Below, one piece after another: positions 1-64,000 of a stretch of 64,000 nucleotides of DNA. Numbering within the stretch: the first letter of the stretch is position 1; each line of letters starts with the position of its first letter. The position numbers were made by a program, and so were the translations under genes. The notes under the pieces were generated by a model. It was not told the DNA's origin, did no database searches, and was given only the letters and a program-made list of their open reading frames with translations. This stretch comes from Haladaptatus sp. ZSTT2 (GTDB taxonomy: Archaea; Halobacteriota; Halobacteria; Halobacteriales; Halococcaceae), in assembly GCF_037081775.1 (NCBI RefSeq), contig NZ_JBAMHQ010000001.1:1116001-1180000 (forward strand). The letters run 5' to 3'.

Positions 1-729
1 CGGGTCGGTGACCTCTAACTCCTCGCCGTCGGTGACACCATCCCCGTCAGTGTCGGGGTTGAGCGGGTCCGTTCCGCGCTGGAGTTCGATGCCGTCGCGG
101 GCACCGTCGTCGTCTGAATCGTCTTTGTTGGCGATGGTCTGGTACTGCGTGACCTCCTCGCCGTCAGTGAGGCCGTCTTGGTCCGTGTCAGAGGCGGTGT
201 AGTCGAGCCCGAGCGTGACCTCTTTTTCGTTGGTCAGGCCGTCGTCGTCCTCATCGCCACCTCTCTGCATCACGTAAATCGAGATGGATTTGCTGTCGAT
301 GAGTTTGCGATCGAACGACTGGATGTTGTAGAGGTCGATTTTCAGGTCGTACGGCCCCGTCTTCTGGCCATTGAGGTTCGCCACCGACAGCGACACGCTT
401 CCCGCAGCGTTCTGTGTTGATTTGTCTTTGCAGGCGAGTTCGGTCGTCGTGCCGTTGGTAGATTCGACTTGTGACAGACAGACTCGATAGCTCTGGATGT
501 CCTGGCTCGGTGTAAAGGTCACGTTAATCGTCTGTGCATCCGCTTGCCAGACGTACGTCGTGCCGTTTTTCGTTTCGACGATTCCCGCGCCAGTGTGCGT
601 TACGTCCGTGATGCCAGCGGCAGCGTCTTGTTGGTTGGTCGTGGCAACCGCACTCCCGGCAACGCTAGAGAACAGAACAGCACAGGCCACAAAAAGCAGC
701 ACTACGTATCGCACTGACTCAGTTTTCAT
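1..729 (-). CDS. Secreted protein with acidic calcium-binding-type repeats (partial)
   Basis: The reading frame opens at ATG 729 and runs off the left edge, so only the first 243 residues are seen. Residues 1-28 form a signal peptide (KTESVRYVVLLFVACAVL core, then small residues). Residues 30-150 look like a beta-rich extracellular domain with NGTT sequons. From about residue 165 come Asp-rich repeats of the thrombospondin type-3 class, for example DTDQDGLTDGEE and DTDGDGVTDGEE, which bind calcium in known families. I infer an exported surface protein. A weak promoter-like element lies about 200 bases upstream (921-941). Function unknown; the C-terminus, which may hold an anchor, lies outside the window. 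Confidence 0.75.
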   Translation of the reverse strand, partial: MKTESVRYVVLLFVACAVLFSSVAGSAVATTNQQDAAAGITDVTHTGAGIVETKNGTTYVWQADAQTINVTFTPSQDIQSYRVCLSQVESTNGTTTELACKDKSTQNAAGSVSLSVANLNGQKTGPYDLKIDLYNIQSFDRKLIDSKSISIYVMQRGGDEDDDGLTNEKEVTLGLDYTASDTDQDGLTDGEEVTQYQTIANKDDSDDDGARDGIELQRGTDPLNPDTDGDGVTDGEELEVTDP

Positions 730-1099
730 ACCCGGGCTGCCCTCCAGCGAAACAGCCTGCCCGCAGGCCGTCTCGACGCGGCGTCACCAACGAAAACCCG
801 GCGCTCTTGGCGAACGTCAGACCCGTTCCAGAGTGCCGTGAATAGTGGTTCATTGTGTTTGTAATCTCGTCCACGCAACGGTGATTTTTGGCCCCTAAAT
901 GTACCGTCCCCACGGCGGAACCGTTTATTACTGGTTCAAAGGTGGTGAGAGGTTAATATATTTCGTCTGGAAGCCCCAACCGTCACAGATTACAGATGGT
1001 CTGTTTCTCGTATTAGTCTTTTGGAAAATATAAGGAAACACGAATGTAATGATTAGTAGATATGAAAACGAAGAAAGTCGGCGCGAAAACAGAGAGCAG
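730..1099. other. AT-rich intergenic region
   Basis: No convincing gene is seen. The stretch 945-1075 is clearly more AT-rich than its surroundings. Positions 921-941 read, on the minus strand, CTTTGAACCAGTAATAA followed by ACGG, which resembles the YTTA-N8-ATAATAA element described elsewhere but has a different spacer, so I do not count it as an instance. It could still be the promoter of the secreted protein starting at 729, with a long leader. Confidence 0.4.
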
Positions 1100-1735
1100 T
1101 TACGCGATTCGGGCCATAACCGCCTGCCCCGCCGCACTCAGGGCGAACGCGGCAACGACGAGGACAACTATCGCAAACTGAGGAATAATCGAAGCCGGAA
1201 TGAGGCCTGCAGAGGAGGCGAGCAGCGTGAGCGTGCTCAGCCCTGAGAGGCCGAGGTAGTAATCACTCCACTCGAACTCGTAGTCACCGAACGGTGCGGC
1301 GGACGACGTCGTTTCGACCGGGGCGGTGTCTGCCTCGGCTTCGGCTGCGAGCTGGGGGATGTCAATGTACTCACAGAGGTCTGCGACGTGGGGCGTCGTC
1401 TCGATGAGGCCGCGACTCTGGTTGTAGTTGATGACGCCGTCGTCGTCGAGCTTTGGGAGGTGGGTCTGGTAGAGGGCGATGTAGACGCGCTGGCGCTCGT
1501 CAGAGTGGAGTTGTTCGACCGTGGTGTCGTTTTCCCATGCTGCGACCTGCTCTGCCACGTCTCGCATCTCGACGGTGCCCGTCTGCTCGTTCAGGTACGC
1601 AAGGGCCATCCGTCGACGTTCGTTCTGGAGGAGGTGGAACGTGTTGTCTTTCGAGAGGGGAGCAACGGTCTCTGTGGGGTCGCCGCCGAATTCCGGAGAG
1701 AGAGCGGCGTCAGAGTTCTGGGGTTGGGTGCTCAT
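1100..1735 (-). CDS. Winged-helix (DUF7344-like) membrane-anchored regulator
   Basis: A 211-residue protein. Residues 28-120 resemble the haloarchaeal DUF7344/ArsR-like winged helix: LLQNERRRMALAYL, then a region ending HLPKLDDDGVINYNQSRGLIE, a typical recognition-helix and wing pattern. Two hydrophobic segments lie near the C-terminus (about 162-182 and 186-207). Haloarchaea have many such HTH proteins with C-terminal membrane segments, probably membrane-tethered regulators; the ligand is unknown. A TATA-like TTTATCTT (minus strand, near 1762-1770) sits about 27 bases upstream of ATG 1735, consistent with a leaderless transcript. Its position at the edge of the polysaccharide locus makes it a candidate local regulator, by inference only. 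Confidence 0.7.
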   Translation of the reverse strand: MSTQPQNSDAALSPEFGGDPTETVAPLSKDNTFHLLQNERRRMALAYLNEQTGTVEMRDVAEQVAAWENDTTVEQLHSDERQRVYIALYQTHLPKLDDDGVINYNQSRGLIETTPHVADLCEYIDIPQLAAEAEADTAPVETTSSAAPFGDYEFEWSDYYLGLSGLSTLTLLASSAGLIPASIIPQFAIVVLVVAAFALSAAGQAVMARIA

Positions 1736-1957
1736 GGTTACTCCACTCTATCAGCGGTTCCAAGATAAAGGGGGTCGGTGTTTGCAGTAGGTTACGTCGT
1801 GTTTCAAGCGTTTAATTCGGTTGTAAAACCGTTGTTAAGCGTTCAAAACCCCAGAATTCGACATTGCCTGTTTTTAACCGGCAAATATTGCATTTATCGT
1901 GCGCAGGGATGGCTTACGGAGGGGCAAAGCCGCGGCATCCTCTCACACGGTCAGCGA
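1736..1957. other. Intergenic region upstream of polysaccharide operon
   Basis: No gene is recognised. The left end holds the promoter of the winged-helix gene. The middle (1810-1900) is AT-rich with short inverted segments, such as TGCC and GGCA flanking a T-run near 1866-1882. The right end leads into the promoter element at 1958-1978. Confidence 0.35.
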
Positions 1958-1978
1958 CTTAGCTGCCGTATAATAAGG
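1958..1978 (+). promoter_or_regulatory. YTTA-N8-ATAATAA promoter element
   Basis: CTTA, eight bases, then ATAATAA and GG. This is one of ten copies in the window with the same 8-base spacer. It is the only copy without an ATG 25-30 bases downstream: the first coding ATG is at 2048, so a leader of about 45 bases is implied. Confidence 0.65.
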
Positions 1979-2047
1979 AGGTTAGCCAGTTGAGCGAAGT
2001 ACAGAGCCCGATTGCTGGGGACAACCCGGCACGGGAGATCGAGAACC

Positions 2048-2155
2048 ATGAAAGCAAAACAAAAACTCCTGGCCATTGTCGGTGTGGTCGGAATCGTACT
2101 CGCGATGAAACGCCTCAGCTCGTCCGAAGAGCCAACCACGGAGGCCGCAGCATGA
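2048..2155 (+). CDS. 35-residue single-span membrane microprotein
   Basis: ATG 2048 opens 35 codons ending in TGA at 2153-2155, which overlaps the ATG of the nucleotide-sugar dehydrogenase (ATGA). The peptide has a basic N-terminus (MKAKQK), a hydrophobic core of 14 residues (LLAIVGVVGIVLAM), a KR pair and an acidic Ser/Glu/Thr tail. That is a convincing topology for a one-span membrane protein with its tail outside or inside by charge rules. It would be the first gene of the polysaccharide operon and translationally coupled to the dehydrogenase. I do not recognise the family. It could instead be only a leader peptide for the downstream gene. Confidence 0.6.
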   Translation: MKAKQKLLAIVGVVGIVLAMKRLSSSEEPTTEAAA

Positions 2156-3501
2156 ACTCCACAATTGACGACCTCGAGATTCAACAGTCGGCCGCAACCC
2201 AAAGTGCGGACGTCACAGAGGGAGCGACCATCGCCGTCGTCGGTCTTGGCTACGTTGGCCTCCCGCTCGCCGTCGCGTTCGACCGCGCGGGCCACTCCGT
2301 CATCGGCTTCGACATCAGCGAGCAGAAAGTCGAAACCCTGAACGGCGGGACGGACACCACCGGTGACCTCGGTGACGCCGCCATCGCAGCGAGCGAAGTC
2401 GCGTTCACGACCGACCCAACGGCCATCAACGAAGCCGAATACGTCACGATTGCCGTGCCAACGCCAATCGACGACCTGAAAAATCCGAATTTGGACTTCG
2501 TCGAGAGCGCCGCGCGCACCGTTGGCAAGCACATGTCCACCGGCACGACCGTCGTGCTCGAATCGACCGTCTACCCCGGTGCGACCCGCGACGTCGTGAT
2601 TCCCGCCCTCGAAGACGAGTCCGGCCTGCGAAACGGCGAGGACTTCTTCGTCGGCTACTCCCCAGAGCGCGCAACCCCCGGCGACGAAGAACACGGCCTC
2701 GCGCAGGTCGTGAAAATCGTCTCCGGCCAGAACGACGCCGTCTGTGACGACCTCGCAGACCTCTACGGCACCGTCGTGGACGCAGGCATCCACAAGGCCC
2801 CGTCCATCGAGACCGCAGAGGCCGCAAAAGCCGTCGAGAACGTCCAGCGTGACATCAACATCGCACTCGTAAACGAGCTGGCGATGATCTTCGACAAGAT
2901 CGGCATCGACACCCACGCGGTGCTCGAAGCCGCCGGGACGAAGTGGAACTTCCACGACTACCGCCCCGGCCTCGTCGGCGGCCACTGCATCCCCGTTGAC
3001 CCGTTCTTCCTCGCCTACCGCGCAGAACAGGAGGGCGTCTCGCCCGACCTGACGCTCACGGGCCGCGAGGTCAACGAGCGCATGCCCGCTCACGTCGCAA
3101 ACCAGACCATCAAGGCGTTAAACGAGAGCGGCAAAGTCCTCAAAGACAGCCGCATCCTCATCCTCGGCCTCTCCTATAAGCCGGACGTCGCGGACATCCG
3201 CACCTCGAAGGTCACGGAAATTATCGGTGCCTTAGACGAGTACCAAATCGACATCGTCGGATTCGACCCACACGCAGACTCGGCGGCGATGCGCGACGCC
3301 TTCGGCATCGACATCCAGGACGAACTCGACTTCACCGACATCGACGGTGTCCTCCTCACGACCGGTCACACGGCGTTCAAGGACATCGACCTCGGTGACA
3401 TGGTCGGCCAGATGACCGGCACCCCCGTGGTCGTGGACGTGGACAACTTCTTCGACCCAGCGGATGCGGCTGACAAGGAGTTCACCTTCCGGAGGGTCTG
3501 A
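2152..3501 (+). CDS. Nucleotide-sugar dehydrogenase (UDP-glucose/UDP-ManNAc type)
   Basis: A 449-residue protein, normal length for the UDP-glucose/GDP-mannose dehydrogenase family, which oxidises UDP-sugars to UDP-uronates with two NAD+. The Rossmann motif VVGLGYVGLPLA lies near residues 27-38, and the catalytic-Cys region GLVGGHCIPVDPFF near 275-288. The C-terminal UDP-binding domain has LGLSYKPDVADIRTSK. I chose ATG 2152 because it overlaps the stop of the 35-codon gene and because the upstream extension is low-complexity and basic. It leads an operon of glycosyltransferases and should supply the uronate donor for a surface glycan. In haloarchaea, AglM (UDP-glucose dehydrogenase) belongs to this family; WecC-type specificity is equally possible. 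Confidence 0.92.
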   Translation: MNSTIDDLEIQQSAATQSADVTEGATIAVVGLGYVGLPLAVAFDRAGHSVIGFDISEQKVETLNGGTDTTGDLGDAAIAASEVAFTTDPTAINEAEYVTIAVPTPIDDLKNPNLDFVESAARTVGKHMSTGTTVVLESTVYPGATRDVVIPALEDESGLRNGEDFFVGYSPERATPGDEEHGLAQVVKIVSGQNDAVCDDLADLYGTVVDAGIHKAPSIETAEAAKAVENVQRDINIALVNELAMIFDKIGIDTHAVLEAAGTKWNFHDYRPGLVGGHCIPVDPFFLAYRAEQEGVSPDLTLTGREVNERMPAHVANQTIKALNESGKVLKDSRILILGLSYKPDVADIRTSKVTEIIGALDEYQIDIVGFDPHADSAAMRDAFGIDIQDELDFTDIDGVLLTTGHTAFKDIDLGDMVGQMTGTPVVVDVDNFFDPADAADKEFTFRRV

Positions 3502-3503
3502 GC

Positions 3504-4508
3504 ATGTATCGGGGGCACACGGTCGGCGTTGTCGTGCCAGCGTACAATGAGGAAGGCTTCGTCGGTGACGTCATCGACGAGATTCCAGCGTACGTTGACC
3601 GCATCTACGCTGTCGATGACGCCTCCAGCGACGGAACCTGGACGGAGATTCGTGAGGCAGCAGCCCGCCTGAACCGCGCCGAAGCAGATACGGCGCGCGT
3701 CGCGGACGGCGGCCTCGCGTTCGACCGTCGTGTCGTCCCGATACAACACGAGATCAATCGGGGAGCCGGTGGCGCCCTCAAGACGGGCTACCGCCGCGCA
3801 CTGGAAGACGGCGTTGACGTGACCTCCACGTTGGACGCCGACGGCCAGATGGACCCCGACCGACTCACCGACCTTCTCGATCCCATCGTTGCCGGAGAGG
3901 CAGACTATACGAAAGGAAACCGGCTCGCAGAGCCCGCGTTTCTGGACGCGATGCCTCGCTTCCGGCTAGTTGGAAACGTGATGCTCTCGTTTCTGACGAA
4001 AATTGCGAGTGGCTACTGGCAAATCGCCGATTCACAGAACGGCTACACCGCCATCAGCCACGACGCGTTAGAAGCCGTTGACATTCCGAGCCTCTACGAA
4101 TACTACGGCTACTGCAACGAGCTTCTGGTGCGACTCAACATCCACGACATGCGGGTCGCTGACGTGGCGATGCCCGCAGAGTACGGCGACGAGGAGAGTT
4201 CCATCGACTACACCAGCTACATCCCAAAGGTATCTGGCATGTTGTTCCGGAACTTCCTCTCCCGGCTCAAAAAGAAGTACCTCGTGACAGGATTCCACCC
4301 GCTTGCGCTGTTTTACCTCGCGGGTCTCGGAACCCTCGGCCTCACGGGTATCTTCCTGCTCGCCACCCTCGTGACCCTGTTCACCGCAGGGTCTGCGCTC
4401 GTGGCGTTTGCCACGACCATCGTGACGGGGGTGTTCGCAACGCTGTTCATCCTGCTTGCGATTAGCTTCGACCACGCCGCAAACGAGCACCTGGAGGTGC
4501 CCGCCTGA
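3504..4508 (+). CDS. GT2 glycosyltransferase, dolichyl-phosphate sugar synthase type
   Basis: A 334-residue protein starting 2 bases after the dehydrogenase stop. The N-terminal GT-A domain shows VVVPAYNEE (residues 9-17), DDASSDGTW and the DADGQMDPD metal-binding motif near 112-120. Two hydrophobic segments at about 265-285 and 293-318 place it in the membrane. This layout matches dolichyl-phosphate-mannose/glucose synthase-like enzymes, which move a sugar from a nucleotide donor to a lipid phosphate at the cytoplasmic face. Its TGA overlaps the next ATG (TGATG). The exact sugar cannot be told from sequence. Confidence 0.85.
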   Translation: MYRGHTVGVVVPAYNEEGFVGDVIDEIPAYVDRIYAVDDASSDGTWTEIREAAARLNRAEADTARVADGGLAFDRRVVPIQHEINRGAGGALKTGYRRALEDGVDVTSTLDADGQMDPDRLTDLLDPIVAGEADYTKGNRLAEPAFLDAMPRFRLVGNVMLSFLTKIASGYWQIADSQNGYTAISHDALEAVDIPSLYEYYGYCNELLVRLNIHDMRVADVAMPAEYGDEESSIDYTSYIPKVSGMLFRNFLSRLKKKYLVTGFHPLALFYLAGLGTLGLTGIFLLATLVTLFTAGSALVAFATTIVTGVFATLFILLAISFDHAANEHLEVPA

Positions 4509-5527
4509 TGCGGGTGATGGTCACCATCCAACACCCGGCCCACGTCCACTTCTTCCGCCACGCAATCGCGGAGTTGGAGGACGAAGGCCACGAAGTCCAC
4601 GTGTTTGCCCGCGACAAGGAGATGGCCCTCGACTTGCTCGACCGTTTCGACATTGAGCACGAGGTGCTCGCCGGAACAGGCAGCGGCCTCTCCCAGCTCG
4701 CCCGCGTGCAAGCCGTCTACGAGGCGCGTTTGCTCAAACGAGCCCGCGACATCGAGCCGGACGTCATCACCGCAATCGGCGGGGTGGCGGCGGCCCACGT
4801 CTCGCGGCTCGTCGGTGCGAAAAGTCTCGTGTTCTACGATACGGAACACGCGACCATCATCAAGGGGCTTGCCTACCCGTTCGCCCACCGCATCGCAACC
4901 CCCGACTGCTACCGCGACACGATTGGCCCCCACCAGCGACGCTACCCGAGCTATCACGAACTCGCCTACCTCCACCCCGACCGCTTCGAGGTGGACGAGT
5001 CGAAAGTGCCCGAAGTTGCGGAGACAGATGACAAACTGGTCGTCCTCCGGCTCATCGAGTGGGGCGCGTCTCACGACGTGGGCAAAGGTGGCTTCGACGA
5101 CGTCGAAGAAGTCGTCTCGCGGCTCGAAGCCACGGGCGCAGAGGTCGTCATCACCGCAGAGGGCGACTTCCCGGACTCGCTGGCCGCAAAGCAGATTTCG
5201 GTGGCCCCCCACGAAATCCACCACCTGCTCGGCGCAGCCGACTTGTTCATCGGCGAGGGCGCGACGATGGCCGCCGAAAGTGCGGTGCTCGGCACACCCG
5301 CCGTTTACGTAAACTCCCTCACCATGGGCTACACAGACGAATTAGACGAGGAATACGGCCTCCTGTTCAACTGCAACGGCGAGAATCGCCACGAAAAGGC
5401 GCTCGAAACGGCCGTCTCGCTCCTCGAAGGCGACACCGACTGGGCGGCAAAACGCGAGACGCTGCTCGCAGACAAGGTCGATACGACCGATGTCATCCGC
5501 GAGCAGTTACGGGAGGTGACCGCATGA
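4508..5527 (+). CDS. DUF354 family protein (GT-B-like)
   Basis: A 339-residue protein with the DUF354 signature: N-terminal MVTIQHPAHVHFFRHAI, then an FYDTEHAT region near residue 112 and a C-terminal GEGATMAAESAVLGTPAVY motif (about 252-270). That last motif resembles the donor-binding site of UDP-GlcNAc 2-epimerases and GT-B transferases. DUF354 proteins are common in archaeal surface-glycan loci, but their reaction is not settled. It overlaps both neighbours by 1-4 bases, so it is translated as part of the operon. Confidence 0.8.
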   Translation: MRVMVTIQHPAHVHFFRHAIAELEDEGHEVHVFARDKEMALDLLDRFDIEHEVLAGTGSGLSQLARVQAVYEARLLKRARDIEPDVITAIGGVAAAHVSRLVGAKSLVFYDTEHATIIKGLAYPFAHRIATPDCYRDTIGPHQRRYPSYHELAYLHPDRFEVDESKVPEVAETDDKLVVLRLIEWGASHDVGKGGFDDVEEVVSRLEATGAEVVITAEGDFPDSLAAKQISVAPHEIHHLLGAADLFIGEGATMAAESAVLGTPAVYVNSLTMGYTDELDEEYGLLFNCNGENRHEKALETAVSLLEGDTDWAAKRETLLADKVDTTDVIREQLREVTA

Positions 5528-6453
5528 AGGCCCTCCAACTCGTCACGACCCCGCGCCCGTTTTTCGACCAGCAAGTCGCGGGCTTAGAATCCCGGGGCGT
5601 TTCTGCCCCGGTTCGCACGATGCCCCGTCCCGAAGACGGGGGTCGCGGTCCCCGAGAACTGCTTGAATACGTCCCCGACGTGCTCTCAGCCTCCCTCGGC
5701 GGTGCGGACGTGGTGCACGCGAACTTCGGCCTCACCGCCCCGTTCGCACTCGCTCAGCCGCGTCGCCCCGTCGTGATGACGTTCTGGGGCACCGACCTCA
5801 TGGGGCCAACGTGGCTCCAGAAACTCTCAGAGCAGTGTGCCCGCTACGCCGACGCGGTGGTCGTTCCCTCGAAGACGCTCTCCGAGCGCCTTGATGTCGA
5901 GCACACCGTGATTCCCTTTGGCGTCGATACTGACCTATTCCGGCCAATCGACCGTGCCGAAGCGCGCGAGCACCTCGGCTGGGACGCAGACGAAACCGTG
6001 GTGCTGTTTCCGTACGACACCGACCGCGACGTGAAAGACTACCCGCGAGCGAAGCGCGTGGTCGACGCCGCGAACGGTGACATCACCCTCAAACCGATTT
6101 CAGGAGTTGACTACGACGAGATGCCGTACTATTTCAACGCAAGCGACCTCGTGCTCGTCACCTCGAAACGCGAGAGCGGGCCGATGGTCGTGAAAGAAGC
6201 CGCGGCGTGTAACGTGCCCGTGGTCTCGACCGACGTGGGATTCGCCCGCGACGTGCTCGAACCGGTGGCGAACAGCGTTGTCGGCCGAACTGACGACGAA
6301 CTCACCGCTGGCATAGAGGCGGTTTCAGGCGCTGAGACGCGCTCTGATGGCCGCGACACCATCGACTGTCTCAGCATCGACGAGATGACCGACCGACTGC
6401 TCTCGGTGTATCACGACGTGACCTGCCCGATGGCGGAGGTGTGCCATGGGTAG
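5524..6453 (+). CDS. GT4-family glycosyltransferase
   Basis: A 309-residue GT-B protein. ATG 5524 overlaps the previous TGA. N-terminal features include DVVHANFGLTAPFAL and VMTFWGTDLMG. The C-terminal donor-binding half has SDLVLVTSKRESGPMVVKEA, the E-X7-E type signature of retaining GT4 enzymes, followed by ACNVPVVSTDVGFARDVL. It is shorter than many GT4 enzymes (about 350-400 residues) but both halves are present. Acceptor and donor are unknown; the operon implies glycan assembly on a lipid carrier. Confidence 0.85.
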   Translation: MKALQLVTTPRPFFDQQVAGLESRGVSAPVRTMPRPEDGGRGPRELLEYVPDVLSASLGGADVVHANFGLTAPFALAQPRRPVVMTFWGTDLMGPTWLQKLSEQCARYADAVVVPSKTLSERLDVEHTVIPFGVDTDLFRPIDRAEAREHLGWDADETVVLFPYDTDRDVKDYPRAKRVVDAANGDITLKPISGVDYDEMPYYFNASDLVLVTSKRESGPMVVKEAAACNVPVVSTDVGFARDVLEPVANSVVGRTDDELTAGIEAVSGAETRSDGRDTIDCLSIDEMTDRLLSVYHDVTCPMAEVCHG

Positions 6454-8431
6454 ACTCAAGCGAATGTTGGCCTACCGCCACTTCGACAGGGACGCCGCCA
6501 TCCTCGGCTTGCTGCTGGCGATTGCGCTGTTCCCGCTGCGCTTTTTCGCCTCCCAGATTTATATCAAGACGATTCCGCTCGTCCTCGGGACGGCGTGTAT
6601 CCTCTACCTACTGACGCTGCGCTTCGAAGGCGGCGACACGGCGGGCCACCCGACGTTACCGGTTGGCCTGTCACGCATCCTCCCGAGTATTGTCTTCACC
6701 GGCATCGCGGGACTCATCATGATTGCCTCGCTCGGCGGCGGACGCGTCTCGGTGTTCTTCGACGTGTCGAGCATCATCGGCGTGCTCATCCTGTTTCAGA
6801 TACTGTTCGCGCCGGACGAAGACATTCGGCCACGGTGGGTGCTCGCCCAAATCGTTGCGTTCGCCGTCGTCCTCCGGCTCTCGGCGCTGTTCACCTCGCC
6901 GGGCTACATCGGCATCGACATCTGGACGCACATGGAGCAGCTCGCGCGGCCGATTTACGAACAGCGCAGTCTGTCGGCGATTTCCGGTGACAAACACTAC
7001 GCTGCGCCGTTTTTCCACCTGCTCGTAGTCGGCGTCGCCATCCTGCTTGAGGTGTCGCTACGCGACGCGCTCTACCTCTCACTCGGACTGGCGATGCCGT
7101 TTGCGGTGTTGCTCATCTACTCGACGACGCGCCTGCTCGTCGCCACCCGGTGGGCGCTGTTCGCCGCCGCCATCTACGGCGTCGGTGACTACGTGCTCGA
7201 ATGGGGGATTCACCTCATTCCGACGAGCCACGGTCTCCTGATGTTCCTCGCCGTGCTCTACGCGATGGTGCGGGTGATGCAGACCGAACACGAACTCAAG
7301 GACCTCGTGTTGCTGTTGTTCTTCAGCATCGCGCTCATCCTCACCCACCAGGTGTCGTCGTTCATCATGATGGTGGTCGTTGGCTCTGCGGTGGTCGCCC
7401 AAATCATTCTGCGCCTTGACCTGTTCAAGCCCGACGCCGTCCGCCCCGATGCCGTGAGCTTCACTCCCGCGGTGAACCTCTCTGGCCTCCTCGTGTTCGA
7501 CGCTGGCTTCATCACGTTCATGTGGTCGTTCACCCCGTATCGCGGGAATTCGTTCCTTGAGACGGTGTTGAACTACCTGACGAGAACCCTCGCAGACACC
7601 GCCGGATTCCTGAATCTCGCAAGTGGGAGTGGGGCGGGAAGCTCTGCCGGCGCAGGGTCCGGCCCGACGCTCGTCGAACAAATCGCGCTCTATGTGGACA
7701 CGATTGGCTTCCTCCTCTTGCTGTTTATCGCAATCGTCGGGTGTCTCTACATCCTCCGCCGGGAGCGCTCTCGCCACTCGGTGTTCACCCTGCTCATCGC
7801 GAGCGTCATCATGCTCGTGTTCGTGCTCGGCCTGCCGATGTTCGGGATTCGTAACTTCATCCCACAGCGCTGGTTCGCGTTCCTCTACGCGCCGCTCGCG
7901 ATTATGGGCGCAATCGGCGTCCGGCACATGTCCTTTAACCTCTATCCAAAGGTCGTGGTCGCCGTCATGCTCATCTTCGTCCTCATCTTCCCGGGGATGA
8001 TGGTTATGTCGAGCCACGGGGCGATTGACAACCCGGTCTTCGACCAAGACCGTGCCCGACTCAGCTACACCGAACAGGAACTCGATGCCGTCTACACGGT
8101 TGGGGCGATGACCGGCCGTCCGGACTCAGAGGAGATTCGACCCAATGAGGTGATCTACACGGACCATCCGTACCAGACGGTGTTCTTCCGGTCTGATACC
8201 TACATGGCCGACGCGGCCGTCGTGAACGATACCGGCCCCGTCACCCATGACGTGGTGATGTATCGCGCGGCCCAGAACGAGGAAGCGACGTTCTTCCAGA
8301 ACTATCCGGAAGGCAGCAACGTGAGTGTGGCGAAAATCCGTAACATTCCACAAGACCGCCTCTGTCGCGTCGGCATGGATAACCTCTACTCGAACGGCGA
8401 CGTGGTGCTCTGTTCGAACGGGGCTATCTGA
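6446..8431 (+). CDS. Polytopic membrane protein, GT-C-like
   Basis: A 661-residue protein overlapping the previous gene by 8 bases. It has about 11-13 hydrophobic segments from residue 17 to 530, then a soluble C-terminal domain of about 130 residues outside the membrane. A loop near residues 152-165 reads GYIGIDIWTHMEQLAR, with an acidic residue and His where GT-C enzymes carry catalytic acids. The overall plan (many membrane spans plus an extracytoplasmic tail) fits a GT-C glycosyltransferase or polymerase that uses lipid-linked sugars. No canonical motif was certain, so the enzymatic role is an inference. Last gene of the 2-8.4 kb operon. Confidence 0.65.
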   Translation: MGRLKRMLAYRHFDRDAAILGLLLAIALFPLRFFASQIYIKTIPLVLGTACILYLLTLRFEGGDTAGHPTLPVGLSRILPSIVFTGIAGLIMIASLGGGRVSVFFDVSSIIGVLILFQILFAPDEDIRPRWVLAQIVAFAVVLRLSALFTSPGYIGIDIWTHMEQLARPIYEQRSLSAISGDKHYAAPFFHLLVVGVAILLEVSLRDALYLSLGLAMPFAVLLIYSTTRLLVATRWALFAAAIYGVGDYVLEWGIHLIPTSHGLLMFLAVLYAMVRVMQTEHELKDLVLLLFFSIALILTHQVSSFIMMVVVGSAVVAQIILRLDLFKPDAVRPDAVSFTPAVNLSGLLVFDAGFITFMWSFTPYRGNSFLETVLNYLTRTLADTAGFLNLASGSGAGSSAGAGSGPTLVEQIALYVDTIGFLLLLFIAIVGCLYILRRERSRHSVFTLLIASVIMLVFVLGLPMFGIRNFIPQRWFAFLYAPLAIMGAIGVRHMSFNLYPKVVVAVMLIFVLIFPGMMVMSSHGAIDNPVFDQDRARLSYTEQELDAVYTVGAMTGRPDSEEIRPNEVIYTDHPYQTVFFRSDTYMADAAVVNDTGPVTHDVVMYRAAQNEEATFFQNYPEGSNVSVAKIRNIPQDRLCRVGMDNLYSNGDVVLCSNGAI

Positions 8432-8445
8432 CCGCAGATTCGTTT

Positions 8446-9486
8446 CTACGGTTCCTGCGTGAACCAGTAATCAAGCGCGTAGTACTCACCGTTGACTTCG
8501 AAATAGAAGTGTTTCTCCGGGCCGCGTTGGCCCGCCTCGGTGAGTCTATTGAGCAGGTGCCTGGTGATAAGCGTCGCCTCGTTGGTATCCTGAATTTTGA
8601 GATGGCCGTCTTCGAGCAGTGTTGCCAGGTGGACTTGTTCTTCTTTTAATAACGAGTCGGTGTCGATGTGGGAGACGAACTCTTCGGGAAGAGAAAACTC
8701 CGAGCGCGACGATGATTTCTTCGTAACCGAATACCGGTAGTGTGGGTATTTCGTGGCGTACCTCGCCACCTTGCTTGAGACGCGCCATACCTCGTCTTTG
8801 TACTCGACGTGAAACGAACCTGATTGCGTGTACACAGAGTCGCGTACTGCCTGATGCGAGTCGAATTCGTACCAGAAGATCATCGAGCCACAGCGTACTT
8901 CATCGAATATCGAATCAAATTCTGACGTAACTGACTGGTCTATTGTCGAAAGCGAGGAAAATGGGATGGCTTCGCTGCGAGCGTGCTCGCGCTCTACATC
9001 AGAGCTGTCGGGACACGTCGTGACGGCAGTGAAGGTAATCTCGTATTCGAGTGGCTTTGGGTCACCGAGTTCCTCGCGGTCGATGCGGTAGTACGTCTCG
9101 TCAGTTTCGACGAACGTGACTCGGCCGAGACTCGACCGCTCCGTGGACGTGACTTCGAGCGTCTCGCTTTCGAGCACCTCTGTGACCAGCGCCTGTGTCC
9201 TGCTGTCGAAGGCACCCACCCGCCAAAACAGCGATTCGAGAATACGAGAGTCAGACCGTGGTGTGGCCGACATGTGGAGCCAGACAGGCTCCGGCGTCTG
9301 CGTTTGTGTCGTCGTTTGCGGCATCGTCGGTTGCGTCTCGGTGGGTTCGTCCGTTGGAATGGGAGCTGGCGTCACGGTCGTTGCCGCGTCGTCGTCACCA
9401 GTGTCGCGGGCGGCACAGCCTGCAAGGCCAGTCGAGAGGGTGAGCGCCCCGGCTTTCAAGAGCCGGCGGCGGGAGAGCGGAGTCAA
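8446..9486 (-). CDS. Tat-exported lipoprotein, unknown function
   Basis: The N-terminus has LSRRRLLKAGALTLSTGLAGC, a Tat motif with an archaeal lipobox, followed by a Thr/Pro-rich linker (about 30-70) and a 270-residue acidic domain. I chose TTG 9486, which gives a normal short Tat leader. A longer frame from GTG 9561 would add about 25 atypical residues and leave only six bases to the opposite ATG at 9568. Residues 70-345 show no domain I recognise. It is convergent with the polysaccharide operon. Confidence 0.6.
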   Translation of the reverse strand: MTPLSRRRLLKAGALTLSTGLAGCAARDTGDDDAATTVTPAPIPTDEPTETQPTMPQTTTQTQTPEPVWLHMSATPRSDSRILESLFWRVGAFDSRTQALVTEVLESETLEVTSTERSSLGRVTFVETDETYYRIDREELGDPKPLEYEITFTAVTTCPDSSDVEREHARSEAIPFSSLSTIDQSVTSEFDSIFDEVRCGSMIFWYEFDSHQAVRDSVYTQSGSFHVEYKDEVWRVSSKVARYATKYPHYRYSVTKKSSSRSEFSLPEEFVSHIDTDSLLKEEQVHLATLLEDGHLKIQDTNEATLITRHLLNRLTEAGQRGPEKHFYFEVNGEYYALDYWFTQEP

Positions 9487-9567
9487 GAATGTTAATTCGT
9501 TTACACCTGAAAATGAGTTTTCTGTCTGTGGGATACTGTTTTCCCCGCGCCCGAGAGACACCCCGAC

Positions 9568-10206
9568 ATGGAGAAAGCCCTCTACTTCGACCTCGACGGC
9601 ACGCTACTGCGGTACGGCAACTACCAAGCCATCGTGAAAGAAGCGTTCGAGGAAGTGGTCGGGCGTTGTGACCCCGCGTGGCACGAGATTCGACACACTG
9701 CCTTCTTCGACGCGTTCGAGGCATTCGACCCGAACCCCTACGAGGTGGGGATGGCCGCCGTGGTCGAGCACGCGAACCTCGACGTGTCGCCAGAAACGCT
9801 CGCGGAAGCGTGGCTGGAAGCTGAACTTGCGGGAACCGAACCCACGCCCGCAGCCCACGACTTGCTCTCGGAGTTGGCAGGCGAGTACCAACTCGGCGTG
9901 CTCACGAACGGCGTCACCCATGTCCAGAAACGCAAACTCGCCCACCACGGCCTCGACGACTACTTCGATACCATCCTCTGCTCCTACGACGTGGACGCAC
10001 ACAAGCCCGACCCGAGGATGTTCGAGGTGGCAAAAGAGCGACTCAGCGCGGATGCGTACGTCATGGTTGGCGACGACCGCGATGCGGATATGCGCCCGGC
10101 TGTCGAGACGGGTTTCATGCCGATTTACGTAAACGAGGGCGCAGAACTGCCGGTTGAAGTGCGCGGCCTCTCAGGGCTCGCCGCGCTCGCGGGGCTGTTC
10201 GGGTAG
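9568..10206 (+). CDS. HAD-superfamily hydrolase
   Basis: A 212-residue protein with all four HAD motifs: FDLDGTLL (motif I, nucleophile Asp near residue 8), LTNG (motif II, about 112), a KPD-containing segment DAHKPDP (motif III) and GDDRDADM (motif IV). The cap domain between motifs I and II is helical, as in phosphoglycolate phosphatase-like enzymes. It probably removes phosphate from a small metabolite in the cytoplasm; the substrate is unknown. Its stop abuts the stop of the convergent glycosyltransferase without a gap. Confidence 0.85.
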   Translation: MEKALYFDLDGTLLRYGNYQAIVKEAFEEVVGRCDPAWHEIRHTAFFDAFEAFDPNPYEVGMAAVVEHANLDVSPETLAEAWLEAELAGTEPTPAAHDLLSELAGEYQLGVLTNGVTHVQKRKLAHHGLDDYFDTILCSYDVDAHKPDPRMFEVAKERLSADAYVMVGDDRDADMRPAVETGFMPIYVNEGAELPVEVRGLSGLAALAGLFG

Positions 10207-11211
10207 TTAGTTTTCGGGGTCTGCGTTCGACCCACCGGTGAGGAGGACGAACAACAGGCCGAGGACGGCGACGAGGCCGACACCGGCGGCGAGGACGGCC
10301 TTGCCCTGTCCGTTCTCGCGGATGCCGTTTTGGGTCGCCCACAGAATGCCAGGGTAGTGGCGGGCGCGGGCGTTCGACCGGACGAAGTACTGGAGACCGG
10401 TCATGAGGTTGCCCTCGTTGAGGTAGAGTTTGGCGAGCACGAGGTTGTGGCTGCCGCGCACGTCGTGGCCTTTTGCCTCTAAGTCGTCGACCACGTCAGC
10501 GAATTTTTCAAGATATTTCTCGTCTGCCTCGCGGACGATGTCCGCGGGCGGGTCGCCCGATTCGTGGCGGACCACGAGCGGTTCTGCGACGTGGGCGAGT
10601 TTCCCCTCGCGCAGGACGCGCATCAGGAACTCGGGGTCTTGGAAGCGTCGGAAGGTGGTGTCGAAGCCCTCGATTTTCCGCGCCACGTCCGTCCGAACCA
10701 TGAGCGTCGAACCCGCGCTCGTGTGCAGCCGGTCTGCGAGTACCTCTTCTACGAGTTCGTCGCCCCCTTCGGTCGGGGTTTCGGGGTCGGATTTCGACAG
10801 GAATGAGGCGGCGAGCGAGCGCATCGGGCCGCTCGTTCCCTTCGTCTTCATGTCCACGTCACAGTAGACCGCCACCCAGCCGTCGCCTTTCGATTCGAGA
10901 TAGTCCACCTGTCGCTCGAGTTTGAGCGGGAGCCACTCGTCGTCCGAGTCGAGGAAGGCGACGTATTCGCCTTCTGCGTGCTCGATGCCGGTGTTTCGCG
11001 CGGCGGGTGCGCCCTGATTTTCCTCGTGTTCGATGAACTTCACGCGGTCGTCGTCGTAACCGGTGACGACCTCCTTCGTGTCGTCCGTCGAGCCATCGTC
11101 CACGACGAGCAGTTCGAAGTCGTCGTAGGTCTGGGCGAGGACGCTATCGATGGCGTGGGTCACCTCTTCGCTGCGATTGTAGGTTGGAATGACGACGCTT
11201 ACGGTGGGCAT
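10207..11211 (-). CDS. GT2 glycosyltransferase with C-terminal membrane anchor
   Basis: A 334-residue protein. The GT-A domain begins VSVVIPTYNRSEEV and has LLVVDDGSTDDT near 35-46 and AFLDSDDEW near 90-98 (the DXD-type metal site). A single hydrophobic segment lies at about 305-325. It belongs to the large family of polymer- or glycoprotein-modifying GT2 enzymes; donor and acceptor are unknown. It has its own YTTA-N8-ATAATAA promoter at 11239-11260, about 30 bases before the ATG, so a leaderless transcript is likely. Confidence 0.87.
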   Translation of the reverse strand: MPTVSVVIPTYNRSEEVTHAIDSVLAQTYDDFELLVVDDGSTDDTKEVVTGYDDDRVKFIEHEENQGAPAARNTGIEHAEGEYVAFLDSDDEWLPLKLERQVDYLESKGDGWVAVYCDVDMKTKGTSGPMRSLAASFLSKSDPETPTEGGDELVEEVLADRLHTSAGSTLMVRTDVARKIEGFDTTFRRFQDPEFLMRVLREGKLAHVAEPLVVRHESGDPPADIVREADEKYLEKFADVVDDLEAKGHDVRGSHNLVLAKLYLNEGNLMTGLQYFVRSNARARHYPGILWATQNGIRENGQGKAVLAAGVGLVAVLGLLFVLLTGGSNADPEN

Positions 11212-11238
11212 CAGTGAGAGAACACAGACACTCCCCCA

Positions 11239-11260
11239 CCGTTATTATCGGGGGATTAAG
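11239..11260 (-). promoter_or_regulatory. YTTA-N8-ATAATAA promoter element
   Basis: Minus strand: CTTA, eight bases (ATCCCCCG), ATAATAA, CGG. The box ends 30 bases before ATG 11211 of the GT2 gene. Confidence 0.75.
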
Positions 11261-11261
11261 G

Positions 11262-11837
11262 TCAGTCTGAGCGAGCGTAGCGCACCAGGTCCGCGAGCAC
11301 GGGCGCACCGTCGTACACCCAGAGGGCGATGACGCCGAATACGAGCGACAGTTCGAAGACGACCAGCGGCGTCAGGCCTTGGGTGGCGAGGTGGTGTATC
11401 CACCGGAAGAAGTACACCGCTGCCCGCCCGATGAGCCCGCCTTGGTCGGTGCTGTAGGCGGGCAGCGAAACGACCGGCCAGAGCACGCGGCCGACGATTA
11501 ACGGCTCGTTGAGCAACAGTGGCTCGTAGATGAGGTCGCCCACGAGGTGTGAGAGGTGCGCGATGGTGTACGCCGCCACCAGCCGACGGTTCCGGCCGTT
11601 CGTGAGCAACAACGCCCCCGCGAGCAACGGGCCCATGATGAGGATGGAGTGCATGACGCCGTGGCCTGTCGGCGTGAGGCTGAACGTCCAGCTCAGGGGC
11701 TTATCGACGAGGTCCGGTGCCTGTGAACCCAGTGCGACGAGGAACGCCGCGGCACCGTCGGGTGAGCGACGGTAGACGGCGTGGGCGAAAAGCGAGTACA
11801 ACAGGTACGCGAAGGCGAGGTGTTCCCACGGCCACAT
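11262..11837 (-). CDS. Membrane-bound metal-dependent hydrolase-like protein (DUF457/YdjM type)
   Basis: A 191-residue protein with four or five hydrophobic segments. It carries the His/Asp pattern of the YdjM/DUF457 family: WEHLAFAYLLY near the start, GSQAPDLVDKPL near 38-49, TGHGVMHSI near 57-65 and HLSHLVGDL near 94-102. These residues suggest a metal site in the membrane. The substrate is unknown. It overlaps the DUF1616 gene by one base and is probably the last gene of the flippase-DUF1616 operon. Confidence 0.72.
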   Translation of the reverse strand: MWPWEHLAFAYLLYSLFAHAVYRRSPDGAAAFLVALGSQAPDLVDKPLSWTFSLTPTGHGVMHSILIMGPLLAGALLLTNGRNRRLVAAYTIAHLSHLVGDLIYEPLLLNEPLIVGRVLWPVVSLPAYSTDQGGLIGRAAVYFFRWIHHLATQGLTPLVVFELSLVFGVIALWVYDGAPVLADLVRYARSD

Positions 11838-12895
11838 TAGCTTGGGCGTGCGTAAACGGTCTGCGTGGATAGCTGTTGTGACGTGCCCGCGGGCGGCTCG
11901 ATGTCGCCGCCGCCGTTTACCGTCACCCAGCGGTGGATAGAGCGGTAGGCGTTGTCCGCGGATGGGTTCTCGGGTACGTCGCCCTTGTAGAGGTAGAACG
12001 CCATCCGGAGGTTCCCGCCGGTCAGCGTCGGCTCGACGGTGACGTTCTGGGTGGCGTTCTCACCGTCTGCAACCGTTATCTCTTGGCGGACGAGTTCCTC
12101 TTCTTCGACCACCTGTAACTCGCCGTTGTCGGCCTGCTCGACGCGCTGGAGTTCGCCAACCACGGTGTAGGTCACCTCTTCACCCTCGTGGTTGTTGATG
12201 CCGATTGGCACGTCTGCGGGCTGTCCGGCGGCGAACGGGCCGGGAGCCTCTTCTGACTGGCCGGTCGGCACGGAGGCGTAGTAGAGCGCCGAGAACTCCT
12301 CAGACTGCGGCGGGACGGTGGCCGCAAATCCGGCGCTCGCGGCGACCAGCAGCAGGCTGACCGCGAGCAGGATGGTCGGGAGTTTCGACCGACTCGAACC
12401 GAGCGACCCGGTGTGGCTCGCGGAGTCGGTGCGCATCCCGAACGACGGGCGATACTGGCGCTCTGCGGGCAAAAGAAGGCGGAGCACGAGCGCCACCACT
12501 GCCAACAGGAGCGTGAGCGCGCTCACGCCGAGGAGGATTGGCGTGACTTCGAGCGCCCACACGAAGTTCAGGACGAAGACGACGAACGGCACGAGCGCGA
12601 GGCTGGCGACGATAGACAGTCCAATGCGCTCGACCGGGCTCATTCCGTAGTTGCTGGGGAGCTTTCGCAGTCCCTTTTTTGGGTCGTCGCGGTCGTGGGT
12701 TCCTTCTTCTGGAATGCGACCGGGATAGAGGGCAGAAATCATCGCATAGCCCGGCAGCACCAAGATAAGCGGCAGCCCCACGAGGATGCGGAGGGTTCCA
12801 CTCACGTCCGCGACGAGGATGGCGGCATCGGCAAACAGCGTCAGCGCCACGACCAGCAACAAGTCCGTCGGAAACGGCGTTCTCGACTCGCTCAT
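11837..12895 (-). CDS. DUF1616 family membrane protein
   Basis: A 352-residue protein. The N-terminal DUF1616 core has four hydrophobic segments (two in 10-50, two in 90-145), including LPLILVLPGYAMISALYPG. A fifth segment is at about 172-192, then an extracytoplasmic beta-rich domain of 150 residues. DUF1616 proteins recur in archaeal surface-polysaccharide loci; their role is unknown. Its ATG overlaps the flippase TGA (ATGA), so it can be translated from that transcript. It also has its own promoter element 27 bases upstream (12920-12941), inside the flippase end. Confidence 0.8.
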   Translation of the reverse strand: MSESRTPFPTDLLLVVALTLFADAAILVADVSGTLRILVGLPLILVLPGYAMISALYPGRIPEEGTHDRDDPKKGLRKLPSNYGMSPVERIGLSIVASLALVPFVVFVLNFVWALEVTPILLGVSALTLLLAVVALVLRLLLPAERQYRPSFGMRTDSASHTGSLGSSRSKLPTILLAVSLLLVAASAGFAATVPPQSEEFSALYYASVPTGQSEEAPGPFAAGQPADVPIGINNHEGEEVTYTVVGELQRVEQADNGELQVVEEEELVRQEITVADGENATQNVTVEPTLTGGNLRMAFYLYKGDVPENPSADNAYRSIHRWVTVNGGGDIEPPAGTSQQLSTQTVYARPS

Positions 12896-15195
12896 TGATT
12901 CTTCACAGACTCCTCTCTACCTTTATTATCGGCCCCGTAAGCGGCCTCGTCGCCACGCCGTATGCGACGCAGTCCCACTCCTAAAGTGGCGAGACCAATC
13001 CCGGTTGGGACGCTAAACCCGGCCGTCGAGTTCGTACTGGACGTCGTTGACTCCGTCGTCGAACTCGTCGTAGAGGACGTGGTTGTCGTGTTCGTCGATT
13101 CAGTTGTTGACGCCGTCGTCGTATTCGTCGTGGTGGTTGTCGTCGAGGTTGTCGTCGAGGTTGTCGAAGTCGTGGTCGAAGTCGTCGTGGTTGGCTCTGC
13201 AGTTGTCGTGGTCGTCGTTGTGGTCGGCTCCGCGGTCGTCGTCGTGGTCGAAGTCGTGGTTGCAGTCGTCGTTGGGTCTTCAGTGGTCGGGTCGTCGGTT
13301 GGCTCGTCCGTTGGTTCATCCGTCGGTTCTGCGGTCGTCGAGGTGGTCGTAGCAGTGGCTGTCGTGGTTGCGGTCGTCGTCGAGGCTGTCGTACCGCCAC
13401 CGTCGTCTGTTTGCGTGGTATCCTGCGTGGTCGCTGCGGTTGACGTGGCGGTCGTGCCGTCGGTTTGCGTCGGCGTCTGTGTGGCCGCCGTACTCGTATC
13501 GTTGGTCTGGTTCAGCCCGGGCACGTTCACGTCGGGGCTATCGACCGGGCCGAGGTCTGGCCCCATGACGGCGAAGGCAATTCCCGAGATGAACAACACC
13601 ATCCCGATGAACACGAGGATGTACTGAAGCGAGTCGTTCCCGAACAGTGACCCACTGCTAGCATAGCGATCGCGCAGACGAACGACGGGCTCGGCGATGC
13701 TGCCGGGCAGCGCAGACGAGAGGATGTCGAGCACCTCACCGATGCCGAGTGCGCCCGTGACGAACGCGAAGGTGAGGAAGATGACGAGGCCGACCGGCGG
13801 CACGACAAGGAGCGTCACGATGTCGCCGGAGACGAACGGCACGAGGTTCTGTGGGATGTAACTCGGCAGCGCGAGGATGGGGATGGCCGCGAGGCCAGTC
13901 GTGAGCGCGATACGCCCGAGTCGGGCGTCAGAGAGCGGGTTGAACCCGATTTTGCGCGCAGACCAGATATGGAACACGAACATCGACGCGTAACCGGTGC
14001 TCGTCGCAATCGCCGCGCCGTTCATCCCGAACCGTGGGATGAGGATGATGTTCAACACGAGGTTGATGAGTGCGGCGCTTGCCGTGGCGATAATCGGCAG
14101 TTTCAGGTCGCCTTTCCCCTGACCAATGGCGAGGATGGGGCGCGCAACGGCGAACCCGAGCGCACCGGGAAGGAGGAGCAAGAGTGGCTCGACGGCGGGC
14201 GTCGCTTCCTTGCCGAAGTACACTGGCACGGCGATGTGGGCAATCGAGTACAACCCGAGCGCCATCACGGCGGTGAGCAAAAGGGTGTACCGCGTCGCGC
14301 GGGCGGCGAGTTCTGAAATCTGCCCCGTCCGGTTCTGTGACCAGAGTTTCGACGTCGAGTGGACGAACACCATCTGAATCGAGGTGGGGACGAACCACAG
14401 GAACTCAGCGAGTTTGAGCGCCGCCTTGTAGTGGCCGACCTGCGTGCTGTCGGTGAGCGCCCCAAGCAAGAGGATGTCGATGTGATAGAGCGACATCAGA
14501 CAGAAGATGAGCACAATCGAAAGCGAGTTGAACGCGACCAGTTCGCGCCACGGGAAGCCCCGTGGAGTGCGCCGAACCACGTTCACCAGCGTGCTCTTGC
14601 GGTGGACTACGATGAAGCCGAGAAACATCACGAGCGCACTGCCGAGTACCTGCCCGGCGAGCGCGCCCATGACCCCGTAGCCGTAGTAGACCGCGGGGAT
14701 GGCGATGACGACGAACGTCACTTCATACAGAATTTTGAGCGGCTCAGAGTAGCGTTCGAGGCCGAATCCCATGAGCGTCCGTCTGACGAACGTCCGAAAC
14801 TGCGCGACGATGACGAGCACCGCGAGAACGTAGAAGTACGGAACGAAATCCGCGCCGAAAAAGCGTGCGACGAGGCCGGTTTCTGCGAGGAGGACGAGCA
14901 CGCCCGCACCGAACAGGGCAAGCACGAGTCCCATGCGAAAGTAAAAGCCGATGACGTAGCCACTCCAGTTGTCGATGGAGCGGTCTTCGGGGATGTATTT
15001 GCGAACCCCGTCTGCGACCCCGGAGCTCACGAAAATCATGAACATCATGAAAATCGAGAGCACGAAGGCGTACTCACCGTACTGGGCGGGGCCCATGAGA
15101 CGATAGAGGATGGGCGTCGTCGCGAGCCCAAGGACGAGGATGAAAACCTTCGACCCGAAAATCGAGAGAAAACCGCTCAGAATACTACGTTGCAC
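12892..15195 (-). CDS. Wzx-like polysaccharide flippase with Thr-rich stalk and C-terminal anchor
   Basis: A 767-residue protein, far longer than the usual 400-500 of the family. Residues 1-480 form 12-14 membrane segments of the oligosaccharide flippase type (start: SGFLSIFGSKVFILVLGLA; RLMGPAQYGEYAFVLS). This family moves lipid-linked oligosaccharides across the membrane. A further segment is at about 525-545. Residues 565-720 are almost entirely Thr, Ser, Asp, Glu and Pro, a stalk likely to be O-glycosylated and extracytoplasmic. A last hydrophobic stretch (FSVPTGIGLATLGVGL, then RRIRR) resembles a sorting or anchoring tail, but is not a clear PGF-CTERM. The start is GTG 15195; a 28-codon mini-ORF overlaps it upstream. 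Confidence 0.85.
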   Translation of the reverse strand: MQRSILSGFLSIFGSKVFILVLGLATTPILYRLMGPAQYGEYAFVLSIFMMFMIFVSSGVADGVRKYIPEDRSIDNWSGYVIGFYFRMGLVLALFGAGVLVLLAETGLVARFFGADFVPYFYVLAVLVIVAQFRTFVRRTLMGFGLERYSEPLKILYEVTFVVIAIPAVYYGYGVMGALAGQVLGSALVMFLGFIVVHRKSTLVNVVRRTPRGFPWRELVAFNSLSIVLIFCLMSLYHIDILLLGALTDSTQVGHYKAALKLAEFLWFVPTSIQMVFVHSTSKLWSQNRTGQISELAARATRYTLLLTAVMALGLYSIAHIAVPVYFGKEATPAVEPLLLLLPGALGFAVARPILAIGQGKGDLKLPIIATASAALINLVLNIILIPRFGMNGAAIATSTGYASMFVFHIWSARKIGFNPLSDARLGRIALTTGLAAIPILALPSYIPQNLVPFVSGDIVTLLVVPPVGLVIFLTFAFVTGALGIGEVLDILSSALPGSIAEPVVRLRDRYASSGSLFGNDSLQYILVFIGMVLFISGIAFAVMGPDLGPVDSPDVNVPGLNQTNDTSTAATQTPTQTDGTTATSTAATTQDTTQTDDGGGTTASTTTATTTATATTTSTTAEPTDEPTDEPTDDPTTEDPTTTATTTSTTTTTAEPTTTTTTTTAEPTTTTSTTTSTTSTTTSTTTTTTNTTTASTTESTNTTTTSSTTSSTTESTTSSTNSTAGFSVPTGIGLATLGVGLRRIRRGDEAAYGADNKGREESVKNQ
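12920..12941 (-). promoter_or_regulatory. YTTA-N8-ATAATAA promoter element
   Basis: Minus strand: CTTA, CGGGGCCG, ATAATAA, AGG. The box ends 27 bases before ATG 12895 of the DUF1616 gene. The element lies inside the last codons of the flippase, so an internal promoter within the operon is likely. Confidence 0.75.
13035..13500 (-). repeat. Low-complexity Thr-codon tract
   Basis: ACN-rich triplet repeats that encode the Thr-rich stalk of the flippase, with units such as TDEP, AEPTTTTT and TSTTT. Slippage or recombination within the tract would change stalk length without a frameshift, because the unit is a codon. Confidence 0.85.
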
Positions 15196-15263
15196 ACTAT
15201 CACCTTTAGCTTGGCTTCGGCGGCGAGCGCACGCTGTTGGACGCGGGACGTGCGGCGACTCAT
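15177..15263 (-). CDS. Candidate 28-codon leader ORF of the flippase
   Basis: ATG 15263 lies 28 bases after the ATAATAA box at 15292-15298, exactly the leaderless distance. The peptide begins MSRRTSRVQQRALAAEAK and its TGA (15177-15179) lies 16 bases inside the flippase, whose GTG start is at 15195. It may act by translational coupling, or may be chance. Two other genes behind the same promoter type have similar mini-ORFs. Confidence 0.35.
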   Translation of the reverse strand: MSRRTSRVQQRALAAEAKLKVIVCNVVF

Positions 15264-15289
15264 TCGCTTCTCGCTTGTGTTCACGGGGT

Positions 15290-15310
15290 GTTTATTATAC
15301 GGGGGGTAAG
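15290..15310 (-). promoter_or_regulatory. YTTA-N8-ATAATAA promoter element
   Basis: Minus strand: CTTA, CCCCCCGT, ATAATAA, AC. It drives the flippase-DUF1616 operon. The first ATG downstream (15263) belongs to the mini-ORF, not to the flippase. Confidence 0.7.
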
Positions 15311-15351
15311 GTTGGATGGTTGCTGGGTTAGGCGGTAAGAAACGCGCGTGG

Positions 15352-16266
15352 CTATGCGTAGCCGAGGTCTTGCAGGCGCTCTTGAACCACGTCTGCGGTT
15401 TCGTCGCGCGTCGTAGTTTCGGAGTCGTCACCGACGGTTATCTCCTTTCGCTCTCCGTTCTGGTAGGTGTGCCACGGGATGGTGGTGAGTTCGGGCGTGT
15501 GGAGTTCCGTCGGGTGGCCGTACTCCTTCATCGGAATGGGCGAGGAGCGCTCGCCGATCATCTCGGCGTGGTCTGCGGTGACGACGGTCTTGCCTTGCAG
15601 GGTTTCTAAGAGGTCTTCGACGATTGGCATACAGAGGTCGAAGTTCTCCTCGTAGGCCTGCCAGAGGATTTCGTCGTCGAGCGTCACCTCGCCGTTTAAG
15701 ACGCGATTCCAGAAGTCGAGGCTGTCTAAGTCCATGTGCTTCTGGCCGGTCTCACCGATGAACGGGTAGTGGGGCTGGATGAAGTGGCCGACGATTTTCT
15801 TGTTCGGGTACGTCTCTGCGGCTTGCTTCATGCGCTTTGCCACGGTCTCCGGGCGGACGGTGCGGAACTCATCGTCCCAGCCGTCGTCCTGCCAGATGTG
15901 TTCGACGGCGTGAAACTGCACGTCCACGCGATCGCGTTTTCGGTAGAGCTGCGGATTCGCGGTGATGTACACCGTGTCGCGCAGGTCTGCGCCGTCGAGA
16001 TACGTGTCGAGCCACTCGATGGTGGAGGACACTTTCGATTTTTTCTGTTCGAGCGTCCCGGGGAGGGTGTGGCGCTGGGCGAAGGTGTCGTAGCGACACG
16101 CATCGAGGATGATGAGGTTGTCCCAGTCCTCTTCGAACATCTCGACACCGTCGTTTTTCCCCTTCTTCTTACGCGAGCGGTAGTAGTACTTGTTCAGCTC
16201 ACGGACGACCAGATGCGGTTCACTCAGGCCGCGGCGGATGCGGTTCGTCAGTGCGGACTTCTGCAT
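15352..16266 (-). CDS. Sulfatase/alkaline-phosphatase-fold hydrolase
   Basis: A 304-residue protein. LIILDACRYDTF (about 48-59) holds the metal-binding Asp and a Cys at the place where sulfatases carry the modified nucleophile, but the canonical C-X-P-X-R is absent. VVTADHAEMIGER (about 230-242) and a following EYGHPTELHTPEL supply the Asp-His and His metal ligands. Members in surface-glycan loci transfer or remove sulfate or phospho-groups. It has no signal peptide, so its side of the membrane is unclear. It has its own promoter element at 16290-16311 with ATG 26 bases downstream. Confidence 0.8.
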   Translation of the reverse strand: MQKSALTNRIRRGLSEPHLVVRELNKYYYRSRKKKGKNDGVEMFEEDWDNLIILDACRYDTFAQRHTLPGTLEQKKSKVSSTIEWLDTYLDGADLRDTVYITANPQLYRKRDRVDVQFHAVEHIWQDDGWDDEFRTVRPETVAKRMKQAAETYPNKKIVGHFIQPHYPFIGETGQKHMDLDSLDFWNRVLNGEVTLDDEILWQAYEENFDLCMPIVEDLLETLQGKTVVTADHAEMIGERSSPIPMKEYGHPTELHTPELTTIPWHTYQNGERKEITVGDDSETTTRDETADVVQERLQDLGYA

Positions 16267-16289
16267 GGATGGTTCTCATCAACCTACCA

Positions 16290-16311
16290 CCTTTCTTATT
16301 CGCCGCATAAA
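16290..16311 (-). promoter_or_regulatory. YTTA-N8-ATAATAA promoter element (variant)
   Basis: Minus strand: TTTA, TGCGGCGA, ATAAGAA, AGG. One mismatch in the box, same 8-base spacer. The box ends 26 bases before ATG 16266. Confidence 0.6.
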
Positions 16312-16334
16312 CAGGGAACCGAGCGCGGCGTGTG

Positions 16335-17897
16335 TTAGCTGGTGTCGTTGCCGTACATTCGCAGGCCATAACAGCCTTTGTCCCAGACACCGCGTTTGAT
16401 ATCGCTTTTCTTGATGGTTACGTCAGAACTCTGGTCGTTTAGCTTGACAGCCTCGTAGCCGGTCATCGACTGGGCGTCCATGCCCTCCATCCAAATGCCG
16501 GAGCCGTTTACGACGAACGGGATGTGCGAGGCGGTCTGTTTGCCCTTATATACGAGCGTGTTGTCGCCGTTCAGCACCATCGCCCGGCGGTAGTGTTCGC
16601 CCTGTTGGTTGAAGTTCACGACGCGGAACTCACAGTCGTTGCGGTTGCAGCGCAGAGCGTGTCGCCACACGTCGCCCTCTGCGTCGCCGGAGATATCGAC
16701 GTACTCACAGAGGACTTTCCCGGCGTCAGAGCCGTTGATTTGGATGGCGTTGCCACCACGTTGTATCTCGATGTCTGAGCGGATGATTTTCGTCGGCCCG
16801 GCGCTCGACTGGACGACGACGCCGTGGCAGGTTCTGTCGCCGACGGTCACGTCGAGATGGCTGAGGAAGGCGCTGTCACAGTCGTTCATCACCGTGAGCG
16901 CGTGGCCGTTCGGTTTCTCCAGTCGAATCGTGGTGTCGACCACGTTCATGTTGGGACCTTCGTCCAGCCGAATACCCCGCTGGTTCTGGTTTTCGTCGTG
17001 TTGCTGGTCTACGACGATGGTCGCGTCGGTAACGAGACAGTCGTGGCCGCCGAGGCGGATGCTCGCCGCCTCGCTGTTGGCGTAGCGCCCGCCGTTTACG
17101 ATGACTCGACCGTTGGTGAGCGCGTAGAGGCCGTTGTCCGGCCAGTCGTCGAGTTCGCAGTCTTTGTACTCGATTTGGCCTTCGTGGTAGCGCGTGGACA
17201 TCAGCCCGGAGGGGCCACGCCAGATGTCGCCCGGTGCGTTCTCGGAGAACGCGCCGCCGTAGTTCGCGCGAAAACGCTTTACCATGCCCTTGCCATCCGG
17301 GGAGAGAATGTCGAACAGTCCCGGGCCGTAGGTGCCGCTGTCGTGGCGGCCGACGACGGTGATGTCGTCGACGAACAATCCGTCTCTGACCTGTGCTTCG
17401 ATGACGCGAATGCCCGTGTCGTCGGCCCGAAGGTCGACGGCAAACCCTTGGACGCGCAGGTCAACGCCGGGGTCGTAGTTGACGCCCAAACGGAACAGCC
17501 GATACTGTGGCCCATCGAAGTTGTGGTAGTTCGCGGGGACGAGCGTGGCGTCGTCGCCTACCAGCCCGAAGTTCCGGAAGTCAGTAAAGCGGAACTGTGA
17601 GTCCATGAAGTACCGCCCCGGTGGGAACTTGATGAGCGTGTCATTCGCCGCATACTGCTCTAAAATCGGCGTGATGGACTCGTTGCCCGAGTTGTCCGCA
17701 CCGCCGTCGTCGACGATGTCGATGACGCGGTCGTACTGGTCATCGACGTGCGAGGCTTCGGCTTTGCCCGACGCCAGGAGTGTGGCACCTGCCGCCGTTG
17801 CGCCGACTGCCCCAAGAAAGGTTCGTCTGCCAAGGCTGGTGGAGTCATTCGATTCACGGTTCGAGTCTGTCGGGGGAGTCGTGTCGCGCGTGGTCAT
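16335..17897 (-). CDS. Tat-exported right-handed beta-helix protein
   Basis: A 520-residue protein. The Tat signal LGRRTFLGAVGATAAGATLL lies at residues 23-42, with a cleavage region near KAEASH. The mature part has repeated short strands and turns (for example VIVNGGRYANSEAASIRLGG and LSHLDVTVGD) typical of pectate-lyase-like parallel beta-helices, with the family's early GNESITPILEQYAANDTLIKF segment. Such proteins bind or cleave polysaccharides. Catalytic residues cannot be assigned. Its place beside the sulfatase-fold gene suggests a role on the exported polymer. Its upstream region lacks the YTTA element. Confidence 0.82.
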   Translation of the reverse strand: MTTRDTTPPTDSNRESNDSTSLGRRTFLGAVGATAAGATLLASGKAEASHVDDQYDRVIDIVDDGGADNSGNESITPILEQYAANDTLIKFPPGRYFMDSQFRFTDFRNFGLVGDDATLVPANYHNFDGPQYRLFRLGVNYDPGVDLRVQGFAVDLRADDTGIRVIEAQVRDGLFVDDITVVGRHDSGTYGPGLFDILSPDGKGMVKRFRANYGGAFSENAPGDIWRGPSGLMSTRYHEGQIEYKDCELDDWPDNGLYALTNGRVIVNGGRYANSEAASIRLGGHDCLVTDATIVVDQQHDENQNQRGIRLDEGPNMNVVDTTIRLEKPNGHALTVMNDCDSAFLSHLDVTVGDRTCHGVVVQSSAGPTKIIRSDIEIQRGGNAIQINGSDAGKVLCEYVDISGDAEGDVWRHALRCNRNDCEFRVVNFNQQGEHYRRAMVLNGDNTLVYKGKQTASHIPFVVNGSGIWMEGMDAQSMTGYEAVKLNDQSSDVTIKKSDIKRGVWDKGCYGLRMYGNDTS

Positions 17898-18154
17898 TGC
17901 AAACCCTAATGGTAGATTTCCGGCTCGCGTATGGGGTATGAGTAGAGTAGCGACCCGGGCAAAGTATCGAAATACCTTTTTTTACTGGTTCTATGACAGT
18001 AATTCGCACGGGAATTACTCGCCACCCTCACGGAACCACCGGTACCACAAAGTTGTTATGATGTGAGTATCATCCTGACAGGCGCGGTTTTGGTTCGGTA
18101 CTCCGCGTTCACAAAACCCATGATAGTTTCCCACACGTTCTCCAAGAGCGGCCG
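17898..18154. other. Intergenic region with hairpins and CCCGGGCAAA
   Basis: No protein gene is seen. Contents: CCCGGGCAAA at 17954-17963 (the same decamer occurs twice at 22.6-22.8 kb); a small hairpin with a T-run at 17964-17983; a perfect inverted repeat AGTAATTC/GAATTACT with a 6-base loop at 17998-18019; and a short ATGAT/ATCAT repeat near 18058-18073. A short transcript on the plus strand ending at the T-run is possible. Confidence 0.4.
17964..17983 (+). terminator. Hairpin plus T7 run
   Basis: GTAT-CGAA-ATAC, one C, then seven T. No annotated plus-strand gene ends just before it, so it would terminate an unseen short RNA, or be accidental. Confidence 0.4.
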
Positions 18155-18176
18155 ATTATCGGCCTCATAATAATGG
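18155..18176 (+). promoter_or_regulatory. YTTA-N8-ATAATAA promoter element
   Basis: ATTA, TCGGCCTC, ATAATAA, TGG. The next ATG is 30 bases past the box (18204) and opens a 15-codon mini-ORF; the DUF4129 gene starts at 18254. Confidence 0.7.
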
Positions 18177-18203
18177 GTGTCCTGTCCTTGTCTCGCGATA
18201 TAT

Positions 18204-18251
18204 ATGGGAACGCCGGGACGGCGAGTTGTACGTGACGGTGGGGCTGGATAG
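18204..18251 (+). CDS. Candidate 15-codon leader ORF of the DUF4129 operon
   Basis: ATG 18204 opens 15 codons (MGTPGRRVVRDGGAG) and ends in TAG at 18249-18251, two bases before ATG 18254. It sits at the leaderless distance from the promoter box. The tight stop-start spacing suggests reinitiation or coupling. The peptide itself is probably not functional. Confidence 0.4.
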   Translation: MGTPGRRVVRDGGAG

Positions 18252-18253
18252 AA

Positions 18254-19030
18254 ATGGATACGGATAGACTTCTCTCTGCGGTCGTTGCGGTGCTTTGCAT
18301 CCTCTCGGTTGGCTTCGCCTCGACGACGCTCGACGATTCGGTGACCACGAAACCGGAGGACGTCATCAATATCGACTATGACAAACTTCCTATAAATCCA
18401 CAGGAAGCAGAGGAGTTCAAGGGCGATGACGTGACGACTGCAGACCCGGAGTCCACCGGCACGCCCACCGCAGAGAGTAAAACAGAAACCCAAGGGAACA
18501 CAGCGACACCGGGCGAGGGTGATGCGGAGCTAAGCGATCCACAGGCCGGCGGTGCAAACCAGCAGACAGAAGCGACGGGACAGGGGTCGAGTCCACAGGT
18601 TGTCGGAGAAAGCCTGCTCGACAAATTCCTCTCGTTTCTCATGACGCTCTTGCCGTTCGTGCTCATCGGTGCCGTCCTCGCGGTCGCGGTAAAAAAGCGC
18701 GAGACGATAGCTGGCTGGCTCGAACACGCGGAGCGAAACGAACCCGTTTCGACCCAACCGACCGTGGTTGCCCGCCCCGAAAACGAAGTGTATCAAGCGT
18801 GGCACGAAGTCGCGAGCGCGATTCCGTACGTCCAACGCAAGGCGATGACGCCCGACGAAGTCGCGGCCGCGCTTCGGGACGAAACCGACCTCGACGATGA
18901 GCTACTCATGGAGCTGACGAAGACGTTCAAACGCATTCGCTACGGCGGTGCGCCGGTGACCGACGACGACCGCGCGCTCGCCGCACGGGTAGAAGACCAA
19001 CTCACCGCACAGCGGGTGGCTGAGAAATGA
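18254..19030 (+). CDS. DUF4129 family membrane protein
   Basis: A 258-residue protein: N-terminal hydrophobic signal/anchor (7-23), an extracytoplasmic Thr/Glu/Gln-rich region (about 55-118), a membrane segment at about 125-148, then a cytoplasmic domain (155-255) with the DUF4129 pattern AWHEVASAIPYVQRKAMTP and FKRIRYGG. DUF4129 proteins occur next to DUF58 and MoxR genes across prokaryotes and are thought to serve surface assembly or protein maturation. First gene of a four-gene operon with ATGA overlaps. Confidence 0.8.
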   Translation: MDTDRLLSAVVAVLCILSVGFASTTLDDSVTTKPEDVINIDYDKLPINPQEAEEFKGDDVTTADPESTGTPTAESKTETQGNTATPGEGDAELSDPQAGGANQQTEATGQGSSPQVVGESLLDKFLSFLMTLLPFVLIGAVLAVAVKKRETIAGWLEHAERNEPVSTQPTVVARPENEVYQAWHEVASAIPYVQRKAMTPDEVAAALRDETDLDDELLMELTKTFKRIRYGGAPVTDDDRALAARVEDQLTAQRVAEK

Positions 19031-19629
19031 GCTTCCGTCGTGTCGTCTTTGGCGTCCTCGGCGTTGGCATCTTCATGCTCGCGTACCTCGCGACGGGCAA
19101 CCCCGACCTCGCCGGCGCACTTCCGGGCGAGGCGTTGGTTTCGGCGCTCGGGAACGACTACCTCGTGCTCGTGGTCGTCGCCGTCCTCGCCGCCGTAATC
19201 ACCCTGTTCGTGACGGTTTCTGCGCGAAACGGCGCGCGCGACCACACCACGCCGCCGGAAGCAGAACAGGTCACGGAGGTTCCGCTCGCCGGTGACATCT
19301 ACGACGACCTCATCTCGAACTCGCCGCTGTGGGCGCTCACCCACCGTGAGGCGTGCGACCTCGCAAAACAGCAACTGACCGCGACGGCCGTGCGAGTCGT
19401 GCAAGCAGAGCGCGGGTGTACCCAGACAACGGCCAAAGAACAGGTCGCCCGCGGGACCTGGACCGACGACCCCTTCGCCGCCCGCTTCCTTGGGAGCGAG
19501 GCCCCGCCGTTAGAACCCGAACAGTGGCTGACCACGGCCATCAGGCTGGAGACACCAACCCAACGGGGTGCCCGCCACGCGGCGACCGAACTCGTCGCCC
19601 GCGCCGGAGGTGACGGCCATGCTGCGTGA
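19027..19629 (+). CDS. Membrane protein of the DUF58/MoxR operon
   Basis: A 200-residue protein with two N-terminal membrane segments (about 4-22 and 38-58), then a cytoplasmic domain of about 130 residues containing ALTHREACDLAKQQL. Its ATG overlaps the DUF4129 stop, and its end overlaps the DUF58 start by 11 bases. Haloarchaeal DUF58 operons regularly carry a protein of this size and layout (DUF7269-like). Function unknown. Confidence 0.68.
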   Translation: MSFRRVVFGVLGVGIFMLAYLATGNPDLAGALPGEALVSALGNDYLVLVVVAVLAAVITLFVTVSARNGARDHTTPPEAEQVTEVPLAGDIYDDLISNSPLWALTHREACDLAKQQLTATAVRVVQAERGCTQTTAKEQVARGTWTDDPFAARFLGSEAPPLEPEQWLTTAIRLETPTQRGARHAATELVARAGGDGHAA

Positions 19630-20872
19630 GACGAAACGCTGGCGGGGCGTCACCGCAATCAGTCTCCTCACCGCGATGGGCGGACTCCTCGCGAACCGGC
19701 CGCTGTTGTTGCTCGTTGCCACCGTTGGCATCGTCTACCTCGTCTACCCGCGCGTGACCGGCACGCCAGACGGAACGCTCGAACTCGATCGGCGGCTGAG
19801 CACTGACACGCCCGGCCACAACGAAGTGGTCGACGTGACGGTAACGCTCAGAAACACCGGCTCGTCACTCCTGCCAGACGTGCGCATTGTAGACGGCGTC
19901 CCCGAGACGCTCACCGTGACCGCGGGAACGCCCCGCCACAGCGCGACGCTGCTCCCCGGCAGAGAGACCACGTTCACCTACTCGATTACCGCAAAGCGCG
20001 GCGCACACCCGTTCACGCCCGCAACGGTCATCTTGAACGACATCGCGGGCGCACGCGAGGTGGAGACGAACGTCGCAAGCGAGACAGAACTGCGCTGTGA
20101 CGCAGAGGTCTCTGAGATGCCACTTCGCCAGCAGACAACCCAACTCTACGGGCGCGTGCTCACCGCAGACGGCGGCAGCGGCGTCGAGTTCCACCAGACC
20201 CGCGAGTACCGCCCCGGCGACTCCATCCACCAGATCGACTGGAACCGCCACGCGCGGACGGGCAAGCTCTCGACCATCGAGTTCCGCCAAGAGCGCGCCG
20301 GTCGCGTCGTCGTCCTCGTCGATGCCCGCGAACAGTCCTACCGACGGGCAACGGAGGACGACCCACACGCGGTCGCATACGCGCGCTACGCCGCAGAACA
20401 GCTGTTCGAGTCGCTGCTCGCCTCGCGTGACCAGGTCGGCCTCGCGGTCGTCGGCCGCGAGTTCGCGTGGCTCTCCCCGGGCGCTGGAAACGACCACCGC
20501 ATCCGCGGGAAAACCCTGCTCGCAACGTCGAACAGCCTCGCTCCGCGGCCACCCGAGCGAGACGCCTTCGACGACGCCCAGTTCACCGAGCTGCGCACCC
20601 AACTCACGGCCTCGACGCAGGTGGTCGTCCTCTCACCGCTGGTCGATGACGACATCGTGAGCGAGGTCAAACGCCTCGACGCCCACGGCCACCGCGTAAC
20701 GGTGCTCAGCCCGTGTGTCACGGGCGGAGACACCCTTGGCGGAGAAGTCGCCCACATAGAACGCGTCCAGCGGATTCGACAGCTTCGCGCCGGTGAGATT
20801 CCGGTCATCGACTGGAACCCAGACCGGCCGCTTGAAGCCGCCTTAGAGGACATCGGGAGGTGGCGGCTATGA
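19619..20872 (+). CDS. DUF58 family protein
   Basis: A 417-residue protein. Two membrane segments near 12-45 are followed by an extracytoplasmic beta domain (about 50-160), then the DUF58 core with the hallmark EYRPGDSIHQIDWNRHAR near 195-212 and a von Willebrand A-like fold (VVLVDAREQS). I chose ATG 19619 because it starts just before the membrane segment; a longer frame exists upstream. DUF58 proteins are partners of MoxR-type AAA ATPases. Confidence 0.88.
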   Translation: MLRETKRWRGVTAISLLTAMGGLLANRPLLLLVATVGIVYLVYPRVTGTPDGTLELDRRLSTDTPGHNEVVDVTVTLRNTGSSLLPDVRIVDGVPETLTVTAGTPRHSATLLPGRETTFTYSITAKRGAHPFTPATVILNDIAGAREVETNVASETELRCDAEVSEMPLRQQTTQLYGRVLTADGGSGVEFHQTREYRPGDSIHQIDWNRHARTGKLSTIEFRQERAGRVVVLVDAREQSYRRATEDDPHAVAYARYAAEQLFESLLASRDQVGLAVVGREFAWLSPGAGNDHRIRGKTLLATSNSLAPRPPERDAFDDAQFTELRTQLTASTQVVVLSPLVDDDIVSEVKRLDAHGHRVTVLSPCVTGGDTLGGEVAHIERVQRIRQLRAGEIPVIDWNPDRPLEAALEDIGRWRL

Positions 20873-21552
20873 GCGCACCCGTGCGGAAACCAACCCGCAT
20901 CGCAAGCGTCGCGGCGGTGCTCGCAGGCGCGCTCCCGGCGTTTTTCATCGTCGAGTTGCCCGCGATTCCGACCGCGCTCGTGTTCATCGTCGGGGGACTG
21001 TTCGTCGCCGGGCTTGGCGACGAGGCACGAACCCACGGCTATCGCTGGCTCGGTCACGGTGTCGTCGCCATCGGCGTGCTCGTCGGCCTCGTCGGCGTCG
21101 CGCGCGGCTTCGCCGCCGCCCCGAGTCCGCGGTTTATGGTCGTCGTTGGTCCGACACTGCTCGGCGCGTGGGTGCTCGGGCTTGGCGTCATCCCGTTGCG
21201 AAAGGGGTCGCGTTGGCTCGTCAAAGCGGGGAGTTTCTTCCTGCTCGCAGGCGTCGTCATGGCTGGCGTCGTCCAGATGGGCGACCTCGGCACGTTCCTG
21301 CTCGCGACCATCGCGCTCGTCGTCGCGTGGGACGCAGGCGACCACAGCATCACCCTTGGCCAGCAACTCGGCCGAGGCGCACAGACCGCACAGGTCGAAG
21401 TGACGCATCTCGTGGGCACCGTCGGGGCGGGAGTCATCGCGTATCTCGCCACAAAAGCAGTCGATGGGTTCGGGACGCCCGGCGTCCCGTTGTCTGCGTT
21501 GCTCGGATTACTCGTCGCGGTGCTGGTGTTGCTTATCGCGTTGCATAGGTAA
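20869..21552 (+). CDS. Polytopic membrane protein (DUF7519-like)
   Basis: A 227-residue, strongly hydrophobic protein with about seven or eight membrane segments. Its ATG overlaps the DUF58 stop (ATGA). Conserved-looking polar parts are RKPTRIASVAA at the start and WDAGDHSITLGQQLGRGAQT in the middle. Haloarchaeal DUF58 operons often end with such a protein. Function unknown. Its last 20 bases overlap the 3' end of the convergent MoxR gene. Confidence 0.68.
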   Translation: MSAPVRKPTRIASVAAVLAGALPAFFIVELPAIPTALVFIVGGLFVAGLGDEARTHGYRWLGHGVVAIGVLVGLVGVARGFAAAPSPRFMVVVGPTLLGAWVLGLGVIPLRKGSRWLVKAGSFFLLAGVVMAGVVQMGDLGTFLLATIALVVAWDAGDHSITLGQQLGRGAQTAQVEVTHLVGTVGAGVIAYLATKAVDGFGTPGVPLSALLGLLVAVLVLLIALHR

Positions 21553-22498
21553 TCGTCGGCACGTCCACCGACGACAGCACCGCCTCGATAACGTCGTATT
21601 TTTCCACGCCGTTCACCCGCGCGTCAGCGGTGAGCACGATACGGTGGTCGAGGACGGGGTGGGCGACGCGCTTTACGTGTTCTGGCGTGACGTACTCCTC
21701 GCCGTCGAGGACGGCGCGAGCGCGCGCGGCCTCGAACAGGCGCTGGGTCGCACGCGGCGACGCCCCGACGGTGACGCGTTCGTCTTCTCGCGTCGCGCGC
21801 GTGAGGTCGACAATGTAGTCTTGGACGTCTTTTTGCACGCGCACCTGCTCTGAGACGCGCTGAAGGTCGAGCACCTCCTGTGGCGAGCAGACGGTGTTGA
21901 CGGTTGGGCTCCGGTCTTCGCGCGATTCACGGCGGGCGAGCAGTTCGCGTTCGCCCTCGCGGTTTGGGTAGCCCATGCTCGTCTTGATGATGAATCGGTC
22001 TTTCTGCGCCTCGGGGAGCGGGAACGTCCCCTCGTTTCGCTCTGCGGGGTTCTGCGTGGCGATAACGAAGAAGGGGTCGGGGAGTTTGTGGGTCTGGCCG
22101 TCGACTGTCACCTGTTTTTCCTCCATCGCTTCGAGCAGCGCGGCCTGGGTCTTCGGCGAGGCACGATTGATTTCGTCTGCGAGGACGACGTTCGCGAAGA
22201 TGGGGCCTTTCTTGAACTCGAAGTCCCGGTTTTTCTCGTTGAAGACGTGCGTGCCAGTCACGTCGGCCGGGAGCAAGTCGGGGGTAAACTGGATGCGCGA
22301 AAACGAGAGTCCAAGCGCCGTCCCGAGACTCCGGGCGGTGAGGGTCTTTCCGGTGCCGGGAACGTCTTCTAAGAGGACGTGCCCGCGGGCGAGCAGTCCG
22401 GTGAGGACGGTGTCTAAAAACTCTTGTTCGGTGATGACCGCATTTCCAATCGTGTCGGTCACGCGACGGCTCAACTCGTATGCCTCGGCAACTCGCAT
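21533..22498 (-). CDS. MoxR-family AAA+ ATPase
   Basis: A 321-residue protein. Walker A is DVPGTGKTLTAR (about 44-55), Walker B is VVLADEINRASPKTQ (about 106-120), sensor 1 is FVIATQNPAE, and a C-terminal lid carries VTVGASPRATQRLF. MoxR ATPases act as chaperones for metal-centre insertion or for assembly of surface complexes together with DUF58/VWA proteins. It faces the DUF4129-DUF58 operon tail-to-tail but has the same promoter type (22521-22543), so both halves are probably co-expressed. Confidence 0.93.
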   Translation of the reverse strand: MRVAEAYELSRRVTDTIGNAVITEQEFLDTVLTGLLARGHVLLEDVPGTGKTLTARSLGTALGLSFSRIQFTPDLLPADVTGTHVFNEKNRDFEFKKGPIFANVVLADEINRASPKTQAALLEAMEEKQVTVDGQTHKLPDPFFVIATQNPAERNEGTFPLPEAQKDRFIIKTSMGYPNREGERELLARRESREDRSPTVNTVCSPQEVLDLQRVSEQVRVQKDVQDYIVDLTRATREDERVTVGASPRATQRLFEAARARAVLDGEEYVTPEHVKRVAHPVLDHRIVLTADARVNGVEKYDVIEAVLSSVDVPTITYATR

Positions 22499-22520
22499 GT
22501 AGAGTGCCTTCGACGCTAGC

Positions 22521-22543
22521 CCTTTTATTATCAGTTGGCTAAA
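22521..22543 (-). promoter_or_regulatory. YTTA-N8-ATAATAA promoter element
   Basis: Minus strand: TTTA, GCCAACTG, ATAATAA, AAGG. The box ends 26 bases before ATG 22498 of the MoxR gene. Confidence 0.75.
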
Positions 22544-22559
22544 TCAGTCGGAAAACCGG

Positions 22560-22880
22560 GCTGTCGCTCGTGGCGATAGGATGCGTGGGAGGTGGGTGGC
22601 CGGAATGTGGGTGCACACGCGAACCCGGGCAAAGTTCGCGGATGGAGCGTCCGACCGGCCCACGTGACAGAAGTAACAGCCACGCAGTGGCGAACGCGAC
22701 GCACCGGGCAGATACGTCGCCTCGCATGCAGTAGGTGGCAGAACACATGGTTCGGAACCACCACCCGCGTCAACGCCACAGACGCGAGAGAGATGTACGC
22801 GGACGCCCCGGGCAAAGGCGTCTGGTACAAGCGCGCCCAGACGGGCGTTGGATGGCGGGTTTATTTCAAACCGCATTCCG
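22560..22880. ncRNA. Candidate structured RNA with CCGGGCARA hairpin loops
   Basis: A gene-free stretch of about 430 bases between the MoxR and DsbA-like genes. It holds three hairpins whose loops share CCGGGCARA: 22618-22640 (7-bp stem CGCGAAC/GTTCGCG, loop CCGGGCAAA), 22696-22720 (6-bp stem GCGACG/CGTCGC, loop with ACCGGGCAGA) and 22802-22822 (6-bp stem GACGCC/GGCGTC, loop CCGGGCAAA). The loops are conserved while the stems differ but still pair. Further hairpins are CGCGTC/GACGCG near 22766-22786 and GCGCCC/GGGCGT near 22833-22849. Open frames on either strand are basic and poor in haloarchaeal codon preference, so coding is unlikely. It does not match RNase P, SRP or tRNA as I know them. 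Strand uncertain (loops read on plus). Confidence 0.4.
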
Positions 22881-22928
22881 AAGTTAATTACGAGACAGTA
22901 TAAGTATTACTGCCGGCGGTCGCGGCGC

Positions 22929-23771
22929 TTAGTTTTCGATTGCGGCTTCGATTTGGGCGCGCGTCTTTTCTGCGTCCACGGTCGGACGAACCATCGTCCC
23001 GTCCTCGAAGACGAGGCGAGGCACCGTAGAGACGTTGACTTCGGCTGCGGCTTCGGTCGTGGCTTCCACATCTCCGAGGTAGGTCTCTTGGTCGAGTGCC
23101 GTGGTGAACGCCTCGACGTCTGCGATGCCCGCTTCTTCTGCGAACACTTTCATCTGTTCTTTGGTACCCCAGTCGAAGCGTTCCTGTGGCTGGTTTTTGA
23201 ACACGTACGCGAAGTACGTCCAGTAGTTCTCGGGGTCGGTGTCCCACGCCGCAAGCCCGGCCTGTGCGGAGAGTGGGGCGTCCTCACCGAGGAACGGCTC
23301 GCCACCGAGGAACGCGAGCGCGCGGTACTCGATTTGAAGGTCGCCGGGTTTGACGTACTCGCGGACGATTTCGTCGAGGAAGCCGCCAACGGCGAACTCC
23401 TGGGTGTACGGGCACTTCCAGTTCCCGTAGAACGTGATTTTCGCGTCGGCGTCACTCGACCCCATGACCGCGTACGTGGAGTCGGTGTCTTCTACGGGCG
23501 CATCCATGATCGCACCGGCTGGTTTCACGATTTCCTCGCTCTTGCGTGTGACTGCCTGCGTGGAGTCGCCGTTGCCCTCGTCCGGCGACTGGTCGATGTT
23601 TTCGGCCGTCGTCGTCGCTGTGGTCTGCTGGCTTTCGGCGGCCGTCGTGGTCTGTTGTTCTTCTTGGCTGTCAAGTGCATTGTCCGTGAGGCTCGCACAG
23701 CCTGCAAGGCTGAGCAGCGCGGCGCTACCGGTCAGCTGGAGGATTCGACGTCTGGATTTTTTCTCTGTCAT
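22929..23771 (-). CDS. DsbA-like thioredoxin-fold lipoprotein
   Basis: A 280-residue protein starting at ATG 23771, 26 bases after the promoter box (a longer frame would run into the promoter). RRRILQLTGSAALLSLAGC gives an export signal with lipobox, followed by a Thr/Gln-rich linker to about residue 65. The thioredoxin-fold domain has ITFYGNWKCPYTQEF near 112-126 and a cis-Pro loop VSTVPRLVFEDG near 245-256. The active site reads CPYT, so the second Cys of the usual CXXC is missing. It may act as a reductase- or chaperone-like protein at the cell surface. Confidence 0.87.
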   Translation of the reverse strand: MTEKKSRRRILQLTGSAALLSLAGCASLTDNALDSQEEQQTTTAAESQQTTATTTAENIDQSPDEGNGDSTQAVTRKSEEIVKPAGAIMDAPVEDTDSTYAVMGSSDADAKITFYGNWKCPYTQEFAVGGFLDEIVREYVKPGDLQIEYRALAFLGGEPFLGEDAPLSAQAGLAAWDTDPENYWTYFAYVFKNQPQERFDWGTKEQMKVFAEEAGIADVEAFTTALDQETYLGDVEATTEAAAEVNVSTVPRLVFEDGTMVRPTVDAEKTRAQIEAAIEN

Positions 23772-23794
23772 ATTCCGTAGTGACAGTGCTACCC

Positions 23795-23816
23795 CCATTA
23801 TTATCCGTCAGCTAAG
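23795..23816 (-). promoter_or_regulatory. YTTA-N8-ATAATAA promoter element
   Basis: Minus strand: CTTA, GCTGACGG, ATAATAA, TGG. The box ends 26 bases before ATG 23771 of the DsbA-like gene. Confidence 0.78.
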
Positions 23817-23865
23817 CCCGGGTTTCAGGGCGTCTGCGTACCGTTCGCACACAGCCGACTGTCGT

Positions 23866-23882
23866 CGGGTGGCAGCCACCCG
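23866..23882. promoter_or_regulatory. 17-base palindrome between divergent promoters
   Basis: CGGGTGGC-A-GCCACCCG, a perfect inverted repeat with a one-base centre. It lies almost midway between the two outward-facing YTTA-N8-ATAATAA promoters, about 50 bases from the minus-strand element at 23795-23816 and 33 bases from the plus-strand one at 23916-23937. It could be an operator for both genes; no regulator can be named. Confidence 0.4.
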
Positions 23883-23915
23883 TCTGAAGAGACGAATTCG
23901 GGCGAATGAGTCCGG

Positions 23916-23937
23916 TTTAGGCCCCAGATAATAAGGG
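23916..23937 (+). promoter_or_regulatory. YTTA-N8-ATAATAA promoter element
   Basis: TTTA, GGCCCCAG, ATAATAA, GGG. The box ends 25 bases before ATG 23960. Confidence 0.78.
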
Positions 23938-23959
23938 AACTCGGGGACGGAACTTGGTT

Positions 23960-24784
23960 ATGACCGGGACCTATCCGACCCGCAGACGCCTGTTGTTGGC
24001 GTCCGGGTCGGCGCTCACCGCCGCACTTGCGGGGTGTGCGTCACAAGGAGGTGGCGACGGCACCACGACCGACACAGAATCGGTCGCCGATGCCTCGGTA
24101 AATGCACAAACGGCCACGCAGACGGCCACGAGCGACACCGACAGCGCAGCAGAAAGTCAGACCAACGCCACAGAGACGATGACACCGGACCCCGCGTCGT
24201 TCGACGGCGAGTCGGTGACGTTCACCACAGACGGCGACGCCGAGATTCAGGGCACTCTCTATGGCGACGGCGACTGCGGCGTCGTCATGGTCCCACAAAC
24301 TAACTTCGACCGTGAAAGCTGGCGAGAACAGGCGCAGTTGCTCGCCGCGACCGGGCACGCGGCACTCCCCATCGACGAAGGTGACGAGCCGCCCGCAGCC
24401 GTCCTCGCCGCGATGGCCTACCTGAAAGAAGCCGTCGGCGTCTCGAACGTCGTGCTCATTGGCGGCAGCTCCGGTGGCGAGGCGGTCGTTCGCGCAAACG
24501 CACAGGCAGAAGACGGCGCGGTCGCTGGCGTGATGGGCATCTCCACCGCCGGTGGCGGCGAGGTCGCAGGCGACCTCCAAGGGCGAAAGCTGTTCATTGT
24601 CGGAAAAGACGACGACAAGCGCTTCGTCGATACCGCAAAACAACTCCACGAGAACGCCCCCGACCCGAAACGCCTCGTGATTCTGGACAGCGACGCCCAC
24701 GCCCAGCGCATTTTCGACTCACCTCACGCAGACACCCTCACCGACCTACTTCTCTCGTTCGTCGAAGAGTCCTGCGGCACTTAG
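23960..24784 (+). CDS. Alpha/beta-hydrolase lipoprotein (Tat-exported)
   Basis: A 274-residue protein. RRRLLLASGSALTAALAGC is a Tat signal with lipobox; a Thr/Ser/Ala-rich linker follows to about residue 75. The hydrolase core has GVVMVPQTNFDRESW, the nucleophile elbow IGGSSGGEAV (G-X-S-X-G, about 170-179), FIVGKDDDKRF (likely acid) and SDAHAQRIF (likely His). It may cleave esters at the cell surface. ATG 23960 is favoured by the promoter distance. Its stop overlaps the stop of the convergent acetyltransferase by 4 bases. Confidence 0.82.
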   Translation: MTGTYPTRRRLLLASGSALTAALAGCASQGGGDGTTTDTESVADASVNAQTATQTATSDTDSAAESQTNATETMTPDPASFDGESVTFTTDGDAEIQGTLYGDGDCGVVMVPQTNFDRESWREQAQLLAATGHAALPIDEGDEPPAAVLAAMAYLKEAVGVSNVVLIGGSSGGEAVVRANAQAEDGAVAGVMGISTAGGGEVAGDLQGRKLFIVGKDDDKRFVDTAKQLHENAPDPKRLVILDSDAHAQRIFDSPHADTLTDLLLSFVEESCGT

Positions 24785-25968
24785 AAGTGCTCGCGCAGGT
24801 AGGTCTGGGCGCGCGGGAAGGCATCCGAGAGCACCGCGAGCGCGGCGTCAGACTCGGTTGTGAGTCCGGCGTAGCGACGGGCTTGGTCGGCCGTGAGATA
24901 CCCCACTGTGAGCTGTGAGAGTGTGGCGATGTCCACGGAAACGTCCGCCTCTGCCGCCGTCTGTGTACACGCTGCCTGCCCGTTTTCGACGGTGAACGCG
25001 AACCGCCCGTCGTTCCACGGCGCAATCGGGTCACTCACGTCGAGAACGATGCTGCCGGTTGCATCCTCGGGGTAGGGCAGACCCGAGAGTCCGGTTTCGA
25101 CAGCCGTGAGCCGGAACATCGGCCCCGTCAGCACCTCGCAATCGAGTGCGCGGGGGTCTGTGACGCGGTCGAACAGCGACGTATCGGCCGCGGTGTGGAG
25201 TTCTATCTGCTTCATCTGCGAGAGATGGTGGTAGAAAAAGCGCAGGAGCTGTGTGAATGCCGCGTCGTCGCGGTAGGCAACGTCCCACACCTTGAGCGTG
25301 CGCTCGTAGTCGCCTGCTTTCTCGACGGTGTAGACAACGGCGGCGCGGAGGTCACCGTCGCGTTCCCAGCCGTAGACGTAGGTGTCGGCCCAGGCGGGGT
25401 CAAAGATGCGATGCTCCCACCACGTATCTGAGCGGCGCATGGCGAGGTTCCAGCCCGCGGCGAACTGCTCGTGGAGGTCGCGGAGGGCAGGGAGGTCGTC
25501 GGTCGAGAGTTTGCGGAAGGTTCCACTCGCCTCCGGGAGCGCGTCCGCGAGGGCTTCGGGGGCGAACTCCCACTTCGTGCGCTTGCTGCACGTTCCCCAG
25601 CCGTACTTCCGGTAGAACTCGTACTCGAACGGCCAAAGCGCAGAGTAGTCAATGCTCTCCTCGCGGAACTCTGTGAGCATGTCGGCCAGCATTTGCTGGA
25701 CGTAGCCCTTCCGACGATGTTCGGGCGGGGTCGCAACGCTCGAAACACCGCCGACGCGAACCCACTCGCCGCGCACGGAGAGCGTAAAGTCGTGCCACCC
25801 GCTGATTGCGAGAAGGTCGTCACCATCGTAGAGCCCGCGATTCTTGCGGTCGTAGGGTTTTCGCTCCTCGAAAGAGTCGTCTGTCGGGTGGTCTTCGGGG
25901 CTGAAGGCGTACTGGCCGATGTCGAAGAAAGCTCGCTCGTCTGCTTCGGGTATCGGGCGGTAGTCCAT
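24781..25968 (-). CDS. Eis-like GNAT N-acetyltransferase with SCP2-type C-terminus
   Basis: A 395-residue protein with the three-part Eis layout: an N-terminal GNAT domain (GGVSSVATPPEHRRKGYVQQML, acetyl-CoA loop, about 76-97), a second degenerate GNAT domain, and a C-terminal sterol-carrier-like domain (DVSDPIAPWNDGRFAFTVEN). Eis enzymes acetylate amines. ATG 25968 is preferred over GTG 25989 because a TTTTTATG box sits about 27 bases upstream of the ATG. Confidence 0.85.
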   Translation of the reverse strand: MDYRPIPEADERAFFDIGQYAFSPEDHPTDDSFEERKPYDRKNRGLYDGDDLLAISGWHDFTLSVRGEWVRVGGVSSVATPPEHRRKGYVQQMLADMLTEFREESIDYSALWPFEYEFYRKYGWGTCSKRTKWEFAPEALADALPEASGTFRKLSTDDLPALRDLHEQFAAGWNLAMRRSDTWWEHRIFDPAWADTYVYGWERDGDLRAAVVYTVEKAGDYERTLKVWDVAYRDDAAFTQLLRFFYHHLSQMKQIELHTAADTSLFDRVTDPRALDCEVLTGPMFRLTAVETGLSGLPYPEDATGSIVLDVSDPIAPWNDGRFAFTVENGQAACTQTAAEADVSVDIATLSQLTVGYLTADQARRYAGLTTESDAALAVLSDAFPRAQTYLREHF

Positions 25969-26069
25969 AGGAGACGTTGGATGGCTCACATAAAAAGCGA
26001 GACGAAACCGTGTGATTCAGGCGTATCGAGTGCCTTGGACACCCATGAAGCAGCCACTGGAGGTGCGCG

Positions 26070-26267
26070 ATGGCCTCTGAAAAGGTCAAGCTCGGAGCCG
26101 TTCTCATCGTCGGCATCCTGGGTTCAGGCCTCGCAGACTACTTCCTCACGACAGCTGGGTATCCGGGTCTCGGGCGCACCGTCTGGGCGATTGGCTATGC
26201 GACGATGGTACTCGTCATCTGGTACATCTGGATTCGGCCACTCGACTTTTCGGGGCCAACCAGCTAA
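26070..26267 (+). CDS. Small two-span membrane protein
   Basis: A 65-residue protein with two hydrophobic segments (about 8-28 and 36-56) and a short polar loop with TTAGYPGLG. Both ends are charged. I do not recognise the family. It is followed 41 bases later by another small membrane protein in the same direction. Confidence 0.6.
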   Translation: MASEKVKLGAVLIVGILGSGLADYFLTTAGYPGLGRTVWAIGYATMVLVIWYIWIRPLDFSGPTS

Positions 26268-26308
26268 CGGAAGTTTAAAGGCCTAAACAGCGGGAGTATC
26301 GACCAAGA

Positions 26309-26566
26309 ATGTACGCGTTACCGATGCAGGTGGTTGACACTTTCTTGCTCCAGTACAATCTGGGGCAGGCAATTCTCTTCCTGTTCATTATCGCGACGCT
26401 GGGCGTCCTTCCGCTCAAATCGCAGAAGGTGCTCGCGCTCCAGACGACCATGTTCGGGGTTCTGTTCATGATTATCCCGGCTATCGACGGCCCGTTCCAC
26501 TTCGCGCTGCTCGGCCTCGTGTTGCTGTTGATTGGCCCAATCCTGCTCACAACCGCAAAGCGATAA
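26309..26566 (+). CDS. Small three-span membrane protein
   Basis: An 85-residue, highly hydrophobic protein with about three membrane segments (7-33, 43-60, 63-82) and few charges (KSQK loop, TTAKR end). Family not recognised. It may be cotranscribed with the 65-residue protein before it. Confidence 0.6.
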   Translation: MYALPMQVVDTFLLQYNLGQAILFLFIIATLGVLPLKSQKVLALQTTMFGVLFMIIPAIDGPFHFALLGLVLLLIGPILLTTAKR

Positions 26567-26640
26567 GAACAACACTTCGATTCCACCCCGACGATTTCTG
26601 CGATTCGCACGGAGTCGTAGCCGTGCCCTCACACAACGCG

Positions 26641-26688
26641 TTACTCGCTTTCAACCAACTCTTCATACCGCGCGCCAGTCTGCTTCCC
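26641..26688 (-). pseudogene. Remnant of a second siroheme-decarboxylase C-terminus
   Basis: Read on the minus strand, this reads GKQTGARYEELVESE then TAA. The intact siroheme decarboxylase 110 bases away ends KQTGAQYEELVEGE then stop. The two are nearly identical at protein level, and their DNA differs mostly at third positions. No other part of a second copy is visible in 26567-26795, so this is the scar of a decayed tandem duplicate or of a recombination event. Confidence 0.65.
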
Positions 26689-26795
26689 GCTTTTTTCCTC
26701 GTCGGGTACGCGTTGCGAACCACTCCTCGAAAAAAGTGGGCGAAAAAGGCCGCCACTCCCACGGGTCGTGGCGGGACGACTGCTTGATGTGTTAT

Positions 26796-27833
26796 TTACT
26801 CGCCTTCGACTAGTTCCTCGTACTGCGCGCCCGTCTGTTTCAGCGTCTCCGTCGAATAGAGCCGTTCGTGGTCGAACGGGAGCACGTCGCGCGCCAACTC
26901 ATCGATTTTCTCGTCTACGGCGTCGGGGTCGCGCCCGTGAATCATGGTGAACAGGTTGTACGGCCACCCCTGTTCCGGGCGGCGCGGGCGGTGATAGCAC
27001 AGCGTGACGTAGGGCAGGCCACCGGCTTCGAGGCCGCGGGCGTCTAACTCGTCGTCGGGCACGTCCCAGACGACCATGCAGTTTGCGTCGAACCCGGTCA
27101 CGATGTGGTTTACGACACAGCCGATGCGCTTGATTGCGCCGTCGGCTTGGAGCCGCGAGATGGCGTCGATGACTTCCTCGGTGCTGGCGTCGATTGCCGC
27201 GGCGATGTCGGCATAGGGCGTTGCCGTGAGCGGGAAGCCGTCTTGGATTTCGAGGAGGAGGCGCGCATCGAGATGAGAGAGTTTGCCCGTCGCCTGTTCT
27301 GAGATATTCGTGGCTTCGATGTCCGTGGCGATTCCACTTTCACGCGCAAAGCGGTCTTGGTTCACCACCGGGAACTCGAGGTTGATGTAGAAGTCTGTGA
27401 GCATCGGGAGGTTCAGCACGTCACAGCCGGTTCGTTCTTCGATTTCCGCGAGGATGCGGTCGCGGGTCTCCAAGGAACCGGCGGTCACGACGAACCACAT
27501 GTTCCACTCGTGGGCGCGCCGATAGTTGTGGTTCACCTGCTGGTAGCCATTGATAATCTCGGCCACCTCCTCGAAGCGGTCGTCTGGCGCTTTGACCGCC
27601 GCGAGCGTCGAACTCCCGATGACAGGTGGGTTGAGCACTGCGCCGAAGCGCCGGAACACGCCTGCTTCGCCGAGGGCTTTCACCCGAGAGAGAGCGTCTT
27701 CCTCGGAGATTCCGAGTTCCTCGCCGACCACGCGAAAGGGGCGTTCGCAGACGGGGAAGCCACTCTGGAACTCGTCTACAAGGCGGGCGTCCACGTCGTC
27801 GATGCTGGCGCGCCAGTCAACCGGCCTACTCAT
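26796..27833 (-). CDS. Siroheme decarboxylase, fused AhbA-AhbB (Lrp/AsnC-like)
   Basis: A 345-residue protein made of two similar Lrp/AsnC-like halves: residues 1-165 and about 180-340, each with an N-terminal winged helix (DARLVDEFQSGFPVCERPF; DARLLLEIQDGFPLTATPY) and a ferredoxin-like domain. YRRAHEWNMWFVV (about 100-112) and LCYHRPRRPEQGWPYNLF are the motifs of AhbA/AhbB, which decarboxylate siroheme to didecarboxysiroheme in the alternative haem pathway. In haloarchaea the two subunits are found fused, as here. Often mis-annotated as a transcription regulator; DNA binding is not excluded. Confidence 0.88.
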   Translation of the reverse strand: MSRPVDWRASIDDVDARLVDEFQSGFPVCERPFRVVGEELGISEEDALSRVKALGEAGVFRRFGAVLNPPVIGSSTLAAVKAPDDRFEEVAEIINGYQQVNHNYRRAHEWNMWFVVTAGSLETRDRILAEIEERTGCDVLNLPMLTDFYINLEFPVVNQDRFARESGIATDIEATNISEQATGKLSHLDARLLLEIQDGFPLTATPYADIAAAIDASTEEVIDAISRLQADGAIKRIGCVVNHIVTGFDANCMVVWDVPDDELDARGLEAGGLPYVTLCYHRPRRPEQGWPYNLFTMIHGRDPDAVDEKIDELARDVLPFDHERLYSTETLKQTGAQYEELVEGE

Positions 27834-27911
27834 TGGCCGAAGTTAGGACTCAGGAAATTACCCTTTGTCGGTCTGGAATGACGTTAACTGGGTGAAGCCC
27901 AAGTGTCTGGT

Positions 27912-28790
27912 ATGAACCGTCCCGACCGCTCTAGCCAGACAATCATGGTCACTGGCGGCACGAGCGGCATCGGTCGAAAGACGGCTCGTGGCCTCGCAGA
28001 GGTGGGGTCGTCCGTGGTCATCACCGGCCGGAATCGAGCGCGCGGCGAAAAAGTCGTTGCGACGATAGAACGCGAAGCCGACGGCAGTGCCCGATTTCTG
28101 CGGGCGGATTTCTCCTCCGTTACCGAAGTTCGACGCCTCGCCAACGAGTTCCGAGACCACGCAGACCGACTCGACGTGCTCGTTCACAACGCCGGGACGT
28201 TCGAGGGGAAACGAACGCTCACGGAGGCTGGTGTCGAGAAAACCCTCGCCGTCAACCACCTCGCACCGATGGTGCTCACCTACGAACTCGTGGATTTACT
28301 CGTTGAACGTGAAGGGCGCATCGTCGTCGTCTCCTCTGACGTTCACCGCAATGCCACCCTCGATTTTTCCGACCTCTCACTTTCGCGGTCGTACTCGGGG
28401 ATGAAGGCCTACCGGCAATCAAAATTGGCGAACGTGCTGTTCACCTACGAACTCGCCCGGCGGCTTTCTGGGACGGGCGTCACCGCGAACGCGGTGCATC
28501 CGGGCGTCATTCCCCAGACGGGACTGACGCGCAACTCCTCGTTGTTCGCGCGACTTGGATTCAACGCGCTGCGATTGATTCCGGGTGTGACCACCTCGGA
28601 GCGCGGCGGAGCGCAACCGAGCATCTATCTCGCTGTCTCACCCGAGGTGGACGCGGTGACAGGGAAGTATTTCGACCGTAAGAAGGCAGTAGAGAGTGCG
28701 CCTAGCACCTACGACAGGGAGACCCAGCGACGGCTCTGGGAGTGGAGTGTAGAACAGGCTGGCCTACCCGAAATACTGCCGCACAATTAA
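27912..28790 (+). CDS. Short-chain dehydrogenase/reductase
   Basis: A 292-residue protein with the classical SDR motifs: TGGTSGIG (NADP-binding, about 14-21; an Arg follows in GRNRAR), VHNAG near 90, catalytic Ser in VSSDVHR, and YRQSK (Tyr-X3-Lys, about 168-172). It resembles retinol dehydrogenase/WW-oxidoreductase-like SDRs. Substrate unknown. I prefer ATG 27912 to the GTG nine bases upstream. It overlaps the convergent GNAT gene by 4 bases at the stop. Confidence 0.88.
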   Translation: MNRPDRSSQTIMVTGGTSGIGRKTARGLAEVGSSVVITGRNRARGEKVVATIEREADGSARFLRADFSSVTEVRRLANEFRDHADRLDVLVHNAGTFEGKRTLTEAGVEKTLAVNHLAPMVLTYELVDLLVEREGRIVVVSSDVHRNATLDFSDLSLSRSYSGMKAYRQSKLANVLFTYELARRLSGTGVTANAVHPGVIPQTGLTRNSSLFARLGFNALRLIPGVTTSERGGAQPSIYLAVSPEVDAVTGKYFDRKKAVESAPSTYDRETQRRLWEWSVEQAGLPEILPHN

Positions 28791-29296
28791 TCTCGAAGTC
28801 GTTTACCCATCACGACCATCTCGTTGCCGCCGTCTAAGACGAACGGGCGGTGGATGACCTCCCAGCCGAGGTTCTCATACATCCGCCGGGCGGCGACGTT
28901 GCCGACGTGCGTCGTGAGGACGCTCGTCTCGTGCGGGAGGTCACGAAGCAGCGTGTCGTGGAGGAGTCGGCCAATCCCCTGTCGTCTGGCCGGTCGCGAA
29001 ACACCGAGTTCGACGAATTCGAAACAGTCGGTGAGCCACGTCTCAGACACGTCTTTCGGCATCGCTGCCCGAAGCGCCTCGTGGTAGTACTGGCCCGGCT
29101 TTGAGGTGTAGCCATAGACGTAGCCGATGACCTCGTCTCCGTCGACAGCGAGAAATCCGCGGTAGCCCGGATAGGTCGTATGCCGCTCGAAACGGTCGCG
29201 CACCGCAGTTTCATCGTTCGAGAAAATGTGACAGTAGAGCGCAATCGCTGCCTCAAAGTCCGACGTGTCGGCAACCAGCGGGTGGAGGCCAACCAT
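28787..29296 (-). CDS. GNAT-family N-acetyltransferase
   Basis: A 169-residue protein. Acetyl-CoA loop SRPARRQGIGRLLHD (about 106-120), then VAARRMYENLGWEVI near 138-152, the common C-terminal GNAT motif. It has a GYVYGYTSKPG strand before it. ATG 29296 gives the normal family length; a longer frame upstream adds unlikely residues. Substrate unknown. Confidence 0.85.
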   Translation of the reverse strand: MVGLHPLVADTSDFEAAIALYCHIFSNDETAVRDRFERHTTYPGYRGFLAVDGDEVIGYVYGYTSKPGQYYHEALRAAMPKDVSETWLTDCFEFVELGVSRPARRQGIGRLLHDTLLRDLPHETSVLTTHVGNVAARRMYENLGWEVIHRPFVLDGGNEMVVMGKRLRD

Positions 29297-29379
29297 GCGA
29301 GAACTTCGTGGGGTAGAACAAAGGGCGTTTCCCCACCGCAAGCGGGACGCTTTTGCTCGCGGATTCCCAACCCGCGACT

Positions 29380-30444
29380 ATGACGAACACGACCCAGGAG
29401 TTCGGCGACTGGCCACTCAAGCGCCTCATGACGGAGGTCGTCGGCTCGGGGCACAAGTCCGCAGACGACATGACCCGCGAGCAGGCGCGCGAGGCCTTCG
29501 CGCGGATTCTCGCCCATGAACCAGACCACACGACGCTCGGTGCGTTCTGGCTCGCAAACCGCTGGAAGCGCAATACGCCAGCGGAACTCGCCGCGTTCAC
29601 CGACGTGATGGTCGAAGAGTCGGTCGAGGTCGCAGAACCGACGTGTGACCCCGTCGATTGTGGAGCGAACTACGACGGCAAGCACTCGACTGCGCTGCTC
29701 GGCGTGGGCGCGGGACTCGTTGCCGCCGCGGCAGGAACGCCCGTCGTCGTCCACAGCGGCGACCGTGTCCCAACGCAGAAGGCGACGCCCTACAAGCACG
29801 TTCTCGATGAGTTGGGCGTGCGAACGGACCTCTCGCCACAGGAAAGCGCCGACATGGTGGACGACACCGGTTTCGGGTTCTACTACCAGCCGAACTTCAA
29901 CCCCGGTATTCAGAGCCTCTGGGAGCGCCGCGACATGATGGGCGTGCGCACGTTCGTGAACACTATCGAGACGCTCGCAAACCCCGCGAATGCAGACGTC
30001 CACCTCGGGAGTTTCTACCATCTCGCGTTCGCAAAGCGCATCATCGACACCTTCCAAGAGTGTGAGACGCAATCCCTCTCGCGAGTCGTCATGTTCCAAG
30101 GGATGGAAGGCTACGACGACATCCGGCCCGGTTCGACGAAAGTCGCCGTCTGGGACGAAGGCGACTTCTCCGATTTCGAAATCGAGACGGCGAACTACGG
30201 GATGGACTTCGTGAGCGAGGACTTGGAAGTCGAGAACGTCGATGCGGACTCTGCGACCATCACCCGCGAGGTGCTTGCGGGCGAACGCGACGACCAGTTC
30301 GCGGATGCGATTGCGCTGAACGGCGCGTTCCGCATCTTCGCGCGCGGCGACGTCGAAACGCTTGACGACGGCCTCGATCTGGCTCGCGAAGTGCTCGACG
30401 ACGGCAGCGCGCTCGCCGTCTTAGAAGAACTCAAGGCGTTCTAA
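29380..30444 (+). CDS. TrpD-like (anthranilate phosphoribosyltransferase family) protein
   Basis: A 354-residue protein similar in layout to anthranilate phosphoribosyltransferase: helical N-terminal domain with LTREQAREAF-like segment (here MTREQAREAFARIL) and a central DCGANYDGKHSTALLGVG loop instead of the canonical PRPP loop GTGGD. PTQKATPYKHVLDELGV matches the family's substrate loop region. The altered PRPP site suggests a TrpD2-type paralogue that may not act in tryptophan synthesis. No trp genes are nearby. Confidence 0.8.
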   Translation: MTNTTQEFGDWPLKRLMTEVVGSGHKSADDMTREQAREAFARILAHEPDHTTLGAFWLANRWKRNTPAELAAFTDVMVEESVEVAEPTCDPVDCGANYDGKHSTALLGVGAGLVAAAAGTPVVVHSGDRVPTQKATPYKHVLDELGVRTDLSPQESADMVDDTGFGFYYQPNFNPGIQSLWERRDMMGVRTFVNTIETLANPANADVHLGSFYHLAFAKRIIDTFQECETQSLSRVVMFQGMEGYDDIRPGSTKVAVWDEGDFSDFEIETANYGMDFVSEDLEVENVDADSATITREVLAGERDDQFADAIALNGAFRIFARGDVETLDDGLDLAREVLDDGSALAVLEELKAF

Positions 30445-30484
30445 CACCGGCACCGTTTTCCCGCGCGCTTGCTAGGATGGGTGC

Positions 30485-31000
30485 ATGAGCGACAACCCAA
30501 CAGCCAAGATTCAGACGAACCACGGCACCATCGAAGTCGAACTGTTCAAAGACCGCGTCCCGAACACGGTTGACAACTTCATCGGCCTCGCCACCGGCTC
30601 GAAAACGTGGACCCACCCCGAGACGGGCGAAGAGATGGACGAGCCACTCTACAACGACATCCTGTTCCACCGAATCATTGACAACTTCATGATTCAGACC
30701 GGTGACCCAAAGGGCGACGGCACGGGCGGCCCCGGCTATACGTTCGACGATGAGTTCGACGACGAGCTCAAACACGACGCAGAAGGCGTGCTCTCGATGG
30801 CGAACCGCGGCCCGAATACGAACGGCTCACAGTTCTTCATCACGCTCGCCCCACAACCGCACCTCGACAACCGCCACGCCGTGTTCGGCAAGGTCACCGA
30901 CGGCATGGACGTCGTCCGCGAAATCGGCAACGTCGAAACCGGCCCGCGCGACAAGCCAAAAGAGGACGTTGTCTTAGAGCAGGTGCAGGTCTACCGATAG
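30485..31000 (+). CDS. Cyclophilin-type peptidyl-prolyl isomerase
   Basis: A 171-residue cytoplasmic protein (no signal). It has the cyclophilin core: NTVDNFIGLA, FHRIIDNFMIQTGDPKGDGTG (catalytic Arg in FHRII), and NRGPNTNGSQFFITLAP. Catalyses Xaa-Pro isomerisation in protein folding. Cyclophilins of this length are standard in haloarchaea. Confidence 0.95.
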   Translation: MSDNPTAKIQTNHGTIEVELFKDRVPNTVDNFIGLATGSKTWTHPETGEEMDEPLYNDILFHRIIDNFMIQTGDPKGDGTGGPGYTFDDEFDDELKHDAEGVLSMANRGPNTNGSQFFITLAPQPHLDNRHAVFGKVTDGMDVVREIGNVETGPRDKPKEDVVLEQVQVYR

Positions 31001-31031
31001 ACGCAAATTCACCGACCACTTTCTGCCTACA

Positions 31032-31370
31032 ATGAGCGACGACGGACCGATAGACCCGAGTACAATCGGGGAGGCCGATGCGCCGCCGATTGCAGAGAAG
31101 CCGTATAAAATCATCTTCGAGGCCAACAAGTGCATCGGCGCGGGCAAGTGTGCCGAGGTTTCTGCGAACTGGGACATGGACATCGTCACCGCACTCGCAA
31201 AGCCCGTCTCCTACTTCATCGCAGAAGAGGAGTTAGACCACAACCTCAAGGCGGCAGAGGTGTGTCCCGCAAAGAAAGACCGCGGCGTCATCCACATCGT
31301 TGACCGCCGGACGAACAAAGAGATCGCACCCGACCCCAACGGAGACGGAACGTTGTCCGTCGATTGGTAG
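31032..31370 (+). CDS. Ferredoxin (single 3Fe/4Fe-4S cluster type)
   Basis: A 112-residue acidic protein. Cluster ligands: CIGAGKC (Cys at about 36 and 42) and the single CPAKK later (about 78). The second Cys of the classical C-X2-C-X2-C is replaced, so a 3Fe-4S or unusual 4Fe-4S cluster is likely. It could carry electrons to oxidoreductases; the aldehyde:ferredoxin oxidoreductase at 50-52 kb is one candidate partner, by inference. Confidence 0.85.
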   Translation: MSDDGPIDPSTIGEADAPPIAEKPYKIIFEANKCIGAGKCAEVSANWDMDIVTALAKPVSYFIAEEELDHNLKAAEVCPAKKDRGVIHIVDRRTNKEIAPDPNGDGTLSVDW

Positions 31371-31422
31371 ACGCAGACCGAAACCCACTTTTCACCCTGG
31401 CCAACAGATAGGGTGTAGACGC

Positions 31423-31507
31423 GCGAGGGTGGCTGAGCTAGGCCAAAGGCGGCGGACTTAAGATCCGCTCTCGAAGGAGTTCGGGGGTTCAAATCCCCTC
31501 CCTCGCA
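31423..31507 (+). tRNA. tRNA-Leu (TAA anticodon)
   Basis: Acceptor GCGAGGG pairs with CCCTCGC; discriminator A at 31507. The anticodon arm GGACT-TAA-GATCC gives anticodon TAA (decodes UUA). A long variable arm (GCTCTCGAAGGAGT) is present, as in class II tRNAs; the T-arm is GGGGGTTCAAATCCCC. CCA is not encoded. Its 3' end is repeated downstream (see repeats at 31593 and 31756), marking an integration site. Confidence 0.96.
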
Positions 31508-31592
31508 TTTCTTGCTGCGAACATCGTCGTGAGCAGCAGCAATCGTACCGTAGGGGTTTGAATAGGGAGTAAATCTTTGATTTACGACCGAA

Positions 31593-31616
31593 GTTCAAAT
31601 CCCCTCCCTCGCATTT
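31593..31616 (+). repeat. Duplicated tRNA-Leu 3' end (att-like, copy 2)
   Basis: A 24-base exact copy of the tRNA-Leu 3' end and its flank (31487-31510), 106 bases further on. Similarity continues imperfectly beyond it (GCGAAC and GTGAGC at matching positions). Typical of attL/attR left by a tRNA-targeting integrase. Confidence 0.85.
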
Positions 31617-31755
31617 TCTGTCGCGAACCAACCGGTGAGCGACGAAAATCAGATTGGAGGATTTGAACGAGCGAGCGAACGGAGCGAGCGAGTGGCTTCA
31701 AATTACGATGCGGCAGAGCCGCATCGACCTTCGCAAACGCGTTGCGTTTGCTCAG

Positions 31756-31769
31756 TCCCCTCCCTCGCA
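31756..31769 (+). repeat. Duplicated tRNA-Leu 3' end (att-like, copy 3)
   Basis: TCCCCTCCCTCGCA, the last 14 bases of the tRNA gene, repeated a third time. It may mark the far end of an older insertion. Confidence 0.65.
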
Positions 31770-32293
31770 GTTTCTCGGCATGGATGGCCCACTCACGGTA
31801 GAAGTACCTTACGGCCATCCGACACAAATCGGGCGGGAAATCGGAAGTCGGACACGTCCAAGAGAGGGTGCGAGAGCGAAGTGAAGCGAGTTTCGACGCG
31901 AAGCCGACCTGTAGAAAACGGCGAAAATAGTGAAAATTTGATGTTTTAGAGACGAGTTGATTTCCAATATATGTCATAAGAATAAAATAGTCGATGGACG
32001 TGAATGTAATGAAAATAAGGTGGTGGCGTTGTGTGATTTAATTAACTAGACATAGTTAGCTGAACAGATTCTACGAGATGAGGGTGCGGGAGAAGGCAAT
32101 AGAAGGGCGAAATGCGGATTTCCAGTCTTGGTTTGGGAAAGGGAGCGTAGCCAAGTAAACACAACCTATTTAGAATATTGAGAGTCTCGTTTCAGGGTTG
32201 ATTCGGTGTTGTCAATATTCAATAGCACATGTGTTCGAATTGAATACATTTTTGAGGGTGGAGGAATATGTCATGATTAGTTTCGGTGAGAGG

Positions 32294-32638
32294 ATGTCAA
32301 AACCGCTCGATGCTACCCCAGAATCTGTTTCCCTCGGTCTAGAGGACGGTATCTACTACGCTTACCACGATATGGAGGAAGACGGACTCACGTTTACGAT
32401 TACGAAGGCGATGTCCGAGGTCACCGGCAAAGAGCTCCACGAAGTCATCCCTCGCTTCGCAGAGTACGTCGACCCAGACGCGCTCAATCGGCTGTTCAAG
32501 TTGCGTCCTGACCGCGACCACTACAAGGCCGGGCCGCTCTATCTCACCATCGAAGGCCACGAAGTGGCGATTTACAGCGACGGAGAGATTCAGATTCGAC
32601 CAAACGGCTGGTACGCAGAGCGCGTCGAAGAGCTGTAA
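32294..32638 (+). CDS. HalOD1 output-domain protein
   Basis: A 114-residue acidic protein. EDGIYYAYHDMEEDGLTFTI, then KAMSEVTGKELHEVIP and a C-terminal region with EVAIYSDGEIQIRPNG, fit the haloarchaeal HalOD1 domain, a stand-alone or output module of signal proteins with unknown biochemical role. ATG 32294 is chosen; ATG 32273 is an alternative. It is the first gene after the tRNA-Leu integration scar. Confidence 0.7.
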   Translation: MSKPLDATPESVSLGLEDGIYYAYHDMEEDGLTFTITKAMSEVTGKELHEVIPRFAEYVDPDALNRLFKLRPDRDHYKAGPLYLTIEGHEVAIYSDGEIQIRPNGWYAERVEEL

Positions 32639-32768
32639 TCTCGGCTTTTTTATCGAGTTTCATAGGGACAGTCGAGTGGGAACACGGTTTATCGGATGGT
32701 ATCGGCAAACACACCCCACGGCGTTTAGCCACCGGATAAGGAAGTGGCCACACCCACAAGGGAGGGCA

Positions 32769-33395
32769 ATGACACACAAGAGTCGCCGTCGATTCGTACA
32801 GCTTGCAGGCAGCGCACTGGCAGTCGGACTCGCTGGCTGTTCGTCGCAAGGTGGCGAATCAGAAGGTGACGAAACGACCACCACCGAAGAGGCCACAGAA
32901 ACAACGAGCGCGGCGACCACCACGAGCCAAGAGACGACGGACGCAGAAACGACCACTGAGGCGACGACCGAAGACGAACACGAAAATGACAGCGACAACC
33001 CCGATGAGCACGAGACGCCCGCCGAGGGTGAAGAGGAGATACACCAACACGGGACACTGTATCTCGAAATCGATGGCGAACGAGTTGACTTCTCACGGGA
33101 GAAGTTCTTTGGCGGCCCGCTTGAGTTCCACTTCCACGAAGATGGCAAGCAGTACGAGTGGCACAACGAGAAGTCCTACATCACGCTCGCGGAGGCGCTC
33201 AACTACATCCCGGACATCTCTTATGAGAATAGCGGCAGCGACCACATGCTCACCGTCGAAGGGACGACCTACGACACGACTGAGGGCGCGGACATCACCT
33301 TCGCAGAGCGCGACACCGAAATCGATCCGACCACCTACGAACTCGAAGAACTCGACATCTACTGGGTGAAAGTCGAAACCGACGCGAGCAGCTAA
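32769..33395 (+). CDS. Tat-exported lipoprotein with Thr/Glu-rich linker
   Basis: A 208-residue protein. SRRRFVQLAGSALAVGLAGC is a Tat signal with lipobox. A low-complexity Thr/Glu/Asp linker spans about 28-95. The C-terminal domain (100-205) is rich in aromatic and acidic residues (HQHGTLYLEIDGERVDFS; FHFHEDGKQYEWHNEKSY); several His may bind metal. No family recognised. Confidence 0.72.
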   Translation: MTHKSRRRFVQLAGSALAVGLAGCSSQGGESEGDETTTTEEATETTSAATTTSQETTDAETTTEATTEDEHENDSDNPDEHETPAEGEEEIHQHGTLYLEIDGERVDFSREKFFGGPLEFHFHEDGKQYEWHNEKSYITLAEALNYIPDISYENSGSDHMLTVEGTTYDTTEGADITFAERDTEIDPTTYELEELDIYWVKVETDASS

Positions 33396-33438
33396 CTGAC
33401 ACAACGCCCTTTTCTCGCTCTGTTTCCTAAAGTGGTCC

Positions 33439-33939
33439 ATGACTGACGACGTTTCAGAGCGCGCCGTGCGCGCGTTCGACGCCCACGACGATTTCACGGC
33501 GGAAGACGGACAGTTCGTCTCGACGGCGAGCGAATTTCCGGCCCACGTTACCGTCGAAGAGACCGACGACTGGGCGCTCGCCTATCGCGTCACCGTCCGC
33601 GCGCCGATGCTGTCTGCGGTGACTGAGGATGACGTGCACGAAGTCGTCGAAGCGGGCTGGTTCGAAACTTTCGAATTGCGCCTCGAAGACGCGCCCGGTG
33701 CCGTCGTCCAAGACATCGAGCTTTCCGAGTTCGATGTACGCCCCCGCAACGGGGACGCCGTCGTGACCTTTGTCTTCGAGTTCGGCAACGCCGGCACGGC
33801 CCCCGAACTCGCCCACGCGCTCATCGACTACGTCGAAGGAACGTACATGGAAGGCATCATTCCGGGCTACACCTACCGCTCACCGGTTGCAGAGATGGTG
33901 TCGCGGGCCCACCAGTCGAGCGGCGGGTCACCGCGCTAA
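33439..33939 (+). CDS. Conserved haloarchaeal protein (DUF5813-like)
   Basis: A 166-residue acidic protein beginning with ERAVRAFDAHDDFTAEDG and containing HVTVEETDDWALAYRVTVRAP. No signal or membrane segment. The pattern fits the haloarchaeal DUF5813 group, whose role is unknown. Confidence 0.65.
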   Translation: MTDDVSERAVRAFDAHDDFTAEDGQFVSTASEFPAHVTVEETDDWALAYRVTVRAPMLSAVTEDDVHEVVEAGWFETFELRLEDAPGAVVQDIELSEFDVRPRNGDAVVTFVFEFGNAGTAPELAHALIDYVEGTYMEGIIPGYTYRSPVAEMVSRAHQSSGGSPR

Positions 33940-33945
33940 AACAGC

Positions 33946-34176
33946 TTAGTCCATCGCGATGTACGTCTGGGTGTCTTCGACGCCACGAATGGCTTGAATT
34001 TGGGTCGCGGCAACGTCTTTTACCTGTGCCGGTGTCTCGACATCGACTTTGGCGATGAGGTCTACGTCACCCGCGACGATTGAGGCGCTTGTGACGCCCT
34101 CTATGGCTTCGATTGATTGCTTGAGTCGGTCTGCTTCGCCAGTGGTCGCTTTGACCATCACGTATGCTCGTACCAT
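33946..34176 (-). CDS. Lrp/AsnC ligand-binding (RAM) domain protein
   Basis: A 76-residue protein that is only the RAM (ferredoxin-like) domain of Lrp/AsnC regulators: MVRAYVMVKATTGEADRL ... ASIVAGDVDLIAKVDV. It lacks the HTH. It starts one base after the TrkA-like stop, so the two are cotranscribed. It may sense an amino acid or nucleotide for the K+ system, by inference. Confidence 0.85.
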   Translation of the reverse strand: MVRAYVMVKATTGEADRLKQSIEAIEGVTSASIVAGDVDLIAKVDVETPAQVKDVAATQIQAIRGVEDTQTYIAMD

Positions 34177-34177
34177 T

Positions 34178-34861
34178 TTAGTTTCCTCCAGGGGTTGCCG
34201 GGGCGGCGTCGCCCACGATGATGCGTCGCACGTCCTCTAACACATCGAAGTCGGTGAGAACGACGAGGCGGTCGTGCAGTTCGAGTGAGTCGTCGGGCAG
34301 TGGCAGTCGCAGGCGGCCTTCTTCTTTGCCGAAGGCGATGAGGCGGGCGTGAGACGGCAGTTCAAGCTCGCTAATCGAGTAGCCGAGCATCGGCGAGGCG
34401 TCCGTAATCGTCAGCTCGACCACCTGCAAGTTCTGGGCGATGTCCGCGATGGCGCGGATGTTCCCGCCGACGAGAGCGTTTTTCGCCCCGATTGCACCGA
34501 GGCGTTCGGGGTAAACGATTTCATCCACCTCGTCTGCGTACTTGCGGTAGATGTCTTCGCGGTAGTCCTCGTCGATACGCATGATGGTTCGACAGCCGTG
34601 GTGTTTCCCAATCATGCAGGCGATGAAGTTGACGTTTAAATCGCCAGACAGCGCGCCGAGGGCGTCGGCGTCTTCGATACCCGCGGCCTCGAGGTTTTCC
34701 TCGACCGAACCGTCTCCCTGAATGACCTCAAAGCCCATCCCGCGGGCGCGCTCCACGGCCGTTTCGTTTTCTTCGATGAGCGAGACTTCGTGTCCTTCCT
34801 CTCGCAACACACGCGCCGTCCGGAGACCAACACGACCAGCACCAATGATAACGAAGCGCAT
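34178..34861 (-). CDS. TrkA-family K+ uptake regulatory subunit
   Basis: A 227-residue protein. N-terminal Rossmann (RCK/TrkA-N) domain starts FVIIGAGRVGLRTARVL and ends near 125; the C-terminal TrkA-C domain (about 140-220) has HDRLVVLTDFDVLEDV. Such subunits gate TrkH-type channels in response to NAD(H) or ATP. No TrkH gene lies in the window. ATG 34861 is chosen over GTG 34867. Confidence 0.9.
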   Translation of the reverse strand: MRFVIIGAGRVGLRTARVLREEGHEVSLIEENETAVERARGMGFEVIQGDGSVEENLEAAGIEDADALGALSGDLNVNFIACMIGKHHGCRTIMRIDEDYREDIYRKYADEVDEIVYPERLGAIGAKNALVGGNIRAIADIAQNLQVVELTITDASPMLGYSISELELPSHARLIAFGKEEGRLRLPLPDDSLELHDRLVVLTDFDVLEDVRRIIVGDAAPATPGGN

Positions 34862-34960
34862 ACGCACCCATACGCCGAGGTGGGTGAATAATGTTACTCA
34901 CAACACAGTCTGTGCTCGAACAAACCTTTTTACCCTGACCCGTGGTATCACACGTCGGTT

Positions 34961-35191
34961 ATGGTCCACGCGTTCATCATGATGAAAACGGCCGCGGGGA
35001 AGTCTGAGAAACTGCTCGAAGATATCCTCGACATGGAACACGTCTCGGAGGCCCACATCGTCGCGGGGAATTACGACATCATCGCAGAGGTGGACGCCAC
35101 CGAGGTGTACGAAGTCATGCACACCGTTTCGTCCGGACTGCGCGCGATGGAGGGCGTCTCGGATACGAAGACGTACATCTCACTCGAATAG
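34961..35191 (+). CDS. Lrp/AsnC ligand-binding (RAM) domain protein
   Basis: A 76-residue RAM-only protein (MVHAFIMMKTAAGKSEKL ... AHIVAGNYDIIAEVDA), a paralogue of the one at 33946-34176, transcribed divergently from the TrkA operon. The same length and position of the conserved GNYD/GDVD loop point to duplication. Confidence 0.85.
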   Translation: MVHAFIMMKTAAGKSEKLLEDILDMEHVSEAHIVAGNYDIIAEVDATEVYEVMHTVSSGLRAMEGVSDTKTYISLE

Positions 35192-35254
35192 CTGCCGACC
35201 TGTTTTGCGACCCTGTTCCGATACGCCAAAGCCTCCTGAGTGCCTAGCCCGGCT

Positions 35255-35575
35255 ATGGTCTCGACTGTGGGGCTCATTGGACTGCTCGTCATCATTGGCG
35301 TCAACGCACTCGTCGCCGCGCTCATGACGCGGTTTTTCCGCGTGCGCCTCTCAACGACGTGGGGGACGGTGCTCTATTCGCTCATCCTTATACCCATCGT
35401 GCTGGTCGTCATCACGCTCGTCTTGAGTGGCGTGGCTCGCCTTGGCCCCAACCTCGGAAGCGTCGGTGCCGTGATGGCCGTGGCCGTGGCTCTCCCGTTC
35501 GCACTCGGCGTAGCCTTTGATTTCTTCTGGATGCCCGCACCCGACGAGGTCGAACTGCCCGATACCGCGCGTTAG
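35255..35575 (+). CDS. Small membrane protein
   Basis: A 106-residue protein with about three membrane segments (5-25, 40-65, 75-95) and an acidic C-terminus ([10 protein letters not shown]). Family not recognised. Its stop overlaps the stop of the convergent thymidylate kinase gene by 4 bases. Confidence 0.65.
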
Positions 35576-36153
35576 GCGAGAAGGTCGTCGACAATCGATT
35601 CGACTTCGTCGAGCACGTCTTCTGGCGGTTTTGAGGCATCAACGCGGTAGAATCGTCCCGGCGACACGTCGATGAGTCGCTCGTAGTTTTGCTGGACTTT
35701 GGAGAGATACGCCGCCTGCTCGAACTTGTTGGTCGCCCCGCTTCGCTCCGCGCCCGTTTCGGGGTCAACGTCGAGGTAGATGGTCGCATCCGGCTCGCGG
35801 GTAAAGGGCAGGTGTACCCCGCGGATGTACTCGACGGGACGCTTGATGATGCCGTCGAGCGTCGCCCCCTGATAGGCATAGCGAGAGTCGCAGTAGCGAT
35901 CAGAGATGACGATGTCGCCGTTTTCGAGCGCGGGGCGAATCACCCGCGAGAGGTGGTCTGCGTGGTCTGCGGTGTAGAGAAAGAGTTCTGCGACGGGGTC
36001 TGCGTCGTCGTCGTGAATCGATTTGTAGACGGCGTCGCCGTACCACGAGTCAGTGGGTTCGCGCGTGAAGACGGCCTCCGGGACGGCGTCGTGAAGCGCC
36101 TCCCAGACGGTGGTTTTCCCGCTGCCGTCTAATCCTTCGAGCGTGATGAGCAT
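35572..36153 (-). CDS. tmk: Thymidylate kinase
   Basis: A 193-residue protein. P-loop [11 protein letters not shown] (about 4-14), the DRY motif in [13 protein letters not shown] (about 90-102), and a lid with [15 protein letters not shown]. Phosphorylates dTMP to dTDP. ATG 36153 gives the correct start one residue before the P-loop strand. Confidence 0.93.
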
Positions 36154-36258
36154 ATGCGGCAATTGCCCGCCCGCGAGAAAAGGGTTCTCGAATGGCGTCC
36201 CGAGGAGCACGCTCAGTTAGGGACCACCCTTTTCACTGTCTCGCGCCTATCAACGAGT

Positions 36259-37146
36259 ATGAACGTTCTCGTCACTGGTGGGACTGGCTTCGTCGGAACG
36301 CACCTGTGTGCCGAACTCGCTGCCCGCGGCCACGACGTCACCGCCCTCGCCCGATCGCCGGACGATACTGGCCTCCCCGACGGCGTCACCACGGCGGTCG
36401 GTGACGTCACCGACTACGCTTCCATCGAAGGCGCGTTCGAGGGCCAAGACGTGGTTGTCAACCTCGTCGCACTCTCGCCGCTGTTCAAGCCGAAAGGCGG
36501 GACCAGTCACGAGCGAGTCCATCTCGGTGGCACCGAGAACGTGGTGAAGGCCGCGAAGGCCCACGGTGTGCCAAAACTCGTCCAACAGAGCGCGCTCGGC
36601 GCAGACCCGAACGGGCCGACAGCGTACATCCGCGCGAAAGGCAGCGCAGAACAGGTCGTCAAAGACTCCGGGCTCGATTGGGTCATCTTCCGGCCGTCGG
36701 TCATCTTCGGTGACGGCGGTGAGTTCATCTCGTTTACGAAATCGCTCACGACGCCGGTCGTCACGGCCCTCCCGGGAGCCAACTCAGCGAAATTCCAGCC
36801 CATCTGGATCGACGATTTCACGCCGATGCTCGCGGACGCCGTCGAGGATGACGCGCACGTCGGACAAATCTACGAGATTGGCGGCCCAGAAGTGTTAACG
36901 CTCGGAGATGTTACCCGACTCATCTACCGGGCGAAGGGCAAATCGGTGGCCGTTGTCCCGGTGCCGATGGCGCTTGCGACGCTCGGGATGACGATGGCAG
37001 GTCCGCTCCCATTCGTCCCATTTGGGCCGGATCAGGCCCGCTCCCTGCGATTCGATAACACAACCTCGCAAAATGATATTAGCGCATTTGGTGTGAGCGA
37101 GCGTGAATTAACAACGCTCGAAACGTATCTGAGTGAAAACCAATAA
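36259..37146 (+). CDS. NDUFA9-like atypical SDR
   Basis: A 295-residue protein with VTGGTGFVGTHLCAEL at the start and ALGADPNGPTAYIRAKGSAEQ (the family's Tyr-X-Arg-X-Lys variant). IFRPSVIFGDGGEFI is also typical. It resembles the NAD(P)-binding complex I-associated subunit NDUFA9 and related sugar epimerases; its substrate in archaea is unknown. Confidence 0.87.
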   Translation: MNVLVTGGTGFVGTHLCAELAARGHDVTALARSPDDTGLPDGVTTAVGDVTDYASIEGAFEGQDVVVNLVALSPLFKPKGGTSHERVHLGGTENVVKAAKAHGVPKLVQQSALGADPNGPTAYIRAKGSAEQVVKDSGLDWVIFRPSVIFGDGGEFISFTKSLTTPVVTALPGANSAKFQPIWIDDFTPMLADAVEDDAHVGQIYEIGGPEVLTLGDVTRLIYRAKGKSVAVVPVPMALATLGMTMAGPLPFVPFGPDQARSLRFDNTTSQNDISAFGVSERELTTLETYLSENQ

Positions 37147-37315
37147 ATCGAGAGGTGTCCAGTAGAGTGTAGGATTATTCTGACTGCATTAATTCACTCC
37201 TAAATCGACAGACAGAGGCCCATTTTGGGTATGAAATTCTTTTTACAAGTACTTTCCGCATCACAAACTTTATATTATTGTTGCCACTGTATTCTCTGCA
37301 ACGAATGGGCAAATT

Positions 37316-38491
37316 ATGAAACTCGCGATGATAGGGTTCGGACAGGCAGGAGGTAAGATTGTAGACAAATTCCTGGAATACGACCAGCGAACGGGGAGCG
37401 GCATCGTCCGCGCCGCTGTCGCTGTGAACACGGCGAAAGCCGACCTGCTCGGACTCAAGAACATTCCACAAGAACAGCGCGTCCTCATCGGCCAAGCCCG
37501 CGTCAAAGGCCACGGCGTCGGGGCCGACAACGAACTCGGCGCAGAAGTCGCAGAAGAGGACATCGACGAAATCCAAGGTGCCATCGACAACATCCCCGTC
37601 CACGAGGTAGACGCCTTCCTCATCATCGCGGGTATGGGTGGCGGTACCGGCAGTGGTGGCGCACCAGTGCTCGCAAAGCACCTAAAGCGCATCTACACCG
37701 AACCCGTCTACGGCCTCGGCATCCTGCCGGGCGCAGACGAGGGTGGCATCTACACGCTGAACGCCGCTCGCTCGTTCCAGACGTTCGTCCGCGAGGTGGA
37801 CAACCTCCTCGTATTCGACAACGACTCGTGGCGCAAGACCGGCGAGTCCGTCGAGAGCGGGTACAGCGAGATTAACGACGAAATCGTCCGCCGCTTTGGA
37901 ATTCTCTTTGGCGCGGGCGAAGTCGAAGCCGGCGGCGAAGTTGCAGAGAGCGTCGTTGACTCCAGTGAAATCATCAACACGCTCGCTGGCGGTGGCGTCT
38001 CCACCGTGGGCTATGCGGCAGAAGAAGTCGAAAAGAAATCATCCGGTGGCTTGCTCTCGCGGTTCAAAGGCGGCAACAACGAACAGGTAGACACCGCCCA
38101 CACCACCAACCGCATCACGAGCCTTGTCCGCAAGGCTGCCCTCGGCCGGCTCACGCTTCCGTGTGAAATCGAGGGCACCGAACGCGCACTGCTCGTCATG
38201 AGCGGCCCACCGCAACACCTGAACCGGAAAGGGATAGAGCGCGGGCGGAAATGGCTCGAAGAGCAGACCGGCAGCATGGAAGTCCGTGGTGGCGACTACC
38301 CTGTCTCTGAGTCGCGCTACGTCGCAGGCGTGATTCTCCTCTCTGGCGTGACGAACGTCCCACGCATCAAAGAGCTCCAGCAGATTGCCATCGAAGCACA
38401 GGACAATATCGAAGATATCCGCCGACAGTCTGAAGCAAACCTCCAATCCCTCGTCGAAGATGACTCTGATGAACTTGAGCCACTCTTTTAA
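37316..38491 (+). CDS. cetZ: CetZ-family tubulin-like protein
   Basis: A 391-residue protein. MKLAMIGFGQAGGKIVDKF starts the GTPase domain; the tubulin signature GMGGGTGSGGAP is near 105-116; the T7 loop region with NPTN-like residues is replaced by LTLPCEIEGTER. This fits haloarchaeal CetZ, which controls cell shape and rod development, rather than FtsZ1/2. A TATATTATT box precedes it by about 40 bases. It is followed by an overlapping gene for a secreted protein. Confidence 0.93.
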   Translation: MKLAMIGFGQAGGKIVDKFLEYDQRTGSGIVRAAVAVNTAKADLLGLKNIPQEQRVLIGQARVKGHGVGADNELGAEVAEEDIDEIQGAIDNIPVHEVDAFLIIAGMGGGTGSGGAPVLAKHLKRIYTEPVYGLGILPGADEGGIYTLNAARSFQTFVREVDNLLVFDNDSWRKTGESVESGYSEINDEIVRRFGILFGAGEVEAGGEVAESVVDSSEIINTLAGGGVSTVGYAAEEVEKKSSGGLLSRFKGGNNEQVDTAHTTNRITSLVRKAALGRLTLPCEIEGTERALLVMSGPPQHLNRKGIERGRKWLEEQTGSMEVRGGDYPVSESRYVAGVILLSGVTNVPRIKELQQIAIEAQDNIEDIRRQSEANLQSLVEDDSDELEPLF

Positions 38492-39239
38492 ACTCCTCCT
38501 CGTCGTATCGCTCGCAGTTTCGCTCGTGGCGGCTCCAGCGGCCGCCGTGTCCGTCGCAGAAAACGGCGTGCCACAGGAAGCCGAAGTCGGCTCCGAAGTC
38601 ACCGCCACGTTCACGCTCACGGAACTCTACAAAGATTCGAGCAACGAGTGGACGCTCGCGGGCGAGACGGAGCTAGAAAACGTCTCGTGGACAGTCAAAA
38701 AGTTCGGCTTAGACGACAGCCAACTCGAAAAGAAGTCCTTCGGCGGATCTGCGTTCACGGCTGACGTCGCCGCAGACGACGACGTTACGCGCGTCGAAGT
38801 CACGGTGACGGGCACGGTTCCAGCCGTCGAGAACTTCACCTACAGCCCGAAAGAGACGTTCCAACTCGCAAGCCTCTCACGCCAGCAAGGCGACAACACG
38901 GAGGAACTGGAGAGCTGGGACGTCCACCACTACACGAAAGACAGCACGGAGGCTCGACAGGCAATCGCGAACGCAGAGAGCGCCATTGAGCAGGCAGGCG
39001 GTGACGAAGACGCAGAGAAACAAGTCACGCGTGCCATATCCTCGTACAACAACGGCAACTTCGAAAACGCGGCGGACATCGCCGCGGACGCAGAGGAGTC
39101 CGCTTCGTCAACGAAGCAGTCGAATGAGCGCAACGAACTGCTCCTCTACGGTGGCATCGGCGCGGTTGCCCTGCTCGCCGTGGTGGGTGGCGTCTTCTAC
39201 TGGCGCTCCCAGCAGGACACCTACGACAAACTCCGATAA
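38469..39239 (+). CDS. Secreted, C-terminally anchored protein overlapping cetZ
   Basis: A 256-residue protein. Signal peptide at 1-28 ([21 protein letters not shown]), a beta-rich domain (30-140, ITFTLTEL-like strands), a helical acidic region with repeated EA-rich segments (160-215), and a C-terminal membrane segment [19 protein letters not shown] (about 222-240). It overlaps cetZ by 23 bases, so it is probably cotranscribed and translationally coupled. Family not recognised. Confidence 0.75.
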
Positions 39240-39271
39240 TCGCTTGTACGCCGGGGGCACACCTAGAGGAA

Positions 39272-39874
39272 ATGCGCGTCCTCGTGCCCTACGCGGAAGC
39301 AGAACCCAAAACGCGCCTTTCTCCACTTCTTTCAGCCACCGAGCGCCGCGCCTTCTCGCGCGCGATGCGCGATGACGTGCTTGCTGCCATCGAAGACGCC
39401 GGTGGTGAGCCAACCGTGCTCGCGCCCGAACCGCTCGACTGTGACGTGCCCGTCATCGTAGATGACCGCTCGCTCTCAGCGGCGGTGAACGCCCACCTCG
39501 AACCGAACACAGCCGTGGTGATGGCAGACCTCGCGCTCGCGACACCCGACGCCCTCTTGCGGTTGTTCGACGCACCGGGCGACGTGGTCATCGCGCCCGG
39601 ACTCGGCGGTGGGACGAACGCGCTCGTCTCGCGCCATCCCGACTTTTTCGTCGACTACCACGGCGCGTCGTTTCGTGACCACCGCCAAATTATTCAAGAG
39701 ATTGAAGCCGACCTGACCGTCCTCGACTCCTTTCGCCTCGCGGCGGACATAGACGAGGTAGCAGACCTCGCAGAGGTGTTGCTCCACGGCTCTGGGCGTG
39801 CCCACGACTGGCTCGTCAAGGCGGGTGTGCGCATTGACACGGGTTCAGGCCGCGTTTCGGTCTGCCGGGAGTGA
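39272..39874 (+). CDS. cofC: 2-phospho-L-lactate guanylyltransferase CofC
   Basis: A 200-residue protein of the CofC size. [20 protein letters not shown] matches the N-terminal nucleotide-binding strand and K-T-R-L motif; [15 protein letters not shown] and [11 protein letters not shown] fit the guanylyltransferase core. It activates phospholactate with GTP for F420 synthesis. cofG follows 36 bases later in the same direction. Confidence 0.9.
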
Positions 39875-39910
39875 CAGCCTTTTTGTGCCAGACGCGAGAG
39901 TCGAAGACAG

Positions 39911-41032
39911 ATGATTCCCGGGGCGAGCGAGTACGACATCGACATCGCGTTCGACGACCGTGCGGTGGAGCGACTGCTCGCCGTGACGCCGGCTGACGTC
40001 GATGCGGCCCCGGAGCTGAGCTTTGCGAAAAACGTCTTCCTCCCGCTCACGACCGCCTGCCGGTACACCTGCACCTACTGCACCTACTACGACGTGCCGG
40101 GACAGGCGACGCTCATGACGCCCGACCAGATACGCGAGCAGTGTCGCCTCGGCGCGGACGCCGGGTGTACAGAAGCCCTGTTTACGTTCGGTGACGACCC
40201 GGACGACCGCTACACCGAGATTCACGACCAGTTAGGCGAATGGGGCCACGACTCGATTCACAGCTATCTACGCGACGCCTGCGAAATCGCCCTCGACGAG
40301 GGCCTGCTTCCGCACTCGAATCCGGGCGACCAGACGCCCGCACAGATGGAACTCGTCGCCGACGTGAACGCGAGCATGGGTGTCATGCTCGAAACCACCG
40401 CCGAAGTGCAAGCCCACGGCGGGCCGCGGGCGAAATCGCCAGGACAGCGCCTCGCCACCCTGCGAACCGCCGGGGAACTCGGCGTCCCGTTCACGACGGG
40501 CATTCTGGTCGGCATCGGTGAGACGTGGCGCGACCGCGCCGAGAGCCTGCTCGCCATCCGCACGATGCACGAGCGCTACGGGCACATCCAAGAGGTCATC
40601 GTCCAGAACGTGAGTCCGAACGAACGCTGGCGGCAGGATGGCCCCTCGCTCGATACGATGCGCCGTGTGGTAGCCATGGCCCGCGTCTGCCTGCCCGAGG
40701 AGATTTCGGTGCAAGTCCCCCCGAACCTCGCGCCCGTCCGCGAGTTGCTGGACTGTGGCATCGACGATTTAGGCGGCGTCTCGCCGGTCACGGACGACTA
40801 CATCAATCCGGATTACAAGTGGCCCGCACTCCGCGAACTGGAGGACATTGCGGGAGAGGCGGGTGTGCCCCTCAGAGAGCGATTGCCCGTTTACGAGCGC
40901 TTCCTCCCTGCCGAAAACGAGGCTGAGAATCATTGGCTCTCGGCACAGATTACGGAGGCGATTCGAGAGGAGAGCGCGGCGGGTGAGCGCTACCGGCGGG
41001 TGCTCAATCAGCCGTCGGCGTCTTCTTTGTGA
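39911..41032 (+). CDS. cofG: F0 synthase subunit CofG (radical SAM)
   Basis: A 373-residue protein. Radical SAM cluster motif TACRYTCTYCTYY (C-X3-C-X2-C, about 52-64). GVMLETTAEVQAHGGPRAKSP and TGILVGIGETWRDR are typical of CofG. With CofH it makes the deazaflavin F0, the chromophore of coenzyme F420. Its 3' end overlaps that of the convergent cofH by 29 bases. Confidence 0.95.
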   Translation: MIPGASEYDIDIAFDDRAVERLLAVTPADVDAAPELSFAKNVFLPLTTACRYTCTYCTYYDVPGQATLMTPDQIREQCRLGADAGCTEALFTFGDDPDDRYTEIHDQLGEWGHDSIHSYLRDACEIALDEGLLPHSNPGDQTPAQMELVADVNASMGVMLETTAEVQAHGGPRAKSPGQRLATLRTAGELGVPFTTGILVGIGETWRDRAESLLAIRTMHERYGHIQEVIVQNVSPNERWRQDGPSLDTMRRVVAMARVCLPEEISVQVPPNLAPVRELLDCGIDDLGGVSPVTDDYINPDYKWPALRELEDIAGEAGVPLRERLPVYERFLPAENEAENHWLSAQITEAIREESAAGERYRRVLNQPSASSL

Positions 41033-42377
41033 ACATCGGCGTGCCGTCCGCCTTGGGCCCTAACATCGGTCCGGCGGGGCGCACGTCGGGGTCGATGCGG
41101 CGTTTTTGGCGGTAATCGGTCGAGCGTTCGACCGGGACGCGCCCGATGCTCGTAATCATGTCCACGTACTCGTCGAAGGTACGGACTTCGCCATACTGAC
41201 CACCCGCGCGCTTGGTGATCTCTTCTGAGAGAATCGTCCCCATGAAGTCGTTCGCCCCGGCGTTCAACATGGCGAGGCCGTGTTCGTCGCCGTACTTGAC
41301 CCACGACGACTGGATGTTGTCGATGTTGTCGAGGTAGAGCCGAGAGACGGCAATCATGAGCAGGTCTTCTGCGCGACTCGCGCCCGAATCGACCATCCCC
41401 TTCTCTTTGAGCGGCGTGTTCTGATGGATAAAGGAGAGCGGGACGAACTCCGTGATGTTCCCGGTTCTCTCTTGGAGGGCGCGGATTTTTTCGAGGTGGA
41501 GAATCCGGTGCATCTCGTTTTCGACGTGGCCGTACATGATGGTCGCCGTGGTGTCGAGGCCGACGTTCGCGGCGGCTTCCATCGCGTCGAGCCAGCCTTG
41601 CGTGTCGATTTTTCCGGGGCAGATTGCCTCACGCACTTCGTCTACGAGGATTTCTGCGGCCGTTCCGGGGACGCTTGCGAGGCCCGCGTCTTTTAGCTCG
41701 CGGTAGATTTTCTCGTAGGTCCAGTCGGTTCCGCGGCTGGCGTGATACGCCTCTTCCGGCGTCATCGAGTGGAGGTGTGCGCCGTCTGCGCTCATCGCTG
41801 CCATCTGTTCGACGTAGGTGCCCGGAGAGACGTTGTAGGCTTCCGGCGGTTTGTAGTTGACTGGCTCCTCGGCGCTTGCGAGAATCTCGTGGTGTTCGTC
41901 GTTGAGCGCGAAGCCGGGGTGCAGCCCCGACACCGAACACACCTCGTAGATGCCCATTTCGAGGGCGTCACGGACGATTTCCCGCGATTCAGCGGGCGTT
42001 TTCGTGAACCCGCCCATCTCGCCTTGGTAGTCGGCTTCGAACTGCCCGGCCGGGTCTTTGAAGTTGCAGAACAGACAGCCGACGTTGCACGCTGTCGTGA
42101 CGTTGTTGTTGAGGTTGGCGACGAAGGTCACGTCCTCGCCACACACGTCTGCCCGCCTGTGGTCTGCGGCTTCTAAGACGAGTTCCATCCGTTGGAGGTC
42201 GATGGTGTCTGTTTCCGTGCCCGTGGTCAGCAGTTCGACGCCGTCGGCGACGCCCAATCGCTCACCAGCGCGGGCTTTGGCGAGGGCGTTTTCGAACGAC
42301 TGGTCCGTCTCAGGCAGCTGCTCAAAGTCAAAGAGCCCGCGCGGAACGTTCGTTCTCGTGGGGAAGGCGTCGGTCAT
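41004..42377 (-). CDS. cofH: F0 synthase subunit CofH (radical SAM)
   Basis: A 457-residue protein. The radical SAM motif TACNVGCLFCNFKDP (C-X3-C-X2-C) lies near residue 107-121. SGLHPGFALNDEH and VPGTAAEILVDEVRE match CofH, which transfers the 4-hydroxybenzyl group. The start at ATG 42377 removes a long, unlikely N-terminal extension. Opposite strand to cofC-cofG, converging on them. Confidence 0.95.
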   Translation of the reverse strand: MTDAFPTRTNVPRGLFDFEQLPETDQSFENALAKARAGERLGVADGVELLTTGTETDTIDLQRMELVLEAADHRRADVCGEDVTFVANLNNNVTTACNVGCLFCNFKDPAGQFEADYQGEMGGFTKTPAESREIVRDALEMGIYEVCSVSGLHPGFALNDEHHEILASAEEPVNYKPPEAYNVSPGTYVEQMAAMSADGAHLHSMTPEEAYHASRGTDWTYEKIYRELKDAGLASVPGTAAEILVDEVREAICPGKIDTQGWLDAMEAAANVGLDTTATIMYGHVENEMHRILHLEKIRALQERTGNITEFVPLSFIHQNTPLKEKGMVDSGASRAEDLLMIAVSRLYLDNIDNIQSSWVKYGDEHGLAMLNAGANDFMGTILSEEITKRAGGQYGEVRTFDEYVDMITSIGRVPVERSTDYRQKRRIDPDVRPAGPMLGPKADGTPMFTKKTPTAD

Positions 42378-42525
42378 ATTCACAGGTCTTTCTCCGAGAG
42401 CATAATGCAGGGGGTTGCGGTAGGGCGCAGTGAATATGCGCGATTGTGCATATTTCACCACCCATTCGAGAGGAGTTGGACACGAGAGTGAAAGTTTCAT
42501 TACGGACGCCCACACGGGTAGGAGT

Positions 42526-43545
42526 ATGACGAGCGTCAAGGAGTTCCGTATCGCGGAGGCGGCCACGCCCGACTCACTCGGCCGAGGCGCGTTCTACTTC
42601 ACCGACGACTATTCGGTGTTCGACTGGGGGAAGATGCCAGACCAGATTCCCGAGAAAGGCGCGAGCCTCTGTGCGATGGGCGCGTTCAACTTCGAGTTGC
42701 TCGAAGCCAACGGAATACCGACCCACTACCGCGGCGTCGTCGAAGACGGCGAAACGATTGCGCTCGCAGACGCCACCGAGCCACCGCGCGAAATGGCCAT
42801 CGACCTCACGCAGGTTCCAGACCTCCCGAACGACGGGCGCACCTACGACTACGACGCCTACCACGACGCGGCGGGTGAAAACTACCTCATCCCGCTCGAA
42901 ATCGTGTTCAGAAATACGGTGCCGATTGGGTCGAGCCTCAGGCACCGTACGGAACCCGCAGACCATGGCCTCGACTTCGCCGAGTGGCCGGACGAAGTCG
43001 TCTCCCTTGCAGAGCCAATCATCGAGTTCTCTACGAAATACGAGAAGGGCGACCGGTATCTCGACACCGAGGAAGCCGCCGAAATCGCAGGCGTCGCTGA
43101 CCTTGATGCAATCGCACACGTGGCCCGTGACGTAAACCGCCTCGTGACCGAACAGGCCGCGAGCGCCGGACTCACCCACGAAGACGGGAAAATCGAGTGC
43201 CTCTATTTCGACGGCGAGATTCGCGTCGCGGACGTGGTCGGCACGTTCGACGAGAACCGCTTTAGCTACGACGGCCAGCAACTCTCGAAAGAGGTCATCC
43301 GCCAGTACCACAAGCGTACCCAACCCGAGTGGGTCGAAGCCGTAACTGAGGCGAAAGCAGAGGCAAAGCGCCGTGACATTGCCGACTGGAAGTCACTCTG
43401 TGACGTAGAACCAACCCCGCTCTCTGCCGACGTGCTCACCGTCGCACAGCACATGTACGCCGCAGGCACGAACGCGTACATCGACCGCGACCTCTTCGCC
43501 GCGCCGTCGCTCGCGGAAGCGGTTGCCGCCGTCCGCGACCTCTGA
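42526..43545 (+). CDS. purC: SAICAR synthase PurC
   Basis: A 339-residue protein. Typical parts: YSVFDWGKMPDQIPEKG (about 25-41), IPTHYRG, EIVFRNTVPIGSSLRHR, and DGEIRVADVVGTFDENRF. Joins aspartate to CAIR in purine synthesis. It is longer than bacterial PurC (about 240), as in the archaeal/eukaryotic-like group. Part of a purine-rich segment with purU, purS and purQ. Confidence 0.93.
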   Translation: MTSVKEFRIAEAATPDSLGRGAFYFTDDYSVFDWGKMPDQIPEKGASLCAMGAFNFELLEANGIPTHYRGVVEDGETIALADATEPPREMAIDLTQVPDLPNDGRTYDYDAYHDAAGENYLIPLEIVFRNTVPIGSSLRHRTEPADHGLDFAEWPDEVVSLAEPIIEFSTKYEKGDRYLDTEEAAEIAGVADLDAIAHVARDVNRLVTEQAASAGLTHEDGKIECLYFDGEIRVADVVGTFDENRFSYDGQQLSKEVIRQYHKRTQPEWVEAVTEAKAEAKRRDIADWKSLCDVEPTPLSADVLTVAQHMYAAGTNAYIDRDLFAAPSLAEAVAAVRDL

Positions 43546-43582
43546 GGCCAACGTTTTTACGCCCGGTTTTTGTCCACCACCT

Positions 43583-43819
43583 ATGGAGTGGCAGGCGTAT
43601 CTCGACCGCATCGACACCGGCACGGGCGGTCGGTATCACACAGGCAACCTGGTGACCGACGCCACGGTGTTCGACGCCGTCGTCGCAGACCTGTGCGTCC
43701 CGTTAATGACTGCAGAAATCGACGCCGTTGCGGGTATCGACGCACTCGGCGCAGACGACAACAAGGTACTCAACGGACTGCGAGCCCGCTATGCGTTTCA
43801 CGCGATACGCGACACCTGA
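43583..43819 (+). CDS. Truncated phosphoribosyltransferase-like protein
   Basis: A 78-residue protein. The N-terminus EWQAYLDRIDTGTGGRYHTG and EIDAVAGIDALGADDNKVL look like the start of haloarchaeal purine/pyrimidine phosphoribosyltransferases, which run to about 180-190 residues. The PRPP-binding loop is absent; after IDALG the text jumps to a short tail that could come from the C-terminus. I infer an internal deletion. A functional small protein cannot be excluded. Confidence 0.5.
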   Translation: MEWQAYLDRIDTGTGGRYHTGNLVTDATVFDAVVADLCVPLMTAEIDAVAGIDALGADDNKVLNGLRARYAFHAIRDT

Positions 43820-43867
43820 ATCTGCCAGAACGCTTTTGCCGTGGCTCCCCCGTCACAGCACACATCA

Positions 43868-44782
43868 ATGAACCGCTCACGTCGGGAGTTTTTGCGGGTG
43901 GGGGCTGGGGGTATCGCGGCTGGTCTCTCGGGGTTCGCCGGCTGTCTCGACCGGTTGGATTCCCTCCCGGGAACCGACGAGGGAGACTACCGGACGTGGC
44001 TGCCCGCACCCGAAGCTGTCGGCGGTGAGCGCGCCTATCAGTTTTTCCGTGTCCGACCGGCGAAAACGCTAGAGTTCGAGGCGGCGCTCTCCGAAGACGC
44101 CGTCGAGAAACTGCTGGCGTACGGCTATGGCATGGAGCAGCTACTCGGCCTCGATGCGTCCGAGATCAACGAACTCATTGTTGGCCCGACATTCCGCGTC
44201 GGCCAGACATCGGTCGAGCAAGACGCCATCCGAAGTGATCTGTCTGCCAAACAGTTCAACGAGCAGGGAACCGTCGATTCGTTCAGTATCTTCACGAGCG
44301 AGCAAGCCGAAACCGCGGTGGGTGTCGCAGACGGCACCGTCATCAGCGCGAACACGGACGATGGGTCACCACAGAGTATCGTCGAGACCGTCGTCGAGAC
44401 GCACGGTGACAGTGACGCACAGTATCAGACGGTGAACGAGGCGTTCGGGACGCTGAGCGAAGGTCTGAACAACGGTCACTTTCTCACCGGCACAGTCCAC
44501 CAGCCCCACGAACAGACGGCTCCCGAGCAAGCACAGTTCGAGGGCGCGGTTGGCTGGGGTTTCTCTCGGACGTTCAAGAAGACGGAGAGTCCGGGCCAGT
44601 GGCTCATCGTCTTCGAGAGCGAAGCGGTTGCGGACGAACAGGCGGTCAAGGCGTGGGCCGACGCCTCGCTCGCGGACGTGAACACCGTCCAAGTCGCACA
44701 GGCCGGGCGAATCGTGCTCGTGACCGGAAAAGAGCCGACAGAGAAACTTTCGATTCGAGAGACGCTGCCGACGATCGAGTGA
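43868..44782 (+). CDS. Tat-exported lipoprotein
   Basis: A 304-residue protein. SRREFLRVGAGGIAAGLSGFAGC is the signal with lipobox (shown as residues 3-25). The mature part (30-300) has two similar-looking halves with FEAALSEDAVEKLL and later strands; no family recognised. It lies between purC and purU but is unrelated to purine synthesis by sequence. Confidence 0.72.
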   Translation: MNRSRREFLRVGAGGIAAGLSGFAGCLDRLDSLPGTDEGDYRTWLPAPEAVGGERAYQFFRVRPAKTLEFEAALSEDAVEKLLAYGYGMEQLLGLDASEINELIVGPTFRVGQTSVEQDAIRSDLSAKQFNEQGTVDSFSIFTSEQAETAVGVADGTVISANTDDGSPQSIVETVVETHGDSDAQYQTVNEAFGTLSEGLNNGHFLTGTVHQPHEQTAPEQAQFEGAVGWGFSRTFKKTESPGQWLIVFESEAVADEQAVKAWADASLADVNTVQVAQAGRIVLVTGKEPTEKLSIRETLPTIE

Positions 44783-44783
44783 G

Positions 44784-45731
44784 TCAGTCGTCGGCGAGGA
44801 TGTTTGCGAGGCCGTCTATGGGGCGGTCTGGGTTCGCGGCGTCTGCGGCTTCTGGAAGCCCGAGTTGGTAGCCCTCTGCCCCATCACGGAGGTTGGTGCG
44901 ACCCCAGTGAACCGTCACGTCGTCGTTTAGGTGCAACTGGACGGCTTCGAGGAGTGCGTCGGCTTCGAGCGGCTGACCTTTGCGCTGTAAGTCTTCGACT
45001 TCGGCGTCGTCTGGCACCGAGAAGGCTCGCTGGGTGATGATTGGCCCCTGGTCTAAGTCGGTCGTGACGTAGTGGGCGGTCACACCCGCGACGCGGACGC
45101 CCTCTTCGATGGCCTGTCGGTAGGCGGCCGCGCCGGGGAACGACGGCAGCAGCGAGGGGTGGACGTTGATAATCCGGCCTTCATAGCGGAAGACGACGTT
45201 CGGTGAGAGGATACGGATGTATCGGGCGAGGACGATGAGGTCTGCGTCGTAGTCGTTGAGGAGTGAAAGAATAGCGTCCTCGTCGGGCGTCCCCTTCTCG
45301 TCGCCGATGTCGTAGAACGGGATGTCGTAGTAGTCGGCAAGCGGCTTCAGCGCGGCGTGATTGGCGATAATCACGGAGATGTCCGCGCCAAGGTCGCCGC
45401 TTGCCCACGCTTGGAGAAGCGCTTCGACGCAGTGGGATTCCTTCGTCGCGAGGACGGCAATCTGCTTGGTTTCGCGGTCTGCGGGGAAGCGCACTTTCAC
45501 GTCCACGCCGAGTTCGTCGCCAAGCGCGTGGAGTTTCTCGCGCAGGTCGTCTTTGGTCGTGGTCATCTCCGCGGCATCGACGTGCATCGTCATGCGGAAG
45601 ATGCCCTTCCTGACCGCCTGGTCTAAGTCTTCGATGTTGATGCCGTGGTCGAACAGCAACGACGTGACGCGGGCGATGAGCCCGGTTTTGTCGTCGCCAA
45701 CGACCGTGAGTTCGGTGAGTTTGCGAGTCAT
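44784..45731 (-). CDS. purU: Formyltetrahydrofolate deformylase PurU
   Basis: A 315-residue protein. N-terminal ACT domain (TVVGDDKTGLIARVTSLLF; about 8-80), then the formyltransferase core with IIANH, RIINVHPSLLPSFPG and TTDLDQGPIITQ (catalytic Asn-His-Asp). Family length is about 280; the extra C-terminal residues are a haloarchaeal extension. It releases formate from 10-formyl-THF, feeding formate-dependent purine steps. Confidence 0.92.
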   Translation of the reverse strand: MTRKLTELTVVGDDKTGLIARVTSLLFDHGINIEDLDQAVRKGIFRMTMHVDAAEMTTTKDDLREKLHALGDELGVDVKVRFPADRETKQIAVLATKESHCVEALLQAWASGDLGADISVIIANHAALKPLADYYDIPFYDIGDEKGTPDEDAILSLLNDYDADLIVLARYIRILSPNVVFRYEGRIINVHPSLLPSFPGAAAYRQAIEEGVRVAGVTAHYVTTDLDQGPIITQRAFSVPDDAEVEDLQRKGQPLEADALLEAVQLHLNDDVTVHWGRTNLRDGAEGYQLGLPEAADAANPDRPIDGLANILADD

Positions 45732-45890
45732 CTAGCTACCTCGATGCGTCGATAAGAGACGCTCATTGCACAAAATCAACAGCGCCGAAGTATATGGGTA
45801 TTGGTCACCGAACCCGAGTAGGTGTACAAAAACGTGTATAGACAAATCATTCCAAAAGGTCTTTTGCGCATGACCGCGCAACCTCAACCG

Positions 45891-46142
45891 ATGACTGCCT
45901 ACACCGCGACCGTCACTGTGCGGCTCAAGCAGGGTGTGCTTGACCCGGAAGCCGAGACGACCAAACGCGCCTTAGAGCGTCTTGGCTACGAACTCTCCGC
46001 GCTGCGCTCGACCGAGCGCTACGAGATTGACCTCGAAACGGCAGACGCAGACGGTGCCGAGGCACAGGCCGCGGAGATGGCAGAGCGCCTCCTCGCGAAC
46101 CCCACCATCCACGACTACGCGGTTGAGGTGACCGAGCGGTGA
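45891..46142 (+). CDS. purS: PurS subunit of FGAM synthetase
   Basis: An 83-residue protein, normal for PurS. ATATVTVRLKQGVLDPEAET and ANPTIHDYAVEV are the family's two conserved ends. ATG 45891 has a CTTTTGCGC box 22-30 bases upstream; ATG 45870 is an alternative. PurS bridges PurL and PurQ. Its stop overlaps the purQ GTG (GTGA). Confidence 0.93.
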   Translation: MTAYTATVTVRLKQGVLDPEAETTKRALERLGYELSALRSTERYEIDLETADADGAEAQAAEMAERLLANPTIHDYAVEVTER

Positions 46143-46810
46143 TTGCCATTGTCCAGTTCGGCGGGAGCAACTGCGACCGCGACGCCCTGCGCGCGTTTAC
46201 CGAACTCGGACTGGACGCGCAACTCGTCTGGCACGAAGACGGCCTCCCCGCGGACACGACCGGAATCATGCTCCCCGGCGGCTTTTCGTACGGTGACTAT
46301 CTCCGGGCTGGGGCGATGGCCTCGCGCTCGCCCATCATGGACGAGGTGAGGGCGGCGGCGGAAAACGACGTGCCCGTCCTCGGCGTGTGCAACGGCGCAC
46401 AGATTGGCTGTGAGTCGGGGCTGACGCCGGGCATGTTCACGACGAACAAGAGCGCCCGCTTCCAGTGTGAACACGTCTATCTCCGGGTCGAAAATGCGGA
46501 CACACCGTGGACGCGCGCCTACGACGAAGGCGAAGTGATTGAGTTGCCAATCGCGCACGGCGAAGGCCGCTTCGAAATCACGGACGAGGAACTCGCCGAG
46601 CTCGAAGCAGACGACCGCATTCTGTTCAAATACTGTGACGAGGATGGCAACGTTACTGAAAAGGCGAATCCGAACGGCTCAAAAGCGAATGTGGCAGGAG
46701 TTAGTGGGCTCAAGCCATCAGTCGCGGTACTGATGCCACACCCCGAACGCGCCTCGTTGCCAGACATTGGCAACACGGACGGACAGGGCGTGTTGTTGGG
46801 TTTCAACTAA
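46139..46810 (+). CDS. purQ: PurQ glutaminase subunit of FGAM synthetase
   Basis: A 223-residue class I glutaminase. Nucleophile Cys in GVCNGAQIGCESG (about 80-92) and the His/Glu pair in MPHPERAS (about 200-207). HGEGRFEI is a typical PurQ segment. Supplies ammonia from glutamine to PurL. GTG start 46139 overlaps purS. Confidence 0.95.
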   Translation: MIAIVQFGGSNCDRDALRAFTELGLDAQLVWHEDGLPADTTGIMLPGGFSYGDYLRAGAMASRSPIMDEVRAAAENDVPVLGVCNGAQIGCESGLTPGMFTTNKSARFQCEHVYLRVENADTPWTRAYDEGEVIELPIAHGEGRFEITDEELAELEADDRILFKYCDEDGNVTEKANPNGSKANVAGVSGLKPSVAVLMPHPERASLPDIGNTDGQGVLLGFN

Positions 46811-46847
46811 GCGGAACACAGGGCAGCCACCCGTGCTCCAGGGAACG

Positions 46848-47018
46848 TTATGGCAGGACCTCCATCGGTCTATCCGTGGCGATCCATTGGTCAGAGTTCT
46901 CACCGTCTCGAATCTCGATCCAGCCGTTTGACCAGACGAGAAGTTCGTACCGCGTCGTAGCTTGTCCCATTTCCCCACACTCTTTCGGCACCCCGAACGA
47001 ATACAGCGACCTACCCAT
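46848..47018 (-). CDS. Small conserved-looking haloarchaeal protein
   Basis: 56 codons from ATG 47018 to TAA 46848 (40 from an internal ATG at 46970). The core RYELLVWSNGWIEIRDGENS and DQWIATDRPMEV has the alternating strand pattern and the DGEN-X-D-X-WI-X-(T/S)D motif of a small haloarchaeal beta-sheet family (DUF7331-like). The gene fills an otherwise empty 336-base gap between purQ and RaSEA. Function unknown. Confidence 0.65.
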   Translation of the reverse strand: MGRSLYSFGVPKECGEMGQATTRYELLVWSNGWIEIRDGENSDQWIATDRPMEVLP

Positions 47019-47146
47019 GTCAACACCGTACCCTGTCGGCCGTGCCGTATGACACAGGAGGACAATGAGCGCCTTTGTTATAGGCTACCTGTCCCGTGCT
47101 AACGACTGTTTACAAAAGTGGTAGGACTTCCTTACTGATGGTTTAT

Positions 47147-48217
47147 TCAGTTCGTGAGTGGCATATTGAAACTCGTCTCGTGCGCCATCACGAGTTCCCA
47201 CGTCTCCTCGCAGTCACAGCTTACCTGGTCAAACACCGATGGGTCTTGACGCAGATCGAAGTCCTTGATGGCGAGCTGGACGCGGTCGTCACACTCCCCG
47301 CAGTTGTGCGCGCCGCGCTCTTGACCGTGACCGACCGGGTCTGAGACGACGATGGCGTCTACGTCTGCGGTTTCGCGCAGAATGTGGGCGACGCTCCAGA
47401 GCCACGGCGGGCGGTAGCCCGAGTTGTGAAACAGCTCATTGACCATCGTGTAGCGCTGGACGTTGGTCGGGTTCATCGAGACGGTGTGGGCGTACTCCGC
47501 ACACCGCTCGATGGAGGAAATCATGTCTTCGACGGCCTCTGGTTCCGAGAGAAACGGCGGCTTGAACAGGAGGTAGGCTTTGATGCCCGCACCCGCGCGG
47601 TCTGCCTCCTCGCTCGCGGCGATGAAGTCCTCGAAGTCGAAGTACTTGTTCACGCAGTCGCGGCGCACGCGGTCGGTGGCGGTTTCGAGACCCACCGCGA
47701 TGTCCGTGTTGAGGCCCACGTCAACGAAATCAGCCACGCGGTCTTCTTTGACGAAGTCTGGCAGACTCTCTAAGACGATGCGCTTTCTGTCTGCAAAGGT
47801 CTCTGCGATGGCCTTGCGGCTCTTTGCGGAGACTTCGCGTTCGTCTAAGAAGCTGCCGGAGGTGTAGATTTTGATGAGGTCTGCGGTCTCGTCTGCGCGT
47901 TCTTCCTCGTGGTCGAGACACACCTGAATCTGGTCCATCAACTGCTCGTGGGTGACGCTCCCGCCTTCGACGGATTCTGAGACGTAGCCACACATCGTAC
48001 AGCCACCGGCGCGCGCCCAGCGACACCCGCCGGTGTTCAGGATGATGGTCAGCGACTGGTAGACGCCGTCGGGCGTGTTGTCCTCGTCAAGCCAGACGCG
48101 CGTGGGTTCGTGCGGGTCGTAGGTACGCTGTTTTTTCGCGCGAATCTCGCGCATCACCTTGTTGTGGGCGTCCATCCCGCGCCCCTGTTCGTACACGTCG
48201 GGGCCCTGCTTACTCAT
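47147..48217 (-). CDS. RaSEA, radical SAM subunit of archaeosine synthase
   Basis: A 356-residue protein. NTGGCRWARAGGCTMCGY (about 60-77) carries the cluster cysteines in the spacing seen for RaSEA. DLIKIYTSGSFLDEREV and GLETATDRVRRDCVNKYFDF are typical. Together with ArcS (54362-56113) it turns lysine-modified preQ0 into archaeosine at position 15 of tRNA. ATG 48217 trims an unlikely N-terminal extension that would run into the divergent peptidase gene. Confidence 0.9.
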   Translation of the reverse strand: MSKQGPDVYEQGRGMDAHNKVMREIRAKKQRTYDPHEPTRVWLDEDNTPDGVYQSLTIILNTGGCRWARAGGCTMCGYVSESVEGGSVTHEQLMDQIQVCLDHEEERADETADLIKIYTSGSFLDEREVSAKSRKAIAETFADRKRIVLESLPDFVKEDRVADFVDVGLNTDIAVGLETATDRVRRDCVNKYFDFEDFIAASEEADRAGAGIKAYLLFKPPFLSEPEAVEDMISSIERCAEYAHTVSMNPTNVQRYTMVNELFHNSGYRPPWLWSVAHILRETADVDAIVVSDPVGHGQERGAHNCGECDDRVQLAIKDFDLRQDPSVFDQVSCDCEETWELVMAHETSFNMPLTN

Positions 48218-48307
48218 TACCCGGACTATCGGCCCCGGGGCTAAATCGGCTTCGTCTGCAACCGCCCTTCCGAACCTTTCTTTGAAAGGCGGCAAGTATG
48301 TCACCCA

Positions 48308-49561
48308 ATGACCGCTCGGTTGGCTCTCGAATCTGACCTCCGCCAGTTCGTCTCCCGGCTCCTCCGCTTTGACACCACCGCCCCGAACGAGAAAACCGCC
48401 CAACAGTGGGTCGAAGATACCCTCGACTCGTGGGGATTTGAGACCTACACGTGGACGGCGGATGCAGAACGCCTCGCTTCTCACCCCTCATTCCCGGACG
48501 ACCCCGCAGAACTCGATGTGGCAGCCCGCCCGAGCGTCGGCGGCGTCCTCGAATTCGGCGACCCCGACGCAGGCCCAACCGTCGTCTTGAACGGCCACGT
48601 CGACGTGGTTCCTGCAGAAGGCGAGTGGTCGTCAGATCCGTTCGAACCGACGTGGAACGACGAGCACCTCACCGCGCGCGGAGCCGCGGACATGAAGTCC
48701 GGCCTGTCTGCATGTATTTTCGCCGCGCGAACGCTGGCCGAGCGCGACACCGACCTGAACGGGCGCGTCGTCGTCGAAAGCGTCGTCGGCGAGGAAGAAG
48801 GCGGCATCGGCGCGGCCGCGGCCGCCCTCGACAACCCCTACCCCTTCTCCCGCGACATGGCGCTCATCGCAGAGCCGACCGAGTTGCGCCCCGTCCTCGC
48901 CGTCGAAGGCAGCGTGATGAAACGCCTCGAACTCGCCGGACGCTCCGCACACGCCGCCCGCCGCTGGCGCGGGGAGTCCGTTCTTCCGCACTTCGAAGCC
49001 ATCCGTCGCGCCTTCGAGGACCTCGAAACGGAGCGCGCAGAACGCATCACGCATCCACTGTACGAGCGATTCGAGAACCCGTGGCCAACCTCGTTCGGAA
49101 CTGTCCACGCCGGGTCGTGGGCTTCGACGGTTCCCTCAGAACTCACCGCGGAGGTCAGGATTGGCGTCGCGCCCGGCGAAACCGTCGCCGAGGTCGAAGC
49201 CGAGTACGACGAGCGCCTCGCTGAGGTGGTCGCAGAAAACGAGTGGCTGCGCGAACACCAACCCTCCTTCGAGCGCTTCTCGATTCAGTTCGAAGCCGGA
49301 GAGATTAGCGAAGACGAACCGATTCATCAAGCGTTGCAGGCGGCGATGGCCGAGGCTGGCCTGTCGAACCGCGAGCCAATCGGTGAAACCTACGGCGCAG
49401 ACTCGCGCCACTACATCGAGGCTGGAATCCCGACCGTGCTGTTCGGGCCGGGAACCATCGACCAGGCCCACTTCCCCGACGAGACGATTGATTTCCGTGA
49501 GGTCGTCACCGCGACGAGCGTGATTGCAGACACCGTCTCGCGGTTACTGCAGGCGGAGTAG
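48308..49561 (+). CDS. M20-family metallopeptidase/deacylase
   Basis: A 417-residue protein. Metal ligands in VLNGHVDVVPAEGEW (about 78-92) and LTARGAADMKSG; the catalytic Glu in VVGEEEGG. The dimerisation domain lies between about 195 and 310. ArgE/DapE/ACY1-type enzymes hydrolyse N-acyl amino acids; the substrate is unknown. Divergent from RaSEA. Confidence 0.9.
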   Translation: MTARLALESDLRQFVSRLLRFDTTAPNEKTAQQWVEDTLDSWGFETYTWTADAERLASHPSFPDDPAELDVAARPSVGGVLEFGDPDAGPTVVLNGHVDVVPAEGEWSSDPFEPTWNDEHLTARGAADMKSGLSACIFAARTLAERDTDLNGRVVVESVVGEEEGGIGAAAAALDNPYPFSRDMALIAEPTELRPVLAVEGSVMKRLELAGRSAHAARRWRGESVLPHFEAIRRAFEDLETERAERITHPLYERFENPWPTSFGTVHAGSWASTVPSELTAEVRIGVAPGETVAEVEAEYDERLAEVVAENEWLREHQPSFERFSIQFEAGEISEDEPIHQALQAAMAEAGLSNREPIGETYGADSRHYIEAGIPTVLFGPGTIDQAHFPDETIDFREVVTATSVIADTVSRLLQAE

Positions 49562-49939
49562 CCTGCGCCCGAGGAGCACCCACGCGAGGATTCCGATGGC
49601 CGCACCGACGGAGTTCGCGGCGATGTCCGTGAGGTCGAAACTCCGCGCTGGAAGCGGGTACTGGATGAACTCGATGGTGATGCCGTAGCCGAGCGCGAGG
49701 CAGAACGCGGCGAGGTTGCCATGGCGATATTTGTTGAGTACCATCGCGAGCACCCCGGCCTGTCCGGCGTAGGCGAGGGCGTGGAGCCACTTATCGAGGT
49801 GAACGAGGCCGAGTGGCCCCCACGCGTGAAGGCCAGACCCGCTTGGCGGTTTTATCACCGACATGAAAAGGATGACTCCGGCCACAGTGAGCGGAAGCAC
49901 GTAGCGGGCTCGGCCGACTTCCAAACGGACTGGCTCCAT
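49544..49939 (-). CDS. VanZ-family membrane protein
   Basis: A 131-residue protein with three or four membrane segments. HLDKWLHALAYAGQAGVLA and IEFIQYPLPARSFDLTDIAANSVGAAIG carry the VanZ motifs (KWLHF/ALAYAG, E-Q-X7-R-X2-D-X-DX-AN-X2-G). Role unknown in archaea. It overlaps the M20 gene's 3' end by 18 bases. Confidence 0.88.
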   Translation of the reverse strand: MEPVRLEVGRARYVLPLTVAGVILFMSVIKPPSGSGLHAWGPLGLVHLDKWLHALAYAGQAGVLAMVLNKYRHGNLAAFCLALGYGITIEFIQYPLPARSFDLTDIAANSVGAAIGILAWVLLGRRLLRLQ

Positions 49940-50083
49940 TGAGAAGGGAAACCACAGCCAATGACAAAATACTGGTGCATTCACGCGCCCTGAACGCTTC
50001 TCGAAAGGTGTAACCGAATGTCGTTACGTTCTCGTAAAAACTACCAACACCTCTCAGTGCGTATGTAAGTGTGAGACGTTACC

Positions 50084-52021
50084 ATGAGTGATATTGGCGG
50101 CTTTCAAGACCATGTTGCGAGGATTGACCTGTCATCTGGGTCAGTTGCTTACGAGGGGATAGACGAGGAGGATGCGCGCAAGTATATCGGTGCGCGCGGG
50201 CTCGGCGTCAAGTACGTGTTTGAACAGGGGCCGGACGTAGACCCGCTTGGCCCGGACAACCTACTGGCGTTCATGAACGGCCCGCTTACGGGCACACAGA
50301 CCGTGATGAGCGGCCGAATCGCGGTCGTCACCAAATCACCGCTCACGAACACCGTCACCGACTCCCACCACGGCGGGTGGAGCGGCGCACGCCTGAAGTG
50401 GGCGGGCTTCGACGGTTTGCTGTTCGAGGGGAAAGCAGAGCACCCCGTGTACGCCGTCATCGAAGACGGTGAGGTCACGCTCAAAGACGCCTCCCACATG
50501 TGGGGCTGGGGCGTCCACGACACCATCGACGAACTCGAAGACGAGGTCAACGGCCAGCGCGGCAAGAACTTTAGCTGTATGGCCATCGGCCCCGGCGGCG
50601 AGAATCAGGTGCGCTACGCCTGCATCGTCAACGAAGACGACCGCGCGAGCGGCCGCGGTGGCACGGGCGCGGTCATGGGCTCGAAGAACCTGAAGGCAAT
50701 CGTCATCAAATCGACGACGAAGATGCCAAAGCCGAAAAACCCGGAGACGTTCAAGAAGGGTCACCAACAGGCGATGCAGGTCATCCAAGAGTCAGACGTG
50801 ACCGCCCCGAACGAAGGCGGTCTGTCGCTCTACGGGACGAACGTCCTGATGAACCTCACCGAGGAGATGGACGGCCTCCCAACGCGCAACGGGCGGTACA
50901 CGAGTACCGCGAGCGAGGCGCGCGAAAGTCCAAGCGACCCGAACATCGACTCAGAGAAAGTGTCCGGTGAGAACGTCCGCGAGAACATCCTCGTCGACGA
51001 ACCGACCTGCCACTCCTGTCCGGTCGCGTGTAAGAAGGAAGTCGAGGTGCAGGTCATGCACAAGGGCGACGAGATGAACGTCCGCATGGAGTCGTTCGAG
51101 TACGAATCGGCGTTCACACTCGGGCCGAACTCGATGAACGACGACCGCGACAAAGTTGCGGTCATGATAGACCAGTGTAACAACCTCGGACTCGACACCA
51201 TCGAGACGGGCAACATGATTGCCATGGCGATGGAGATGACCGAGGAGGGCAAGTTCGACGGCAAATTCGAGGGCATCGAATGGGGCGACGCAGACGAGAT
51301 GATTGACCTCATCGAGGACATCGCGGTGCGCGAGGGCGAGCTCGCAGACCTGCTCGCAGGCGGGGCAAACCACATCGCAGAGACGATGGACGCCCACGGC
51401 AACTCGCTCGCCGTCAAAGGCCAGACCATCCCGGCGTACGACCCACGATGCATGAAGGGCATGGGTATCGCCTACGCCACCTCGAACCGCGGAGCGTGCC
51501 ACCTGCGCGCCTACACGCCGTCTGCTGAAATTCTCGGCCTCCCCGAGAAGGTAGACCCGTACGCGTGGGAGGGCAAAGGCGAACTCACGATGGCGTTCCA
51601 AGACCTCCACGCCATCTCCGACTCGTTCGACATCTGCAAGTTCAACGCCTTCGCGGAGGGCATCGAAGAGTACGTCCTCCAGTACAACGGGATGACCGGC
51701 TTCGACGTGACCGAAGACGAGTTGCTCGAAACCGGCGAGCGCATCTACAACTTAGAGCGCTACTACAACAACCTCGCAGGCTTCAAAGGCGAGGACGACT
51801 CGCTGCCCGGACGCTTCGTCGAAGGGCCAGACGCCATCCCCGGACAGGGTGCTTCTGAAGGCCAGCTCTGTGAACTCGACCAGATGAAAGAAGAGTACTA
51901 CACGGCGCGTGGCTGGGTCGACGGCGTTGTCCCAGACGAGAAACTCGAAGACCTCGGCATCGACATCGGCCCCGGCACGGGCGTGAGTTCGTCTGGCGGC
52001 GCAGCACCCGCAGACGACTAA
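50084..52021 (+). CDS. Aldehyde:ferredoxin oxidoreductase family (tungstopterin enzyme)
   Basis: A 645-residue protein of AOR length. Domain 1 has GARGLGVKYVFEQG and FMNGPLTGTQTVMSGR; cluster ligands are DEPTCHSCPVACKKEV (C-X2-C-X3-C, about 306-321) and a distal Cys in SDSFDICKFNAF. SNRGACHLRAYTP matches the pterin-binding region. Oxidises aldehydes to acids with ferredoxin as acceptor and binds bis-pterin tungsten. SAMP-type and related genes nearby (53.3-53.9 kb) fit cofactor synthesis. Confidence 0.93.
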   Translation: MSDIGGFQDHVARIDLSSGSVAYEGIDEEDARKYIGARGLGVKYVFEQGPDVDPLGPDNLLAFMNGPLTGTQTVMSGRIAVVTKSPLTNTVTDSHHGGWSGARLKWAGFDGLLFEGKAEHPVYAVIEDGEVTLKDASHMWGWGVHDTIDELEDEVNGQRGKNFSCMAIGPGGENQVRYACIVNEDDRASGRGGTGAVMGSKNLKAIVIKSTTKMPKPKNPETFKKGHQQAMQVIQESDVTAPNEGGLSLYGTNVLMNLTEEMDGLPTRNGRYTSTASEARESPSDPNIDSEKVSGENVRENILVDEPTCHSCPVACKKEVEVQVMHKGDEMNVRMESFEYESAFTLGPNSMNDDRDKVAVMIDQCNNLGLDTIETGNMIAMAMEMTEEGKFDGKFEGIEWGDADEMIDLIEDIAVREGELADLLAGGANHIAETMDAHGNSLAVKGQTIPAYDPRCMKGMGIAYATSNRGACHLRAYTPSAEILGLPEKVDPYAWEGKGELTMAFQDLHAISDSFDICKFNAFAEGIEEYVLQYNGMTGFDVTEDELLETGERIYNLERYYNNLAGFKGEDDSLPGRFVEGPDAIPGQGASEGQLCELDQMKEEYYTARGWVDGVVPDEKLEDLGIDIGPGTGVSSSGGAAPADD

Positions 52022-52051
52022 CTCACTAGCATTCTTTTACTTCTCGCTGCC

Positions 52052-52459
52052 TCAGTAGATGACTCGCTGGCGCATGTCCCGACGGATTGCACCGAGCGCC
52101 GTTGCCGTGCCGACGAGTGCGATGAGCGATGGGCCGAACGTCGCCGGATTCAACCAGTCAAACGTCGAGTAGTACGAGAGATAGTAGTACTGGTCCTCAT
52201 ATTTTACCACCTCGGGGTAGTCGATGTCGTCTTCGACCGTCACGACTTCGCCACCTCTCACTCGTTCGAAAATCGACTGCTCGGCCGGAGCCAGCTCTTC
52301 GTAGTAGGCCGTGGGCTTGTGTGCCGACGGGACGTCTCGTGTTTCGACGTACTCGACGTGATAATCCATATCGGCAAACGGGAAGAACAGCGCCACACCG
52401 GCGAGCGCGACGCAGGCACCGACGAAGAGGAGGGTGAAATTAATCGTCGATTGCTTCAT
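52052..52459 (-). CDS. Two-span membrane protein, tandem copy 1
   Basis: A 135-residue protein: membrane segment at 7-28, an extracytoplasmic acidic domain with AYYEELAPAEQSIFERVRGG and DQYYYLSYYSTFDW, and a second segment at 108-125, ending RRDMRQRVIY. It is a close paralogue of 52530-52937 with identical length and the same ending IRRDM-/VRRSM- then R-IY. DUF7979-like; function unknown. Confidence 0.72.
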   Translation of the reverse strand: MKQSTINFTLLFVGACVALAGVALFFPFADMDYHVEYVETRDVPSAHKPTAYYEELAPAEQSIFERVRGGEVVTVEDDIDYPEVVKYEDQYYYLSYYSTFDWLNPATFGPSLIALVGTATALGAIRRDMRQRVIY

Positions 52460-52529
52460 ACTCACTGACAGGTGTGGCGCGTATATTCGTTCTTCGATAC
52501 GACCGATTGTGGCAGCGCCGCGACGAACG

Positions 52530-52937
52530 TCAGTAGATGATTCGATTGTGCATACTGCGACGAACCGCCACGACAATCGCCCCCAAGCCAAGCAACGCCA
52601 GTGCGGCCGGCCCTGCGGTGTACAGACTCGTCCATTCGGCGGTCGAGTAGTACGAGAAGTAGTAGTACTGGCCGTCGTACTGCACGATGTCAGGGTAGGC
52701 GATGTCCTCGTCGTAGGTTGCGACGCCGCCGGCGACGGTCCGGTCGAACGCCTGTTGCTGGGTCGGGTTCAGGCGCTCGTAGGCCGCTGCAGTCTCTGAG
52801 GGACGGAGGGCGTCGTGTCGCTCGTCAAATTCGACGTGGTAATCGGTTTCTGCGACGGTGAAAAACAGCCCAATTCCCGCGAGTGCGACGCTCGTAGCGA
52901 CGATGAGAAAGAACACGTCGGCAGTTTGTTGCTTCAT
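52530..52937 (-). CDS. Two-span membrane protein, tandem copy 2
   Basis: A 135-residue paralogue of the preceding gene (AYERLNPTQQQAFDRTVAGG; GQYYYFSYYSTAEW). Both start MKQ and have the same order of segments. The pair arose by tandem duplication and has diverged. Confidence 0.72.
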   Translation of the reverse strand: MKQQTADVFFLIVATSVALAGIGLFFTVAETDYHVEFDERHDALRPSETAAAYERLNPTQQQAFDRTVAGGVATYDEDIAYPDIVQYDGQYYYFSYYSTAEWTSLYTAGPAALALLGLGAIVVAVRRSMHNRIIY

Positions 52938-52980
52938 AATTGCTGCTCAAACAACGGCGATAAAAGCTTTCTGCCGAGTG

Positions 52981-53349
52981 TTAAGCCGCTTCTTTTCCGA
53001 TGACGATGCAGTCGCGGATGTCGAGGGCAGCGTCGAACTCAAAGCGGCGGTCTTCGCGTCGTCCGACGCGGAGCAGTTGTTCGTTGTGCGCGCGGCGGAC
53101 GGCGTCCATCTCGCGGTCGTTCATGTCCACGCGGTGGGCGATGACCGCCCACTGCTCGTGGCCAACGAAAAAGAAACAGGCCTCCTCGGTCTCGAACACA
53201 AGTTCGAAGCGGTCTCGAAACTCGTCGAGTTTCGGCCCAATCTGCGCCTGGACGCGGTCTACCAGCGGGGCGAGGTTGTGGGCGGGGACGCTCGCTTTCG
53301 CGCCCGCGATGAGCAACACCTGTCCTTCGATTGGGTCGCCGTTTGCCAT
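52981..53349 (-). CDS. Unknown 122-residue protein of the SAMP operon
   Basis: Soluble acidic protein with FELVFETEEACFFFVGHEQW and IAHRVDMNDREMDAVRRAHN. No motif recognised. Its ATG directly follows the TAG of the 85-residue gene (TAGATG), so it is the third gene of the SAMP operon. Confidence 0.65.
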   Translation of the reverse strand: MANGDPIEGQVLLIAGAKASVPAHNLAPLVDRVQAQIGPKLDEFRDRFELVFETEEACFFFVGHEQWAVIAHRVDMNDREMDAVRRAHNEQLLRVGRREDRRFEFDAALDIRDCIVIGKEAA

Positions 53350-53607
53350 CTACCCACCTGCACGCATCGCTTTCTGCGAGAAGCGCTCGATCAGCTCCTC
53401 AAGGACGGATTCGTCGCCAGAGAAAACCACGGTCACTTCGGTCAGTTCGAGCGACGGGCCAATACTGACTTTCTCACTCGAAACGTGTGCGGTCCAGTCG
53501 GCGGCGACGATCGTCGCGTCGTCGTCGCCGGGTTCGCCGCCGAGATTCTGCAGATAGTGTTTGGCGAGGCGTTCTGAGATACCGCGAAACGATTTTTCGC
53601 GTTGCAT
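53350..53607 (-). CDS. 85-residue protein ending in Gly-Gly
   Basis: Begins QREKSFRGISERLAKHYLQN and ends FSQKAMRAGG. The C-terminal Gly-Gly is exactly the feature that SAMP/ubiquitin-like modifiers use for activation, although the body does not obviously resemble a beta-grasp fold. Its ATG overlaps the SAMP stop (TGATG). Could be a cofactor protein or a novel modifier; not recognised. Confidence 0.65.
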   Translation of the reverse strand: MQREKSFRGISERLAKHYLQNLGGEPGDDDATIVAADWTAHVSSEKVSIGPSLELTEVTVVFSGDESVLEELIERFSQKAMRAGG

Positions 53608-53888
53608 CAGCCACCTGCAACCGGCGGGAAGACGCTCAGTCGGTCGCCCGCTTCGAGTTCGGTGGCGATGCCCTTCATGTGGAGCACTTCCCGGCCGTTT
53701 TTGAGGACGCTGAGCTGTGGGCGGATGTTTCCGTCGCCGTCTAAGAGACTGCCGGAGAGGCCGTCAAACTCGGCTTCGAGCGATTCGAGCACTTCGCCGA
53801 CGGTCACGTCGTCGCCGAAGTCGCGTTCGATGATTTTCGACCCGACGGCTTCTCTGAAGGTGGCGAAGAATCGGAGTTCGACCTGCAT
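53607..53888 (-). CDS. SAMP/MoaD-type ubiquitin-like modifier
   Basis: A 93-residue beta-grasp protein: VELRFFATFREAVGSK at the N-terminus, LSVLKNGREVLHMKG in the middle, GDRLSVFPPVAGG at the C-terminus. The terminal Gly-Gly is intact. Such haloarchaeal proteins serve as sulfur carriers for molybdo/tungstopterin and as protein modifiers (SAMP1). Context near AOR favours a cofactor role. Confidence 0.92.
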   Translation of the reverse strand: MQVELRFFATFREAVGSKIIERDFGDDVTVGEVLESLEAEFDGLSGSLLDGDGNIRPQLSVLKNGREVLHMKGIATELEAGDRLSVFPPVAGG

Positions 53889-53926
53889 TACCCACAGACA
53901 GTGGCGCAAGCAGTATAAATATGGAC

Positions 53927-54313
53927 CTACCGGCCACCGAACCGAATCCCGTCTTCGACAATGCGGGCGTTTCGCTCTCGGTCAAGTTCGGCGGCGAGGG
54001 CGTCGTGGTCGTACAGTTGTGTGATGAGCGACGCCTGGAGGTTGCGCCACGCGATGGCGTAGATGGGTGACTGGCCCCACGCGCGGAGTTCGGGGACGAA
54101 GTCGTCGTATTTCTCCAGTCGGGCTTCCATGCGGTCGATTGCTTCGAGGACGAAGCGCGCAGCCTCTGCGTCGTCTTCTGCCTCGGCTATCGCGCGATTG
54201 ATGCTCGACTCCCAGCCTTCGACGGCGCGTTCCATGTCTTTGGCCGCGTTCTGGCCGTCTTCGGGGAGCGATTCGACGATCTGTGCGGGCAGGGCGAGTG
54301 ACACGTCGTCCAT
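53927..54313 (-). CDS. Helical conserved protein
   Basis: A 128-residue, acidic, mostly helical protein (AVEGWESSINRAIAEAEDDA; LEAIDRMEARLEKYDDF). No membrane segment or known motif. It sits between the ArcS gene and the SAMP operon in the same direction. Confidence 0.65.
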   Translation of the reverse strand: MDDVSLALPAQIVESLPEDGQNAAKDMERAVEGWESSINRAIAEAEDDAEAARFVLEAIDRMEARLEKYDDFVPELRAWGQSPIYAIAWRNLQASLITQLYDHDALAAELDRERNARIVEDGIRFGGR

Positions 54314-54361
54314 GGGGGTACGTAGCCCGGACGACGGAAAAGTGGGCGGGTTGGTGTGGTG

Positions 54362-56113
54362 TTAGACTTCTTCGACGTGGCGAATCTGCACCGCGATGCC
54401 GCGCGTACTCGTCTCCATCTCGCGGCCGCTCATCTTGGCGACGCCGACGGCGAACGCCTGTGGCCCCTGAACCACTACGTCGTCGCCGACGCGGATGTCG
54501 TCGCTCGCGGTGACGACGCCCGGCGCGAGCACCGACCCTTGGGGCACGAAGTTGTCGATTTCGACGGTTTTGGTCGGGACGTCGCTTTCGAGCCAGTGGC
54601 GTGCGCCTTCGAGGGTAAAGGAGAGCGTTCCGTAGAGGGGCACCATCGCGGCCAACTGCGTGCCGTCAGAGGTGTGGGCCCGGAGTTTCGGATACCGGCC
54701 CTGAATCGAGAGGTCGGGGAACAGTTCGTCGCCCGCGCCGTCACCGAACTGGTAGTCTGCGAGCGCGCGAAGCGTGTTGTGCTGGCGTTCGCTTTTCAGG
54801 TACTTCGATTCACCCTCCAACGTCTGCATGAGGTTGCCGATGGATTCGGGCGTCGTCGGGTGATCTTCGACGGTGTACTCGATATCCAAGTCGAGTGAGT
54901 CTTCGACGCGTTCGACGATGTCGCGGTATCCCTTCTCCGGGACGTGGGCGATGATGCGCGGGTAGTCGTTGCGTTCGAGATACCGCTTCAGCACTGCTGC
55001 GACGAACTGTTTTTCGTCCTCGGACCAGTGGCCTGTGACCACCGAATCGTAGTGCTGGGCGGGGTAAGTGGTTTCGAGTTCCTGGGGCACCACGCCAATC
55101 GGCGAGGTCATCGAGACGAGGTGGGCGCGAAACTGAATCGCGTCGTGGTACTGGCCGTGGCTCTGGGATTCGCTGTACGGCTTGCGGGCAGAACATGGCA
55201 CGAGCACGAGCGGGTTGTCGAAGCGGTTTTTATAGCGACTCGTCACGCGGTCTGCAAACCGCTGAATTTCGACACGCTTCAGCGAGTCTTCGGTCGCCGC
55301 GAGCAGTTCGGTGCGCCGAAAGAGTGGCGTGTGCGACTCCATGTAGGCGTACTCCTGGTCGAATCGACGGAACGCAGAGGTGAGCCACGCCTCGTGGCGG
55401 GCTTGGCCTTCGATGTAGTCGCGCAGGCGGCCGCGGCGGATGCGTTGACGGACGATGCCCAACTGGGCGCGAAGCGCGTTCACGTTGTGTTCGGCACAGT
55501 CTGCGCGCGTGAATTCAGAGAGTGGTTTCTGACAGGCCGCACACGCACACGGGAGTTCTTCTAAGTCCTCAAGGAAGTGCTGGCCGTCGGTGGTAAGATA
55601 GAACCCTTGGGTGCCCTTGATGCGCGCTTGGGTGGCGTCCACGAGGTCAACCCCGGCGTAGACGAGCGTGGCGACGTTCGCGGGTGTGGCGACTCCCGAC
55701 AGCATGAGCGCGGTGTCGGCGGGCGTCGCTTCCTTCATCGCGATGATAGCGTCCACGAAGGCGGCGGCGTGGCCGATGACGCGTTGGGCTTCAGAGAGCA
55801 CGTACACGTCAGCGCCGAAGTCGTCCACCGAGTACTGGGAGACGACGGCTGCACTCGGGAAGTCCACGTTCGGGTACTCAGGACCAAAGGAGTCTGCGAC
55901 TTCCGGCGCGGTGCCGCCGGGAAGCCCTCGGTACGGGAGAATCGTCACTTTCGACGGGTCGCCTTCGGGGAGGTCGCGCTCTTTTGGCCAGCGACTTCCC
56001 GCATCGACCACCACGTCGTCTGCGAGCGTCGGCGTCGTCACCGACTCGGTGAGGCGAAGTTCACCGACGCGGGCGGCCCCATCCCGGTGGTGTACCTCGA
56101 AGTACTCAGTCAT
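54362..56113 (-). CDS. arcS: Archaeosine synthase ArcS (TgtA2)
   Basis: A 583-residue protein. A TGT-like N-terminal domain without the full TGT active site, a zinc motif PCACAACQ (about 188-195), the ArcS hallmark [14 protein letters not shown] (about 305-318), and a C-terminal PUA domain (about 505-580, [20 protein letters not shown]). Adds lysine to preQ0 in tRNA; RaSEA then completes archaeosine. Overlaps tgtA by 8 bases and is cotranscribed. Confidence 0.95.
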
Positions 56114-57611
56114 GGTTTTCCTCGGTCTCGTTGGCGTTTTTGTCCATCGATTCTAAGTCAACAATCTCGACACCGTCGGGGATTCCAGCGACGATATCCG
56201 CGGGCCAGCCCTTGTGGGCGACCGTGAATTCGGTCTCCGGATTCGCCGCGACGAGTTTCTGAACGCCGACGACGGCTTGGCGATACGCTTCGTCGTCGAT
56301 GCGTGTTGGTACTTCTGCGGTGAGTGGGTACGTCTCGCGCAACGCCATCGGGAACGGACCAAACGGCGGGAGCAGCCGCCACGACTCGTCGTAGTTGTCT
56401 GAGGAACCAGCTTCGGTGAGGAGGACGTGGCCCTCAGGTGACAGCCGAGAGAGGCGCTTGTGGTGGCGTACGACTTCTGGACGGTACGCACTCTCACCGG
56501 AGAGGTAGAAGAAGGCGTCTTTGCTCGACGGGTCGGATTCTTCGAGGAGGTCTTCGTGGGCAAGCATGGCGCGGTAGCCGTCGAGCATTGCAGGATGCGA
56601 ACGGGCGCGCGTCTCGACCAGTTCCATCAGCGTCCCGCGGCGGATGGCCTGCTTGATGGTGCGAATCTCCTCGAAGGAGACGTGCAAGTTGTGTTCTGCG
56701 AGCAGGCGTTCGCGTTCCTTGTTCGAAACCTGTTCAAGGTCTTCAGGCGTGTGTTCGGCACAGACTGGACACGAACACGGGAAGTAATCGAGTTCGTCGA
56801 AGTGCTTGGTCCCCCGCACTGTGAGATAGCGGCCGTCGCGGGCGTAGAGCGCGTAGGCCGCAGAGTCGAAGAGGTCACAGCCGAGGGCGACGGCGAGGGC
56901 GAACATCATCGGGTGGCCCGCACCAAAGAGGTGGACTGGTGCATCTGCTCCGAGGCCGTCTTTCGCCGCAGCGACGGCATCGACCATATCGTCGAACCGA
57001 TAACCGTTCATGAGTGGAACGACCGCCCCAACCGGGAACACGTCGAGTGAGGTGCTGTATGCGTGTTCTGCGGCGGCTTTCCGGAGGTCGGGATACGTCG
57101 AGCCTTGGACGGGCGCGTTCACGAGCATGTCGCCAACGTCCACCGTCTCGGCAAATTCGAGTCGTGCTTGGGTGGTAGCGAGTTCCTCTTCTGCCTGCTC
57201 GCGGGGCACGTCGGGGGGCGTCGGGATGTCAACTGGCGTCCCGATGTCCGAGCCGATGTCGTGTTGGAACTGGAGGATTTCCTCAGTATCGACGCTGATT
57301 TCGCCGTATTCTGCGAGTTGGAACGACCCCGAATCGGTCATAATCGCGCCGTCGAAGTCGAGCAGCTCGTGGAGCCCCACGTCGAGGGCCTGCTCGCGCA
57401 CGTCGTCGCTCTTGTAGATGATGTAGCTGTTCGTGATGAGAATCTCCGCACCGAACTCAGAAGCGAGTCGGGACGGAGCCACCGTCTGGCGGTTCGGGTT
57501 CACCACGGGGAGGAGCGCCGGCGTCTCCACCGTGACGCCCGCCCGGGGAACCGAAAGCCGCCCGATGCGGCCCGCGGCGTCTGTATCGCGGACCTCGAAG
57601 CTGTCGCGCAT
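56106..57611 (-). CDS. tgtA: tRNA-guanine(15) transglycosylase (arcTGT)
   Basis: A 501-residue protein. Catalytic region [15 protein letters not shown] (about 88-102), zinc site [14 protein letters not shown] (about 274-287) and the [20 protein letters not shown] helix. Exchanges G15 of tRNA for preQ0, the first step of archaeosine formation. ATG 57611 trims an upstream extension that overlaps the adjacent NUDIX gene region. Confidence 0.95.
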
Positions 57612-57663
57612 TGTCCGAAACTTCGACGGAACAGGGATACACATTCCGTTCTCAGAGCGCGAC

Positions 57664-58206
57664 TCAGGCGAAGCGTTCGTAGTAGAGCGTCCCAAGCACC
57701 GCCCGCCCGTCCCGGATTTCGCCCGATTCGATGGCCGCGAGGAGGTCGTCGTAGGACTCGATGACGACGCGAATCGACTCGTTGAAGTCGAGATTCTGCT
57801 CGCTCGCAGGGTGACAGTCGTAGGCGACGAAGTAGTGATGCACCGCGTTCGCGATACCGTTTACCGGTTCGACGGTGGTCAGGTGGTCGACACGGGCAGC
57901 TTCGTGGCCCGTCTCCTCTTCGAGTTCACGGTGGGCGGCGGCCGCCGGGTCATCGTCTTCTGGTTCCATCGTACCCGCCGGAAGCCCACGATTCACGCGC
58001 TTTACCGCCTGTCGCCATTCCTCGATGAGCACCACATCGCCGTCCGGGGTAAACGGGAGGATAACGACGGCGGGCGGCTCTGAGAGGTAGTCGAAGTCCG
58101 ACTCCGTCCCATCAGGAAGGCGTACGTCCTCGTGGGTGACGTCGAAGCCGGGGCAGGTGTAGGCGGTTTCTGTGGCGAGCGTTTCCCATTCGAGTGGGTC
58201 GGTCAT
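57664..58206 (-). CDS. NUDIX hydrolase
   Basis: A 180-residue protein. The Nudix box is G-X5-E..., read here as [14 protein letters not shown] then [14 protein letters not shown] (about 72-98), with the REXXEEXG core intact. The family's ADP-ribose pyrophosphatase-like members have this size. Substrate not assigned. Confidence 0.9.
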
Positions 58207-58236
58207 TGCTCGCTCTTCGTCGAGTGCGGTGAAAAA

Positions 58237-59037
58237 TCAGGGGATAATCGAGAGGAGGGTGTCGTGAACCTTGCCGTTCGAGGCGACCACTCCCTCTGAG
58301 TCCCATCTCCAAGGATTGCCGTCGATGTCGGTCACCGTCCCACCGGCTTGCCGGACGAGGTGAACGCCCGCGACGGTGTCCCACGGCGAGAGCCTGACCG
58401 CGGAGACCGCGCCGTCTAACTCGCCCGCCGCGACCATCGCAAGCGAGACTTGGCCGGTGCCAAATCGCCGGAGGTCACCGAAGGCTTCGAGCAGGTTGCG
58501 AGACACCTCCGCGAACAGCGGGCGGTGTTGGGGCTGGAGGCCGAAGGTGAGCGAGACGGTACACAACTCGGGGTCGTCGCGGTCGCTCACCGTCACTGGC
58601 TCGTTGTCTCTGAGCGTCGTGTCCCCAGCAACGTACTCGTCACCGAGGGCGGGCAGGCGCGTGATGGCGGCCTGTGGGTCGCCGTCTTCGACGTAGGCGA
58701 TGCAGGTCGCCCAGACGCGATTGCCATGGGTGAAGTTGTTCGTCCCGTCGATGGGGTCGATTACCCACGCGGGACCTGTGTCAGGTATCTCTTTCAGTTG
58801 GTCGCCTTCTTCCCCGACAATCGTGTGGTCGGGAAACGAATCGCGGATGACCTCGACGACGCGATTCTGGGCGTCTACGTCCGCCTGCGTCACGGGGTCC
58901 ATCTTGCTCGCCTTTGGGGTGATAGAAAGGGGCGTCCGGAACGCAGAGAGGGCAACGTTGCCGCCTGCGGTCGCGGCCTCGCGGGCGACCGAGAGCACGC
59001 GGTCTACATCGGGTGGCGTAGCTGTCACGTCATCCAC
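58237..59037 (-). CDS. Inositol-monophosphatase family phosphatase
   Basis: A 266-residue protein. Metal ligands in VGEEGDQ (about 75-81), WVIDPIDGTNNFTHGN (about 92-107) and LSPWDTVAGVHLVRQAGG (about 215-232). Enzymes of this family cleave inositol phosphate or fructose-1,6-bisphosphate; the substrate is not clear. Confidence 0.92.
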   Translation of the reverse strand: MDDVTATPPDVDRVLSVAREAATAGGNVALSAFRTPLSITPKASKMDPVTQADVDAQNRVVEVIRDSFPDHTIVGEEGDQLKEIPDTGPAWVIDPIDGTNNFTHGNRVWATCIAYVEDGDPQAAITRLPALGDEYVAGDTTLRDNEPVTVSDRDDPELCTVSLTFGLQPQHRPLFAEVSRNLLEAFGDLRRFGTGQVSLAMVAAGELDGAVSAVRLSPWDTVAGVHLVRQAGGTVTDIDGNPWRWDSEGVVASNGKVHDTLLSIIP

Positions 59038-59066
59038 GACAACACCAATCGGTAAAAACGCACGCC

Positions 59067-60737
59067 CTACGCCGCGGTTCCCGCGGCAGACTCGTCTGAG
59101 TTATCGGTCGTCTGTGAGTGGGATTGTGCGACCTTGTAGATGAGCACGCCCTCGTTCTCGTAAACGAGGTCGTAGCGCGGAGCTTCGTACAGCGAGTCTT
59201 GCATCCCGAGGTCCGTGTGGCGTTCTTTCCCGCGAACCGTGTAGTCGCCTTTCGGGACGTAGAGGTAGTCAGGCTGGCGCTCACCGAAGGCAAGCAATTG
59301 CGTGACACAGCTTGCGCTGCCACAGTTCGAGATGGCCTTGTAATATTCGACCTCCCAGTAGTAGGTGTGTGAGGTCGTCCATTCAACCCCCCACGGCCCG
59401 ACAATGATGGTCCTCTCGGTGAACAGGGGTACCCACTCTGCGGTGTCGCCCATCACGACGAACGTGGCATCCTGTGGCGTGTTCGACTGCATCCACTGCA
59501 TGGCATCGCGGTCGTGGTCGTCCATCGTTGCTGGTTGGGCTGCGCTGTGATCATACTCCGTCTGGAGCGTGCTCGTGGCGAAGGCGACGCCCGTCCCAAC
59601 CGCGGTGAGCATGACAAGCACGACGAGCGCGAGCGACACACCGCGATAGAGGTCGCCGCGCGACGTGCGCTCGGTGAGGAACGTTTTGACCGCGGGCAAC
59701 ACGCCATCGTAGACGAGGAAGGCAACGAGCATCGCGCCACCGACGAACAGGAAGCGGTCTTTCCCGATGAGGTAGCTCGCGCCAATCGCCCAGATGGCGA
59801 GGAAATACCGCTTTTTCCAGAGCGCGTAGCCCGCGGCGACGAACACGGCGAGGTAGAACACCGATATGATGTCCTTCTCTTTGATCGGGATGATGAACTG
59901 CCGGTAGATGCGGTGCCAGCCACCGCCGAGACCGTGGTGGGTGCCAGACGCCTGCAGGAAAATTTCTGGCCCGTGGGTGGCGAAAATCTGGAGCCACCAC
60001 GGCGCGGCGATAAGGATGCCACCGCCCGCGACGATGGCACCGTACACGAGCCCGTAGAACGACCGGTCGAACACGGCGTAGGCAAGCAGGTAGCTAAAGG
60101 CGAAAAAGACGGTGTACGTCGGGTGGGTGAGCACTTGGATGCCGAACAGCGCCATCCCGGGCACAATCCACCGACGGTCGCCCGTCTGGAACAGCCGAAT
60201 CCCGGTATATGCTCCAACCAGCGCAATCGTGAACGCTGGAGCGCGGACGATGCCGCCGGCCGAAAGGTGCCACCGGAGCACCGCTGGCGCACCCGCGAAG
60301 ATGATGGCCGCGAGACCAGCCTGTCGTTTCGAGTCGAGTAGGTGGCGCGCGAGGAAGTAGTACGGCACCATCAGGAGCGTCACGACCGCCCCGGGGATGA
60401 AGCGCGTGAGCGTGATGGCACCGACGCCGAACAGGTCACGAATCACCGCGTAGACGTAGAACATGAACGGCGGATACGCGAACGGGACCCCCGCCGCGGT
60501 GTACCCCGGAATGCGTTCGGGGAGCGCGTAGCCGTTTGCGACAATCGCATCGGAGATGGCGATGTACAACCCGCCGACATAGGCCGGGTACTGGTGAGTC
60601 GCGAGGTAGGACACGTAGACTGTGGCCGCTGCGAAGACAGCGAGAGTTAGCCACATTACGTCTGTCCACGTCACTGTGTGGTGACGCCAGTCTGGAAGCA
60701 GCGAGTGACGGGTGCGCGAGCGAGGCGGTGTTGACAT
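59067..60737 (-). CDS. GT-C-like membrane glycosyltransferase
   Basis: A 556-residue protein from ATG 60737. About 11 membrane segments from residue 25 to 390, then an extracytoplasmic domain of about 140 residues. The first large loop contains YVGGLYIAISDAIVANGYA and the acidic residues placed as in PMT/ArnT-type enzymes. Such enzymes use lipid-linked sugars at the outer face. Donor and acceptor unknown. Its promoter is the distant tenth copy of the YTTA-N8-ATAATAA element. TTG 60836 would lengthen it by 33 unlikely residues. Confidence 0.75.
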   Translation of the reverse strand: MSTPPRSRTRHSLLPDWRHHTVTWTDVMWLTLAVFAAATVYVSYLATHQYPAYVGGLYIAISDAIVANGYALPERIPGYTAAGVPFAYPPFMFYVYAVIRDLFGVGAITLTRFIPGAVVTLLMVPYYFLARHLLDSKRQAGLAAIIFAGAPAVLRWHLSAGGIVRAPAFTIALVGAYTGIRLFQTGDRRWIVPGMALFGIQVLTHPTYTVFFAFSYLLAYAVFDRSFYGLVYGAIVAGGGILIAAPWWLQIFATHGPEIFLQASGTHHGLGGGWHRIYRQFIIPIKEKDIISVFYLAVFVAAGYALWKKRYFLAIWAIGASYLIGKDRFLFVGGAMLVAFLVYDGVLPAVKTFLTERTSRGDLYRGVSLALVVLVMLTAVGTGVAFATSTLQTEYDHSAAQPATMDDHDRDAMQWMQSNTPQDATFVVMGDTAEWVPLFTERTIIVGPWGVEWTTSHTYYWEVEYYKAISNCGSASCVTQLLAFGERQPDYLYVPKGDYTVRGKERHTDLGMQDSLYEAPRYDLVYENEGVLIYKVAQSHSQTTDNSDESAAGTAA

Positions 60738-60739
60738 GG

Positions 60740-60823
60740 CTAACTCGTCACCCCACGTGAGCGTACGACAAGGAGGGGGGAGGCGTGGGGGCGACGAAGA
60801 CCACTCTGGGCGAACAGAGTCAT
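60740..60823 (-). CDS. Candidate 27-codon leader ORF of the GT-C gene
   Basis: ATG 60823 lies 27 bases after the ATAATAA box. The 27 codons (MTLFAQSGLRRPHASPLL...) end in TAG at 60740-60742, two bases before ATG 60737. Same arrangement as the 15-codon ORF ahead of DUF4129. Confidence 0.4.
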   Translation of the reverse strand: MTLFAQSGLRRPHASPLLVVRSRGVTS

Positions 60824-60847
60824 TGGATATGTACAATCAAAGAAAGG

Positions 60848-60869
60848 GCATTATTATGGGTGACGTAAG
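60848..60869 (-). promoter_or_regulatory. YTTA-N8-ATAATAA promoter element
   Basis: Minus strand: CTTA, CGTCACCC, ATAATAA, TGC. The last-but-one G of the GG is kept, the final base differs. It lies about 37 kb from the other nine copies. Confidence 0.72.
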
Positions 60870-60928
60870 GACAGAATTTTGAGTGGTCAATCCGGCGTTA
60901 TCTAGCGATTTCACCCACAGTCACGCCA

Positions 60929-61645
60929 TTATAGTTCGACGTGTGAAAGGTTTGCATTAAGCTCGTCTACGTACTCATTGAACGCCTCGATAAACCCCCG
61001 GAAACCCTCTGCGTGGCGCTTTACGTCCGGGGCAGACGGCGGTTCGTACTGTGAGACGAGATACACCCCGCCTTCGCCACCGACGCGAAGGTACGACGCC
61101 CGGTCGCCCTCCCACTTCAACTCCCAGCGCTTTCCTGAAACCGTGGTTTTCCACGCGCCGTAGTCCGTCCCGTTGAATCGGTGGAGCTGGGCGGAAATCG
61201 CATCCGCCGTCTCTCGAATCGTCCGTACGAGACGATTGCGCTCTTCGACGACCGACGCCGTGGACGCAACCTCGGGGAAGTCCGTGTCAACCTCGTCAAG
61301 AATGCCCTCGAACGACGCGACGTGGTCGTTGAACGCCCGGACGAACGCGCCGTAGTCCTCCATCGCCAGCGCGAGGTCGTCGGGCGCGGGTGGCTGTTTC
61401 GTCGACACGACGTAGATGTCGCCCTTCTTGCCCGAGTATCGCAGATAGTCGAGGTTGCCCGCTTCGTACTTGACCGTCCAGTCACCGTTGCTCGTCGAAA
61501 ACGTCTCTTGGCCGTAGTCGCCGCCTTTCAGCAAGGCGAGTTCCCGCGCAATCGTCCCCGCGTGTTCGTACACCGCACTGACGAGTTCGTCTCGCTCCGC
61601 TGCAACATCTTCTGCCTCTGTGATTTCCTCGTCGAGTCCGTCCAT
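60929..61645 (-). CDS. Internally duplicated haloarchaeal protein
   Basis: A 238-residue protein made of two similar units of about 95 residues: residues 19-115 (ELVSAVYEHAGTIARELA ... DYLRYSGKKGDIYVVS) and 130-230 (RLVRTIRETADAISAQLH ... SYLRVGGEGGVYLVS). Each unit is a helix, a strand block with a D-YG motif, then a Y-R-GG strand and a helix with F-X-AFN-V. No membrane segment. Family not recognised. Confidence 0.72.
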   Translation of the reverse strand: MDGLDEEITEAEDVAAERDELVSAVYEHAGTIARELALLKGGDYGQETFSTSNGDWTVKYEAGNLDYLRYSGKKGDIYVVSTKQPPAPDDLALAMEDYGAFVRAFNDHVASFEGILDEVDTDFPEVASTASVVEERNRLVRTIRETADAISAQLHRFNGTDYGAWKTTVSGKRWELKWEGDRASYLRVGGEGGVYLVSQYEPPSAPDVKRHAEGFRGFIEAFNEYVDELNANLSHVEL

Positions 61646-61842
61646 TGGCGACAGTTGGGCGCTTTCGCGTAAAAGGCGTTGGTAAGGGTGGAGTGGAAGT
61701 GTAGGGGTTGAGTCGAAACCACTCACAATGAGTTGTGTGTTGGTCGAATCTACTCCATAATACAGATTCGAACCACGCCCAGACGTGCTCGCTTCGCTGC
61801 GCGCGACTGGTCTCGTTCGAACTGCTCGGTGTCATTTCAACA

Positions 61843-61867
61843 CGCGCCGCTCGAAGTGAGCGGCGCG
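61843..61867 (-). terminator. Strong hairpin after tRNA-Pro
   Basis: Perfect 10-bp stem CGCGCCGCTC/GAGCGGCGCG with loop GAAGT, 7 bases past the tRNA 3' end. It lacks a T-run, so it could be a processing signal rather than a terminator. Confidence 0.45.
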
Positions 61868-61874
61868 ATGGAAA

Positions 61875-61948
61875 ATGGGCCAGCGCAGATTCGAACTGCG
61901 GTTACGGCCACCCGAAGGCCGAAGGATACCAGGCTACCCCACTGGCCC
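61875..61948 (-). tRNA. tRNA-Pro (CGG anticodon)
   Basis: On the minus strand the acceptor GGGCCAG pairs with CTGGCCC; discriminator A. The anticodon arm is CGGCC-TTCGGGT-GGCCG, giving anticodon CGG (decodes CCG). The T-arm is CGCAGTTCGAATCTGCG. CCA is not encoded; no intron is apparent. Confidence 0.94.
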
Positions 61949-61992
61949 GCATCTACGTTTGATGCTCGCCCACCTGTTAATCGTTGCGGACG

Positions 61993-62589
61993 TTAGTACG
62001 TCTCGAACCCTTCGGTGTCGAGGAAATTGTGCGCGACGGTGATGGTGTGGTCTGCATGGAGAATCTCCGGGCCGATGCGAACGCGCAATTCTGCCGCCTC
62101 GGAGAGCAAGGCAGCTTCCTCGTCGGTAAAATCGTGGTGGTCGGAGAGGACGAACACCGGGTTGTTGGGCACGTCCACGGAAGCAATCGGGTCGCCGTCT
62201 TCGTGGAGTTCGATGACCGTGCCGTCGCGGGCAGCGGTTTCGAGAATCGGCTCGAAGCCACGCCTCGAGAGATACACGCCGGGCGAGGCTTCGGCTTCCA
62301 TGTGTCCGATGGCGTTTTGCTTTTCTTCTAACGCATTTCGCACGAGGGCGGCCGTTGAGCGTTCGTCCGGGTTGAGGCGACGGAGTTCGCTCCCCTCGAA
62401 GCGAATCGTCAGTTCGTCCTGCAAGACGAGGTAGACGCGAACGTCTTTGCGGATGTCGTGGGAGAGGAAGAACGCAGAGTTGACACACCGACAAAGCACG
62501 TCCAAGCGGCCCGCACCGCCCGCGAGGTCGTCGAGGGAGAAGTCGGGCGTCGTCGGCGCGTCGTGGCCGAGGATGATGAACTGGCGCAT
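61993..62589 (-). CDS. trmY: tRNA pseudouridine(54) N1-methyltransferase TrmY
   Basis: A 198-residue SPOUT protein. [18 protein letters not shown] at the start, [20 protein letters not shown], and [17 protein letters not shown] near 148-164 (SAM-binding knot region) are TrmY signatures. It methylates pseudouridine 54 in the T-loop of archaeal tRNAs. It lies 44 bases from the tRNA-Pro gene. ATG 62589 removes an unlikely extension. Confidence 0.93.
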
Positions 62590-62674
62590 TGGGAACACAA
62601 ACGGCCCGAACCCGTCATACATCCGTCGAACGCACCCGGCACATTTATTCGAGTTTGTCAGTATCTCCGTGATA

Positions 62675-64000
62675 ATGACCGACGTGCGCGAGGAGACCGC
62701 AGCGCTGCTCGAAAAACGGCCCGAGATGGCCGATTCGTTGGAGCAACTGCTCGCAGTCGATGCGCAGCAGGCGACGTGGACGTTTGGCGACATCCCGCTC
62801 GACTCCGGTGCGTTCGGCGAGGTCGTCTCCCGCAATATCGTCGAAAAACACGACGGCGGCTACCGCGTGGCAGATCGGAAGGCCGTGAAAGCTGCCCTCA
62901 ACGGCGAGACCACGACCGAGCGAACCACGCCGGCTGTTTCGTTTTCGCTCCTCGCCTTCGACAGCCGCGCCGCCGCGCTCCTCGCCGGTGCGCTCGTCTT
63001 TCTCGGCGCCGTCCGCTCGATATTTGTTACCAGCGTGTTCCGCGACGGCCACGTCGTCCTCGGCGCGAACGACCCCTACTACTACCGCTATTGGGTCGAA
63101 CAGGTCGTCACGAACACGAACAGCGTATTCGACTTTTCCGGACTCTCTGCGCTCCCCGACGTGGTTGCCAAGGGCGAACCCCTCCTCGTCGCAACCCTCT
63201 GGTGGGTTTCTTCGTTGTTCGGCGGCATGGACGCGACCGGCCCCGTCCTCGCGCTGTATCCCGTCGTCGCCGCCGTCATCACGGGCGCGCTCGTCTACCT
63301 GCTCGCCACGGAACTCACCGACGACCGGCGCGTTGGCCTCGCAAGCGTGCTTCTGCTCGCGCTCATCCCCGGCCACGCCCTGCGCACCAGTCTCGGGTTT
63401 GCAGACCACCACGCCTTCGATTACCCGTGGCTTGCGCTCACGATGCTCGCCGTCGTCATCCTCGCCCGCCATGGCGCGTTGGGCGACCTCAGAACCCGCC
63501 CGAAGACGTGGCTCGCAACCCTCGCCCTCGGCGTCGGCGTCGCCGGGCAAACCCTCGCGTGGGAGGCCGGACCGCTGCTCATCGTCCCGATTGGCTTCTA
63601 CGTCGCCTTCCGCGCACTCTCAGACGTGCGCGCAGGTCAGTCGCCGCTCACATCGAATCTCGCACTCCTTCCAGGACTCGCCCTTGGGGCACTCCTCACC
63701 GCCTTTTTCCACGTGAGTTTCGGCTGGCACACGACACAGGTCGCCTCTGCTCCAGCACTCCTCCTCATCGCCGTTTTCGGCGTACTCGCGATTGGCGAGG
63801 TGAGCTATCGAGCACAGCTCTCGACTGCGGTGCTCGGCACGCTCGAAGCAGTCGGGGCGATTGTCGGCGTTCTCGCCTTCCGGGCGCTGCTTCCAGAGTA
63901 CTGGGCGCGCTTGGTTGACCAAATAAACCGGCTCATCTCCCCACAGGACATCGTCGAGACGGAATCGCTGTTCAACGGCGACTCGATGGGCTTTCTGCTC
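62675..64000 (+). CDS. AglB/STT3-like oligosaccharyltransferase (partial)
   Basis: The frame starts at ATG 62675 and runs off the right edge after 442 codons. Residues 1-90 are a soluble, winged-helix-like domain ([37 protein letters not shown]) that is unusual for an STT3. From about 95 come many membrane segments. The first external loop has [13 protein letters not shown] (catalytic D-X-D-like, about 134-146) and the next [12 protein letters not shown] (about 246-257), both typical of AglB/STT3. The WWDYG region lies outside the window. Transfers lipid-linked glycans to Asn. Could be a second AglB paralogue. Confidence 0.85.

Follow-up and report, generated by a model that had tools for sequence, protein, structure and literature searches.

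In the window analysed here, a stretch of 64,000 nucleotides from Haladaptatus sp. ZSTT2, the gene at 12892-15195 (minus strand) is predicted to encode a MurJ/Wzx-type flippase of lipid-linked sugar units in an exopolysaccharide (EPS)-type locus, to which an extracellular, probably glycosylated, spacer or docking stalk has been added. We give this reading a probability of about 0.6. What is added to the core of 14 transmembrane helices (TMs) would be TM15 followed by a disordered stalk rich in Thr and Ser; some lineages would also have an Arg-bearing hydrophobic segment at the end. Sequence comparison supports a TM15-stalk module that is conserved, recurrent and separable, and the stalked flippase looks like a real but unstudied component of the haloarchaeal slime-making machinery. 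No description of a haloarchaeal flippase with a threonine-rich stalk was found in the literature searched, judged partly by title and abstract.

Flippase core and membrane topology

The open reading frame is uninterrupted, starts with GTG and encodes 767 amino acids (aa), and its TGA shares four nucleotides (ATGA) with the ATG of the gene for a DUF1616 protein. Residues 1-511 (13663..15195, minus strand) comprise the 14 TMs and a cytoplasmic linker, as assigned from Pfam, the AF2 model, Foldseek and loop charge. Matches above the cut-offs for Polysacc_synt (PF01943; 1.5e-14, 54.5 bits versus 28.2) and Polysacc_synt_3 (PF13440; 1e-13, 51.6 bits versus 23) span residues 6-335, and pLDDT of the core is mostly above 90. 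Foldseek with the AF2 model found MurJ (7wax, E = 6.8e-9) and WzxE (9g9p, E = 1.1e-8), to which the identity is about 15-20%; a sequence-profile search of the PDB gave no match at E <= 0.01, and these structures were reached by the fold search only. The features of the MOP fold, namely two six-helix lobes, 12-14 TMs and an N-terminus inside, were all found. By sequence and modelled fold, the protein is a MurJ/Wzx-type (PST) flippase of the MOP superfamily, and lipid-linked glycans are its predicted cargo, judging from family and locus. It has the Pfam families and the two-lobe fold in common with MurJ and Wzx, and the number of 14 TMs with MurJ, but differs from MurJ and WzxE in having TM15 and a 200-aa low-complexity tail, which is extracellular by prediction.

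TM15 (residues 526-544; 13564..13620, minus strand) is the extra helix that switches the side of the C-terminus. It precedes the stalk, is strongly hydrophobic (Kyte-Doolittle mean 2.76) and is found in 64 of 90 relatives, and AF2 places a helix at residues 522-543 with pLDDT of about 55-66. Even-numbered core loops carry about 3.5 Lys/Arg each and odd-numbered loops about 0.7, a positive-inside pattern. Together with the 14 TMs, this pattern places the N-terminus and the linker after TM14 inside, so that TM15 crosses outward; since TM15 adds one crossing after the core, an extracellular position of the stalk is well supported by sequence and model. An earlier sequence-only reading of this DNA did not contain TM15, the key element placing the stalk outside.

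PMC11898655 gives 15 TM helices for the mycobacterial MviN (Rv3910). The two proteins are both of MurJ type with a 15th TM beyond the core, and the C-terminal part of MviN lies outside because this helix follows the core. In MviN a folded pseudokinase precedes TM15 and a folded domain follows it, whereas in the window protein TM15 is flanked by the 45-aa TM14-TM15 linker and the disordered Thr-rich stalk instead of folded domains.

The Thr/Ser-rich stalk and the C-terminal segment

The stalk (residues 557-725; 13021..13527, minus strand) was delimited by composition, AF2 and relatives. It contains 90 Thr (53%) and 19 Ser (11%) in 169 aa, an enrichment far beyond chance, and its pLDDT is below 50. 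The earlier proposal of a Wzx-type flippase with a Thr/Ser stalk of surface-glycoprotein type is therefore borne out by Pfam, fold and composition, with a length of 169 aa against the proposed 155 or so. Five N-X-S/T sequons are present; in a Thr-rich stretch, sequons are to be expected by chance. The Thr codons are a mixture of all four ACN triplets with no single one expanded, and the G+C content of the stalk (61.7%) is close to that of the rest of the gene (61.0%). Stalk length differs between species, both among three congeners (166, 146 and 174 aa by one definition) and between the split-gene forms described below. The tail sequence was sought in other proteins of the genus, and no sharing was found.

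Thr-rich disordered regions are described as typical of archaeal S-layer proteins in PMC8559796, and haloarchaeal S-layer proteins bear O-linked disaccharides (PMC9943897, PMC8241124). Haloarchaeal S-layer glycoproteins and other PGF-CTERM proteins also show Thr-rich disorder, then a hydrophobic segment, then Arg towards the C-terminal end, but the window protein has no signal peptide, ectodomain or PGF motif, and its stalk is attached to a polytopic transporter. Thr-rich spacers are frequent in haloarchaeal secreted proteins, and thus the stalk could be generic.

Beyond the stalk, a weakly hydrophobic segment (GFSVPTGIGLATLGVGL, residues 726-742; 12970..13020, minus strand), recognised from hydropathy and congeners, is followed by the Arg cluster RRIRR (residues 743-747; 12955..12969, minus strand) and a 20-aa polar end. 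The segment has 17 residues including Gly and Pro; two congeners have it in conserved form (85% and 72% identity), and the tail sequence was not found outside the genus. The extra C-terminal anchor that had been claimed holds in so far as a conserved hydrophobic segment exists, but the segment is weak (hydropathy mean 1.36) and forms no helix in the AF2 model. It may return to the membrane, which is the weakest part of our model.

Stalks in relatives and alternative explanations

When 90 relatives were compared for TM15 and tail, TM15 with a long tail poor in Lys/Arg and rich in Thr/Ser or Asn/Asp was found in 33, including Haloferax mediterranei, so that the comparison of homologues suggested earlier did reveal comparable stalks. 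These tails contain 4% Lys/Arg or less in all 33 cases, and 1-17 N-X-S/T sequons in 32. The long tails without TM15 (4/4) contain 11-18% Lys+Arg and no sequon and are coiled-coil-like, and no stalk of the Lys/Arg-poor type occurred in a single protein without TM15 among the 90 relatives. The ratio of stalk present to absent was 33:31 with TM15 and 0:26 without (Fisher, 5e-7, ignoring kinship); correction for kinship left four pairs (p = 0.125), and the contrast of tail types relies on a single TM15-less clade with long tails. Stalk-bearing flippases span several haloarchaeal families, and the window gene is not unique. The stalk is missing in 31 of the 64 relatives having TM15, indicating that flipping is possible without it.

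In two sister MAGs (L060 and L084), the TM15-stalk-anchor module is a gene of its own that overlaps the flippase stop by ATGAGTGA. Its TM15 is homologous to that of the fused form, and the two stalks are 126 and 262 aa long. In the stalkless relatives, other frames within 900 nt were searched, and a hidden stalk was found only in L060, plus L084 by inspection; the other Thr/Ser-rich matches look like spurious Arg/Ser-rich frames and were rejected. Inspection of ten loci of distant flippase paralogues found no stalk.

L060 and L084 truly have two genes, and an assembly error or frameshift fusing two genes was the main risk named in the sequence-only reading. Nevertheless, two congeners, which keep the whole architecture, and more than 30 independent records show the same uninterrupted frame, and dN/dS of the tail in the congener comparison is about 0.2-0.3, indicating purifying selection; the artefact was rejected on this evidence, the four-nucleotide overlap with the downstream gene also speaks against it, and its probability is close to nil. 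It is very improbable that the Thr-rich tail is cytoplasmic owing to an odd number of TMs in the core or to a TM15 that is not inserted: the pLDDT of TM15 would allow it, but the core has 14 helices with alternating loop charge and a MurJ-like fold, and Lys/Arg are scarce in tails after TM15 and abundant in those without it. The stalk may also be dispensable low-complexity growth by replication slippage, without specific function, once TM15 had put the end outside, as the high variability in length and repeats (TP, TETETP, DNTTAD and GNESDDGGSIGD), the frequent absence and the 11 changes on the tree suggest. We consider this unlikely, however, because the stalk is kept across several families, mixes four Thr codons rather than expanding one triplet, is followed by a segment under purifying selection, and is maintained within a separate gene in the two MAGs.

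A more specific role would be that of acceptor or primer, where sugars flipped by the core go onto Thr/Asn of its own tail and the protein carries the first surface-polysaccharide chains. The fusion of a stalk to a flippase of a polysaccharide locus, the density of Thr/Ser and the dense N-X-T repeats of L005, L119, L122, L129 and L130 fit such a role, but about half of the TM15 relatives have no stalk, the tail type of L064 and L121 is nearly sequon-free, and we know of no transferase moving flipped sugars onto a flippase tail, which makes this role improbable. There is also little likelihood that the C-terminus is a degenerate archaeosortase-type signal, cut by ArtA or a relative at the AGF or AAF found at the PGF position, with the stalk lipid-anchored like an S-layer glycoprotein. 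The stalk, hydrophobic stretch and Arg cluster are ordered as a tripartite signal, CTERM-like tails end L064 and L121, and the genome encodes ArtA (TIGR04125, 316 bits, over the cut-off; G000:C1:2734241) and has five PGF-CTERM matches elsewhere. Against this, the PGF-CTERM profile (TIGR04126) had no match at E <= 5 in the window protein or its congeners and the PGF motif is absent, and on this profile result a PGF-CTERM/ArtA substrate was rejected; in addition, the protein continues for 20 polar residues beyond the Arg cluster, its tail sequence is genus-restricted, and a reference title in PMC8559796 states that PGF permutation blocks ArtA processing in H. volcanii.

Gene neighbourhood and proposed role

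All neighbouring genes described here are on the minus strand. The DUF1616 membrane protein gene, whose start overlaps the flippase stop (11837..12895; PF07760, 1.9e-75), is also close to the homologues in H. mediterranei, Halomicrobium and Haloarcula. Next in the gene run is a YdjM-type membrane protein (11262..11837; PF04307, 1.1e-8), the H. mediterranei counterpart of which is labelled 'metal-dependent hydrolase' and adjoins DUF1616. A family 2 glycosyltransferase (GT) with a C-terminal TM (10207..11211; PF00535, 5e-40) belongs to a cluster recurring in 38 of 68 clustered neighbourhoods. Upstream of the flippase is a putative phosphatase/sulfatase-like protein (15352..16266), assigned by eye with no Pfam match over cut-off, and such a gene is directly upstream also in L031-L033, L079, L083, L085 and L095. 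A secreted right-handed beta-helix protein with a Tat-like N-terminus (16335..17897; PF13229, 2.1e-5, just below cut-off; TAT signal weak) recurs as a cluster in 42 of the 68.

The loci of relatives contain genes for polysaccharide deacetylase, GTs, GlmM, sugar-1-P nucleotidyltransferase, FkbM and beta-helix proteins, and the window itself links GT2 and beta-helix genes to the flippase; by gene content, the loci look like exopolysaccharide clusters and not AglB N-glycosylation loci. Next to the flippase, no gene was recognised as encoding a Wzy-type polymerase, and the sole Pfam Wzy_C match is about 97 kb off. AglB (G000:C1:278776) is about 850 kb away on the same contig and has a different flippase about 3 kb from it (G000:C1:284616, a stalkless paralogue with a frame of only 526 aa), and a function in AglB-linked N-glycosylation was rejected for these reasons. 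AglR and Agl15 of Haloferax volcanii have a predicted part in delivering dolichol-linked sugars outside (PMC5867893). Predicted export of lipid-linked sugars is thus in common, but it is the stalkless paralogue, and not the window flippase, that adjoins AglB.

In the mechanism that we propose for the stalked flippase, the core would end in the cytoplasm after TM14 and TM15 would cross outward, leaving the stalk outside in the space beneath the S-layer; sequence and comparison support this part. From sequence we infer that the stalk would be dense with O-glycans, with N-glycans at sequons, and would consequently form a stiff, acidic, salt-stable brush. This brush would space the S-layer away from the side where the flippase releases its cargo, and/or keep the emerging polymer and secreted EPS enzymes (beta-helix protein, deacetylase and DUF1616 protein) near the export site. 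More tentatively, it is possible that haloarchaeal EPS flippases repeatedly gained a mucin-like extracellular module, made up of TM15, a glycosylated stalk and an optional return to the membrane and in some cases stand-alone, through which the transporter is docked to the S-layer or to nascent polysaccharide. If so, the module would be the envelope-spacer part of an export machine, with a purpose comparable to that of co-polymerases or periplasmic adaptors in bacteria.

Little is known of the export and arrangement of surface polysaccharides in archaea, and the EPS pathway of H. hispanica is stated to be still unknown in the AepG paper (PMC9943897). That a flippase carries a recurrent and separable extracellular module suggests that export is physically connected with the part of the envelope on the S-layer side. 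An EPS-cluster deletion has been described for H. mediterranei (PMC9769981). The homologue on plasmid pHME505 of this species is a genetically tractable protein for testing this module (E6P09_RS17120, WP_231512970.1, 851 aa). It has the same layout of core, TM15, T/N-rich stalk and terminal hydrophobic segment, with GTs, beta-helix, DUF1616 and YdjM nearby. Its core is 44% identical to that of the window protein, its stalk has 17 sequons, and its terminal hydrophobic segment is the stronger of the two.

Core, extra helix and stalk of the window flippase

The flippase gene at 12892-15195 (-) is one uninterrupted ORF of 767 aa that overlaps, at its stop codon, the start of a DUF1616 gene. Residues 1-511 form a flippase core of the MOP superfamily, with Pfam PF01943 and PF13440 both over cut-off. 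In the AlphaFold2 model the core pLDDT is mostly >90, and a structure search with this model retrieved MurJ (7wax; E 6.8e-9, target TM-score 0.78) and WzxE (9g9p; E 1.1e-8, TM-score 0.76); comparison establishes the core type. A strong hydrophobic helix, TM15 (residues 526-544, KD 2.76), follows the core and precedes the stalk (residues 557-725), in which 90 of the 169 residues are Thr and 19 Ser. These results agree with the sequence-only reading of a Wzx-type flippase carrying a Thr/Ser-rich stalk. All four ACN codons are used for the stalk Thr, and G+C is unshifted.

After the stalk the protein ends with GFSVPTGIGLATLGVGL-RRIRR and 20 polar residues. The additional C-terminal anchor once proposed here holds as a hydrophobic stretch but not as a strong anchor, since its hydrophobicity is modest (KD 1.36) and AlphaFold2 places no helix there; the segment also fails the PGF-CTERM test. 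It might conceivably return to the membrane. Short Thr-rich spacers are common in this genome, as shown by three lipoprotein-like secreted proteins, at 22929-23798 (-), 23954-24784 (+) and 32676-33395 (+), which carry them right after the N-terminal Cys.

The sequence-only reading had named a frameshift or assembly error fusing two genes as the risk. This is ruled out by two congeners, which have the same architecture in a single frame, and by the codon comparison. Identity to the window protein is 95% and 90% in the core and 85% and 72% in the tail, and the stalk diverges, its length being 146-174 aa by one definition. Core dN/dS is about 0.08-0.09 and tail dN/dS 0.21-0.30 over 42 codons, indicating that the tail is translated in the frame of the ORF and maintained.

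Family-averaged hydropathy predicts 14 core TMs plus TM15. Lys+Arg averages ~3.5 in loops after even TMs (and at the N-terminus) versus ~0.7 after odd TMs; from these counts per loop the linker after TM14 is predicted to lie inside and TM15 to cross outward, a well-supported prediction that places the stalk outside the cell.

Recurrence and separability of the module

Homologues, in which the stalk was to be sought, were collected from genome searches, a GTDB scan and annotated plasmids (90 members; core ends of L103 and L107 cut at the first stop). TM15 is present in 64, and 37 have a long tail (≥60 aa). In 33 of the latter the tail lies after TM15, with Lys/Arg ≤4% in every case. Stalk presence to absence is 33:31 with TM15 versus 0:26 without (Fisher 5e-7); in a kinship-corrected comparison all or nearly all of four pairs, too few for significance, run in the same direction (p 0.125). 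On the 90-row tree the five architectures require at least 15 changes.

Tails after TM15 are Thr/Ser-rich, or in L109 and L106 Asn/Asp/Gly/Ser-rich with many sequons, and their repeats are highly varied (TP, TETETP, DNTTAD, NESDDGGSIGDG). A hydrophobic segment (KD ≥1.2 over 17 aa) closes the tail in about 14 of the 33 stalked members, often with Arg at its end (Haloferax GRSAR, Haloarcula GRTNPRDPR); Haloferax mediterranei E6P09_RS17120 (851 aa) has the complete architecture. The four long tails lacking TM15 (L099, L108, L111, L113) belong to one Natrialbaceae clade, contain 11-18% Lys+Arg, no sequons and a coiled-coil-like end, and are presumably cytoplasmic. Four flippases of Natronococcus and relatives (L103, L104, L107, L110) stop right after TM14 (GQFGSSLR-stop), and their sister L109 carries TM15 followed by an Asn/Asp/Gly-rich tail, which would mean that these parts were lost or gained recently.

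In two related MAGs, L060 and L084, the core ends at GGYDE-stop, and a second ORF, starting at ATGAGTGA and overlapping that stop, encodes a TM, a Thr/Pro/Ser-rich stalk and a terminal TM with RRRR (L060:9517-10305, 262 aa; L084:9517-9897, 126 aa); a DUF1616 gene follows. Aligned with TM15 of fused proteins, the first TM reaches best scores of 62-71, against a maximum of 33-36 with any core segment. Therefore the stalk behaves as a module, either fused to the flippase or encoded separately, and comparison establishes its presence, conservation and separability; either form could be the older.

Genomic setting and proposed function

The window gene order is beta-helix protein, phosphatase/sulfatase-like, flippase, DUF1616, YdjM and GT2. 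Among the neighbours at relatives are polysaccharide deacetylase, beta-helix proteins, GT2, GT4, GlmM, sugar-1-phosphate nucleotidyltransferase, FkbM methyltransferase, asparagine synthase-like proteins and HTH_10 regulators, and the neighbourhood reads as an exopolysaccharide-type locus. E6P09_RS17120 adjoins GTs, beta-helix proteins, YdjM and DUF1616; a published H. mediterranei deletion removes an EPS cluster (PMC9769981), which may include this gene. HVO_2173, a DUF1616 protein of H. volcanii, bears AglB-dependent N-glycans (PMC8241124), indicating that DUF1616-type products face outside.

Most likely, the core would flip a lipid-linked EPS unit, TM15 would carry the C-terminus across the membrane to the outside, and the stalk, as a brush beneath the S-layer, would space or dock the export site. 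The stalk is probably O-glycosylated: archaeal S-layer proteins typically contain disordered regions rich in Thr (PMC8559796), and O-linked disaccharides occur on those of H. hispanica (PMC9943897).

Flippases, Thr-rich stalks and 15-TM flippases such as mycobacterial MviN (15 TMH, PMC11898655) are known singly; the literature searched, covering few subscription journals, contained no report of flippase, TM15 and Thr-rich stalk combined or of their recurrence across Halobacteria. The stalked flippase offers a clear test system.

The AglB locus, with the true AglB at G000:C1:278776 of the same genome, lies ~850 kb away, and its paralogous flippase has a frame of only 526 aa. Partial STT3/AglB-like matches under cut-off at 59466-59846 (-) and 62978-64000 (+), the latter at the window edge, are separate from this AglB. 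A run of DUF4129, DUF7269, DUF58 and MoxR-type ATPase genes (18254-22498) adjoins the EPS flippase, and DUF58/DUF4129 genes also flank flippase homologues in Haloferax gibbonsii and Halorientalis.
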